Of a stretch of DNA of 64,000 bases, positions 1 through 64,000 are shown piece by piece. Position 1 is the first letter of the stretch. Each line of letters opens with the position of its first letter. Source of the DNA: Terebella lapidaria (Eukaryota; Annelida; Polychaeta; Terebellida; Terebellidae); assembly GCA_949152475.1 (NCBI GenBank), contig OX424570.1, positions 27,400,694 through 27,464,693 on the forward strand, read 5' to 3'. Both the position numbers and the translations under genes were made by a program. The notes beneath the pieces are model-generated. The model was given only the letters and a program-made list of their open reading frames with translations. It was not told the origin of the DNA and did no database searches.

Positions 1-1712
1 CGATTCTGCCGTCTCCATGGCGAACTTGGGGGTCTTGACGTGGCAGTCCAAAGAAAACAGGTCGATCACGGGACGCAACCCTCTTGAGCTCTTGGGAGTC
101 AAGAACAGGATACTGTAATAACCAAGAGACTTTTTCGAAAGCTCCGGGAAGCGAAAAGGGAATGGGCTCTAGGGACAATGCAGGACGCTGACTGAACTGG
201 ATGCGAAATCCCCTGTGAAAGGACTGACACGATCCACACGCTGGCCCCGAGTTCCTGCCACTCTTGCCAATAATTTGCCAGACGCTCACCCACAGGCTCC
301 CCTGAATTTTGAAACAAAGGTCTGGCAGCCCGAGGTATCACGGAGTCCGCCGCAGGGAGCGGTAACTGCGGAACACTCACTTGCCGCGAGGGTGAAGGAC
401 CTTTTCTCTCCTGCTGGCTTGGGCTTGCCCTTGGGTCCGGATTTACTGCCGGCAGGGTTCCCCTGGAAGGGCTTCTTGTCCTTCTTCACCTTGGGCTTGG
501 CCGACTGCTGGGGCTTGGAAGAAGGTGGGGTGTAAGCCTGGAGAGGAGAGGCCAGGCACTTGGCGATGATCTCTGTAAGTCGCTTGCTAGCAGAAACGGA
601 CTCCTCCTGACGGGCCAGCTCACGAGCTGCCAACAGCCTGGACTCCAGACCGGCGAAGAAGGGCGGAGGAGAGGAAAGAGCAGCAGCAGCCTTTGGTTCC
701 ACCAGCGGAGCACAGCATAGCTCCGTAACCAAGGCCGGGGGGAGCTTGAACTTGGCCTGACTCAGAAAATCCTCCCACCTCAGCAAGTGTAGGACCCACT
801 CCACGTACGTGGTCTGTTACATGCGGTGAGCTAACGCCAGGTCGCAGGACTCTTAAGAGTTGGAAAGCTGAACTGAGGTGGTCCCCGAGGGACACTAACT
901 CAGCCGGAGGAGACTCCAGGGCATCCAGCGCTGTCTGAGCACACTGTAACTGGCGGTAGGCCGCGGTCCTGAACCAGTCCCCCAGGGAGGACACACAAGT
1001 AGCGGCTCGGGCGGCATGATTCTGGGAGAGCAACGTCTCGGGTTGCACGGTCACTGGGCGAGTCTTATCCCCCAAGTAAGGGGCCGCCGATTCCGGGAAG
1101 ACCGCCAGTTTGTCAAGGTAGTCCGGGTTCGACGAGAGATCTCGTTTGCGGAAAGGAGGCCGACGGGGAAACTACCCCAACTCGGTCTTTCCCTGGTCTG
1201 AAGTCTCGGTTCGACGCCCGGAAAATTGGCAGTATAATTCTCCATGGTAGCAGGTGAAAGGGTGGCCTGAACAATCAGAAGGCAATCCTGCTCCCTGAGG
1301 CCTGACACCCATGGTCCAACAAGAGCTCTCTCTGTCGAGAGGGCCTGCCAACCCTTGGACCAAATCCCCTTAGAGCGGATTGGACCACCTGTCAACAGCG
1401 AACACTCAAGGTCCAGACCTGTAGGACGGGGGCCAGACCCCGAAAGGGCAAAAGCAAGGCAGGAACAGCACAGAGAGTTGTTTGCTGGACCCGGGGTCCG
1501 GGGTCCGGGCCCTGTCGGACGAAGCCCGGCCCCCGCAACACGGGGCATGGCCCCCGAAGCACGGAGGCCGGCCTCTGTGACTCGCGCTGTGCCAAGCACC
1601 GAATAACCAAGGAGTCGGGGTGATGCTAGCATCATATGTGCGATGCCAGGCACTATGGTTCTTGGCACTGTGGCACACTAAAAGCATTTCACAATTTTTT
1701 GTGAAGGCCATT
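1..1712 (-). mobile_element. DIRS-like retroelement, gag-side part, decayed
   Basis: This is the left copy of the element seen more fully at 34017-36600. Only the upstream (gag-like) part falls in the window, read on the minus strand. Conserved pieces include a basic, Lys/Pro/Gly-rich stretch around 380-500 that looks like a nucleic-acid-binding tail, and an Ala/Leu-rich segment around 800-1070. The reading frame is broken, because the conserved protein jumps between frames near 700-800 and again near 1050. The pol part, if present, lies left of base 1. The assignment rests on the reverse transcriptase of the right copy. Local composition is far more GC-rich than the flanking host DNA. Confidence 0.75.
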
Positions 1713-3007
1713 ATATAGACAGACAGACAGACGTACTTTATTCATCCCACGATGCGGAAATTGAGTGCCCGTACATGCAATGATGGACTGTGTCAGCCAT
1801 ATGAGCAGCGCCACAACTGAGATCAGTGCGACTTGGGATCAGTGCGACCTGATTATATGCTCGCATATGTTTGAAAACACATGGTGGAGTGGTTTATACA
1901 CAGTCTGTATCATGTAGATCGTATAGGCAAATGCAGTGTTTGAGTTCAATTCATATTGAAGTCTTTATTTGCGTCCGAAATAAAGGATGCACGCCTGTTC
2001 AACGAAGACGGCTGTCTGATGTGATGGCATCACGCCCACTGGTCGCACCATACGAGTTGATGTTAGCATCAAGTCACACTGATCGCACGGGCTAGCAATT
2101 AGCAATATGATTAAAAACTGGTGAAAATTTCTCGGAGATACATCCAGGCGTTCTTGAGTTATCGTCCGGAAACCAAAAAATGAAAAAAAAGAAAAGAAAG
2201 AATTCTGACAACTGTAACATGGGCATTCGGCAAGAAATGCCCTAATAAATATTGTATGTACATAGATCTACATAATTATTTGCCATTCCAACTTATCAAC
2301 TTTCTCATTTCAACATCTCGCCTCTGGTCCCGAACTTGTATCATATCGGGGAACCGTTTCCATACCTCATGAGAACTTCAAGGGACGATCTCCCCCAAGT
2401 AAGTAATAATCATTACTCACTGCAGCGGGATGAACAAGGTAATCACAAACGTTCTTCAGGACATTGGTATTCAATTTATTTGAGATGGACATGATAAGAC
2501 AATTACAAAAAGTAATAAATACACATAAACAAATGCATGACGGGAAGACTACATGTTACCATGGTTACATTACAAGTCATTCTGCTATAAGAATACGATA
2601 ATGGCAAGATTACTGACTGACATACAAAGGATATATTACAATCAGTCAATATCTGTCACAGGTATATATATAAAAGCTTATGTTACAGGAAACAATAGAA
2701 TGTATGAACACAAGGAATACTGCATGGCTGACCAGATAGTTGAGTTACACTTTGTTACACAAGCTGTATTCACTGTTCAATGCACATCATTTCTATACAA
2801 TGCACAGTCAATATATATGAACATTGTACATATGTGTCGAAATACACGATCCCAATATTATTTCAGTAACACTAGACTAATTGCCCCCATGCTAACCAAG
2901 GCCCACAAAGTTTCATCCTAATCAAATATCATTCGTAACAGTAGTAGTCCGAATTGGCAATGGCTGCTTAAATGGCGCCATCCAAAATTAGCCCAAAGGC
3001 TAAGATA
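1713..3007. other. Noncoding, duplicated spacer
   Basis: No credible exon is seen. It begins with a GACA microsatellite leading into a repeat tail near 1720, then AT-rich unique-looking DNA that matches 36600-37700 in copy B up to about 2816. The short open frames here are not supported by splice sites or by conservation. Confidence 0.6.
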
Positions 3008-4141
3008 GGTTACCGGACATTTTGGTTTGGCCATGGCAGCATTGGCAGGTAACAGACCTTGAGATTTACCAATCAAGGTTCGCAGTGTAAACATATGACC
3101 TTGGGATTTACCAATCAAGGTCATCCGTATGAACTTCGATGTTACCATTACATGTATGTGTGCGGCATTTGATATTCTATATGTTGGTTGGAATCATTTA
3201 GGCCGCTCAGGTCAATTTACACATTCCAAGTCAGACATTTGGCACTCAAGGTCATCTGACGTCAAGTTCAAGGTCATCATTAGTTGTGCCATATATGTCT
3301 TCCTATATGTTCATAATGCAAACATGAGCTCTATCTGCAAGCATTTCATCTACAGAGGCAAATCTGGGCATTTTTTGACCCCAAAATGGCTGTTTTGACC
3401 TTTCAAGGTCATCCAAGGTCAAATTCAAGGTCACCACACAAGTCGCCATATATGACTTCCCATTTGAAAGCGCCAATTTCTATGCTCTATCTTCAAGCGT
3501 TCTATGAGTACAGTCCTGACAGCTCCCATTATGAAAGAAAAAAGTGCCAAATTTTTTTTCAAAGGGTGAAAATTTCTTTTTAACCTAGAAATGGCCCAAA
3601 ATGGATAGTAATGCGATTTGGGGCGAAAGATTTTTTTTTCGCAGACTCCTCAAAAATTCAAGATGGCCAAGTCCAAAATTTTTTTCAAAGGGTGAAAATT
3701 TTGTTTTGCCCTAGAAATGGCCCAAAATGGATAGTAATGCGATTTGGCCAACCCGCCAAAAATTCAAAATGGCCGCCACACGGAGACCGGCGAATTTAGG
3801 GCAACCAAACTTATACATATCACAGAGGTATATGAGGGGAATCTTTTGAATACAAAACTCAAAACTGATCAGACAGTTTTTGAGAAAATGGCCGTCAAAG
3901 TCCAAAATTGAGCGATTTTCGACAAAAACGGCCGCCATTTTGAAGAAAATGCGAAAATCAAAAAACAAAAAAATACCTCCTTCTCAAAATATTTTCAGGC
4001 ATTTTTGTGCAAAATTTCAGAAAGATTCGATCGTTAACTTTAAAGATAAAAATGTTAACGCCGGACAGACGGACGGACGGACGAACGGACGACGGACGCA
4101 ACGCCATGCCAATAGGTTATCGGACCAAAGGTCCGGTAACC
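3008..4141. mobile_element. TA-flanked inverted-repeat DNA transposon (non-autonomous)
   Basis: The ends are perfect inverted repeats (GGTTACCGGAC at 3008 and its complement ending at 4141), and both ends are flanked by TA, the target duplication of Tc1/mariner-type elements. The interior has no transposase frame. It holds several copies of an AAGGTCATCC/AAGGTCA motif (3060-3440), repeated blocks built around AAAATGGCC, and a GACG-rich run near 4060. Fragments of the same family occur at about 15726-15990 and 31546-31797. The element is in copy A only. Confidence 0.75.
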
Positions 4142-4143
4142 TA

Positions 4144-5013
4144 AAAACGAGAATAGCTGTGAACTGTATACTATATAAGGACTCTGACCCATATAAATGT
4201 AACGTACTGGATAACAGACTGATAAAATAGTCATACATACAAACATACATACGTAAAGTCACAATACATTTGAATGAACGGTGAGTGCATAATACAAATA
4301 GACATCCAAATTTTTTATGCATCTTATTTTCTTACAATACATGATACATGTACATGTATACAGTCATGTAAGAGGTTTTATTCATATTAAAATTTGAAAA
4401 GATGAATTTAGAAAAGGAATATTCATTTCTTAGATTATTGTACTCTGGATACATCAATATAGAATGAATCTCATCCTCAATTATTTGTATTTTTTCCTTT
4501 CTGATTACAATATTGAAGCATTAAACAATATGAAGTATTGAACAATGACAGTTCTGTTAGATGGTTTGCCCAAAAATATATCAACCACTGAACTAATCTA
4601 TTTTCAGCTATTATCAATCAATCAATACAACATGATTCATATAAACAATAGTGAGATTCTTACCCATTATTCTCTAACAACTTAAATGATTTCCTTCATA
4701 CAGAGGATCCTGTGTTGAAAACCACCTTTCATGCGAGACCACCTGTCATGCGAGACCACATTTTGGGGTCCCTTGGGTGGTCTTCACACACAGGATCCTC
4801 TGTATGTTTGTTTTTCACCACGTGGAATTTAATAACACTGAATTTACTGTAAATACTGAACTATCTTGTCACCATGGTAACCAGGGACAAATACCAAATT
4901 TATTCCAGATACAGAAATTACAATATCATTTCAAATAAATCCATACACCAATAATTTACAACCCATTCATCTCCCAAAAGCAAACAAACCTCCCTATCAA
5001 AACCCCGACAAAC
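4144..5013. other. Noncoding spacer downstream of the CASD1-like pseudogene
   Basis: AT-rich DNA with no exon recognised. It contains one small MITE (4701-4802). From about 4530 it matches copy B at about 37735 onwards. Confidence 0.6.
4701..4802. mobile_element. 102-bp TA-flanked MITE
   Basis: Near-perfect terminal inverted repeats starting CAGAGGATCCTGTGT are flanked by TA on both sides. The interior repeats the phrase GAGACCACCTGTCATGC. The same insertion is present at 37902-38003 in copy B, so it predates the large duplication. A related half-element lies near 45915. Confidence 0.8.
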
Positions 5014-8000
5014 TTACACCCCGAAAGCACCATGCGTGATTGCGACAGGTATCATGACTGCAGTGAAGCAGACCATGTTACGGACTAGAATTCGCCAGTC
5101 CCGGGGCACGACGTAGTCCGCGAGCTGCACCGTGACCGCGTGGATCTCGTGAGCGGCGCACACGAACACGAACGACGTGACGATGACGTTCATGACACCG
5201 TAGCTCGGGACGAGGACCAGAACGCCGTGTGTATCAGCCGCCAGCCAGATGTGGTACTGGGCTATAAACAGCTGGGGGAAGAGAGAGATCAGATAAATAC
5301 TGAGAGTGAGGAAATTACATTCACAGAACATGTGTCTTCATGGTGCCTGTTGTTATAGCACTCAATCTTGATTTTTTGTCTGGTTCCTCATGTTTTGTGG
5401 AGATTCATAACTGATTCCCAAAAGTTAGTTAGCATATGTGACAAAATATATCATGTATATTGACTTACGACGATAATATACCAAAACGTGGAAACCAGAC
5501 ACTGACTTCTGATAATCAGAAAGTCAGTCATAGGATCGACATACTAAATGATGATAACGATTAACTTTATTTATCTTTCCCCTTGCCGAATTCGCAAGGT
5601 GCTTCCTCTAGACACTAAACTCGGATTTCCTGTGCACATGATACATGTCATAAAAATATTCACATACATTCATGGCGCTGCATTCAAACAAACCCTTACC
5701 TATAAAGCTATCCGTCCAAACCATGCGAAGAACGTGCTGTATTTGCTTCGAATCCAGCCAAAGAGATTCCGTACAAAAATATACGAAACAATCTGAAACG
5801 TTCAACTAGACGTCAAGGCCTAAAGATGCTTTGGAGGCATTTCAGTGTTAAGACTAATTTATATTTACAATCTGAAACATTCAATAAACCACATACAGTG
5901 GTCCCCCTCAGATAGGATCCCACTCGATAAAGATTTCCCCCTCTGTAAAGACCTTTTTGTGTGGCGCTAGGATAATGTTAACATGTAAATGAACCCCTCT
6001 AATAAGACATCCCATTAGATAAGACCTTAATTTTGCGGCAGAAGCGAAGGTCTTATTTGAGGGTAACCACTGTACATGTAAATTCATCAATATTTCATGC
6101 AAATTGGAACAAACATTCTCTCTAAAAAAATCAGTTTACAATCCATAGAAAGTTTCATTATATTTCAATAATACCAGTACGCTTATCAATACCGGTAATA
6201 TTCGATAACTTCACGTGGGATACCCACTGGGACAAATGAGATGTACGGGTGAACTTCATTACACTCGTCTTTGTTCCGACAGTAGGAAATAAATATCGCG
6301 TAGCCCTGCAGGAAAAAACATTATTTCTATAAATTGAGAATAAATGGTGGTAAAATATATGTGAAATTTCATTAGTTGTGATCTACATAACAAAACAGAG
6401 GCCAAAATATATGTATTCGGTAACAAAATCAGTATTCAAACGGGATTACATAATCACACTGCATATCTAGGAGGGAATAAATAACATGAAACAGAGTTGA
6501 GATGCATAACACATCAGGAACTACCAGAAGACAACGTCACTGACCAGGAGTCCACAAACGCTGAGACCACACACGAGCCAGGACACACGGCGAGGGAAGA
6601 GGGTCCGGTCTGAGCCATCCTCAATCACACCCGTCTTCTTGCCGGCGATCACCGCCATACAGAACAGCATGCCAAACACCGTACTCTGGGGGAGGGGTCA
6701 ATAATAACCATGATATACAGGTGTGCATCAGTAGCATGCTGAATATTATGTGGCTCATTTATAAATTTAGCATCTTCACACTTGATCTTGAATACTGCAA
6801 AATGACTAATTTTGGCGGCTATTAAAATCTGCCGGTTGTGACTGCCCGCATTTTTTGGCAGAGATTTAATTTGGTGGTTTCATTATCACATACATTTCTT
6901 AACATATATATCTAATTAATTTGACGCAAGATTTAATTTGGCGGTTTCTTCCCTACCGCCAGATCTGCCAAATAGATCATCCGCCAAATTTTGACAAATG
7001 TTCATATGTCTTCTCATAGTACATGTACAACGGTTTCTTTTAATGAGATTTCCTTCAATATTAACAGCACTGTGCTCATAATCACAAATCCACCAAACAA
7101 AACTTTACCACAATTCTGAATCTGTTTCCTTTACAGATATTTGTAAGTAAAATTGAGCAGAACCATTCTCTGTGACTCACATAGCGATCCAGCGACCATC
7201 TGAATCTCCAGTCGTGTATCGTGTCGTCCGACGTCACAAACAGAGCTTTGATCGGGTTCGTCAGGAACACCTTCTCAAAAAATACCTGAAACATATTTCC
7301 TTCTACATGTACATAAATTTTACTCTTTAGTGGAAAAAAATGCCTGAAATAAATACTCTCTTCCCATTTCAACCCCAAACTATTAGAAATTTTGAACATA
7401 CAATATATAACATGAGCAATACATACATTTATATATATATTGGTCTGATAAAGCAATGACTTTGCAATTCTTGACAATTTTAGTACATGTGTGATGAGTT
7501 TTTGACTTTGACGTACCTCCGAGGCATAGAAGAGAGTTATAGCAACACTGAGAGCGACAAGCTTCAGGATGAAATACAAGTAATACGCAGAGTTACCTGC
7601 AACAAAATGCAAATATATGACATGTGTACAAGATTTAAAACAATGCTAGTTTTGGTGACAGTGAAAACACGGTAGCTTTCTTGACAATCATGATATCACA
7701 TGACACTGTTCTACAGTTATCATACTAGTGGGTTTGAAATAATTTACAGAGTAAACATTCACAGTGGAATTCATACATTTACAAGTATATTGTTCCAGGA
7801 CATTCATTTTCACATCATACACAAGACAAATACATGCAGTTATTGTTATGAAAAATATGATGTTATGAATAATAAAATATTACTATAATCATGATAATTG
7901 TACTCACTATCTATGGACACTGAGGTTATCTGAGGCCATATCGCCATGGTGATGTAGAGTATAAGGAACCAGAACGACACAAGGGGGATGAAGTAATAGA

Positions 8001-8715
8001 ACTGGTACGGTCGGTTCATCACAAAACACAAAACAATCACCAGAAAGTTAAACCGGAACATCACCTGATGAGAAAAGTTTTATTTTATGAATAACACATT
8101 CATGAATACAGATTTGGACTTATTTTTAATTTTATTGGCTCTGAAAATGTTCTTCGATACTTTTCCCAATTGTCATTCAAACTCACATGACAGAATCTGT
8201 GCAGGCTAAAATCTCCTTTGGTGAAAAAATAATAGAAATGTCCATAACCGGAGAGAAATATGTAAGAGGAGACTAGAACCCGGATCTGCATGTATATGTG
8301 CAACATCTGGAACATGGAAAAAGTTATTTATAAGAAAGAGTTTTTATGATAATTCGTTGAAATTCAGTAACTGTTAAAATATATGGAAATGATAACTAAA
8401 TATAGGGTCACTGATCGACTACATATACATATGTACAATGTACAGCGATATGTTTTAGTATACTACAGTTCGCTACTTCAAAATATTGCTTGTATCTAAC
8501 AAATGAATCTTTAACATCGTGACATACCACGAGGGAACTTCAAATTTTATAATAATGAACCTCCAACATATGAGTAACAACACCAGTGATGTATTAAGCC
8601 CTAGAGACAACCTCAAGCTATAGCACTGACCTGACTGGCACCGGTGAGGGGATAGATCAGTATTACTAATCCAGCCCTTCCATTCGTCTGTCTGATCCCG
8701 GTGTAACATCGTACT
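5014..8715 (-). pseudogene. Truncated CASD1-like pseudogene (exons 12-20 only)
   Basis: Nine exons match exons 12-20 of the intact gene on the right: 8631-8715, 8187-8306, 7908-8064, 7517-7596, 7181-7285, 6545-6685, 6228-6305, 5700-5792 and 5014-5271. The first eleven exons, including both parts of the catalytic SGNH domain, are absent. Two lesions are visible. The first exon is 85 nt instead of 90: five bases (GCTGC on the plus strand) are missing near 8668, which shifts the frame. At 5700-5702 the codon matching GAG in the intact gene is TAG, a premature stop just before the last intron. Splice sites are otherwise kept. Copies with a shared origin of this kind are usually dead; transcription as a noncoding RNA is possible. 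Confidence 0.9.
5896..6072. mobile_element. 177-bp TA-flanked MITE in a pseudogene intron
   Basis: The ends are CAGTGG and CCACTG, flanked by TA. The body contains inverted GATAAGACCTT/AAGGTCTTAT-type phrases. The same insertion sits at 39100-39276 in the intact gene, so it is older than the duplication. Confidence 0.7.
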
Positions 8716-10130
8716 CTGTCGAAGCGGAGGATATGATCCAAACTATGCACAAACATTCTCAATTTTATCGATACTTGTGTATTACGGATGTGGTTCACCA
8801 GTATATCAAATCAGAGGATAACTACTCATTTTGCATACTTTTTGCAGTCAAATCTTGACAGAGAAATTGAAAGTTCTGTTGATATCCAGCAAATAAGTCG
8901 TACATGTATCTCAAATTCCCCTTTTGTCTCCAAATCTGACAGAATAACAATTGACCACCCGCAGGCCTGTCAGGCCTCAGATGTTCCCTCTTACATTCTA
9001 TGATACTTTTAGAATCGATTCACCTGAATATTCAAGAGTTTTACTATCAGACATCATTCAAGGTTGAATTCAAGGTCACCATTTCGAGGGCCATATATTC
9101 CTACCACGCAATTTTTGACCTCGCGCGTTCATCCAAAGTTAAATTAAGTTACCTCATAAACTCATATTCATTCAATCTTCCCAAAAAAGAAGTTTCATAT
9201 CTGAGCATTGCACAACATAACTGTGCAATATCACAGCGATTCCTGTGAAACTAGACGCTTCCGGTCGCCTACGACCGCTTGGGTGTATCCCCCGTAGCCC
9301 TATTATCTTTGTTTCCCCAAATATATCACTGTCAAGTGTGAAAAACTAGAGCAAGGGCTAAAAAAGATTACCAGAGAAATGTTAAATCTCAAGTCACAAC
9401 TGTTTTCTTTTCCCCACCAAAATTGCTGCACTGATTTTCCGAGGTTATTGAAGGTCGAATTCAAAATCACCACTGAAATCTCTTTATATGAATTTCCATT
9501 CAACATGTTTGATAAAATAATGAAAAAACAGATAGATCAATCTTTTCACCTATTTATATTTCAACTCAGAATATTTTACAAACTTGGTTCCAAGTTGAAA
9601 TTCAAAGTAAAATTTGACCAAAAATGCATTTCAAGATGACGAAATTGGAGCCAGATTGAACTTCTCACCATAAGTTATATTTCGACTCATAATACATGTA
9701 TGTGCCAAACATGGTTCCAAGTTGAAATTCAAAGTAAAAGTTAATCAAAGCTGCATTTCAAGATGTGTCCCCAAACGACCAATTCAATTGCCACGGCAAC
9801 CAAAATCGATTGGTGTCGGGATCTTACCATAATATATGTGCCTGCAAAAAATAATGGTGATCGGGTGAAAATTGCGGCCTGTAGCGCGTTCACAAGCCAT
9901 GTGTCTCAAACAGGCTGTTTTCAATGCAAAATGTGTCCCCAAACGACCAATTCAGTTGCCATGGCAACCAAAATCGATTGGTGTTGGGATCTTACCATTA
10001 TATATGTGCCTGCAAAAAATAATGGTGATCGGGTGAGAATTGGGGCCTGTAGTGCGTTCACAAGAAAATCTCTGCAGACGCGGACGCGGAAGCGGACGAC
10101 GAAGCCAAATCCATAGTATCCGCCGAACTT
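8716..10130. other. Noncoding: duplication breakpoint and repeat-rich DNA
   Basis: The part up to 9246 corresponds to CASD1 intron 11 in copy B. After that the sequence is not shared with copy B. It contains dispersed AAGGTTGAATTCAAGGTCA-type phrases (9055-9075, 9445-9475), AAGTTGAAATTCAAAGTAAA twice (9592, 9719) and the direct duplication described at 9763. No exon is supported. Confidence 0.6.
9763..10055. repeat. Direct duplication, period about 169 bp
   Basis: The stretch starting TGTGTCCCCAAACGACCAAT at 9763 recurs at 9932 with few changes, including the TTGCCACGGCAACC and AATAATGGTGATCGGGTG phrases. A diverged relative occurs near 42530-42700 next to the intact CASD1 intron. It looks like part of a transposon family that has lost its ends. 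Confidence 0.7.
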
Positions 10131-10134
10131 TGTT

Positions 10135-11290
10135 TGGGGGATACAATAAGAAATACAACCAGATATACAAGAGTATAACGCTTAGTGTCCAAAGTATTCG
10201 ATAAAAAGATGTTTTTTTAAAAACAGTTTTAAAGTTCTGGAGACTGGTTGCAGATTTTATGTGCAGAGAGAGTGAATTCCATAACGATGGGCCGGCAATG
10301 CTGAAGGCTCGTTGTTGTACAACAACAGTAGAGGAGGTGAGCGGAACAGTCAGCAAACACTGATTGGATGAACGTAGTCCCCTTGATGGACGATACAGAC
10401 AAATGAGGTCCTGCGGGTACTCGAGAGCTGCATTTGTCAGACACTTGTACACGATCACTAACACCTTGAATTTGATGCGCTGTATGACGGGCAGCCAATG
10501 AGGAGAGCGCAGTATCGTTGTTATAGACTCGAACTTAGTGGCCAGTTATAATTCTTGCTGCCGTATTTTGTATCCTCTGGAGACGAGCTATCAGTGCTGC
10601 TGGGTATCCACACAACAGTGAATTCAAGAAGTCAAGCTTTGATGTTATAAATGCATGGACAACTTGTTCTAGGTAGTGTCGATTCAGGGACTTTTTAACT
10701 TTGCAAATGTTCCGTATATGGGAATATGCACTTTTGCAGAGAGCAGAAATGTGTGCTTCCATTGAGGCATTTGTATCGATAGTGACCCCAATGTTGCGAG
10801 CAGTCTTAGATGGTTATATGGATGAGGAGCCAATAAGTTGAATACAGCAAGATGGCAAGTCAAATTTCCTAGCGATCTGTTTTGATTATATGACAACGAC
10901 CTCGGTTTTGTTGTCATTCATTTTCAGTTGATGTTGTACCATCCACCGTTGCACAGAACTGATGCAGTGTTCCATTTTCTTGTGGCACTGTTGTTCTCAT
11001 CTGGCTTGAGGGTGATGTAAAGTTGACTATCATCAGCATACAAGTGATAGCTGATATCAAGGCTGCGTGAAAGTCGGCCCAAGGAAGACGTGTACAGGAT
11101 GAAAAATACAATGTAGTGGCCCCAAGATAGACCCTTGGGGCAAACCAAACTCGGGTGACCTCTCCTCAGACCAAGTACCATTGACGCAGATCGATTGAGT
11201 ACGATTCTCAAGATACATGTAGGATGAAAACCACCGAAGAGCAGTGCCCTTCACATCCAGCTGGAAAATGACCATTCCACCGGATTTGTC
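10135..11290 (-). mobile_element. Decayed non-LTR retrotransposon (LINE), reverse transcriptase C-terminal half
   Basis: Read on the minus strand, consecutive frames give landmarks of a Jockey/CR1-type LINE reverse transcriptase in the right order. A LPQGSILGP block lies near 11120-11140, the catalytic YADD box near 11030, the HAFITSKLDFLNSLL segment near 10640, and the C-terminal SIAGPSLWNSL segment near 10290. These lie in at least four frames, so the copy is dead. It is 5' truncated: no endonuclease is seen upstream of 11290. Confidence 0.85.
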
Positions 11291-12020
11291 CTGCTAAAGT
11301 TATTGGAAAAAGACATTTTATTTGTAACTGTGGTACATGTAGCTCTAGAGATATTGGATTTTATTATTGTGATGGCGGCCATTTTGAACATGTTCTGCAT
11401 TCTGGATCAATTACCTGCCGATCTAGATCGATTCAGTATACATCAAAACCCCTGTATACGAAGTTTCATGCTTTCTGCCAGAAGTGCACCTTTCGGTCAA
11501 TAATTGTCAGTTATCGACTGGACTAATAGTTACGTTTTGCAGTATCAAAAATTCCAAACTCCTGATAAACATGTTTGGAGTCTTTATTTTCAGCAGAACA
11601 TTGACCAATCTCTTAGCCATAAACAAAAGCACTGCATACATAATACTTCAAGTATTGACGACAATTGTTCTGAGTAAAAATATAAAGCAAACTATAAATT
11701 CTGTCAAATTTGGCAGATTTTTGGAAACAAGGTTTAATAAAGTGGCAAAGTAATACTTGTTTTTCTTATCATGAATTGCAGGATTGCACTTATACCCAAC
11801 ATTGACAGAGCTATCTGTAATTTTATGAGATCAGCTGTGTTGTCATAAACCCCCGCAATATCGTCCAAAGAGGTCCATACAAGGGAACTTTTAGGGTTGG
11901 CGCTTGAAACCAGCCCGGTAAAACTAACTAAAAATATTTATCGCCTAATTACCAGCATATACTACCACCGCTGGCCCATTACGGAAAGATGAATTAGACA
12001 ATGATGTACTTCCCGGTTGA
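11291..12020. other. Noncoding; left edge of the tandem lectin array
   Basis: No exon is seen. From about 11601 (TTGACCAATCTCTTAGCC) the sequence is shared with 19044 and 26685, which marks the start of repeat unit 1. This copy lacks the roughly 380-bp insertion found at the start of units 2 and 3. Confidence 0.65.
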
Positions 12021-12181
12021 GTAATGACTGCTAGATTTGTATAGCAGCAATGTTTGTTGATAGTCGCAGATGCACGCTGGGCGAGACGTCATATTTATTC
12101 AGTTCATAATACTCTACATTGTAGCAACGACTGTCATACGGATGTTGTTTGAGTGAAAGACACATAGCGAAAGTGATTAAC
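12021..12181 (+). promoter_or_regulatory. Probable promoter and 5' UTR of lectin gene 1
   Basis: The 160 bases before the start codon are strongly conserved in all three units (compare 19840-19994 and 27465-27627), including the blocks CTACATTGTA and TGTTTGAGTGAAAGACACAT. Conservation in noncoding sequence just upstream of the first exon fits a promoter and leader, although a young duplication alone could also explain it. No clear TATA box is assigned. Confidence 0.4.
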
Positions 12182-15100
12182 ATGGATGAGATGTTGAGAA
12201 CATTGTGTTTCTTCATGCTCTTTTCTGTGGGATCACTGACATCTCCGGAAGGTTTGGTGAATTATAATTCTGTAGGGCATGACATCTGCAATATCATCCT
12301 TCATACTATGAAATTCCAAACATATAAATTAATGCGTACATATACCATGCACACTGCACAAATAATGGCTGGTTCAATACAGATAACTCGGAATACCATA
12401 TGAGGTCTCGTTTCTGTTCCCATATCAGGTCTGATACTGTTTGTTTTAAAAACACAAATACTTGAAGGTGTCATGCTAATGTTAAAAGATATATTTTGAC
12501 TGCTGTGTAACTCGAAACCGAGCGAATACGTTTATATTGCTTTTTTTATGTTGACAGTTCACAACAAGACTTACTGCACGGGTACGACCTATACTGATCA
12601 AGAACCACTCTGTGGAGCTGGTGAGGTGATTCAGGTGGAGGACGTGTTTGTCTACAGCTATCCTGAGCGTAGACGCAGATCTGCAGTGAACAGATCCTGT
12701 ATGTACAGTGCTGGTGACACAGAGGAGCGTCTGCTAGATGTCCGAGCTACCAGGTTTCTTGATATCGTGTTTGCTTGTGATAGAAGGCGAAAGTGTTCTG
12801 ATTTCCACATTTCCAACTTCAAGCTTTCAAATGGGCAATCAAGCAACTACGTAGCCATGCAATACAAATGTACCGAGAATCACATTGGAGGTGAGCTTCT
12901 AATATGTGTCATCATGTCAAATTCATGCAGGTCCAATGATGTTATTATAGTGAACAATACTGCGATGAAATATCCGTGTTCAACAAAAACATTTTACTTG
13001 CAGGGTTTGTACATTTCACCTCACAAATTTCACTACAGTGTCCACCCGACCAAGAGATACTGGTGGTTGCTGTATTCAGCAATTACGTTTGCCCATCAAG
13101 GTCAATTTATCTGAAAGATGTCGAAAATCTTGAAGCTGTGCAGAATAGATGTGATGGTAAACCATCTTGTCATGATGTGGAGTACACTAATAGAAGTGTC
13201 CGCTGTTCTGAAACAAACCAACACATATCGCCGTCACATGTGGCGGTGTTCTTCAAATGTATTGCTCCCTTGACAACAATGATGTTGGCGACGACGATGA
13301 CAACAACAACAAACACAACAACAAAGACAACGTTCGCTGCATCAGTCGTCACGACTACACCAGACCGACTCCCTCCTTCTCCCCGGGACACTGTTACCCA
13401 CACCCAGACTGGGGCTACACCGCAGATATCACCCGGGAACAGCCGCCGCCAAATAAGTGTTAAATGTAAATGAACCAGAGAGAGGATTAGCGTCTTCTCT
13501 ATCGAAATATCAATTCCTCAGATACCAAATAGAAAGATGCATAATATTGAATACAATACTATTTTGTAGGTAAACAGTCATATGTTTATACTATATGTGA
13601 CATGTGTGATCGGAAAGTGTGTTCTGTAACACAGGGTTATACGCTGGTGTGGCCATGGCTTGGGTTTTCGGCGTTGTAGTCGCAGTTACGGCTGGTGTCT
13701 GTGTAAAAAAGTAAGTGTAACATGATATACGGTCAATACAGGCTTGTTGTGGTCACTGCTCCTCTAACAGCCTAAACGTACTTTGCTGTTACTGGTGTGT
13801 TCTTCGTTATTGGATGACATGTTAAGATTCCATGACTAAAATTATTTGGTTGTAATTAATGTTTCTTATTTACAGTCACCTTTGCGAAATATGTAAAAAG
13901 TCGCTTGGAATGAGCGGTTTATGTGATTGTTCAGGGACGACCCTAGTGATTGCCAAAAGGACGGGGGAGGAGTGTATGAAGTATGCAGAATGGCTCGCAA
14001 AGGACAATGATTCTGCTGGTCACTGGATGGCCTGGGCGAATACTCGTATTTGAGGCTATCCTTTACTTGTTTGAATCGGGGGTAAAACATAATTACCCCA
14101 GTTGGGGAATGTTTTGCAGGCTGTCTCGTGTCTTTCCTATATACTCTGATTTTTCTAACTTGTTTACACCGGTTTCTGACAATATTATTGCGATGCTAAA
14201 TGGTATCGATCTGTAACTTGGCATATTATACGATACCATTTAGCATCGCAAAAATATTGTCAGAAACCGGTGTGAACAAGTTAGAAAATCAGAATATATA
14301 GGAAAGACACGAGACAGCCTGCAAAACATTCCCCAACGTTTCCAGTGACCGGGTAAATGAGGCCACACTGAGTGTGTATCATGATATGACAATACAGCGA
14401 CATCGGTACAGTGATAATACAGAAATGAATGAGTTATAAATTCAATTTATTCAACTTCGACCCCGGGCCAACGCCATCAGTCATCACGTGGTTGGAGGTC
14501 GGGAGGGGGGGGGGGGGGGAGGAGGTGACGGATTCATTACAGAGAGGTCTGACCCTCATTTCACCGCAATATTTCATACTTGTTGAGACATTTACACACT
14601 TTATTGATCATCATTTGGCAGCTGATGTGAATATTGCTCTTTTCTGCCAATTCTCATGATTGAATCTCAATATGGTGACTTGGTTTTACATGCATACATT
14701 CGACATATGACGTATCACCGTCCGGTCATTTTCGTGTAGTGAATGAAAAACAAAACATAACTTCAAAACAACGGAGAACGTGATAGTACTCAAGTGTTCT
14801 CAACTTCTCAGTGAACGACATCGATCGATTGATTGAGTTTATTCAAGCAAAAATACAAGATATTGAGCTGGGATGGCACGCTAAAATGTTAGACACTTAT
14901 TTCCAGTGTGGTCCCGAGGAGAAACTCATGATATCTAGTGGGCGGCATGTAGTTATTATAGAGTTCACCTACTTTACGTATAGGATAATGCAGGGCGAGG
15001 GTCTCTCGCGATAGTGACCAAGAGGCCGAAGGTCAGGAGGCCAATGGCTACGTGGATTATCTGACTCAGTGCAGGAGGATCATATTCGCAAAATCAGTAA

Positions 15101-16644
15101 CCTGGTCGTAACTCTGTTCAATAGTAACTTATAAACAACAAAGTAAACGGCCCAACCATACACTATTCATACGTAGTTAAATTATATCAACACATTTTTG
15201 TTCTTGAGAGACGTCGACTTTCAAGATATTGTTTTACATGTTCTTAACGAGTGTTCAGTTTGTAGGGTTTTAATACTTGAGGGTAGATTGTTCAAGATTA
15301 ACCTTTAACATCGAAGTTGTTTGAGGCGCTACCATGAACTCGTGGTCCCATAAAATTATGTTGTGCATTTCGAGTAAAACTAAGTTGCACGTTCTGAGAA
15401 CATTGCACATGAGAATAGGGGTTAATTTTCCCGGATTTGCCCGGAGGGTTGATAAATTATTTGAATGTCATGTTCATTGTGTGAGCGGGACTGAGTGGTA
15501 GCAGCGATATTGGGCAATCATTCACATCTGAAAGGGAACTCACTTCCTCATTATATGATAATTTGTTTATCAGTTATCTGCTGAACATCAGGAAATGTAA
15601 TATATCCACTTGAATTCATGTTATCTGTCAAATATATGGTTCATCGTTGTATAGTTGCTTGATGTCTGTGAACTAAACGCCTTTTGTGAATGAAATTGTT
15701 ATACTTAAGTTACTGGATCTCTGGACTGATAACCTATTGCCATGCCGTTGCATTCGTTGTTCGTACGCTTAGCCGTTTAGTCGTCGTCTTTAAGTCTACA
15801 GTGGAATGTTTCTGAAGTTTTACACAAATATAGCTAAAAAAAATACTTCAAAACGGAGAATTTTTTATTTTTGCAAATTTTCAGAATGTCGGCCATTTTC
15901 GACGAAAAAAAATTGGACAATTATCGATTATGGTTATTATTATTAACCATCACAATTATGGTCGTTTTCTCATAATCCGTGAAGAAAGCCTTACTTGCAT
16001 ATAATTTTTTTCTATTGGGCATATCAGGAGCCACAAGTAAGGCATGTAGTGCTCACGCGTTCCTGCACAGTGCCAACACTGGACTCACACTTGATTTCCC
16101 CCGCACTTTGTCCCATGTATATCAGAAGAAGGATTATTCTATCCTTGACTCATCAAGATGTTGTTATTTCAGAAAGCGCTCAACTGACGCCCCCAATGAT
16201 GCTGGTAACGATTCACCCGGTATGGGTGATGTCATCTCACAACCTGCCCCTGAGAGAGTGAGTCGACAGCAAGCCAGTACCGGGGATGGTGTTGTCTACT
16301 GTACGATAGATGAGAACGAGATGGAACCGAGTCGTCAAGACGTACCAGAAGCAGAATATGTCGGCCCAGACCCGCCCAGACAGAGTGAGACAAATCACGA
16401 GTATCTCGCCTTGATAGAAGATTCCTCTGACACTGCTCCAGCTGTGCGATTCGTGGCAACATCACCTCAGCGGTCACCTTATATCAGCATGGAGGGAACT
16501 CGCAGGGCCAACAAACCGTGCTCCAGTGCAAAGCAGGAACGGATCGTGTATGCCAATGTCAACACAACAGGAGGAGCATCGCCTCCAAAACCTGGCTCAG
16601 ACCAGCAAGTGTCACAGTATGTCAACCAGTCCATTCAGCCTTAA
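12182..16644 (+). CDS. Lectin receptor 1: two SUEL-type domains, one membrane segment, tyrosine-motif tail
   Basis: Exons: 12182-12251, 12558-12890, 13004-13465, 13635-13710 and 16173-16644; they join in frame to 470 residues. Order: signal peptide (about 1-19); first galactose/rhamnose-binding (SUEL) domain (24-134), recognised by GEVIQVEDVFVYS, DIVFACD and YVAMQYKC; second SUEL domain (about 135-222) with CPPDQEILVVAV, NRCDGKPSC and HVAVFFKC; Thr-rich stalk; membrane segment in the fourth exon; 157-residue tail. Both lectin exons are phase 1-1. The tail has six tyrosines, in VVYCTI, AEYVGP, HEYLAL, SPYISM, IVYANV and SQYVNQ, plus a PPKP segment. VVYCTI and IVYANV fit the ITIM consensus; YISM fits a PI3-kinase SH2 site. 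SUEL lectins bind galactose or rhamnose; the ligand here is unknown. Signalling is inferred. An alternative exon lies at 13876. The second and third exons have good splice sites, while the first donor (GTTTGG) is weaker. Confidence 0.85.
13876..14053 (+). CDS. Alternative terminal or cassette exon of lectin gene 1 (short Cys-rich tail)
   Basis: After the acceptor TTATTTACAG the frame continues in phase from the membrane exon (phase 2) and stays open for 59 residues to TGA. The residues begin HLCEICKKSLGMSGLCDC, a Cys-rich start. If used as the last exon it would replace the tyrosine tail by a short tail. A possible internal donor (GTATGC at 13981) would instead make it an in-frame cassette. 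The exon is conserved in units 2 and 3. No domain is recognised. Confidence 0.5.
14101..14337. repeat. Long hairpin, arms of about 109 bp (unit 1)
   Basis: 14101-14210 and 14228-14337 are near-perfect inverted complements around an 18-base loop; the shared phrases include GTTGGGGAATGTTTTGCAGG and GACAATATT. It sits in the last intron of lectin gene 1. Units 2 and 3 keep the right arm but have a shorter left arm (22078-22250, 29590-29790). A diverged half-copy at about 62438-62510 shows this is a dispersed fold-back or MITE family. Confidence 0.85.
15726..15990. repeat. Fragment of the GGTTACCGGAC transposon family
   Basis: The phrase ATAACCTATTGCCATGCCGTTGC is the reverse of the right end of the element at 3008-4141, followed by the family's GGCCATTTTCGACG-type interior. 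It lies upstream of the tail exon of lectin gene 1; the equivalent in unit 3 is 31546-31797. Unit 2 has lost it in a deletion. Confidence 0.55.
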
Positions 16645-17561
16645 GAGCAGAGGAATTGTTCATATTGTTTCTAGACTAGGGGCAATGAGCTGAATGATAC
16701 GATGACAACAGTGCTAATTTAGGGGTTGATGATGACAGAACGGAATAATTTACGAATGGTTTATGAAAAAGTACAAGAATGACATATTCCAGAAGCGTTT
16801 AATCATAATCTAATTGAAATATATGAATGTACTTGTGAAGTATGAATTTCATGATCAGGTCTAAAAGATTCTACCAACATATTAGAGTAATGACTGGATC
16901 CAAACACATGAAAGAGTCAGACCAAATAACAAAAATTGTTTCAGTGTTTGGCAGCCAATGTCTTTAAATCCGCACCAGTGATGTTTCCAATGTACTCAAA
17001 CACATCCGTTATTGTATCGTATGAGGGCTCCCAATTGTACCTCGATATAGCTAGCAGCAAGTGAGTAACAGGCTGACGTTGTTGACTGAGGAATATATTT
17101 TTTGTCATATCATTTTAAGTTAGAAGCATAGAATGTTCAAGTAATATGTCTGCTACTATGTATATTCTGCATGAACGTGTGATATTAATTATTGATTATG
17201 AGTTAGTTTGGATGGGTGGGCTCATTCCACTATGAATCAACCTGGCTTTCTAAGCATGAATGAGTCAGAGAGCGGAAGTATATATATAATCACTTACTAT
17301 CAATAACAATAAAATGAATGAAATAATGTACATGTATATAGTCTCATATAAATAGTTTGGTTATTGATAAAACCATACAGTAAATAATATGTACATGAAA
17401 TAGGCAAAATACATATTGCTTCAGCATGAGCAGTATCGTGCCATGGTGGGATCAATTTCATCAAATATTTGGTCACTGTCATTGTATTGTTTAGTGAGAT
17501 TGTATCGCCTTTGTGAGACACCAGACGAGTATGTGTTCCTCAGCTTGAATCTCTAACTCAC
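16645..17561. other. 3' flank of lectin gene 1
   Basis: AT-rich sequence conserved in the other units. On the minus strand 16955-17050 there is a short open stretch (YNWEPSYDTI... ending at TGA) that is also open in unit 3 but frameshifted in unit 2. I do not call it a gene. Confidence 0.5.
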
Positions 17562-17750
17562 CATGGAATCGTCTATTTTCTCGGAGTATCCGTGGTCAGC
17601 GGCCGGTCCCAACACGGACGTTGTAAGACCCGATTCCAAACCATAGGGTGAACGACTCGGAAGTTCTATATCATGTTGTATCCGCTTGTTTGGGGCTAAG
17701 GAGGGGTGGAGTCTCTTGTATGCAGTATTTGTGCTGCTGGCAGGTTGACT
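17562..17750 (-). CDS. Candidate coding exon of an unidentified minus-strand gene (unit 1)
   Basis: A 189-nt segment lies between a plausible acceptor (TTTTACACAG) and a strong donor (CCATG before GTGAGT), phase 0-0, encoding 63 residues from SQPASSTNTAY to EKIDDSM. The same length, frame and splice sites occur at 25172-25360 and 33524-33712, with several synonymous or conservative changes. No family is recognised and no partner exons could be joined with matching phase. It could be one exon of a small gene antisense to the lectin array, or a chance open segment kept by recent duplication. Confidence 0.4.
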
Positions 17751-18029
17751 CTGTGTAAAATTGGACCAGGGACAAACGTAATTGGGTAAGACGTCTTTCA
17801 CGTGTCTGTTTATTTGAGTACTTATATGAGTCCATATATCCCAGATGTCATGTTTCGTATATTTGCAGAAATTGTATATTAGTAGAATTTATTGCTAGAA
17901 TTGTATATCATATGTAACTTCGAAGCTGTTCACTCCCATCATTCAATTTGGAATATTGTAATCATAAACAACAATTCATACTCTACTGACAAGACTACAA
18001 AATCACCTACGTGTCAGGGGTTATCAGAA

Positions 18030-18660
18030 ATATAAGAAGTTTTAAATTAACTTTTATTTTTATACTATGCATACTTACCTCTGACCACAGGCACTTGAAG
18101 ACCAATAAATTGACGGTACATTGTGCTATATATAATAATATATACAAGGCACTCAAGCCCCTGTCGGGAAAATGGTGGTTGGACAAACACTCGAAACTTC
18201 AAAGCTCCAAAAATGCTACTTGTCCATCAAATTGATACAAACCAGCATGGTCAGGGGCTTGAGTGCCTTGTATAGATTATATATATAGCACATTGTATGG
18301 TCAATTCAATGGTCTTCAAATGCCTGTGCCTCTGACTATGGGGTCGTGTAATCAGCGAGCCCTCATTCGCCAACCACACATGAAATATGGGTGAAAAAGC
18401 TAAACGAAGTTAGCTGGTCCGTTTAGACCCTGCGTTAGTAATGGTAGTTACCTGAGCAGTTCACCCTCCGTGTGGTAGCATGATCGTGCCAGTCCACTGC
18501 CTCCCAGTTCACTTTTGTTGAGTAGCAGAACTTGATCACTGAAGGTTATCTTCTGAAAAGAGAAGAAGATAATCAGCGGGGAGGAGGGTGGGACCATCCA
18601 GCGTCAGAGGTAAGTATGCATAGTATAAAAATAAAAGTTAATTTAAAACTTTTCATTTGT
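18030..18660. repeat. Nested fold-back segment at the end of unit 1
   Basis: Two inverted pairs are visible. 18036-18083 and 18604-18651 are reverse complements (AAGTTTTAAATTAACTTTTA... and its complement). Inside them, about 18085-18165 pairs imperfectly with about 18248-18345 (CAAGGCACTCAAGCCCCTG against its reverse). Identical in unit 2 (25671-26300), absent from unit 3, where the sequence ends at the DIRS junction. Confidence 0.75.
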
Positions 18661-19087
18661 TATGCTAAGCGATACTTACCTCTGACTATGGGGAATGGCC
18701 TGCCGGTGGTGGGCCCCTCAGTGAGTAAGTACGCCTTGCACAAAATCATCCCCTGAAAGTAGAAGGATGAGAACTATGCATAATACCAGTGACTATAACT
18801 ACTGTATAAAGGATAAGGAACCCGCTCCTTTCCTATAGTATGTGCGCCTTAGTGGTAGCCAACAGCATTGTGTTCTCTCGTCATTATTCGAGTTTTTGTG
18901 CTGGATTACTTTGGAGTACGATCTAGAGGCTTGCACCATTCTGTCAGTGAAGTCGTGTAGTTTCTGACAGCAATACTGAACTGGATAATCTGATGGTGGA
19001 TAATTGATGAACTGGGTCAATATCTTTCATTATCTTTTCATCATTGACCAATCTCTTAGCCATAAACAAAAGCACTGCATGCATAAT

Positions 19088-19472
19088 ACTTTTGCTTTCA
19101 TAGACATAAGAAGTCTATGCTTGAAAATTACAGCTTGGCTCTTAAATAGCCAAATCATCAAACCATTCCATGTACTGGTACTAGTAGTAGATAAATTTAT
19201 TCAATTTCATTTATTTTTATTTAATTTATTTATTTTAGCAATATTGTTTATTCTTGTGGTTTTTTTTTTATATTTGTTAATATACTATCATATATCAGTG
19301 TTCAACAAAACCATTTTACTTGCAGGGTTTGTACACGAGCTTATAAATTGTTACTTTATAAGCTTTGAGCTTCAAACAATTTCCTTTTCATTATTCAAAT
19401 GCATTATCATTGGATTCTATTCACTGTTATGAATGTTAAATATTGAATAAACTGATTTGATTGATTGATTGA
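19088..19472. repeat. Insertion at the start of unit 2, with a lectin exon fragment
   Basis: Absent from unit 1 and present again at 26729-27112. It ends in a GATT microsatellite (TTGATTGATTGATTG), like the 3' tail of some LINEs. At 19298-19335 it holds a copy of the acceptor and first codons of lectin exon 3 (GTGTTCAACAAAA, then TTTTACTTGCAGGGTTTG). Confidence 0.7.
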
Positions 19473-19994
19473 CGACAATTGTTCTGAGTAATAATATAAA
19501 GCAAACTATAAATTCTGTCAAATTTGGCAGATTTTTGGAAACAAGGTTTAATAAAGTGGCAAAGTAATACTTCTTTTTCTTATCATGAATTGCAGGATTG
19601 CACCCATACCCAATATTGACAGAGTTATCTGTAATTTGATGAAATCAGCTGTGCTCTCATAAACCCCCGCACATCACAAAAACATGACAACCCCCCTAAT
19701 ATGGTCCAAAGAGGTTCATACAAGGAAATTATATTATACTCAAAATATTTATCGCCTAATGACCAACATATACTACCACCGCTGTCCCATTACGGAAAGC
19801 TGAATTAGACATTGAAGTACTTCCCGGTTGAGTAATGAATGCTACATGTAGATGTGTATAGCAGCAATGTTTGTCGACAGTCGCTGATGTACGCTGGGTG
19901 AGACGTCATATTATTCAGTTCATACTCTACATTGTAGCTACGACTGTCATACGGATGATGTTTGAGTGAAAGACACATAGCGAAAGTGATTAAC

Positions 19995-22900
19995 ATGGAT
20001 GAGATATTAAGAACATTGTGTTTCTTCATGCTCTTTTCTGTGGGATCCCTGACATCTCCGGAAGGTTTGGAGAATTATAATTCTGTAGGGCATGACATCT
20101 GCAACATCATCCTTCATACTATGAAATTCCAAACATATAAATTAATGCGTACATATACCATGCACAGTGCACAAATAATGGCTGGTTCAATACAGATAAC
20201 TCGGAATACCATATGAGGTCTCGTTTCTGTTCCCATATCAGGTCTGATACTGTTTGTTATAAAAACACAAATACTTGAAGGTGTCATGCTAATGTTAAAA
20301 GATATATTTTGACTGCTGTGTAACTCGAAACCGAGCGAATACGTTTATATTGCTTTTTTTGTGTTGACAGTCCACAACAAGACTTACTGCACGGGTACAC
20401 CTTATACTAAACAAGAACCGCTCTGTCCTGCTGGCGAGGTGATTCAGGTGGAGGACGTGTTTGTCTACAGCTATCATGCGCGTAGACGCAGACCTGCAGT
20501 GAACAGATCCTGTATGTACAGTGCTGGTGACACAGAGGAGCGTCTGTTAGACGTCCGCGCGATTGTGTTTCCTGATATCGTGTCTGCTTGTGATGGAATG
20601 CGAGAGTGTTCTGATTTCCACATTTCCAACTTCAAGCTTTCAAATGGGCAATCAAGCAACTACGTAGCCATGCAATACAAATGTACCGAGAACCACACTG
20701 GAGGTGAGCTTCTAAAATGTGTCATCATGTCCAATTCATGCAGGTCCAATGATGTTATTATAGTGAACAATACTGCGATGAAATATCCGTGTTCAACAAA
20801 AACATTTTACTTGCAGGGTTTGTACATTTCACCTCACAAATCTCACTACAGTGTCCACCCGACCATGAGATACTGGTGGTTGCTGTATTCAACAATTACG
20901 TTTGCCCATCAAGGTCATTTTATCTGAAAGATGTCGAGAATCTTGAAGCTGTGCAGAATAGATGTGATGGTGAACCATCTTGTCATGATGTGGAGTACAC
21001 AAATAGATCTATCCGCTGTTCTGAAACAAACCAACAAATATCGCCGTCACATGTGGCGGTGTTCTTCGAATGTATTGCTCCCTTGACAACAATAATGTTG
21101 GCGACGACGATGACAACAACAACAACAACAGAAACACAACAACAAAAGACAACGTTTGCTGCATCAGACGTCATGACTACACCAGACCGACTCCCTCCTT
21201 CTCCCCGGGACACTGTTACCCACACCCAGACTGGGGCTACACCGCAGATATCACCCGGGAACAGCCGCCGCCAAATAAGTGTTAAATGTAAATGAACCAG
21301 TAGAATCAGAGAGGGCCCATGTAGCGCAGCTTACTATTTCTTCTAAATTCAATGAAGATTAAAAATGTGCCAGACGGATTAAATATGGTATACATCCAGT
21401 GGGGGAGTAGTATTAACAGAGTAAGGTGCGCTACTTGGGCCTAAGAGAGTATTGGCGTCTTCTCTATCGAAATATCAATTCCTCAGATACCAAATAGAAA
21501 GATGCATAATATTGAATACAATACTATTTTGTAGGTAAACAGTCATATGTTTATACTATATGTGACATGTGTGATCGGAAAGTGTGTTCTGTTACACAGG
21601 GTTATACGCTGGTGTGGCCATGGCTTGGGTTTTCGGCGTTGTAGTCGCAGTTACGGCTGGTGTCTGTGTAAAAAAGTAAGTGTAACATGATATACGGTCA
21701 ATGCAGGCTTGTTGTGGTCACTGCTCCTCTAACATCCTAAACGTACTTTGCTGTTACTGGTGTGTTCTTCGTTATTGGATGACATGTCAAGATTCCATGA
21801 CTAAAATTATTTGGTTGTAATTAATGTTTCTTATTTACAGTCACCTTTGCGAAATATGTAAAAAGTCGCTTGGAATGAGCGGTTTATGTGATTGTTCAGG
21901 GGCGACCCTAGTGATTGCCAAAAGGACGGGGGAGGAGTGTATGAAGTATGCAGACTGGCTTGCAAAGGACAATGATTCTGCTGGTCACTGGATGGCCTCA
22001 GCGTATACTCGTATTTGAGGCTATCCTTTACTTGTTTGAATCGGGGGTAAAACATAATTAGCATTATGATGTCAACTATACTCTGATTTTTCTAACTTGT
22101 TTACATCGGCTTCTGACAATATTATTGCGATGCTAAATGGTATCGATCTGTAACTTGGCATACGCCAACTGGGAGTCAAGAGCGATATCATTTAGCATCG
22201 CAAAAATATTGTCAGAAACCGGTGTGAACAAGTTAGAAAATCAGAATATATAGGAAAGACACGAGACAGCCTGCAAAACACCCCAACGTTTCCAGTGACC
22301 GGGTAAATGAGGCCACACTGAGTGTGTATCATGATATGACAATACAGCGACATCGGTACAGTGATAATACAGAGATGAATGAGTTATAAATTCCATTTAT
22401 TCAATTTCGACCCCGGGCCAACGCCATCAGTCATCACGTGGGTGGAGGTGGGGGGGGGGGGGGAGGGGGGGGTGGCGAGGAGGGGAGGAGGTGACGGATT
22501 CATTACAGAGAGGTCTGACCCTCATTTCACCGCAATATTTCATACTTGTTGAGACATTTGCACACTTTATTGATCATCATTTGTCAGCTAATGTGAATAT
22601 TGCTCTTTTCTGCCAATTCTTATGATTGAATCTCAATATGGTGACTTGGTTTTACATGCATACATTCGACATATGACGCATCACCGTCCGGTCATTTTCG
22701 TGTAGTGAATGAAAAACAAAACATAACTTCAAAACAACGGAGAACGTGATAGTACTCAAGTGTTCTCAACTTCTCAGTGAACGACATCGATCGATTGATT
22801 GAGTTTATTCAAGCAAAAATACAAGATATTGAGCTGGGATGGCACGCTAAAATGCCAACACTGGACTCACACTTGATTTCCCCCGCACTTTGTCCCATGT

Positions 22901-23489
22901 ATATCAGAAGAAGGATTATTCTATCCTTGACTCATCAAGATGTTGTTATTTCAGAATGCGCTCAACTGACGCCCCCAAGGATGCTGGTAACGATTCACCC
23001 GGTATGGGTGATGTCATCTCACAACCTGCCCCTGAGAGAGTGAGTCGACAGCAAGCCAGTGCCGGGGATGGTGTTGTCTATTGTACGATAGATGAGAACG
23101 AGATGGAACCGAGTCGTCAAGACGTACCAGAAGCAGAATATGTCGGCCCAGACCCGCCCAGGCAGAGTGAGACAAATCACGAGTATCTCGCCTTGATAGA
23201 AGATTCCTCTGACACTGTTCCAGCTGTGCGATTCGTGGCGACATCACCTCAGCGGTCACCTTATATCAGCATGGAGGGAACTCGCGGGGCCAACAAACCG
23301 TGCTCCAGCGTGAAGGGGCTCTTGTATGCCAACATGGACGGAACTCGCAGGGCCAACAAACCGTGCTCCAGTGCAAAGCAGGAACGGATCGTGTATGCCA
23401 ATGTCAACACAACAGGAGGAGCATCGCCTCCAAAACCTGGCTCAGACCAGCAAGTGTCACAGTATGTCAACCAGTCCATTCAGCCTTAA
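19995..23489 (+). CDS. Lectin receptor 2: two SUEL-type domains, one membrane segment, tyrosine-motif tail
   Basis: Exons: 19995-20064, 20371-20703, 20817-21287, 21600-21675 and 22955-23489; they join in frame to 494 residues. Architecture is as in lectin receptor 1: signal peptide, two Cys-rich SUEL domains each on a phase 1-1 exon, Thr-rich stalk (three residues longer), membrane segment GVAMAWVFGVVVAVTAGVC, then a tail of 178 residues. The tail gains one copy of a repeat of about 21 residues, giving seven tyrosines: VVYCTI, AEYVGP, HEYLAL, SPYISM, LLYANM, IVYANV and SQYVNQ. The last intron is about 1.2 kb shorter than in unit 1, but its acceptor is intact. A TTAA-type transposon sits exactly at the stop codon and leaves it intact. 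Changes against unit 1 are concentrated in the first lectin domain (for example CPAGEVIQ for CGAGEVIQ). Function is inferred from domains. Confidence 0.85.
21841..22018 (+). CDS. Alternative terminal or cassette exon of lectin gene 2
   Basis: Same length (178 nt), phase and acceptor as the unit 1 exon at 13876, encoding the same Cys-rich start (HLCEICKK, CDCSG) and ending at the same TGA with a few substitutions near the end. Conservation supports use, but no transcript evidence is available here. Confidence 0.5.
22078..22250. repeat. Hairpin, unit 2 copy with shortened left arm
   Basis: Left arm (ACTCTGATTTTTCTAACTTG onwards) pairs with the right arm ending near 22250, around a loop of about 40 bases. 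The outer part of the left arm seen in unit 1 is replaced by other sequence. Confidence 0.7.
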
Positions 23490-24206
23490 GGATTGATTGC
23501 ATGTGATCGTCATGAACCTGTCAGTGACCAGCTGTCCATTCACTTATAATGTAAATATAAAGGTAACAAATTCATGAATTTACACACTTCCAACCAACGT
23601 GAAACATTGCCTTTTTGATTGTTTGCCATCAAGGATTACTAACCGAGACTCTGTTTCGTACTAAGCAATGTTAAATTTGTTAAATTCATCATTTTCATAT
23701 GTCATTTTCCGACCTATTTCTCAGTCTACAAAATACACTCACAACAATGCGAGCGGAAGGATTGTGCTGTGCAGCAAATAGCTAGTGAGGCCCGTAAAAC
23801 TCACGGGTGATATGCACTCGGGTGCACCGAGGTGTTTGGGATTATGAATGTTCAGCTCATTGTATTCATCTCACAGAAAGTATAGCCCTAGATATTCTCA
23901 TTATTTTGACGACAACAAGGAATAAATATATGCAACAGCCAGTGCTTGTCAAGCAGAACACTCGAATCTTCGTTTTGGTGAAACGTATAAAATGATTTAT
24001 CTAATCATCAAATTGCACAGCTTTCGTGATATCATTTATGAAACCACGTCTCGGTTCATCATCCATGCGTATATGTGTGTGTGCTAGCCAAGTTTTAGGT
24101 CAGGGGATTGTATTGTTTTGGTGATTTTGTTACCTTTACTTTCACATTATAAGTCAATGGAAAATTGCCTCAGTGCAGTCACCGGTAAGTTACGTGCAAT
24201 CACACC
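23490..24206. mobile_element. 717-bp TTAA-flanked transposon at the lectin 2 stop codon
   Basis: The target TTAA is duplicated at 23486-23489 and 24207-24210; unit 1 has a single CCTTAAGAGCAG at this point. Inverted ends share TGATTGCA followed by C/T and GT. TTAA duplication is the mark of piggyBac-type (or Kolobok) elements. No transposase frame is present. The duplicated TTAA includes the TAA stop, so the protein is unchanged while the 3' UTR is pushed away by the insert. Confidence 0.85.
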
Positions 24207-24210
24207 TTAA

Positions 24211-25171
24211 GAGCAGAGGAATTGTTCATATTGTTTCTAGACTAGGGGCAATGAGCTGAATGATGCGATGACAACAGTGCTAATTTAGGGGTTGATGATT
24301 AGACAGGTAGTGTTGTTTATATACGTGTAATGTAATACAATTATATTCAGAACGGAATAATTTACGAATGGTTTATGAAAAAGTACAAGAATGACATATT
24401 CCAGAAGCGTTTAATCATAATCTAATTGAAATATATGCATGTACTTGTGAAGTATGAATTTCCTGATCAGGTCTAAAAGATTCTACCAACATATTAGAGT
24501 AATGACTGGATCCAAACACATGAAAGAGTCAGACCAAATAACAAAAATTGTTTCAGTGTTTGGCAGCCAATGTCTTTAAATCCGCACTAGTGATGTTTCC
24601 AATGTACTCAAACACATCCGTTATTGTATCGTATTGGCTCCCAATTGTACCTCGATATAGCTAGCAGCAAGTGAGTAACAGGATGACGTTGTTGACTGAG
24701 GAATATATTTTTTGTCATATCAGTTTAAGTTAGAAGCATAGAATGTTCAAGTAATATGTCTGCTACTATGTATATTCTGCATGAACGTGTGATATTAATT
24801 ATTGTTTATGAGTTAGTTTGGATGGGTGGGCTCATTCCACTATGAATCAACCTGGCTTTCTAAGCATGAATGAGTCAGAGAGCGGAAGTATATATATAAT
24901 CACATACTATCAATAACAATAAAATGAATGAAATAATGTACATGTATATAGTCTCATATAAATAGTTTGGTTATTGATAAAACCATACAGTAAATAATAT
25001 GTACATGAAATAGGCAAAATACATATTGCTTCAGCATGAGCAGTATCGTGCCATGGTGGGATCAATTTCATCAAATATTTGGTCACTGTCATTGCATTGT
25101 TTAGTGAGATTGTATCGTCTTTGTGAGACACCAGACGAGTATGTGTTCCTCAGCTTGAATCTCTAACTCAC
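24211..25171. other. 3' flank of lectin gene 2
   Basis: Matches 16647-17561 of unit 1 with small indels, including a 2-base loss near 24636 that breaks the short minus-strand frame noted in unit 1. No exon is called. Confidence 0.55.
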
Positions 25172-25360
25172 CATGGAATCGTCTATTTTCTCGGAGTATC
25201 CGTGGTCAGCGGCCGGTCCCAACACGGACGTTGTAAGACCCGATTCCAAACCATAGGGTGAACGACTCGGAAGTTCTGTATCGTGTTGTGTCCGCTTGTT
25301 CGGGGCTAAGGAGGGGTGGAGTCTCTTGTATGCAGTATTTGTGCTGCTGGCAGGTTGACT
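25172..25360 (-). CDS. Candidate coding exon of an unidentified minus-strand gene (unit 2)
   Basis: Second copy of the 189-nt open segment with the same GTGAGT donor and ACACAG acceptor. Changes from unit 1 are few (for example two Ile to Thr changes) and none disrupts the frame. Confidence 0.4.
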
Positions 25361-25670
25361 CTGTGTAAAATTGGACCAGGGACAAACGTGACTTGGAAAG
25401 TTTAGAGGTATGTGTATGGTAATTGGGTAAGACGTCTTTCACGTGTCTGTTTATTTGAGTACTTATATGAGTCCATATATCCCAGATGTCATGTTTCGTA
25501 TATTTGCAGAAATTGTATATTAGTAGAATTTATTGCTAGAATTGTATATCATATGTAACTTCGAAGCTGTTCACTCCCATCATTCAATTTGGAATATTGT
25601 AATCATAAACAACAATTCATACTCTACTGACAAGACTACAAAATCACCTACGTGTCAGGGGTTATCAGAA

Positions 25671-26300
25671 ATATAAGAAGTTTTAAATTAACTTTTATTT
25701 TTATACTATGCATACTTACCTCTGACCACAGGCACTTGAAGACCAATAAATTGACGGTACATTGTGCTATATATAATAATATATACAAGGCACTCAAGCC
25801 CCTGTCGGGAAAATGGTGGTTGGACAAACACTCGAAACTTCAAAGCTCCAAAAATGCTACTTGTCCATCAAATTGATACAAACCAGCATGGTCAGGGGCT
25901 TGAGTGCCTTGTATAGATTATATATATAGCACATTGTATGGTCAATTCAATGGTCTTCAAATGCCTGTGCCTCTGACTATGGGGTCGTGTAATCAGCGAG
26001 CCCTCATTCGCCAACCACACATGAAATATGGGTGAAAAAGCTAAACGAAATTAGCTGGTCCGTTTAGACCCTGCGTTAGTAATGGTAGTTACCTGAGCAG
26101 TTCACCCTCCGTGTGGTAGCATGATCGTGCCAGTCCACTGCCTCCCAGTTCACTTTTGTTGAGTAGCAGAACTTGATCACTGAAGGTTATCTTCTGAAAA
26201 GAGAAGAAGATAATCAGCGGGGAGGAGGGTGGGACCATCCAGCGTCAGAGGTAAGTATGCATAGTATAAAAATAAAAGTTAATTTAAAACTTTTCATTTG
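25671..26300. repeat. Nested fold-back segment at the end of unit 2
   Basis: Near-identical to 18030-18660, with the same two nested inverted pairs. Confidence 0.75.
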
Positions 26301-26728
26301 TTATGCTAAGCGATACTTACCTCTGACTATGGGGAATGGCCTGCCGGTGGTGGGCCCCTCAGTGAGTAAGTACGCCTTGCACAAAATCATCCCCTGAAAG
26401 TAGAAGGATGAGAACTATGCATAATACCAGTGACTATAACTACTGTATAAAGGATAAGGAACCCGCTCCTTTCCTATAGTATGTGCGCCTTAGTGGTAGC
26501 CAACAGCATTGTGTTCTCTCGTCATTATTCGAGTTTTTGTGCAGGATTACTTTGGAGTACGATCTAGAGGCTTGCACCATTCTGTCAGTGAAGTCGTGTA
26601 GTTTCTGACAGCAATACTGAACTGGATAATCTGATGGTGGATAATTGATGAACTGGGTCAATATCTTTCATTATCTTTTCATCATTGACCAATCTCTTAG
26701 CCATAAACAAAAGCACTGCATGCATAAT

Positions 26729-27112
26729 ACTTTTGCTTTCATAGACATAAGAAGTCTATGCTTGAAAATTACAGCTTGGCTCTTAAATAGCCAAATCATC
26801 AAACCATTCCATGTACTGGTACTAGTAGTAGATCAATTTATTCAATTTCATTTATTTTTATTTAATTTATTTATTTTAGCAATATTGTTTATTCTTGTGT
26901 TTTTTTTTATATTTGTTAATATACTATCATATATCAGTGTTCAACAAAACCATTTTACTTGCAGGGTTTGTACACGAGCTTATAAATTGTTACTTTATAA
27001 GCTTTGAGCTTCAAACAATTTCCTTTTCATTATTCAAATGCATTATCATTGGATTCTATTCACTGTTATGAATGTTAAATATTGAATAAACTGATTTGAT
27101 TGATTGATTGAC
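26729..27112. repeat. Insertion at the start of unit 3, with a lectin exon fragment
   Basis: Same insertion as 19088-19472. The fragment of the lectin exon 3 acceptor lies at 26937-26974. Confidence 0.7.
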
Positions 27113-27627
27113 GACAATTGTTCTGAGTAATAATATAAAGCAAACTATAAATTCTGTCAAATTTGGCAGATTTTTGGAAACAAGGTTTAATAAAGTGGCA
27201 AAGTAATACTTCTTTTTCTTATCATGAATTGCAGGATTGCACCCATACCCAATATTGACAGAGTTATCTGTAATTTGATGAAATCAGCTGTGCTCTCATA
27301 AACTCCCGCACATCACAAAAACATGACAACCCCCCTAATATGGTCCAAAGAGGTTCATACAAGGAAATTATATTATACTCAAAATATTTATCGCCTAATG
27401 ACCAACATATACTACCACCGCTGGCCCATTACGGAAAGATGAATTAGACAATGGTGCACTTCCCGGTTGAGTAATGAATGCAAGATTTGTATAGCAGCAA
27501 TGTTTGTCGATAGTCGCAGATGCACGCTGGGCGAGACGTCATATTATTCAGTTCATACTCTACATTGTATCTACGACTGTCACACGGATGTTGTTTGAGT
27601 GAAAGACACATATCGAAAGTAATCAAC

Positions 27628-30600
27628 ATGGATGAGATGTTTAGAGTCTTGTGTTTCTTCATGCTCTTTTCTGTGGGATCACTGACATCTCTGGAAGGTT
27701 TGGAGAATTATAATTCTGTAGGACATGACATCTGCAACATCATCCTTCAGACTATAAAATTCCATAAATATAAATTAATGCGAACATGCATAACATGTAC
27801 ACTGCACAGATAATGGCTGGTTCAATACAGAAAACTCTGAATACCATATGAGGTCTCGTTTCTGTTCCCATATCAGGTCTGATACTGTTTGTTTATAAAA
27901 AAAAAATAAATGAAGGTGTCATGCTTATGTTAAAATATATATTTTGGCTGCTGTGTAACTTGTAACCAAGCGAATACTGTTATATTGCTTTTTTATGTTG
28001 ACAGTCCACAACAAGACTTACTGCACGGACACGATCTATACTGATCATGAACCACTATGTGGGGCTGGTGAGGTGATTCAGGTGGAGGACGTGTTTGTCT
28101 ACAGCTATCCTGAGCGTAGACGTAGATCTGCAGTGTACAGATCCTGTATGTACAGTGCTGGTGACACAGAGGAGCGTCTGCTAGATGTCCGCGCTAATGC
28201 GTTTCTTGATATCGTGTCTGCTTGTGATAGAAGGCGAAAGTGTTCTGATTTCCACATTTCCAACTTCAAGCTTTCAAATGGGCAATCAAGCAACTACGTA
28301 GCCATGCAATACAAATGTACCGTGAACCACACTGGAGGTGAGCTTCTAATATGTGTGATCACGTCAAGTTATGTAAGTCCAATTATGTTATTATAGTAAA
28401 TAGAATAAAGCAAATAATGCAATAAACACATGTGTTCAATAGAATATGACATCTTACTTGCAGGGTTTGCTAATTTCACCTCACGAATCTCACTACAGTG
28501 TCCACCCGACCAAGAGATACTGGTGGTTGCTGTATTCAACAACTACGTTTGCCCATCAAGGTCATTTTATGCGAAAGATGACCAAAATCTTGAAGCTATA
28601 CGGAATAGATGTGATGGTGAACCATCTTGTCATGATGTGGAGTACACTAATAGAAGTGTCCGCTGTCCTCTACCAAACCAACTAATGTCACCGACACATG
28701 TTGTGGTGTTCTTCGAATGTATTGCTCCCTTGACAACAATGATGATGGCGATGATGATGACAACAACAACAACAAACACAACAACAGAAACACAACAACA
28801 AAAGACAACGTTTGCTGCATCAGACGTCATGACTACAACAGACCGACTCCCTCCTTCTCCCCGGGACACTGTTACCCACACCCAGACTGGGGCTACACCG
28901 CAGATATCACCCGGGAACAGCCGCCGCCAAATAAGTGTTAAATGTAAATGAACCAGAGAGAGGATTAGCGTCTTCTCTATCGAAATATCAATTCCTCAGA
29001 TACCAAACAGAAAGATGCATAATATTGAACACAATACTATTTTGTAGGTAAACAGTCATATGTTTATACTATATGTGACATATGTGATTGTGAAAGTGTG
29101 TTCTGTTACACAGGGTTATACGCTGGTGTGGCCGTGGCTTGTGTTTTCGGCGTTGTAGTCGCAGTTACGGCCGGTGTCTGTGTAAAAAAGTAAGTGTAAC
29201 ATGATGTACGGTCAATACAGGCTTGTTGTGGTCACTGCTCCTCTAACATCCTAAACGTACTTTGCTGTTACTGGTGTGTTCTTCGTTATTGGATGACATG
29301 TCAAGATTCCATGACTAAAATTATTTGGTTGTAATTAATGTTTCTTATTTACAGTCACCTTTGCGAAATATGTAAAAAGTCGCTTGGAATGAGCGGTTTA
29401 TGTGATTGTTCAGGGGCGACCCTAGTGATTGCCAAAAGGACGGGGGAGGAGTGTATGAAGTATGCAGACTGGCTCGCAAAGGACAATGATTCTGCTGGTC
29501 ACTGGGTGACCTGAGCGTATACTCGTATTTGAGGCTATCCTTTACTTGTTTGAATCGGGGGTAAAACATAATTAGCATTATGATGTCAACTATACTCTGA
29601 TTTTTCTAACTTGTTTACACCGGTTTCTGACAATATTATTGCGATGCTAAATGGTATCGATCTGTAACTTGGCATATTATACGATACTATTTAGCATCGC
29701 AAAAATATTGTCAGAAACCGGTGTGAACAAGTTAGAAAATCAGAATATATAGGAAAGACACGAGACAGCCTGCAAAACATTCCCCAACGTTTCCAGTGAC
29801 CGGGTAAATGAGGCCACACTGAGTGTGTATCATGATATGACAATACAGCGACATCGGTACATTGATAATACAGAGATGAATGAGTTATAAATTCAATTTA
29901 TTCAATTTCGACCCCGGGCCAACGCCATCAGTCATCACGTGGTTGGAGATCGGGAGGGGAGGAGGTGACGGATTCATTACAGAGAGGTCTGACCCTCATT
30001 TCACCGCAATATTTCATACTTGTTGAGACATTTACACACTTTATTGATCATCATTTGGCAGCTAATGTGAATATTGCTCTTTTCTGCCAATTTTTCGTGG
30101 AGTGAATGAAAAACAAAACATAACTTCAAAACAACGGAGAACGTGATAGTACTCAAGTTTTCTCAACTTCTCAGTGAACGACATCGATCGATTGATTGAG
30201 TTTATTCAAGCAAAAATACAAGATATTGAGCTTGGATGGCACGCTAAAATGTTAGACACTTATTTCCAGTGTGGTCCCGAGGAGAAACTCATGATATCTG
30301 GTGGGCGGCATGTATAGTTATTACAGAGTTCACCTACTTTACGTATAGGATAATGCAGGGCGAGGCCGAAGGTCAGGAGGCCAATGGCTACGTGGGTTAT
30401 CTGACTTAGTGCAGGAGGATCATATTCGCAAAATCAGTAACCTGGTCGTAACTCTGTTCAATAGTAACCTATGAACAACAAAGTAAACGGCCCAACCATA
30501 CACTATTACGTAGTTAATTTATATCAACACATTTTTGCTCTTGAGAGAGACCTCGACTTCTAAGATATTCTAAGATATTCTCTTACATGTTCTTAACAAG

Positions 30601-32524
30601 TGTTTAGTTGGCAGGGTTTTAATACTTGAGGGCAGATTGTTCACGAATAACCTTTTACATCGAAGATTTCGAAGTTATTTGAGGCGCTACCATTAACTCG
30701 TGGTTCCATAAAATTATGTTGTGCGTTTCGAGTGTAGTAATCACGCTGCACTCTTTGGAAGTTTTGACACAAATAATCTGGTGCAGTGTTTTTAAGAACA
30801 TTGCACATGAGAATAAGGGTTAATTTGTCCCGATTTGCCCGGAGGGTTGATAAATTATTTGAATGTCATGTTCAGTATGTGGCAGGGACTGAGTGGTAGC
30901 AACGATATTGGGAAATCATTTACATCTGAAAGAGAACTCACTTCCTCATTATATGATAATTTGTTTATCAGTTATCTGCTGAACATCAAGAAATGTAATA
31001 TATCCACTTAACTTCATGTGATATATCAAATATATATGGTTCATTGTCGTTTAGTAGCTTGATGTCTGTGAACTAAACGCCTTTTATGAATGAAATTGCT
31101 ATACTCAAGATAGTCCGCTCCAAACAGTGAGGGGAGGGATCAAAGAGTTTTTCAAAATATACAACTGTATCAACATTATCTTGAGCTTCAAAATTAAAAT
31201 TATGATTATGTGACTGATAAGCATTTCGAAACTGAAAAGAAAATAGGGGGCGGACGCATTCGCTCGCATGGGAAACACGATGCAAGATGAGAATATGGAC
31301 AAAGAAATGTGCAAAACGCCATAATTTATGTAATTTTAGGTAAATGTTTGTGATTTTTGATCGAATATATGTCGGAGAAACCAGTACGGTGACCCCATAT
31401 TTCCTTTTCAGTATTAGGATGATGATCAGTTACTAAAAAAAATAGGTCTTTTTTAAGAGATAATATTCAAGAAATAACTTTTAAATGTTGACTCTTCTTT
31501 ACCTCACTGTTTGTAGCGGACTACGTTAAGGTACTGGACCTGTGGTTTGATAACCTATTGCCATGCCGTTGCATCCGTTGTTCGTCCGCTTAGATGTTTA
31601 GTTGTCGTCTTCAAAGTCTACAGTGGAATGTTTCTGAAGTTTTACACAAATATAGCTAAAAAATACTTCAAAAGGGATAATTTTTTATATTTGCAAATTT
31701 TCAGAATGGCGGCCATTTTCGACGAAAAAAAATTGGACAATTATCGATTATGGTTATTATTATTAACCATCACAATTATGGCCGTTTTCTCATAATCCGT
31801 GAAGAAAGCCTTACTTGCATATAATTTTTTTCTAATGGGCATATCAGGGGACACAAGTGAGGCACGTCGTGCTCACACGTTCCTGCCCAGTGCCAACACT
31901 GGACTCACACTTGATTTCCCCCGCACTTTGTCCCATGTATATCAGAAGAAGGATTATTCTATCCTTGACTCATCAAGATGTTGTTATTTCAGAATGCGCT
32001 CAACTGACGCCCCCAAGGATGTTGGTAACGATTCACCCGGTATGGATGTTATCTTACAACCTGCCCCTGAGAGAGTGAGTCGACAGCAAGCCAATGCCGG
32101 GGATGGTGTTGTCTACTGTACGATAGATGAGAACGAGATGGAACCGAGTCGTCAAGACGTACCAGAAGCAGAATATGTCGGCCCAGACCCGCCCAGACAG
32201 AGAGAAAGGAATCATGAGTATCTCGCCTTGATAGACGATTCCTCTGACACTGTTCCAGCTGTGCGATTCGTGGCAGCAACACCTCAGCGGTCACCTTACG
32301 CCAACATGGACGGGATTCGCAGGGCCAACAAACCGTGCTCCAGTGTGAAAGGGCTCTTGTATGTCAACATGGACGGAACTCGCAGGGCCAACAAACCGTG
32401 CTCCAGTGCAAAGCAGGAACGGATCGTGTACGCCAATGTCAACACAACAGGAGGAGCATCGCCTCCAAAACCTGGCTCAGACCAGCAAGTGTCACAGTAT
32501 GTCAACCAGTCCATTCAGCCTTAA
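27628..32524 (+). CDS. Lectin receptor 3: two SUEL-type domains, one membrane segment, tyrosine-motif tail
   Basis: Exons: 27628-27697, 28005-28337, 28464-28943, 29114-29189 and 31993-32524; they join in frame to 496 residues. Same plan as receptors 1 and 2. The second lectin domain is the most changed of the three (RCPLPNQLMSPTHVVVF in place of RCSETNQ...ISPSHVAVF), as expected if ligand preference has shifted. The stalk is the longest (a further Thr/Asn insert). The tail of 177 residues has seven tyrosines: VVYCTI, AEYVGP, HEYLAL, SPYANM, LLYVNM, IVYANV and SQYVNQ. YVNM resembles the YxNM class that binds both PI3-kinase p85 and Grb2 SH2 domains. All splice sites are conserved. The weak first donor (GTTTGG) is shared by all three genes. 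Confidence 0.85.
29355..29514 (+). CDS. Alternative terminal or cassette exon of lectin gene 3
   Basis: Same acceptor and frame as in units 1 and 2, but the reading frame ends six codons earlier (a GGTGACCTGA change gives an earlier TGA). The Cys-rich start is unchanged. The early stop suggests weak constraint on the end of this exon. Confidence 0.45.
29590..29790. repeat. Hairpin, unit 3 copy with shortened left arm
   Basis: Same structure as 22078-22250, with the ACCGGTTTCTGACAATATT arm and its complement close together around a short loop. Confidence 0.7.
31111..31523. mobile_element. 413-bp MITE private to unit 3
   Basis: Inverted ends of about 23 bp (TAGTCCGCTCCAAACAGTGA and a complement with one change) are absent from the matching site in unit 1 (near 15707). 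No coding frame. It lies in the last intron of lectin gene 3. The target duplication is not clear. Confidence 0.7.
31546..31797. repeat. Fragment of the GGTTACCGGAC transposon family, unit 3 copy
   Basis: Same remnant as 15726-15990, upstream of the tail exon. Confidence 0.5.
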
Positions 32525-33523
32525 GAGCAGAGGAGTCGATAGTATTGTTTCTAGTTAGGGCCAATGGTCGAAAAAGTGGGTTGATGGTTAGACAGGCAGT
32601 GTTGTTAGATATATTTCAACTGATACTATTAAATAGAAATACAATATAATATAATATATTTATAATCAGAACGGAATAATTTACGAATGATTTATGAAAT
32701 AGTTCAAGAATGACATACTCCGGAAGCATTAAATCATATTCGAACTAAAATATATAAATGTACTGTGAATTATGAATTTCATCATAATTCACAAAAGATG
32801 AAAAGATTCTAATAGCATATTGATGACTGAATCCATACACAGGAAACAATCATACCAAATAACAAAACTTGTTTCAGTGTATGGCAGCCGATGCCTTATA
32901 TGTAAGTTTGCACCAGTGATGTATCCAATGTACTCAAATACATCCATAATTGTATCATATGAGGGCTTCCCATTGTACTTTGATATAGCTATCAGCAACT
33001 TAATACGTGAAATAACTTTTAATAGGTGGCAAGTATCTCAGATGTGACAGGTTGACGTTGTTGACTAAGGGATATGTTTTGTGTAAGAACAGTGTCAAGT
33101 TGGAACCATATAATGTCCAAACAACCTGTCTACTACTTGTATTGTATATGAAGAACATGTGTGAAATATTGGTTATTGGTTAGCTTGCGTGAGTGACTGG
33201 GTGGGTTCGTTCCACTAATTGTATATCAACCTGGCTTACTGAACTTTAGTAAGAGAGCAGAAATATATATCCACACATTATCAATAAAGATGAAGTGAAT
33301 GAAATAATGAAAATAGTCATACATATATAGATCGTGTATTGATATAATCATACAACATGAAACGGGGCAAAATACATATTGCTTTAGCATGAGCAGTATC
33401 GTGCCCTGGTGGGATCAATTTCATCAAATATTTGGTCACTGTCATTGTATTGTTTAGTGAGATTGTATCGCCTTTGTGAGACACCAGACGAGTATGTGTT
33501 CCTCAGCTTGAATCTCAACTCAC
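32525..33523. other. 3' flank of lectin gene 3
   Basis: Diverged copy of 16645-17561. The short minus-strand frame (SYDTIMDVFEYIG) is open here. No exon is called. Confidence 0.5.
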
Positions 33524-33712
33524 CATGGAATCGTCTATTTTCTCGGAGTATCCGTGGTCAGCGGCCGGTCCCAACACGGACGTTGTAAGACCCGATTCCA
33601 AACCATAGGGTGAACGACTCGGAAGTTCTGTATCGTGTTGTGTCCGCTTGTTCGGGGCTAAGGAGGGGTGAAGTCCCTTGTATGCAGTATTTGTGCTGCT
33701 AGCAGGTTGGCT
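33524..33712 (-). CDS. Candidate coding exon of an unidentified minus-strand gene (unit 3)
   Basis: Third copy of the 189-nt open segment. The donor, acceptor and frame are intact, with changes such as Arg to Gly early in the exon. Confidence 0.4.
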
Positions 33713-34016
33713 CTGTGTAAAATTGGACCAAGGACAAACGTGACTTGGAAAGTTTAGAGGTATGTGTATGGTAATTGGGTAAGACGTCTTTCACGTGTCT
33801 GTTTATTTGAGTACTTATACGAGTCCATATATCCCAGATGTCATGTTTCGTAAATTTGCAGAAATTGTATATTAGTAGAATTTATTGCTAGAATTGTATA
33901 TCATATGTAACTTCGAAGCTGTTCACTCCCATCATTCAATTTGGAATATTGTAATCATAAACAACAATTCATACTCTACTGACAAGACTACAAAATCACC
34001 TACGTGTCAGGGGTTA

Positions 34017-36600
34017 TCAGAAATACAATGTATTTCTGGGGTTATTCCAGCACCAGCACACTCCTCCCAATGGCCTAGGGCCATCGATACCGCCTCCAAC
34101 TCCAACCGGTTGATGTGCCACGATCTCTCGGGCTCCGCCCACACCCTGGAAACTTCCTTGAAATCCAGGTGCGCTCCCCAATCCTTTGTAGACGCATTCG
34201 TAAAGAGATGCTCGGAGGAAGGAGGCTGGCGGAAGGTTGAGTCCCGAGTAGGGCTGGGGAAAGGACCACCAGTTGCTTCGGGGGAACCAGTGGCTGCCAT
34301 CCACTGAGAACGAAGGTCGATCTGCAACTCCATCATGTGGAATCGACCGTAAGGGACCAACTTCTCGGTCGCCGCCAACAGCCCGAGCATCGACTGCCAG
34401 GTCTGAGCTGGCTGGCTGGGCTCGTCCAAGAACCGGCGGAGCAAAGGCCTTATCTTTGACAGACGCTCCTCCGTCGGGAAAACCATGCCCAGCTGGGTTT
34501 TGTACCGATATCCCACGAACACGAAGTCCTGGGCCAGCGTTAACTCTGATTTTTGGAGGTTAACAAAAAGTCCAGGACCCACTGCAAGTGCCGAATTAAG
34601 ACCTCGGGGGACTGGTGATAGATAATCCAGTCATCCAAGTACTGGTAGAGGAGTATGCCCTCCTTGTGGGCCAGTACCTGTAACTCCTCCACAACCATTG
34701 TGAAGATCCATGGGGCCGGGGACAGGCCGACCGGCAGGGCATGGAACTGATACACCGTGCCGTGGTGCACGAAGCGCAGGTATCTGCGGGAGCCCGGATG
34801 AATCGGGATGTGAAAGAACGCATCCTTCAGATCCAGAGAGACCACCCAAAATTTTTTTGGAAGAGACAAACGGATCGATTCTGCCGTCTCCATGGCGAAC
34901 TTGGGGGTCTTGACGTGGCAGTCCAAAGATAACAGGTCGATCACGGGACGCAACCCTCTTGAGCTCTTGGGAGTCAAGAACAGGATACTGTAATAACCAA
35001 GAGACTTTTTCGAAAGCTCCGGGAAGCGAAAAGGGAATGGGCTCTAGGGACAATGCAGGACGCTGACTGAACTGGATGCGAAATCCCCTGTGAAAGGACT
35101 GACACGATCCACACGCTGGCCCCGAGTTCCTGCCACTCTTGCCAATAATTTGCCAGACGCTCACCCACAGGATCGCTTGAATTTTGAAACGAAGGTGTGG
35201 CAGCCCGAGGTATCACGGAGTCCGCCGCAGGGAGCGGTAACTGCGGAACACTCACGCGGGGGTGAAGGACCTTTTCTCTCCTGCTGGCTTGGGCTTGCCC
35301 TTGGGTCCGGATTTACTGCCGGCAGGGTTCCCCTGAAAGGGCTTCTTGTCCTTCTTCTCCTTGGGCTTGGCCGACTGCTGGGACTTGGAAGAAGGTGGGG
35401 TGTAAGCCTGGAGAGGAGAGGCCAGGCGCTTGGCGATGATCTCTGTAAGTCGCTTGCTAGCAGAAACGGACTCGTCCTGACGGGCCAGCTCACGAGCTGC
35501 CAACAGCCTGGACTCCAGACCGGCAAAGAAGGTGGAGGAGAGGAAAGAGCAGCAGCAGCCTTTGGTTCCACCAGCGGAGCACAGCATAGCTCCGTAACCA
35601 AGGCCGGGGGGGGGGGGGGGGGGGAGCTTGAACTTGGCCTGACTCAGAAAATCATCCCGCCTCAGCAAGTGTAGGACCCACTCCACGTACGTGGTCTGTT
35701 ACATCCGGTGAGCTAACGCCAGGTCGCAGGACTCTTAAGAGTTGGGAAGCTGAACTGAGGTGGTCCCCGAGGGACACTAACTCAGCCGGAGGAGACTCCA
35801 GGGCATCCAGCGCTGTCTGAGCACACTGTAACTGGCGGTAGGCCGCGGTCCTGAACCAGTCCCCCAGGGAGGACACACAAGTAGCGGCTCGGGCGGCATG
35901 ATCCCGGGAGAGCAACGTCCCAGTTGCACGGTCACTGGGCGAGCCTTATCCCCCAAGTAAGGGGCCGCCGATTCCGGGAAGACCGCAAGTTTGTCAAGGT
36001 AGTCCGGGTTGGACGAGAGATAGTCTCGTTTGCGGAAAGGAGGCCGACGGGGAAACTACCCCAACTCGGTCTTTCCCTGGTCTGAAGTCTCGGTTCGACG
36101 CCCGGAAAATTGGCAGTATAATTCTCCATAGTAGCAGGTGAAAGGGTGGCCTGAACAATCAGAAGGCAATCCTGCTCCTGAGGCCTGACACCCATGGTCC
36201 AACAAGAGCTCTCTCCGTCGAGAGGGCCTGCCAACCCTTGGACCAAATCCCCTTAGAGCGGATTGGACCACCTGTCAACAGCGAACACTCAAGGTCCGGA
36301 CCTGTAGGACGGGGGCCAGACCCCGAAAGGGCAAAAGCAAGGCAGGAACAGCACGGAGAGTTGTTTGCTGGACCCGGGGTCCGGGGTCCGGGCCCTGTCG
36401 GACCAAGCCCGGCCCCCGCAACACGGGGCATGGCCCCCGAAGCACGGAGGCCGGCCTCTGTGACTCGCGCTGTGCCAAGCACCGAATAACCAAGGAGTCG
36501 GGGGTGATGCTAGCATCATATGTGCGATGCCAGGCACTATGGTTCTTGGCACTGTGGCACACTAAAAGCATTTCACAATCTTTTGTGAAGGCCATTATAT
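34017..36600 (-). mobile_element. DIRS-like retroelement with reverse transcriptase and truncated RNase H
   Basis: On the minus strand the order is a gag-like region (36480-35660), a basic tail (KKDKKPFQG, 35250-35400), a reverse transcriptase (34977-34560) and an RNase H start (34300-34020). The RT shows VSLDLKDAFFHIPI, LPVGLSPAPWIF and the catalytic YLDD near 34640. The RNase H part (DWGAHLDF, HINRLELEA, HCISDN) breaks off at 34020, so no tyrosine recombinase or far end is present. A frameshift separates the YLDD frame from the following NLQKSELTLAQDFVFVGY frame near 34570, and the gag frame is also broken. The domain order and RT/RNase H sequence fit the DIRS order rather than LTR elements. 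An 18-base G run lies at about 35607. Confidence 0.85.
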
Positions 36601-38214
36601 AGACAGACAGACAGACGTACTTTATTCATCCCAGGATGCGGAAATTGAGTGCCCGTACATGCAATGACGGACTGTGTCAGCCATATGAGCAGCGCCACAA
36701 CTGAGATCAGTGCGACTTGAGATCAGTGCGACCTGATTATATGCTCGCATATGTTTGAAAACACATGGTGGAGTGGTTTATACACAGTCTGTATCATGTA
36801 GATCGTATAGGCAAATGCAGTGCTTAAGTTCACTTCATATTGAAGTCTTTATTTGCATCCGAAATAAAGGATGCACGCCTGTTCAACGAAGACGGCTGTC
36901 TGATGTGATGGCGTCACGCCCACTGGTCGCACCATACGAGTTGATGCTAGCATCAAGTCGCACTGATCGCACGGGCTAGCAATTAGCAATATGATTAAAA
37001 ACTGGTGAAAATTTCTCGGAGATACATCCAGGCGTTCTTGAGATATCGTCCGGAAACCAAAAAGTGAAAAAAAAGAAAAGAAAGAATTCTGACAACTGTA
37101 AGGGCATTCGGCAAGAAATGCCCTAATAAATATTGTATGTACATAGATCTACATAATTATTTGCCATTCCAACTTATCAACTTTCTCATTTCAACATCTC
37201 GCCTCTGGTCCCGAACTTGTATCATATCGGGGAACCGTTTCCATACCTCATGAGAACTTCAACGGACGATCTCCCCCAAGTAAGTAATAATCATTACTCA
37301 CTGCAGCGGGATGAACAAGGTAATCATAAACGTTCTTCAGGACACTGGTATTCAATTTATTTGACGTGGACATAATAAGACAATTACAAAAAGTAATAAA
37401 TACACATCAACAAATGCATGACGGGAAGACTACATGTTACCATGGTTACATTACAAGTCATTCTGCTATGAGAATACGATAATGGCAAGATTACTGCCTG
37501 ATATACAAAGGATATATTACAATCAGTCAATATCTGTCACAGGTATACATAAAAGCTTATACATGTATTACAGGAAACAATTGACTGTATGAACACAATG
37601 AATACTGCATGGCTGACCAGATAGTTGAGTTACACTTTGTTACACAAGCTGTATTCACTGTTCAATGCACATCATTTCTATACAATGCACAGTCAATATA
37701 TATAAACTATATATATATATATCATACTTCATATATATCAATATGAAGTATTGAACAATGACAGTTCTGTTCAAAAATATATCAACCACTGAACTAATCT
37801 ATTTTCAGCTATTATCAATCAATCAATACTACATGATCCATATAAACAATAGTGAGATTCTTACCCATAATTCTCTAACAACTTAAATGATTTCCCTCAT
37901 ACAGTGGATCCTGTGTTAAAAACCACCTTACATGAGAGACCACCTGTCATGCGAGACCACGTTTTGGGGTCCCTTGGGTGGTCTTCACACAACGGATCCT
38001 CTGTATGTTTGTTTTTCACAATGTGGAATTCAACAACACTGAATTTACTGTAAATACTGAACTATCTTGTCACCATGGTAACCAGGGACAAATACCAAAT
38101 TTATTCCAGATACAGAAATTACAATATCATTTCAAATAAATCCATACACCAATAATTTACAACCCATTCATCTCCCAAAAGCAAACAAACCTCCCTATCA
38201 AACCCCTGACAAAC
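36601..38214. other. Noncoding, downstream of the CASD1-like gene
   Basis: Starts with a GACA microsatellite. It matches 1713-2816 and then, after an AT repeat near 37700, matches 4530-5013. No exon is seen. Confidence 0.6.
37902..38003. mobile_element. 102-bp TA-flanked MITE, copy B
   Basis: Counterpart of 4701-4802 with a few substitutions and the same flanking TA. Confidence 0.75.
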
Positions 38215-41200
38215 TTACACCCCGAAAGCACCATGTGTGATTGCGACAGGTATCATGACTGCAGTGAAGCAGACCATGTTACGGACTAGAATTCGCCAGT
38301 CCCGGGGCACGACGTAGTCCGCGAGCTGCACCGTGACCGCGTGGATCTCGTGAGCGGCGCACACGAACACGAACGACGTGACGATGACGTTCATGACGCC
38401 GTAGCTCGGGACGAGGACCAGGACGCCGTGTGTATCAGCCGCCAGCCAGATGTGGTACTGGGCTATAAACAGCTGGGGAAAGAGAGAGATCAGATAAATA
38501 CTGAGAGTGAGGAAATTACATTCACAGAACATGTGTCCTTATGGTGCCTGTTGTTATAGCACTCAATATTGATTTTTTGTCTGGTTCCTCATGTTTTGTG
38601 GAGATTCATAACTGATTCTCAAAAGTTAGTAAACATGACTGGTACCGGTATGTGAAAAAATATACTGACTTATGACGATAAAATACCAAAATGTGGAAAC
38701 CAGACACTGACTTCTGATAATCGGAAAGTCAGTCATAGGATCGACATACTAATGATGATAACGATTAACTTTATTTATCTTTCCCCTTGCCGAATTCGCA
38801 AGGTGCTTCCTCTAGACACTAAACTCGGATTTCCTGTGCACATGATACATGTCATAAAAATATTCACATACATTCATGGTGCTGCATTCATACAAACCCT
38901 TACCTCTAAAGCTATCCGTCCAAACCATGCGAAGAACGTGCTGTATTTGCTTCGAATCCAGCCAAAGAGATTCCGTACAAAAATATACGAAACAATCTGA
39001 AACGTTCAACTAGAGGTCAAGGCCTAAAGATGCTTTGGAGGCATTTCAGTGTTAAGACTAATTTATATTTACAATCTGAAACATTCAATAAACCACATAC
39101 AGTGGACCCCCTCAGATAGGATCCCCCTCGATAAAGATTTCCCCCTCTGTAAAGACCTTTTTGTGTGGCGCTAGGATAATGTTAACATGTAAATGAACCC
39201 CTCTAATAAGACATCCCCTTAGATAAGACCTTAATTTTGCGGCAGAAGCGAAGGTCTTATTTGAGGGTAACCACTGTACATGTAAATTCATCAATATTTC
39301 ATGCAAATTGGAACAAACATTCTCTCTAAAAAAATCAGTTTACAATCTATGGAAAGTTTCATTATATTTCAATAATACCAGTACGCTTATCAATACCGGT
39401 AATATTCGATAACTTCACTTGGGATACCTACTGGGACAAATGAGATGTACGGGTGAACTTCATTACACTCGTCTTTGTTCCGACAGTAGGAAATAAATAT
39501 CGCGTAGCCCTGCAGGAAAAAAACATTATTTCTATAAAAGGAGAATAAATGGTGGTAAAATATATGTGAAATTTCATTAGTTGTGATCTACATAACAAAA
39601 CAGAGGCCAAAATAGATGTATTTGGTAACAAAATCAGTATTCAAACGGGATTACATAATCACACTACATATCTAGGAGGGAATAAATAACATAAAACAGA
39701 GTTGAGATGATTAACACATCAGGAAATACCGAAAGACTACGTCACTGACCAGGAGTCCACAAACGCTGAGACCACACACGAGCCAGGACACACGGCGAGG
39801 GAACAGGGTCCGGTCTGAGCCATCCTCAATCACACCCGTCTTCTTGCCGGCGATCACCGCCATACAGAACAGCACGCCAAACACCGTACTCTGGGGTAGG
39901 GGTCAATAATAACCATGACATACAGGTGTGCATCAGTAGCATGCTGAATATTATGTGGCTCATTTATAAATTTAGCATCTTCACACTTGATCTAGAATAC
40001 TGCAAAATGACTAATTTTGGCGGCTATTAAAATTTGCCGGTTGTGACTGCCTGATTTTTTGGCGGAGATTTAATTTGGCGGTTTCATTATCACATACATT
40101 TCTTAACATATATATCTAATTAATTTCACGCAAGATTTAATTTGGCGGTTTCTTCCCTACTGCCAGATCTGCCAAATAGATCATCCGCCAAATTTTGACA
40201 AATGTTCATATGTCTTCTCACAGTACATGTACAACGGTTTCTTTTAATGAGATTTCCTTCAATATTAACAGCACTGTGCTCATGATCACAAATCCACCAA
40301 TCAAAACTTTACCACAATTCTGAATCTGTTCCTTCACATATATTTGTAAGTAAAATTGACCAGAACCATTCTCTGTGACTCACATAGCGATCCAGCGACC
40401 ATCTAAACCTCCAGTCGTGTATCGTGTCGTCCGACGTCACAAACAGCGCTTTGATCGGGTTCGTCAGGAACACCTTCTCAAAAAATACCTGAAACATATT
40501 TCCTTCTACATATACATAAATTTTACTCTTTAGTGGAAAAAAATGCCTGAAATGAATACTCTCTTCCCATTTCAACCCCAAACTATTGGAAATTTTGAAC
40601 ATACAATATATAACATGAGCAATACATACGTTTATATATTGGTCTGATAAAGCAATGACTTTAATTGCAATTCTTGACAATTTTAGTACATGTGTGATGA
40701 GTTTTTGACTTTGACGTACCTCCGAGGCATAGAAGAGAGTTATAGCAACACTGAGAGCGACAAGCTTCAGGATGAAATACAAGTAATACGCAGAGTTACC
40801 TGCAACAAAATGCAGATATATTACATGTGTACAAGATTTAAAACAAAGCTAGTTTAGGTGACAGTGAAAACACGGTAGCTTTCTTGACAATCATGATATC
40901 ATATGACACTGTTCTACAGGTATCATACTAGTGGGTTTGAAATGATTTACAGAGGAAACATTCACAGTGGAATTCATATAATAAGTATATTTTTCCATGA
41001 CATTCATTTTCACATCATACACATAGACAAATACATGCAGTTATTGTTATGAAAAATAAGATGTTATGAATAATAAAATATTACTATAATTGTACTCACT
41101 ATCTACGGACACTGAGGTTATCCGAGGCCATATCGCCATGGTGATGTAGAGTATAAGGAACCAGAAGGACACAAGGGGGATGAAGTAATAGAACTGGTAC

Positions 41201-44200
41201 GGTCGGTTCATCACAAAACACAAAACAATCACCAGAAAGTTAAACCTGAACATCACCTGATGAGAAAAGTTTTACTTCATGAATATCACATTCATGAATA
41301 CAGATTTGGACTTTTATTGGCTGTTCTTCGATACTTTTCCCAATTGTCATTCAAACTGTGAATACTCACATGACAGAATCTGTGCAGGCTAAAATCTCCT
41401 TTGGTGAAAAAATAATAGAAATGTCCGTAACCGGAGAGAAATATATAGGAGGAGACTAGAACTCGGATCTGCATGTATATGTGCAACATCTGGAACATGG
41501 AAAAAGTTATTTATAAGAAAGAGTTTTTATGATAATTCGTTGATATTCAGTGGAAATGACTACTTAAATATAGGGTCACTAATCGACTACATAAACATAG
41601 GTACAATGTACAGCGATATGTTTTAGTATACTACAGTTCGCTGCTTCAAAATATTGCTTGTATCTAACAAATGTATCTTTTACATCGTGATATACCACGA
41701 GGGAACTTCAAATTTTATAATAATGAACCTCCAACATATGAGTAACAACACCAGTGATGTATTAAGCCATAGAGACAACCTGAAGCTATAGCTCTGACCT
41801 GACTGGCACCAGTGAGGTGGTAGATTAGTATTACTAGCTGCATCCAGCCCTTCCATTCGTCTGTCTGATCCCGGTGTAACATCGTACTCTGTCGAAGCGG
41901 AGGATATGATCCAAACTATGCACAAACATTCTCAATTTTATCGATACTTGTTTATGATGGATGTGGTTCACCAGAAAATATATCATTTCGGAGGTTAACT
42001 ACTCGATTTGCATATTCTTTGCAGTCAAATCTTGACAGAGATAATAGAAAAATTTAATAAGTTCTGTAGCTAGCAGCAATGAAGTTGTATCTTCAATTTG
42101 CCTTGTCTTATCTTTCATGATAAGATAACCTTTTGTCTGAAATCTGACAGAATAACAATTGACCCTCAGGAAGCCTGTCAGGCATCAGACATTCCCTCTT
42201 ACATTCTAGGATACTCTTAGAATCGATTCACCTGAATACTCAAAAGTTTTACTGTCAGAGATCATTCAAGGTTGAATTCAAGGTCACCATTTTGATTTTG
42301 ATTTTGAGGGCCACACATTCCTACCAGTCAATATTTGACCTCAAATGGTCATCCAAGGTGAAATTACCTCATAAACTTATTAATATTCATTCAATCTTCC
42401 CGAAAAAGAAGTTTCATATCTGAGCATTGCACAACATAACTGTGCAATATCACAGCGATTCCTGTGGAATTATCACCCAAAGAATGCTCGAAAACCATGT
42501 GTGTCGAATGGGCTGATTTTTTCACAAAACGTGTCCATAATCAGCCATTTTGGTTCATTACAACCTTTATTGATGCATAGGTGTCACGGTCTTACCAAAT
42601 AGTGTGAGTTCATACAAAACAAATTTAAAATCAGATCAGAAATATGACCTGTAAAGCGCTCGCAAGAAAATGTCTGTGGCGGTGGATGCGACGATTGCAA
42701 ATCCATAGTACATGTAGTAAGCGAATAGGAAAACAGTTCAAAGACCAGTTAATTGACATCTGTTGCTCACCTGTTTGGAGTTCTCCGTGAAGAAGAACCC
42801 AAGAATCATCAGGTAGAGAAAAGGCAAAAAGAAGTTGACGTGTGTGTAATACTTGTTCTCCTTCATGAAGAAATTTGTTCTGCAAATGTAAACAAAACAA
42901 CGCTCTACCATCTTGCCCAAGGGGTGTTTTGATCTTGTTTTCCGCGACAGACAACGAGTGAGCAAATCTATTTATCTAGTCTCTGGCATTATGGTTATTT
43001 TGATTGTTTTGAATTAATTATTCTGATAAAAATATAGTGGTAGAAAGTAGGTACGTTATAAGGGTCAAAGGCACTGATAAACACATCAGGTTAGTAATAC
43101 TAGTATGTTAGAAAAACATGTACATGCTTTGCTTATCGGAAAGAACCTGATTTTTAACATCTTGCATGTGTTCATATTTAATATATATATATATATTGCC
43201 ATATCCTCAGCAGTATTCATCAAATGAACATCAAATGGTACAAACGTCTAACGATGGGCGACAAACCTGTCACAGAGAAGGAAGAAAGCCATCAGAACTC
43301 CGAGACGTGCCATACTGGCGAAGAACGGGTACACGCCCTGAGTACAGCAGACAGACGACTCCTCACTGCTGCCCTCTGGTGGGGAAGACTGGCTTGCCTC
43401 GGAGTGTGACCTCAGCAACAGGGGGCGCCTCATCCACAGCACGATCAACAGGTAAATCACCAGGCTGCAAGGCAATTATCGTCATGTACAGGTTTGTACA
43501 CGAATGTTTTCATAGTTTTTGACGGTGACCAAACTAGGCAAGAAAATGTATATATGTAAATGCTTCAAATGACATTTCACGTTAAGGAAATCTTTCTATT
43601 CATTTGAAATCCCGATACTCAATCATCTTTTGTCAAGCAGTTCTCTGACCTCACTGGGATTGCATCCATGTGTGAACCAACTCTTTCATACTGAGTTGCT
43701 GTAGCTTCTCAAAATGTTTCATATCTTATAACTTCTCATCTCACAGGATAAACTCAATATCTAATATATTTCAGCATACATACAAATATATCAATTCTAT
43801 GACAGTTACAGGACAAATTCTTTGCTATTTCACACACGTACCTTGCCCCAAGGAGAGCGGCGGTTGTGATTTGTAGTTTTGTGAGTGGCTCAGAGCTGCT
43901 GCAGCACGTCCCGTCGTTAAAGTTCATGTGGTCATTACAGTACTTGTTAACAAGGATCTGCGTCACCTGTCAACAGACGCAAATATTAACAGCAGATGGG
44001 AATGTTTGTCAATCAATAGCTCATTAACCCAGGCATATAACGATATGAATAATCAGATATAAAATGGCACCTATTATTTGTGAATATAGTTGCACAAAAT
44101 TTTCTGGTGAAGATTCATACATTTCCAAATAATTCATTTTCCGAACATTTTTTATCCCTCTACATACACAATTTTTACATTTGGGTAAAAACATATTCAT

Positions 44201-47200
44201 GTAATTGACAAGTCAATATTACCCAAGTGAGCGCGACTTTCCCAGCGTGTAGTCCATCCTTCGAGTCAGCATTGTAACCCTGGGCAACCAGACGTGACGA
44301 CTTCCAGATCTCCACCCCAGAGCCAGCCCTGTAACCATGACAACAGTCACCAGTCAGTACAATGTTAATTTCAAGAGGCACAACAAAGCAGGATTGGGCG
44401 TGTACAAGCTTACAGGATGTCCTGAGCCGCTCTGTTGTACTTGTCTATCTGAGAGTTTGTGATCATGGAGCGGTTCGGGTGTAAGCGCTCCTCCGTCACG
44501 GGATCTGCAAAATTGTAATAGTAGCAAAGTTTGACAGAAAATACTATGGGTTTTCTTTTTCATTGTAGAACTGACAATCACTTCAATCTGAGAAAGAAAT
44601 AATTGAAATGTGAACATGTTGAAGGCAAGAAAGTGTGACCAAGGGGGCCAAAAGATATATTGCACTGGACTGTTATTTGACTTTGACCTTGCTCTGACCT
44701 TGGAGTGTCCACAGCACCTCAGTCGTGTTGACGAGCCTGCGGAGGTGAGGAACCACTTGGGAAAGGTTATCTGTGGGGAGTACAACATACTAATACAGCT
44801 GTAAGTAAGTGAGTAGCGAAATAACTCTCTCAAACCTCAAGTTATGTTGTCTAATGGCACATATACATGATATATGCATGAACATTACCAAACACATGTG
44901 TATCACTTGAATAAAAAAAATCCCATATATATGTATTTTATCTTTAATAGATCATTCGAATAGGAAAGATTTGTAATGTAGGTAGCTCCTCAATTCAATC
45001 CAGGTAATCTGACAGGATTCACAAGATCACATGCACAAAATAATAATGTTTTGGATCATAATTCTGCAGATGTTTTTCCCATGACTTATGTCACTCACAT
45101 TTGTAGCTCTCGAACGCTTCAGTAGTAGCATTAAACATCTTGATTGTCCACTGAAAACAAAAGGAAAATGTAAGTGAGACACAAGTGCTTCTGATAATAA
45201 ATCTGACAGGACATTTCCACTGACATGTGTTTGTACAATCCACAACACTGTACTTACAGTGGCACTGCCAGTGATCAGGAGTCTCGGTCGATCCCGCTGT
45301 TTTTTCGCTAGCAATTTTTGATAAGCCAAGATCATACTATCGTTGATCAGAGGCTGCCATAAAAAATCCTGAAATAATTCATGCATTTTAGGTCAATATA
45401 TGCACAATTAGAAAGTTCATTTCTTTTAAGTTGGAACACAAAACAACAAGTCAATGATTCACTTCCCATTGTGAGTAGAGCTTTTATTTTATACACATGC
45501 ATGTAGCAAACAAGATTTTTTTGGTCATAATTCTATCCTCTAAAAAAAACAATCCGCTGCATGTAGTCATTTAGTAGACAATGTACGTACCACTTTCAGG
45601 TTGGTTTTCTTGTCGATGTGGTGCAGGTCAGAGTGAGCTTTCTCCGCGGTGATGGCGTGCGGACTCAGCAGGTTCACAAACTCGTAGTACAGCTGTCGAA
45701 TCCTGGAGTCACCCAGAAACACAATGTGGTTGTTCCCGCCCCAGTACGATATGTAGTGCATACAATTCCGGCTTTCTCTGTATCAAAAGGAAGAAACTAC
45801 TTGACAATAAATATCATAATATGTTGTTATGTGTTATAGAACAATATCCTTGTACCATGTTTATAAAAAACAGGAAAAAAGATCATATTTATTAATGCGA
45901 TGTCATATTTATGTACAGTAGATCCTGTGTTGAAGACCACTTGTTTTGGGAGACCACCTGGCATTTAAGACCATTTTTGCAAGGACGGATTGATTTCAGT
46001 GTTAAATTCCCTGGTGTGAGCGACCACCTGACGAACGCGACCAGCGGCCACAACATAACGGTCAAAAGTTGGCCGGTCGTTGTTTTTTTACGACCACTGG
46101 CCGGCCGGTGATCACCAGACCGCATCATCGCATGATCGAAAACAGAGGGAGATGTGAATTCTCTCGCCCAAACAAAATCCCTGGCATTGTCAAACAGCTG
46201 TCAAAACACCGCCCCCACTCCACTCAGCCTTCAGGCTTATGATAACAATCTGCCTCACACTTGATTGGATCTGTGTAAATAGAACCCTCATGGATCATTA
46301 GATACACGTAGCCAAACAGTCATCGTTTTAATGAAGATCAGAATGAATAAATAAATAGACACGGGCAAGAAAATATAGACTCTAGTTTTCGTTTTCGGCA
46401 CGGCAGCCAGCCGAATCACACAGCACAAGCGCTGGGCACATTAATGTACAAATAAACATAAAGTAGGCCGATTGAGATTGGTGTTTTTGCAGATATATGT
46501 TAGTAGTTTATAAGAAATAAAGTAATGAATTGTGAAATTTCAATACAGAAAGTTCAAAGTGTCATTTATTCCACGCTGACAGCAACAAGTTGTGAGAAAC
46601 TACATCGAGTCCATAAGTCCGCCAAGAGCACTTCTCACTGCGCGCATGAATACACACAGCATTCCACGCTCGGAAATCAAAGCTTGTTTTCACAGCCGAG
46701 CGGATTCACGAGTTAATCACGGCATGTACTGAAAGTAGCAGTTATTCTTTGAATGAAGAATAGAAGAAATATAATTCTTTTTATTCTGCAGTATCAAAAA
46801 TGTGTTGAATACTTGCTTCTAATGATATTTCTTTTAAAATATGTAGACAGTCACAGAACAAATGTAAACACACTTCAAGCTTACTTACACAGGTGTGTAT
46901 TTGTGTATCATACAGCCATATGGTTGCCAAGCGTTGTAACCTTGGAAACGACCTTCACTAAGCAGCCAATGGCATGAGCTAGTTCCTGAAAACAAACATC
47001 CAAGTGGTACAGTTACTGTAACTTGTTCTAAAATTTGTATATCAATATATATACCTATTGTAGATTTCAATCAAGTGAATAACAGCAGTCTAAGACTGTG
47101 GTATTCATGTGTTATAAATGATCGTCAATGATACAGTTACCCGATCACAGACCTATGCAGAGATGAATGAAGCCGTGGTAGACAATGGAAGCGAGAATAC

Positions 47201-47381
47201 AAAGCACGGCGAGTAGTTTGGCATTGTAAACGTTGAGATATCGAGTGATTTCACCAGCGGCGGTCAGCTGTTCCTTGTTACCATGGTTACCCTGGTCGTT
47301 CTGGCCTGTGATTGGCTGCGGCAGCTCGAGGTCACTTGCTGGGTCACCTTCTACAGAAACGGGAAGGTCCTTGACCTCCAT
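38215..47381 (-). CDS. CASD1: CASD1-type sialate O-acetyltransferase, complete, 20 exons
   Basis: Exons 5' to 3': 47153-47381, 46889-46985, 45591-45777, 45258-45368, 45099-45150, 44699-44770, 44414-44504, 44223-44328, 43842-43966, 43267-43464, 42771-42879, 41799-41888, 41370-41489, 41100-41256, 40720-40799, 40384-40488, 39750-39890, 39432-39509, 38904-38996 and 38215-38472. They total 2499 nt, or 832 residues, all with GT-AG sites and matching phase. An N-terminal membrane anchor precedes a lumenal SGNH-type esterase domain with the serine block FLGDSRIRQ (exon 3) and the Asp/His block DGLH (exon 8). A multi-pass acyltransferase region follows (exons 10-20), with [42 protein letters not shown] and [10 protein letters not shown]. 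Vertebrate CASD1 is a Golgi enzyme that adds 9-O-acetyl groups to sialic acid using acetyl-CoA. Length and motif order fit that family. The chosen start is ATG at 47381. Confidence 0.93.
39100..39276. mobile_element. 177-bp TA-flanked MITE in a CASD1 intron
   Basis: Counterpart of 5896-6072, with the same CAGTGG ends and TA flanks, between exons 18 and 19. Confidence 0.7.
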
Positions 47382-47909
47382 AACCAACCAGTGCTCAGTT
47401 AGAGCATAGGGTTTGGTTCGTGTTCGTCAGCTAATTTTGGTGGCTGTACTGTTCATCATTGTGCCCTCTCTGCATCAATAACCACGTTCTGAAGCAAGCA
47501 AAATTGAAAGAAAATCATTATCATCATCACCTATACAAAATGTCCAGATGAAGTCCTGGGGTGAACAAACATAGTATTGAATCAATGAAATTACTTGATA
47601 AATGATTGGTCGATTCCTCAGCAGTACCGTGCCAAATGTCAAGAGGTGTCACTCAATCCACTAATATTTTTGTGGGCCTACTGGGGACTTCAGGCGGGTA
47701 GAATGAAATAAATGCACATGCACAGCTTTTCTCCACTTGTTCGGGTGAGTTTGTTTCCAACTTGTTTCCAATCATTTTCAAATAATCCAATGACAAACTT
47801 ACAGCTACTGTATATACCTCTTTAATTTTTTTCTCATAAATCCATCACTATGGTAGATCTTGCCATCCAGGACTACATTTTTCATTACCATGTAATAGAT
47901 GTACATTTA
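47382..47909. other. Upstream region of the CASD1-like gene
   Basis: Probably holds the 5' UTR and possibly the promoter on the minus strand. A potential acceptor (TTGATGCAG near 47473) hints at an upstream untranslated exon, which I cannot place. Confidence 0.35.
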
Positions 47910-48372
47910 CTGTAAACCCCTTAATTTTTCGCGGCCATTAATATTCGTGACTTTCGCGTTTTCATCAAAAACGCGAAAATTTCTGGACGCGAAATATTTC
48001 GGCTAACCGCATTTTGATTCGCGAATATATTTATTGACTTTGCAATGAGTGTGGTATAAAACAAAAGAACAAATAATGTTGTATTTTTAACATAACAAAA
48101 CCAGTAGCCAATTCCAAGTTTGCATGTATGTAGTTACTTTGTAGTGTGACTGTTTATATTTAATTCATGTTTACTAAGCCAGCAAAAAAAGATATAATAG
48201 ATATAATATAAAGATTTAATAAAGTTAGAACTGTGTTCATGTCAGTATTTTGCCAATTGTAGGGTTCTTAGTGAGTATGTTATTGGAAAATACCTTTGTA
48301 ATGTGTTGCCAGTATTATTCATGTTACAGAAAACGCAAAATTAAACGGCCGTGAAATTAAAGGGGTTTACAG
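47910..48372. mobile_element. 463-bp TA-flanked MITE
   Basis: Ends are CTGTAAACCCCTTAATTT and its near-complement ending AAAGGGGTTTACAG, flanked by TA on both sides. The interior includes CGCG-rich phrases such as GACTTTCGCG. No coding frame. Confidence 0.85.
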
Positions 48373-48374
48373 TA

Positions 48375-49218
48375 GTTTGAACATGTTCGCGCGGTCAAAC
48401 GGTGAACAGATTTCGTCACCAGAGGACATTTCATCTACGGGGCTTTTCCCCTCAGAGAAAACGATATTGTTTGTCTACATAGAGTGATATTCAATTTTTG
48501 TCCCTGCATTATTTTTTTACATAAAACGAGTTTCTGATCTGTGATAATATTGAGTTGGCGAATTTTGCCATTTTTGGGATGTGGCGAATTTAGGACGGAC
48601 GGCTCGTAGAGGCACTTGTTGAAGTTGGCAGATCTAGTCTAAACTTCACCTATTAAACAGATCTAGATTCCGGTGCTTGTGGGCCACTGTCGGAGCACAT
48701 GTACAAGTTAGTGGGCAATCCTGTTTCTGTATGATAATTGGCACAAAATGATAAATACAGATAGGGGAGACGTGACCGTCTGTGCAATAAAGAACCATTT
48801 TTCTATCATAACCAATTGTCATTACCAATCCTAAGTATGGTAAATTAGTTGGTAATGGTATTGCCCACGTTATCGTACATCCTAGCCCCACTGTCTACTC
48901 ACTTACATGTAACAATTGTTGGGACGGTTTGGTCTGAAGTTACATGTAAACTTGAGGAGAAAATGTTCAGTTCATAAAATTTCCGCTGGTTTTGACATAA
49001 ACCGATAATCTCCGTTACACGGAATTATCTGGGTGCTCATGGACGAGTCATTCACTATCGCGTTTTAGAAACCGGCTGCAGAACAAGCGAGCGGGCACAG
49101 CATCCTTCGGTCTGCCCTTGGGTCTGCCCCTATCACCGCCTCATTCTCCCCCCCCCCCCCCTCTCCCTCCCCCTCCACCAACCCAGAAAAAGAGAGTTTC
49201 TTTATGTCGTGATTATTT
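48375..49218. other. Noncoding spacer
   Basis: No exon, RNA gene or complete repeat recognised. A C-run (49148-49162) lies close to the transposon nest. Confidence 0.5.
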
Positions 49219-49466
49219 CACAGGGCACAACCGGTTCAGTGATTCTAGGGGTATTTTTTTTTATTCTAGGGGCAGGTCACATGGGGCAAGGTTTCATGAT
49301 TCTAGGGGAAATATTTGTCAAATCAGGTGGGGTGTCCCTGAATATTGAGCAAAAATGATATAAATTCTGTCACAGTTAAAACATTTATTATTCAATTAGT
49401 TGGCTCAATTGTTGCAGAGTGCACACAAAAGAAGTTTTCAATCAGGGTGTCGCCTATATTCGTGTA

Positions 49467-51035
49467 GGGGAGACTGGGGTCAATTGTAACAAATTTTACA
49501 TTCAGGTTCAGAGGATGGGTGATGTTTCGTAGAACAAGAGCAAACAAAGGTGAATGAAATAAATGTAAATAACTCATGATAATGAATGTACATTTTTATC
49601 TCTAATGTGATTAGTTGGTTTGCATCTGGTGTTACACCAAAAAGTGTAACGTGTTACAATTGACCCGGCAGGAAGGGTCAAATGTAACAAGAAGTTGGGT
49701 CAAATGTAACAGTCAAAATAAAGGTGTATTCGATGGGAAATAGCGCTACTGTGAAACTGCTTCATAATGTTGCATGCTATTTTTGATGTCAGTGTACGTT
49801 TTGCCCAACAGGAACACAAGTTCCAACATTAGAGTGACATTGGGAGGAAGTTTCTTTCGCCATACATTTCTGACAGAACCAAAACAACATAAACATTCGT
49901 AGATTCATACAATATAGATTTACACACTTATTTAGCACTTATATGTACTTACATGTACTTTGACCACCATTTAGCTTCTAAGCAATGGTTTCATTTCATT
50001 TTCTGGTTCAGACCATTTGAATATGTTAACATTACCGCCATTCTCATTGCTCTATATCTTATGAAAGGCAATTCAGCTTTTTCGCATGAATGTAATATAT
50101 CAGGTTAGATATAACTGAGTGGGCACACCTGACGGATGGAAAACTACCTCCTTTTCATGACGTTAAATCTGTCCCCGAGGATACCATCAACTCAGTAGCC
50201 TATTGGCTTGTGATTAGGTACTTATGTACTTGTCATATATCTATTGCATGGGGTTCGTATTGGATTTAAATATTTTTTGTCATAGGTTGTTGGGCAGTTG
50301 TATACTAATTCCATCAGGTGTACAGTAGAAACAACTACATTTAACACACTGTCTGCCCCTGATGACGCCAGTGTGTCTTTGGATAAACTATTTGGTCGGG
50401 CTTTGTTTCTATTGCAAAATGTACTTTACGTTTGTTATTAACATCATCAAAATCTGGATGTATTGGTGGTAATAGATTGATACTTACATTCCTGTTAACT
50501 GATTCATCCAACTAATTCAAAATAGTTCGTTCCTTACCACTCCTACCCAGACCACTGGGCATATGTGTATTGTTGGAATGGAATAAATATCTCCCCGTGT
50601 ATCTTTAATATTGAGATCTATCATAAATTGTAGTATAGGGCCTATTAATGTTATTAGTATAGATTTCATTCAATGCTGTGATATATCATTTTTTCACAAG
50701 CTTGTGTAGTCCTATTCATATATGTTTGTGTTTGTGTATGTGGGATGTGTGCATATAGGATCTATGTATGTGTAGGAATGTGTTTACATGAGTTTTCTGA
50801 ACATGTCTTTGGCCTTGTTATTTGTAGATATGACGGTTCGTGTACATGTTACAATTGACCCCAACTCAAATTTGTACATAATATGTGCTGACCTGGTGGA
50901 GAATTGTCTACATCAGGATAATGCTTTAATAAAACTACGCATGCTTATCGATTATGACGTCATGAAAAACCCTGAATTTTACTTAGAAATAATATGTTAC
51001 AATTGACCCGTGTTACAATTGACCCCAGTCTCCCC
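49467..51035. mobile_element. 1.57-kb TA-flanked transposon in the left arm
   Basis: Inverted ends read GGGGAGACTGGGGTCAATTG and continue for a few bases, and TA is duplicated at 49465-49466 and 51036-51037. Removing it restores the arm sequence seen intact on the other side (compare 59450). Inner copies of GGGTCAAATGTAACA recur near each end. No transposase frame remains. Confidence 0.85.
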
Positions 51036-51371
51036 TATTAGGTCTAAGCTCCACGAATTCCTGGTGGATTGTCAAGGCTACAATAAGTACTCAGGGATCG
51101 TACATTTTGAAGCATTTGGTCATGTTTCGGGTTGATTCTAGATGGAAAAACATCACTATTTTCTTTGGTGATGAAATTAAAGCTAGAAAATGTCCTGATT
51201 AATTATCCAAATGGGATTTTTCAGGAAACATATTATTCTAGGGGCATGCTACCATGATTCTGGGGGCAAACACCCATATATGTCCTGTAAAAAATCTTCT
51301 TAATAATATTGTTGAAATAAACAGTTCCATGATTTTAACCTGTCTACATAAAGCCAATTAATGAAAAATAC

Positions 51372-51719
51372 ATACATACATACATACATGTTACACATTT
51401 ATACCGCGCTTTTACCAGAAGATTAGGCTCAAAGCGCCTTACAATGTTAAATGTTAAAAGCCCATTACCTACACAAGATAATAATAACTACATGATAATA
51501 TAGAGTGACCTAGACAAAACATTTTCTATATAAGAGAGTTTTTAGATGTCGTTTGTAGACATCGAGAGATTCACAGGTGCGGAGATCGATAGGCAAGACA
51601 TTGAAAAGTTTAGGTGCAGAGACACTAAACACTCTATCACCATAGGATTTAGTTCTTGACTGAGGCACCGATAGTAGTTTATCGTCGCCGGAACGTAGAG
51701 ACCGGACTGGTCTGTACAC
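51372..51719 (-). mobile_element. 3' end of a LINE inserted in the left arm
   Basis: On the minus strand it encodes the reverse-transcriptase C-terminus typical of LINEs (SAPKLFNVLPIDLR, YKRHLKTLLYRKCF) and ends in a TATG microsatellite tail. A six-base duplication AAATAC flanks it (51366-51371 and 51720-51725). It is strongly 5' truncated, as usual for such insertions. Confidence 0.8.
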
Positions 51720-52988
51720 AAATACTCTCTTCATATTCCCATATTGCTCCGGAAGGTGCCTTGAGATGTCAAGCGGGCTAGTATTGAATCTGTTGATGTT
51801 AGTATTTCACAACTATTCGTTTTCGCTGGAATATTTGGAATGAAACATCACAAAATTTCACACCCCGTCAATAAATTGTAATGTAAATTTAAATGTCAAA
51901 TCTCAAATGCTGCCTTGATGTCGACTGATAATGTAAATGTAGGCCTATAAAGTAAAATTTTTGTTACCTAAAATACGTTTCTTTTTCACCCATTTGGGGT
52001 TCGCGTGCCTCCGACGCTTTCAGCATGGACCGCGTACGCCAGACCTGAGCTAAATTATTAAAGCAGCATTTCGTTAATTTCGAAGGTACGACTCTGAATG
52101 TACAAATAAATGTGAAGTACTAACATCAATAGATTCATGACTCGCCCGCTTGACATCTCAAGGCTCCTTCCGGTGCAATATGCCATGCAAATATGAAGAG
52201 AGTATTTTTCATGAATTGACTTTATGTAAACACGCTAAAATCATGGAACTGTTTATTTCAACAATATTGTTAAGAAGAGGTAGATTCTATATCACAGCAC
52301 ATCAACTAGGAATTCCTAACCTATATGTGGAGTATCAGATTTCAAATCAATTGCTTTTATCTGGCTTTTGAACAGAATTCATAATTTTTTTTACAGGACA
52401 TATATATGGAGTTCCAGAAGAGACATTACGACTTACTACTTACCACTTTACTCTATCTGGGACATTACGACATACCACTTACTACTCACCACTTACTACT
52501 TGGTATATTTGGGACATTACGACTTACGACTCACCACTTACAACTCACGACTTACTGCTTACCACTTACTGCTTACCACTTATTTATTTATCCCTTACTA
52601 CGTCAATATACTATTAGACCTATGATACAAACTTAATATATTGGTTGGGTGTTGTTTGTTCCACAACTGGTCCACCGGCCAGTGTTCAGTGCATGGTTGG
52701 CCTAAATAATCAGGGATGAAGTGGTCAGTAGATCTTAGTAGGTGAAAAGTAGTAAGTGGTAACTAGTAAGTGGAAAGTATTAGTATGCCTAAGTAGGAAG
52801 TGGTAACTAGTAAGTGGTAAGAAGTAACTAGTAAGGTGTAAGTAGTAATTGGTAAGAAGTAAGTAGAAAATGGTAAATAGTAAGTATTAAATGGTAACTA
52901 AAGTTTGCCTTCTAAAGTAGTAAGTGGTAAGTAGTAAGTTCTTAATAGGTAAGTGGTAAGTAGTAGGCATCAGTGGTCGTATGTGGTA

Positions 52989-55851
52989 CAGACCTGGGTC
53001 AATTACATTGCAATGTGATTAGTTACAATTACAATTACAATTGATTTGGGAATGTCAATTGCAATTACAATCACAATGAAATAACAATGCAATTAATTGC
53101 AATTACAATTACTTTGTAATGTAATGAATTACAATTACAAATTACTTTTGCATGGAATATTCCAAATCAACTATGCTAATAGTGTTCCCAGTTTGCTTTC
53201 GTATCAATGACGGCTAAAAATCCCAGTTTGAAGTTTCTGTGACATCATGATTGGGTGGAAAGATTTTTGAAATCTGATGATGCGTCGTCTTCGCCGGAGG
53301 CTATATATGTGCAGATTAATTTATCTTAGAACGAGGCAAGACACAACCCCTAACAATATATAAATCTTCATCGGGATTGTTTAACAGTTGTTTCCTTTAT
53401 TATTGGCTCCCACCCACATGTATAATAACCCACCAGGTGTATTTATTATTTCAAATTTCCATATTGTTATCATATGGATCTACAGCTATTGTTTCAAACT
53501 TAATTCATGCCAGTGGTGAAACGTTTGTTCTATTCACTTTGAATCAATGTTTGGACAGCAATTAAGTCGCTAGTTAGAACAGAGATCAATGGATAGATTC
53601 ATGGATGCAGTTGAGGAGCATGCCAGAAAATGGACAAAGCGAGAAAAGGCAGAAACTGATTCTCTGTCAGAATGGGTCAAACAGATTAGGTCATTGGTAA
53701 ACAAACGCATCAATGTTTTGTCAAAGTCAGTTAGTACTAAATATAGCTCTGTCTTCAATGATCCCGTGGTTACTAATAGTTTGTTGAAACTTCAAGAAAG
53801 GTTCGTCATTGTCCCTGCAGATAAAGCTTCTAATAATGTTGTTTTTGTTTGTAAAGCATACTATATACAGTGCCTGTTTGACGAACTGGGTATTGCCAAC
53901 AATACTAATCCCAATAGTACATACCAAGCCATTACCGTGCCCAAACAGGATATCTTATCAAATCATTTGTCTGTATTGCATTCGTTTGGTATTACTACCT
54001 CATGTAAAGATTCTAATCTACCGAACTTATATTGGATCCCAAAGTTGCACAAAAATCCACACAAACAAAGATATATTTCAGGTTCAGCATCATGTTCTAC
54101 CAAAGCCCTTTCTATAATATTAACTACTATATTGTCTAAAATTAAACAGGGTCTCCAAAAGTACTCTGAAACCATCTATTCTAGAAGTGGTATAAACCAA
54201 ATGTGGATATTAAAAAATTCCAAATCTTTATTGGAATATCTACATGCGCACACACTTTCAAAAGTAACGTCTATCAAAACATTTGATTTCTCCACTTTGT
54301 ACACAACTATACCTCATTCTGAACTGAAATCTCAGCTTAAAAAACTAATCAATAATTCATTTTTCTCTAAAAAGGGACAACGTCGGTACCACTATATTGT
54401 AGTTAAATATAATACCGCTTATTTTGTTAAAGGCGACTCTGATGCCCCATACAAATATACTGAAATAGATGTAGTAAATATGGTTAATTTTCTGATTGAT
54501 AATATTTTTGTGGAATTTGGTGGTCGAATATTTCAACAAACTATTGGTATTCCCATGGGTACAAACTGTGCACCACTATTGGCAGACCTGTTTTTATACT
54601 CATATGAATCAGATTTTATCCAACATTTACAAAGAGGAGGTTCTAAGAAACTAACATGTAATTTTAATTTCACTTTCCGATACATAGATGATGTATTGTC
54701 GCTAAATAATCCCAAGTTTGGTGATTATTTGGATATCATATATCCTAAGGAACTTGAAATTAAGGATACTACAGAATCCGCTAATTTTTCCAACTATCTA
54801 GACCTGAGGTTGGAGATTGATAATGATTCTAACCTGTCAACTAGATTATATGACAAACGTGATGATTTCAATTTTTCCATAGTCAATTTCCCTTTTCTAA
54901 GCAGCAACATTCCTATGTCACCGGCATATGGTGTGTTTGTTTCTCAACTTATACGCTATTCCAGAGCTAGTTGCAAATATGAGGACTTTGTCTATCGAAG
55001 TGCCCAGCTAGTCTCTAAACTGCTACGACAAGGATATGTTTTACCAAGACTTATCGCTGCGTTTAAGAAATTCTATGGACGTCATCATGATCTGGTTGAT
55101 AAATACAGCAAATCCATGTCTGCCATGCAACTAGATCTATTTTCATGTTAATTTTGGGGAATTCATGACGGGTGCCACTAGTGGGGCAGGAAATGCTCAC
55201 TCTTTCCGGAACACCTGATTTCACCTCCTGATGGCCATTTACGGGGGTTCATGAGTTTCCCTGTCATTTTTGTTTTCTCTCACTTCGTATGCCTGATATG
55301 ACTTTCTGTCCCCGGACTATGAGATTGGATAACGGACCCTGTTTTGTTTGCTCGGAATACTTGATACTGGGTATTGATTCCACGTCTATTCCATGGGGTG
55401 AACAGTTACGATCACAAATTACTGCTTGACAAAAGCCCACTCTTCGTTGTACATGTGGTTTGTTTGATTTCAAGAATTGTTATACAATACATATCCTGTC
55501 CAAGGAAATGCATTATTGTTTTATGCTAACATTGAAACATCTGGATATTATTACTAAAGGATATCACATGCTGCCATATTGAGAAACCAATTGACAAATT
55601 CACATTTTCATAAACATGATAAAGGTCATGAAACAAAAACTATCATACATATTAACCGTTTAAATGAATTGATGTAATTGAAAATGTAATTGGAAAGTAA
55701 TTGAAATTACAGGCAAATATATATGTATTTAATTACAATTACAATTACTTGTAATTGATGTTCAGTCAATTACAAATTACATTCAATTACACTGAAATTT
55801 GTAATTAATTACACTCAATTACAATTACAAATTACAATTTCCCCAGGTCTG
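52989..55851. mobile_element. hAT-like element carrying a Penelope-type insert
   Basis: Ends are CAGACCTGGG at 52989 and its exact complement ending at 55851. A perfect 8-bp target duplication ATGTGGTA lies at 52981-52988 and 55852-55859, the size typical of hAT elements. Both subterminal arms are rich in AATTACAATTACA repeats. The only long ORF inside is a Penelope-like reverse transcriptase, so the carrier itself is non-autonomous. Confidence 0.85.
53589..55151 (+). CDS. Penelope-like element reverse transcriptase, intact ORF
   Basis: A single open frame of 520 residues. Motifs in order: FVIVPADKASNNVVFVC (about 75), YWIPKLHKNPHKQRYI (about 147), FDFSTLYTTIPH with the motif A aspartate (about 230), IGIPMGTNCAPLLADL motif B (about 318) and FRYIDDVLSLNN motif C (about 363), followed by NFPFLSSNIP and a C-terminal RHHDLVDKY. 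These fit Penelope-like elements of the kind widespread in aquatic invertebrates. No GIY-YIG endonuclease domain is visible, so it may be an endonuclease-lacking type or may have lost the domain. The 3' flank contains GACGGGTGCCACTAGTGGGG, which I take to be element sequence. No frameshift is seen, so the insertion may be recent. Confidence 0.9.
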   Translation: MDRFMDAVEEHARKWTKREKAETDSLSEWVKQIRSLVNKRINVLSKSVSTKYSSVFNDPVVTNSLLKLQERFVIVPADKASNNVVFVCKAYYIQCLFDELGIANNTNPNSTYQAITVPKQDILSNHLSVLHSFGITTSCKDSNLPNLYWIPKLHKNPHKQRYISGSASCSTKALSIILTTILSKIKQGLQKYSETIYSRSGINQMWILKNSKSLLEYLHAHTLSKVTSIKTFDFSTLYTTIPHSELKSQLKKLINNSFFSKKGQRRYHYIVVKYNTAYFVKGDSDAPYKYTEIDVVNMVNFLIDNIFVEFGGRIFQQTIGIPMGTNCAPLLADLFLYSYESDFIQHLQRGGSKKLTCNFNFTFRYIDDVLSLNNPKFGDYLDIIYPKELEIKDTTESANFSNYLDLRLEIDNDSNLSTRLYDKRDDFNFSIVNFPFLSSNIPMSPAYGVFVSQLIRYSRASCKYEDFVYRSAQLVSKLLRQGYVLPRLIAAFKKFYGRHHDLVDKYSKSMSAMQLDLFSC

Positions 55852-57147
55852 ATGTGGTAGCATATTGTGGTGAGTAGATGCAAGTAGTAAGTGGTAAGTA
55901 GTAAGTCGTAATGTCCCTTCAAGAACTCCATACATATATGGGTGTTTGCCCCCAGAATCATGGTAACCTGCCCCTACAATCATATTTTCCCCAAAAATCC
56001 AATTTGCATAGAATCAGGGGCGCCCACAGGTTTTTTAAAAGTTGACGCAGTCATAGAGTAAAGGTGTGGAGAGTCCTAGCCGATAGGCGTGGTGTCTGGG
56101 GCCCGCGTAGGGCCCAGAAGCTGAAGGGGTCTAGATGCTATATGGTTGATTCTGGGCGTTTTAAGGGTACCTAGAACAGTCTTCAGATCCAAGGATTTGT
56201 TGTTATCAAAATTGTACTCACGAATACATTCCATCACATCAATGACATACTAATAGTATCTGATTCATGGAAAATCAAGTTTGCAAATGATACTAGTATT
56301 TCAAATGCATGCATTTTGGCACGCTAGCATATTATGACCAAAGCTTTACACGCAATTCAGCTAATACATGTATATAATAATAGGGAGATTATTGTCTATT
56401 CCACCGTCTGTCTCTATGTATTCGAAATTATAACAGAAGGCCTATATCAAGCTATATGCACCAAACATTAACACCAAATTAAAAATGAATAAATGATAGT
56501 TTCTACGACCATTAATTATGGACTTCTTCAAGATAGAATAAGATAGAACAATATTACCCCCCCCCCCCCCCAGCCAAAATAAAAACGATGGTGAATAGTT
56601 TGACAGTGTATTTATCAGGACAAATACATGATACGTATTCCTCATAGATCACTAATTGTGCGAATCCAAGATCTGTCTGTCTACGTTACATACATATAGC
56701 AGAGACGTTATAGTTATGGGTGGTCAGAGTTACACAGAGTGCAATCAGTCCGATAAATTGCGGTATTCATGCCCTGGTGATATGACGTTTTCGTTCTTTG
56801 AGGTTCATGAAAATTGGGTTAAAATTCTTTGATTTCAGGACAGAAAATGGCTAGAAAATGTCCGCATTTGTGATTATATTTCTCCTATGGGGTGTACACA
56901 TTACGATGTGGCATATATTAATTGTGTAAGGATCGTCCACGGTCCGGATAAGTATATTTAGATTCCTAGCTATTATGAATTATGGTAAGTATATAATAAT
57001 AATACTATTCCCAACAAAATTCACTTTCAAATATTCTAACTCGCCAATTCCCTACACATGGTAATTAATTTAGATTAGATCACATGTATGGACATATCTC
57101 TTGCGTGTTATCTCCTTGTTTCAGGACTGATGAAATGATGATCAGAG

Positions 57148-58105
57148 CAGTGGCGTAGATTTATATATTTAGTAGGGGGGTATGGGCGAGCGAAGCGATC
57201 CAGAAACGGTCTGGGGGTCGGGGGGCGCCGTAAGCCCCCCGGATTTTTTTTTCATTTTTAGCTCTTCTAGAAGCATTCTCAGAGCATATATGGCATTGAC
57301 TTTCATTATATTCAGGGGAATTTTCCCCCACAATTTCTTCAAATTTGTTTGTGTCACTTTGTGATACACAATTTTTTTTCATCAGCAAAGTTCACCTGTT
57401 CATGTATTATTATTGTTATATGAGCATAGAAATCACCAACTTATATGACCTCAAAGACATGACAGGCTACAAACTTGCTGGTAAAGGTCAACCAATTTAC
57501 CAGTAACAAAAATTGCAAATCTTCACTAAAACTATTTTATTCCCATGTATGTTCAAGTACATGTAGTCAACTCAGAATTCACCGAATATTGATTTTCTTT
57601 GTGCTGAACGAGATGCAAAGTTTTCTGCCAGTTCCTTGATATGCACATTGTCTAACTCATCTTTGTGGACATGGGAAACGCATACGGAGTTGAGTCGCTT
57701 CTGCGTCATGGATGAGCGAAGCCACGTCTTCAATTGGCGCAAAGCAGAAAAGCTATAGTATACTGTATAGATTTCTGTAGCCCGTAGGTCTTATGTGTTC
57801 TGGATTCAATGTGTGGGGGAAGTCTTCTTTTTGGGCGCTGTGATTTATGTCCATGTGCACAGGAAGAAGTTTTCGGGGATTGTACATTATTTATTTTGCA
57901 GTGATACTACATGTACATAGCAATGACCAATTTTCTGCAAGCTATATCTGTTGGAGATGAATGAAGCTCTACTACGATTTTTTTTAATTAGGGGCACATT
58001 TTTTTTTGTACCGATTGAAGGGGGGGATAATACATACTTCATCCCCCCACCCTTTTTGTAGGGGGGGATGCATCCCCTCCATCCCCCCCAGGATTTACGC
58101 CCATG
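57148..58105. mobile_element. 958-bp hAT-like element nested in another hAT-like element
   Basis: Ends are CAGTGGCGTAG at 57148 and the complement of CATGGGCGTAA ending at 58105. An 8-bp duplication GATCAGAG lies at 57140-57147 and 58106-58113. The interior has the GGGCGAGCGAAGCGA phrase near 57184 and G-rich subterminal runs, with no long frame. Confidence 0.85.
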
Positions 58106-58479
58106 GATCAGAGCCCTGCTGTGTGGACCCCCGCTGCCTCCAGATGTACTTCCCGGACCAGACAAGCGCATGCAGACACAACGACAACCGACAGACGATT
58201 CCCCGAGGATGACATCATCTCTCAGCATGGCACCTTATCACCCACGATCCAAGATACACCTGCTCTTGTTACAAGCTGCTCGCTAACACACCAGTGGAAC
58301 TAGTCAGACCGATGATCTGCCTCTCAGGGACTTGACACCTTAATTAAATACAATCCGGATACCTAGTGACTGTTATCGTTAAATGCACATCGGGGATTAA
58401 CTCGATGTACTGGGACACCATTGATGTATTTGAATTTGCTATTCATTCCTATTCACTCGAGTGCATGGCCGGTTTTATC

Positions 58480-58795
58480 ATGTTGTAAGTGTGTGGGGGC
58501 TTGGCGTCAGCTGGGTCAGACTGTATGGTGACCAATGATAGATGGTTCAATATCGCCTGGCACCGTCCTGTCAGGGCCGCCAGGGTTCTACGAGTTGAAT
58601 CACCTTGAGGCTGTCTAGGGTGGCTCCTCCCCTAATTTGTGATCGAGCAAGCACATTGGTTAGTGGGAAGGGGTCGGCCCATGACAGGGATACATGTGAA
58701 GGATATAAAAGCGGGGTGAATATTTTAATAAATCAGATTTTGATATCTATCCTAAAACTGTGTTGTTGCGTTACTCATGGTTACTTAAACTAAGG
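58480..58795 (+). mobile_element. Possible solo LTR or retroelement 3' end
   Basis: A TATAAAAG box (58706) is followed 20 bases on by AATAAA and an AT-rich tail ending near GTTACTCA. It lies inside the hAT-like element. Termini and target duplication could not be set with confidence. Confidence 0.3.
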
Positions 58796-59984
58796 ATTAT
58801 TCCAAGGAACATGCCATGCAGAGATGACCAGTGCAGTGACCAGAATTACTTTGAGAAGCAAAGACATAACTGTTAACTGTCAAGTACCTGATGTGAGTTT
58901 GTGACAGAGGGACAAACTTACAATAAGCTAATCGACTGGATACAGTGTTTGGTCGTGTCTGGGCCGCGGACGCACTCACAAGCTCATATGTGTTGCCGCC
59001 CAAACAGGCACCTGGGACTCGAACACTGTATCCAGTCGAATTCCTATAATTTATATACATCCCTATACCTGTATCCTAGCTGGGGAACTGTTAGTTTCTA
59101 TTATTATACTATACTTCCTAGACTCTATCACGGGCCACAGCCTGGCAAAGAGAATCAAGAAGATACCCAAATAACACAATAGTCAATATGTGGATGTTTC
59201 ATTACGATGTTGAAAACATTTTGAGAAAAGTTCCCCCCGAAAAAATGTTGACGCAAGTGCGCCTAGGGGCCGCCTAGGGGCGCCCTTGCATAGAATCAAC
59301 ACATTTCCTAGCTTTAATTGTATCACCAAAGGAAATATTGCTGTTTTTCCATCTAAAATTAACGCGAAACATAACCAAATGCTTCAAAATGTATAATTCC
59401 TGTGCACTTTATTGTAGCCCCGACAGTCCGCCAGGAATTCGTGGACCCTAATATACGATTATAGAAGACACCCTGCATGAAATCTATTTTTGTGTGCACT
59501 CTGTAACAATTGAGCCAACTAATCAAAAAATAAATGTTTTGATTGTGGTAGAATTTATATCATTTTTGTTTAAAATTCAGGGACACCCCACCTGTTTTGA
59601 CAAGAATTTCCCCTAGAATCATGAAACCTTGCCCCAAGAATCATGGGACCTGCCCCTAGAATCATAAAATACCCCTAGAATCATAAAATACCCCTAGAAT
59701 CACTGAACCGTATGTGCCCTGTGTATTTCACAGCTGTGGTGTTTTCACATTTGTGGTGTTTGGACAATATTTTGAGGCGTTATATGGATATTTCAGAACC
59801 GTTTTTGGAGCTTTCCAAAACTATTTACCCACTCATTAGTACGTGTACGGTTAGATAATTCGGTTACTGTATGTTTCTGCAGATACCCATTCTCTAGATA
59901 ATACAGTGGCTTCTATCTGCCATAATTTTCAGTTTTACTCCCGAACAAACTGATTCAGACGAAAAATTATAAAATAGGGCCTAC

Positions 59985-60545
59985 AGTCAATTTTGATGTG
60001 TCTAAAACATTTTTGATGCGTGTAAAATGTTTTTGATGTACCTAAAACTATTCTGGATGCGTCTAAAACATTTCTATGCATATAAAATATTTTCGATGCA
60101 TCTAAAACTATTCTCAATGCATCTAAAACATTCTCGGTGCATCTAAAACATTCTCGGTGCATCTAAAATATATTTGATGCGTTTAAAAATAATCTCGATG
60201 AGTCTGAAATATTTTCTATCCATCTAAAATATTTTCGATGAATCTAAAACTCTTCTCGATGCGTCTAAAATATTTGTGATGAATCTAAAATATTTGTGAT
60301 GTATCTAAAAAAAATTCAATACGTTTAAAATATTTTCGATGGGTCTAAAACCATTTCCGATGCATCTGAAACATTCTCGACGTATGCACATCGAAAATAC
60401 TTCATGCTTATAATTTCCGATGCATATAAACTTATAATTTCCGATGCATATAAACATCAGAAATACTTTAAATGCATCTTAAAGTATTTTCCACGCATTT
60501 GAATTTTTGTTAGACGCATCGAAAATAACTTAGACGCGGAAATTG
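59985..60545. repeat. Minisatellite of about 20 bp, GATGCATCTAAAACATTTTC type
   Basis: About 25-28 diverged copies of a unit of 19-21 bases (for example TCTCGGTGCATCTAAAACAT repeated exactly at 60131 and 60152). Some copies towards 60380-60540 are inverted. It lies just outside the transposon nest. Confidence 0.85.
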
Positions 60546-61214
60546 AATAAGACTTACCAAAAATGGTCTGCAGGGCGCACTTTGGAGGAACATATATTAT
60601 GGAGTAGCCACATATAACACCCTGACAAATTGGACCAACATATTGTATGCTATATTATCTCACGTAGTCCTATTTTTGATGTCTAGTAATGACGATGTCT
60701 CGTCTTGGGACACCACAGTTTTTTCGGGCCTATCGATGAACTTGATGGACCGAGCTTTGGTAACAAAGTCTATGTCTATTAGACGACAAAGTCACCAAAA
60801 TTTTCTGTATGTCTGGGATATTATTTACCATCAGTCTTGTGATCCATATATCTATCAAATACTGTCAAATTCATCACAAAAACCAACATTGAGTTTGATG
60901 ATCAACTGGAAAAAACAGCATACAGCTACATACAGCTAGTCAAAGTATATACAGCTAGTCAAAGTATATAATTCATAATCCGACATGCGTTTACGCGGTG
61001 GGTAAAATTGTAAACAAACCCACTTCCGGCGTCTGTCAATGTGCACGTGGAAGGTGTGGGATAAGAGATCGGCAAGCCAGCTGTTGTATCACTTTCCCTT
61101 GAAACACGTGGGTCTCTGTCGCTCTTCCACCGCGCACATATTGTTCATGAGCTTCAGTCTCCGAGGAACTAAAAAACATACCAAGATTCTCAAAGTATCG
61201 AACGGACTGCCAAA
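60546..61214 (+). promoter_or_regulatory. Upstream region of the FKBP gene
   Basis: Contains a short direct repeat (ACAGCTAGTCAAAGTATATA, 60932-60970) and then a locally less AT-rich stretch, 61010-61210, likely to hold the promoter and 5' UTR. No TATA box is assigned. Confidence 0.35.
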
Positions 61215-61420
61215 ATGAAATCGATTTGTCGCTTTGTTTACATTTTGCCAATGCTTGCCCTCGTATGTTTGGGAGAGGTTATCGAGAAAGAGAACGGACT
61301 GAAGATAGAGATAGTTTCCAAGCCGGATGATTGTGGAGAGAGAGTCAGCAAGAAGGGTGACCAACTGAGCATGCACTACACAGGAACCCTGGAAAAAGAC
61401 GGATCAAAATTCGACTCCAG
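61215..61420 (+). CDS. Secretory-pathway FKBP prolyl isomerase, first exon only
   Basis: ATG at 61215 opens a signal peptide (MKSICRFVYILPMLALVCLG), followed by the start of an FKBP domain: KIEIVSKPDDC, KKGDQLSMHYTGTLEKDG and KFDS. The exon ends at a strong donor (TCCAG before GTAAGG) in phase 2. The sequence is closest in pattern to the ER-type FKBPs (FKBP2/FKBP14 group), which catalyse cis-trans isomerisation of prolyl bonds during protein folding. The remaining exons, including the GWD and GYG parts of the domain, were not found up to 64000, so the gene must continue to the right. Which FKBP it is cannot be decided from 68 residues. Confidence 0.85.
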
Positions 61421-64000
61421 GTAAGGCCAAGTACTGGTTGAGAATTGAGTACCGGATATCCCCGCAATTAAGCCCAGTCCAGGGATTATTGGGGAAGAGG
61501 TGTTGCGGGTTCATAAAATTCACTCCTATGAAGGCCCGTGGCCTTTTAATCAGGGAATGATATTTTGACAGATAACCAATATGTATGTGCCATAGTGGTA
61601 TACTGAATCAGTAAGAATTGATAATTAGAAAACCCTGTTCATAATCACATCCAGACATGCCAACTAGATAGTTGATCAAACTTCTCCCGATAAGAGCGTG
61701 TCCACAATCAATGTGTGGTACACGTGAGAACCCTGACTGCATTCCTGTTAGGTTATGTGTCGCATAGATTTGTAAATCTTCACACGGCTGGATATTCAAT
61801 TGTACACTATGTCAACGAAAGTCTAAATCGCTGAGGTAACAAGAATAAATGATACGGTCATTCCGAAGTCTGTTCCTTTCCGTACACCAGCCTGCTTGTA
61901 AACCTGATCGTGTAATGACAGTATAAGACAGGCTGGACTGTTGTGTTCTTTAAATTCTTAAACTTTGTTTACAATCTTCCCAAATATGAGCTCAACCCTG
62001 TTTGTAGTAAAATACACTTTGAACATGGTTCAAATGGTTACGTACACAGGTATTACTCCTCTTGTATAAGCCCATGTGCATTAATTCAGAGGGGCCTATT
62101 TACGGGGATCTCCGGTAGCATTTTGGGGGCATCAGTCCAACTCTGACCACGAACAGTAATGAACAGATCTATCTCCGATAGCTATTCATCTGTATGTGTT
62201 ATTCTGCCTTCGATCATTCCACATGTACTGTAAGGTTATAGCTATTATTACAATGTATATGATAACGTGGATACTGATCAAATAAATAGTGAATAAATCG
62301 ATCTTGACTCCATTTAGGCTTAGCATATATTAGGCATACGGCGTGCAAATGTACTGTAAGCTCAGTGTCAGCGAACGCCTCAAACTTCAGTCTCATGAAA
62401 TTTATGAACTCCTATAATATACTCTGAATTGCCGTTTGAACGATACCATTTAGCGTCGCAAAAATATCAGCAAAACACAGTACAAACGAGTCAGAAAAAT
62501 CAGAGTCATCTCAGAATTGTGTGCACAATATTCCATAATGTGGTAATAGCATCTAGAGATGTTTTGATCTCTTCGAAAATCTTGCATATGGGTTGTTCTT
62601 TCTAAACCGACAAAGTAAAAGTATATATTTTATTTCGCAAACATCATAGGCGTAGGGAACTATCGGAAGCCATTAAAATTGCTTTCTAGGGGCTCGTATT
62701 CTTGTGTGCACTTTAAACAGATCGTTTGCTCACGTCCAATATTGTGATGAATATATCGGCATGAATATTCATATGAGATGTGTTGGTATGGTTTTTACGA
62801 CCATTTTACACCCAGCGAAATATCCATAGTAAAGTAGTTTAAATGAATTCATTTTCAGATTGAGCCCTCTTGAATAATGTAATGTTACATTGTATCTTCC
62901 AACTCAACAATATGACAACATCTGGATCTCACACTGTGACACATCACACCAAAAGTTATGTGTTTGTTGAAACTTGAAAGTTATTTGCATGTTGTGAAAG
63001 AGAACAGGATATTGTCACATATGATATCAGCATACATGCATGTGCTGTTCTCTGCAAGTTACACATGTACTTCACATATACACGCATGATCTATATACAT
63101 TATACAGGCACATTTAATTAAACATTCAGAACCCAACAGCATGCACAGTAGATGTGTGGATAACCAATGTATATAAATAAATAACAAAGCATTCATCCTG
63201 AATAAAAAGGAAGCCTGTTCAAAGTGATACATGTTTTCGTATTTACATGACATTGCATGTCAAAATGACACTATTTTGGGTCGTTTTATGAAGTGGGCGC
63301 ATTTGGCCACGTGTTGCAAAGACCACGTGTATTTTAGTGGTTACGTGTATCTGCTGAGCTATCAGGAATATACATCGTACTGTATGGTGACACGTTGGCT
63401 TGGGCGGTTTTATGCTTAAACATGTAAAAACCAAGGGTAGCCCAGTAGCTCGCCCTGGCCATAAATGACTTCTGGTATCCGGTGTCAGAAAATACGATGT
63501 AAAACTGCAGGTGTGACTTTATTGGTATTGCGATGTAGGCCTGCACACCTGTGGATATATCTACTCATAGGCAGCAATATGTGTTTGTAATTGATATCCA
63601 ATTTATCGCTAAGATACTTAGGACAGCAGATGCTTGTCAATTTACTGTAAAACATTTTTTTATCAGGCTCCACTTCAGTTTTTCTCCTCTCATCCTGACC
63701 AACTGTCAGCGAATCTGGCTGCCAATATACATGATATACGTGTATCTGAAAGACACTCCATCTGATTTCACAGTACATCGTACTCACCTCTATAATGATA
63801 ACTACACATACATCAATTACGTATACGTACCAGGCAAGATTGGTGCTAGTAATGTATTCTACAATGTACACGTATTATATCTTGGGTCATTTTGAATTTT
63901 CTCCCCGAACATATCACGATTTTTCTCAATATAGTCTTGTTCAGATTCTTGTTCAGAGTCCTAATTTTTTATATGACAGGGCCATCGATGTATAGTAAGC
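61421..64000. other. Probable first intron of the FKBP gene
   Basis: No further FKBP exon, RNA gene or complete transposon is recognised. A diverged half-copy of the lectin-intron hairpin family lies at about 62438-62510 (ACGATACCATTTAGCGTCGC). The rest is AT-rich unique-looking DNA. Confidence 0.5.

Follow-up and report, generated by a model that had tools for sequence, protein, structure and literature searches.

Clustered genes in Terebella lapidaria predicted to encode SUEL-like single-pass receptors with two classes of tyrosine-rich tail

Three tandem genes on the plus strand at 12182-32524 of the window (the whole analysed stretch of 64,000 nucleotides) raise the question of what kind of receptor combines lectin-like domains with a tail of spaced tyrosines. 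An earlier note described three intact genes, c1, c2 and c3, and the models agree with it: each has five exons, the intron phases match (1,1,1,2) and every intron is GT-AG. The predicted products of 467 (c1), 491 (c2) and 493 (c3) amino acids start with a signal peptide, which is followed by a pair of SUEL-like domains and a Thr/Pro stalk and then by a single membrane segment ahead of a tyrosine tail (Table 1). As read from the sequence, these are real, intact gene models.

Table 1. Exons and tail features of the three receptor genes, numbered from the first nucleotide of the window
Feature	Position	Strand	Basis
c1 exon 1, signal peptide	12182..12251	+	ATG, hydrophobic leader, weak GT donor GTTTGG
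c1 exon 2, SUEL-like domain 1	12558..12890	+	AG/GT, phase 1-1; 25-member profile against SUEL profile, E 1.9e-6
c1 exon 3, SUEL-like domain 2 and Thr/Pro stalk	13004..13456, perhaps to 13465	+	better donor at 13466; family profile finds 5h4s
c1 exon 4, membrane segment	13635..13710	+	strong donor; related exon at 25 of 30 ectodomain loci
c1 exon 5, class-A tail, 6 tyrosines and stop	16173..16644	+	phase-2 acceptor; motifs; 11 related tails
c2 exon 1	19995..20064	+	gene model
c2 exon 2, SUEL-like domain 1	20371..20703	+	gene model, family alignment
c2 exon 3, SUEL-like domain 2 and stalk	20817..21278, perhaps 9 nt longer	+	gene model, family alignment
c2 exon 4, membrane segment	21600..21675	+	gene model
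c2 exon 5, class-A tail, 7 tyrosines	22955..23489	+	gene model, motif count
c2 tail repeat, two 63-nt units	23277..23402	+	YANM or YAN[V] site in each unit
c3 exon 1	27628..27697	+	gene model
c3 exon 2, SUEL-like domain 1	28005..28337	+	gene model, family alignment
c3 exon 3, SUEL-like domain 2 and stalk	28464..28934, perhaps 9 nt longer	+	gene model, family alignment
c3 exon 4, membrane segment	29114..29189	+	gene model
c3 exon 5, class-A tail, 7 tyrosines	31993..32524	+	gene model, motif count

Scores from a generic donor matrix, written from general knowledge, are low for the donors of exon 1 (GTTTGG, 3.8) and exon 3 (at 13457, -0.4), while the remaining two reach 9.7 and 9.5. The alternative exon-3 donor, in phase and 9 nt downstream, scores 5.8 with the same matrix, and its use would add three residues ahead of the membrane segment. 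The 63-nt tail unit is single in c1, at 16495. A candidate extra exon at 13876-14053, after the c1 membrane exon, is in phase and has a good acceptor. It was rejected as a probable tail because its matches in the own genome occur only in six window-type genes, plus one at E 0.35, because it has an early stop in c3 and an apparent frameshift in the copy in L012, and because no AATAAA or ATTAAA follows it within about 0.8 kb in c1-c3. It may be a 35-codon cassette.

The tandem array described earlier is larger than these three genes: c1-c3 belong to a set of six intact, closely related paralogues at C17:27.31-27.43 Mb. All six window-type genes (the three here and three further modelled) are open with GT-AG sites, and the family comprises about 35 loci in clusters, mostly on one chromosome. 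A viral collection scanned with the tail and a prokaryotic collection scanned with domain 1 yielded no relative. Of eight canonical-SUEL loci cut out, six (L001-L004, L007 and L008) were read on one strand, and in this small sample of 3.2 kb stretches no membrane exon accompanied by a tyrosine tail could be recognised.

Both domains belong to the SUEL/rhamnose-binding lectin family by sequence profile. Neither the window proteins nor 25 family members reach the Pfam cut-off for SUEL, and the assignment needed a family profile. For domain 2, the 25-member profile has a sole match in the PDB, the L-rhamnose-binding lectin 5h4s (E 8e-5), and hhalign against the SUEL profile gives E 4e-7 in an alignment that spans only the first half of the domain. 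For domain 1, the 25-member profile has no match in the PDB, and hhalign gives E 1.9e-6 against SUEL. Shuffle controls on three-copy alignments further support SUEL. Pfam on the 25 domain-2 members reports SUEL in 15 (best E 0.0096) and, slightly better, a weak DUF4210 in 14 (best E 0.004); SUEL is preferred because the PDB search and the profile comparison are independent of the Pfam DUF4210 match. A weak resemblance between domain 1 and pancreatic ribonuclease (best E 0.057) vanished with the 25-member profile. Structure models built from three close copies are too poor to use (pLDDT 50.5 and 43.7), and the Foldseek matches listed for them are noise, with no SUEL structure among them.

The claim of two SUEL-type lectin domains is therefore upheld as remote membership of the family. 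Activity as a lectin is another matter: neither domain of c1, c2 or c3 has the lysine (Lys120) with which latrophilin-1 contacts sugar, which makes sugar binding by these predicted receptors doubtful. Its position is occupied by Asn in domain 1 (profile alignment) and by Ser or Thr in domain 2 (by eye). The sugar-contact glutamate is seemingly absent (by eye), and YGR is absent; the set of Lys120 and YGR equivalents expected of a functional rhamnose- or galactose-binding lectin is thus lacking. The relatives L012 and L015 have Lys at the Lys120 place in domain 1. The egg lectins SUL-I and CSL3 and the latrophilins share the domain family by profile, but differ from the window genes in these residues and in topology, the egg lectins being secreted and the latrophilins 7TM, whereas the window receptors are single-pass.

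SUEL domains had been regarded as known mainly from secreted lectins and adhesion GPCRs. This view needs extension, since EVA-1 and human C21orf63 (EVA1C) are described as a single-pass Slit co-receptor that has a pair of SUEL/RBL domains and has lost the sugar-contact residues (PMC2430599). The window receptors resemble it in having two SUEL domains and one membrane segment, and differ in forming a large, clustered family with tyrosine-motif tails of two classes. The ectodomain plan is therefore not new, and the tail is the new part.

The tails contain six (c1) or seven (c2 and c3) spaced tyrosines, and the motifs reported for them are present. Each tail has VVYCTI, IVYANV and YVNQ; YISM occurs in c1 and c2, YANM in c2 and c3, and YVNM in c3. 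The c1 tail has YANV and YISM, and lacks YxNM. Tyrosines within Yxx[ILVM] or YxN number 5/6, 6/7 and 6/7 in c1, c2 and c3, counts reached by fractions of 0.0009, 0.00015 and 0.0007 of 20,000 shuffles per tail; the three results are not independent, as the tails are close paralogues. Tyrosine columns are better kept than other columns in both tail classes. This comparison used hand-picked divergent tails (5 of the 11 class-A and 7 class-B), because the c1-c3 copies are too alike for likeness to show constraint.

The ITIM consensus [ILVS]xYxx[ILV] occurs twice in every window tail. Across the related tails, however, the ITIM reading is not as well conserved as that of YxN sites. Among the 11 class-A tails, a strict ITIM lies at the first tyrosine in 6 and anywhere in the tail in 9, whereas YxN[MV] is kept in all 11 and would provide adaptor sites of the CD28 type. 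CD28 itself carries YxNM. Judged by these motif counts, CD28-like adaptor recruitment is somewhat better supported than Siglec-like inhibition. Of the earlier reading, the remote SUEL-type ectodomain, the single-pass receptor, the constrained tyrosine tail and the tandem array are supported, and a role as a Siglec- or CD28-like counterpart is putative.

The two tail classes, A (the window type) and B, are both rich in tyrosine, unrelated to each other and joined to related ectodomains. By analogy, this resembles the vertebrate paired receptors (FcR-like, KIR and Siglec), in which related ectodomains bear different tails. Paired receptors and CD28 have Ig-superfamily ectodomains, whereas a Pfam scan of the c1 protein reports no Ig family and hence no CD28-type Ig V domain; homology is neither found nor claimed. 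The tails are separate exons with a phase-2 acceptor in 15/15 tested, and the membrane-exon donors are phase 2 in 16/16 among those listed. The ectodomain tree rejects class A as a single clade, from which it follows that tails were probably exchanged between receptor lineages. A tail switch within one gene was considered at C17:27.5826 Mb, where a class-A tail lies 3 kb past the class-B tail of the 27.587 Mb gene. No in-frame acceptor is seen ahead of this class-A tail, which makes a relic more likely.

The fester co-receptors of Botryllus and Alr of Hydractinia are likewise invertebrate type I receptors encoded in clusters, and their tails are of the ITIM/hemITAM type; some FcoR loci swap the tail motif through splicing (PMC12065747). 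They have Ig or sushi ectodomains in place of SUEL-like ones, and exchange in the present family is seen between genes. The oyster receptors CgCLec-TM1 and CgCLec-HTM are membrane lectin receptors with tyrosine tails that act through Syk, and differ in having a C-type lectin domain and a hemITAM-type tail (PMC13027682). No SUEL receptor with an ITIM-type tail was recognised among the entries listed in searches of the open-licence literature.

We consider it fairly probable that the family consists of EVA-1-like type I receptors with SUEL-like ectodomains, signalling via SH2 adaptors and having exchangeable tails as in paired receptors. The ectodomain would bind a protein or glycan partner, and a Src-family kinase would phosphorylate the tail. 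The YxN[MV] sites could then recruit Grb2-like and p85-like SH2 adaptors, while an SH2 phosphatase or kinase could bind the YxxI/V sites. Class-B members, whose ectodomains are related, would send another output, in the manner of paired receptors. The receptors may plausibly serve immune or self/non-self recognition. More tentatively, the family may form an Ig-free paired-receptor complex, in which clustered SUEL genes under exon-wise gene conversion bear either YxN[MV]/ITIM-like or second-class tyrosine tails with graded or opposed outputs in such recognition, and would have evolved independently of KIR, Siglec, fester and Alr.

EVA1 is a small conserved family, and its tail belongs to the FAM176 family. 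The window genes could nevertheless encode adhesion or guidance co-receptors of the same kind, whose SUEL domains have protein partners such as Slit and whose tail is a general scaffold for adhesion or migration and not an immune-type switch. The EVA-1 precedent, with its shared plan and lost sugar-binding residues, favours this, but scanning the whole c1 protein against Pfam up to E 1 gives no FAM176 domain, and about 35 clustered loci with exchanged tails are unlike EVA1; we regard this reading as unlikely. Less likely still are endocytic or scavenger receptors that internalise cargo through Yxx[hydrophobic] motifs acting as AP-2 sorting signals, with kinase signalling minor. Yxx[ILVM] also fits such signals, and the Yxx[ILVMF] sites (4, 5 and 5 per tail) exceed shuffles (fractions 0.0052, 0.0015 and 0.0019). 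However, all 11 class-A tails keep Asn at +2 followed by Met or Val at +3, a pattern that AP-2 does not need, and several conserved class-B tyrosines lie outside Yxx[hydrophobic] settings.

The array might also be recently amplified and largely non-functional, its tail likeness reflecting recent duplication and gene conversion. The c2 and c3 exons are 89-100% identical to those of c1, several relatives contain stops, and dN/dS among c1-c3 is only 0.52-0.81 overall (0.85-1.07 in domain 2). Against this stand the six open window-type genes, the 19 invariant columns of domain 1 across 25 members with identity down to 45%, and the better-kept tyrosine columns of divergent tails, which leave decay very improbable.

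If the tails of the favoured SH2-signalling receptors do signal in the way that their motifs imply, the combination of related ectodomains with exchangeable tyrosine tails would have arisen on a fold besides Ig and C-type lectin. This would suggest that the tail logic, rather than the ectodomain, is the recurring part. The locus is a concrete one, in which two tail classes on related ectodomains permit a direct comparison of tail function.

The three-gene tandem array reported in the earlier note holds: c1, c2 and c3 are tandem five-exon genes with GT-AG introns of matching phases (1, 1, 1, 2), and their products of 467, 491 and 493 residues are open throughout. Each protein comprises a signal peptide, a domain 1 of ~110 residues (exon 2), a domain 2 of ~90 residues with a Thr/Pro stalk (exon 3), a membrane segment (exon 4), Lys/Arg, and a tail (exon 5), and the designation as a receptor family is accepted. 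On a generic matrix, the donors of exon 1 (GTTTGG) and of c1 exon 3 at 13457 are weak, the latter exon having a better-scoring in-phase donor at 13466. A candidate extra exon following the membrane exon was found only in the six window-type genes, the intact close paralogues that include c1-c3.

Features of the window; positions prefixed with C refer to the genome
Feature	Position	Strand	Remarks
c1	12182-16644	+	five exons
c2	19995-23489	+	five exons
c3	27628-32524	+	five exons
Candidate extra exon (c1, c2, c3)	13876-14053, 21841-22018, 29355-29532		phase-compatible, Cys-rich
Flanks on both array sides	1-9247, 34876-42466		duplicates of one another at 96.7% (2.8 kb) and 94.6% (4.4 kb)
Cas1_AcylT gene exons (10-TM acyltransferase, as in CASD1)	5017-5337, 7085-7645	-	E 1.8e-28 and 8.3e-13
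Second Cas1_AcylT copy	~38218-40848		in duplicated segment; from translation only
Reverse transcriptase fragments	34543-35043 and 53574-55148	- and +	one clear, E 2.8e-18; the other a long ORF, RVT_1 just under cut-off
FKBP-type isomerase gene, start	61173-61421		likely signal peptide; E 1.2e-4
SUEL-match sites	C6 13.37-13.80, 14.48-14.67, 34.60-34.81 Mb; C16 7.41-7.53 Mb; C3		Pfam cut-off passed

The window occupies C17:27400694-27464693 of a 761.6 Mb genome, and searches of that genome gave 47 rows for domain 1, 31 for domain 2, and 19 for the tail. Of the domain-1 rows, 35 show 37% identity or more: 33 on C17, one on C1, and one on C9. Another 11, more distant, lie on C16, and the last is on C4. 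The C16 relatives lie at 28.21-29.62 Mb, most within 80 kb, with 23-30% identity. The window-type genes are found at C17:27.311-27.433 Mb, three of the six within the window; the other three, when modelled, are likewise open with GT-AG sites. One of these, at 27.335 Mb, matches c1 exactly over exons 1-4 but differs in tail sequence. Of the 30 ectodomain loci (L009-L038), 25 were found to have a c1-like membrane exon. The genome also contains at least 150 SUEL matches above the Pfam cut-off, many of them clustered.

Domain 2 can be assigned fairly firmly as a remote SUEL member, and domain 1 is probably one. In the Pfam scan of c1, domain 2 matched SUEL at E 0.035 and domain 1 had no SUEL match. 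Three-copy alignments compared by hhalign with ten PDB SUEL domains scored 30.9 for domain 2 and 20.1 for domain 1; no full shuffle (0/300 for each) reached these scores, and with cysteines fixed 0/300 and 2/300 did so, respectively. Alignments of 25 members gave E 4e-7 for domain 2, over its first 52 columns only, and E 1.9e-6 for domain 1. Against 177,635 PDB sequences, the single match of the domain-2 profile was 5h4s, an L-rhamnose-binding lectin (E 8e-5), and the domain-1 profile had none. Taken individually at E ≤1, 15/25 domain-2 members (best 0.0096) and 6/25 domain-1 members (best 0.028) match SUEL; DUF4210 is also matched by 14/25 domain-2 members (best E 0.004). The predicted structures of both domains are too poor in quality to inform on the fold. 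On C3, a SUEL exon above the Pfam cut-off is followed 4.8 kb downstream by a class-A tail (the tail class of c1-c3), with a candidate membrane exon between them, and this putative join may be a further link to SUEL.

Lectin activity is doubtful for the window genes. Passages of PMC2430599 describe the sugar of latrophilin-1 as held by Glu42, Tyr63, Gly117, and Lys120, with binding abolished or sharply cut by the substitutions tested at Glu42 and at Lys120. At the Lys120 position, domain 1 of c1-c3 carries Asn (profile alignment) and domain 2 carries Ser or Thr (judged by eye). Neither domain has YGR, and Glu42, compared solely by eye, seems to be missing. Two other loci, L012 and L015, have Lys at this position in domain 1.

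The class-A tails of c1, c2, and c3 have 6, 7, and 7 tyrosines, of which 5, 6, and 6 stand in Yxx[ILVM] or YxN; the fractions of shuffles reaching this count are 0.0009, 0.00015, and 0.0007 (20,000 per tail). The ITIM and costimulatory motifs proposed earlier both occur. Among 11 class-A tails from C17, C3, and C4, YxN[MV] is found in 11/11 and YxxM in 10/11, and the strict ITIM is less conserved than YxN[MV], being present anywhere in 9/11 and at the first tyrosine in the six window-type genes only. The other five have Ala at -2 of that tyrosine, and one of them also lacks the +3 residue. A 63-nt tail repeat alters the number of such sites from copy to copy. In a divergent subset of five of the 11 tails, conservation at the six tyrosine columns exceeds that at the remaining columns (0.93 vs 0.71, p 0.0097). 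One gene at C17:15.85 Mb (L042, 2669 and 5201) has two successive class-A tail exons, both open with phase-2 acceptors, which are possibly alternative tails.

A second tyrosine-rich tail, class B, unrelated to class A, is found on other family members and has the motifs DNVYT, DYSQV, HYTTN, DDYSLA, DEYSVVN, DNxxYE, ENxxYVPW, and DNxQYAAW. Its genome search gave 27 rows, 25 on C17 and seven with an internal stop, and its tyrosine columns are also better kept (0.84 vs 0.64, p 0.005; seven divergent tails, eight columns). Tail-exon acceptors are phase 2 in 15/15 tested (both classes; C1, C3, C4, C17), and membrane-exon donors are phase 2 in 16/16 read (C17 and C1). The class-A tail at C17:27.5826, outside the 15, had no phase-2 acceptor found.

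Tails were probably exchanged between receptor lineages. In an ectodomain tree of 29 entries, 27 of them different, a class-B gene groups with the six window-type genes, all class A (support 100/100), and four class-B genes group with the C17:15.85 Mb class-A gene (100/99). Forcing class A into one group costs 116.7 log-likelihood units (p-AU 2e-57). The tail-change count excludes 6/29 rows without an assigned tail and takes for the rest the next tail downstream, some by partial match. Domain exons are mosaic as well: between c1 and c2, exon 2 differs at 29/333 sites and its flanking introns at 7/419 (Fisher p 7.6e-6), a pattern consistent with exon-wise gene conversion. Purifying selection among c1-c3 is not strong, dN/dS being 0.52-0.81 overall, with domain 2 at 0.85-1.07.

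Precedents for invertebrate use of such tails appear in parts of PMC12065747, on Botryllus FcoR with ITIM and hemITAM tails and an expressed kinase/adaptor set, and of PMC13027682, on oyster lectin receptors signalling through Syk. No SUEL family with such tails was recognised among the papers listed by searches of open-licence literature. The ectodomain plan itself is already known, since EVA-1 is described in passages of PMC2430599 with two such domains, a single membrane segment, and similar losses of sugar-contact residues, as in c1-c3. An EVA-1-like guidance or adhesion role is one main rival reading, and a mainly endocytic role is the other.

Surface-receptor anatomy, constrained tail tyrosines, and modular tails of two classes are established at the level of sequence. 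In the signalling proposed, ligand engagement would cluster the receptors and a Src-family kinase would phosphorylate the tail. In the manner of CD28, the YxN[MV] sites would then draw in Grb2-like and p85-like adaptors, and an SH2 phosphatase or kinase would bind at the YxxI/V sites. A different output would come from class-B members. The probable exchange of tails between genes is the more interesting feature of the family.
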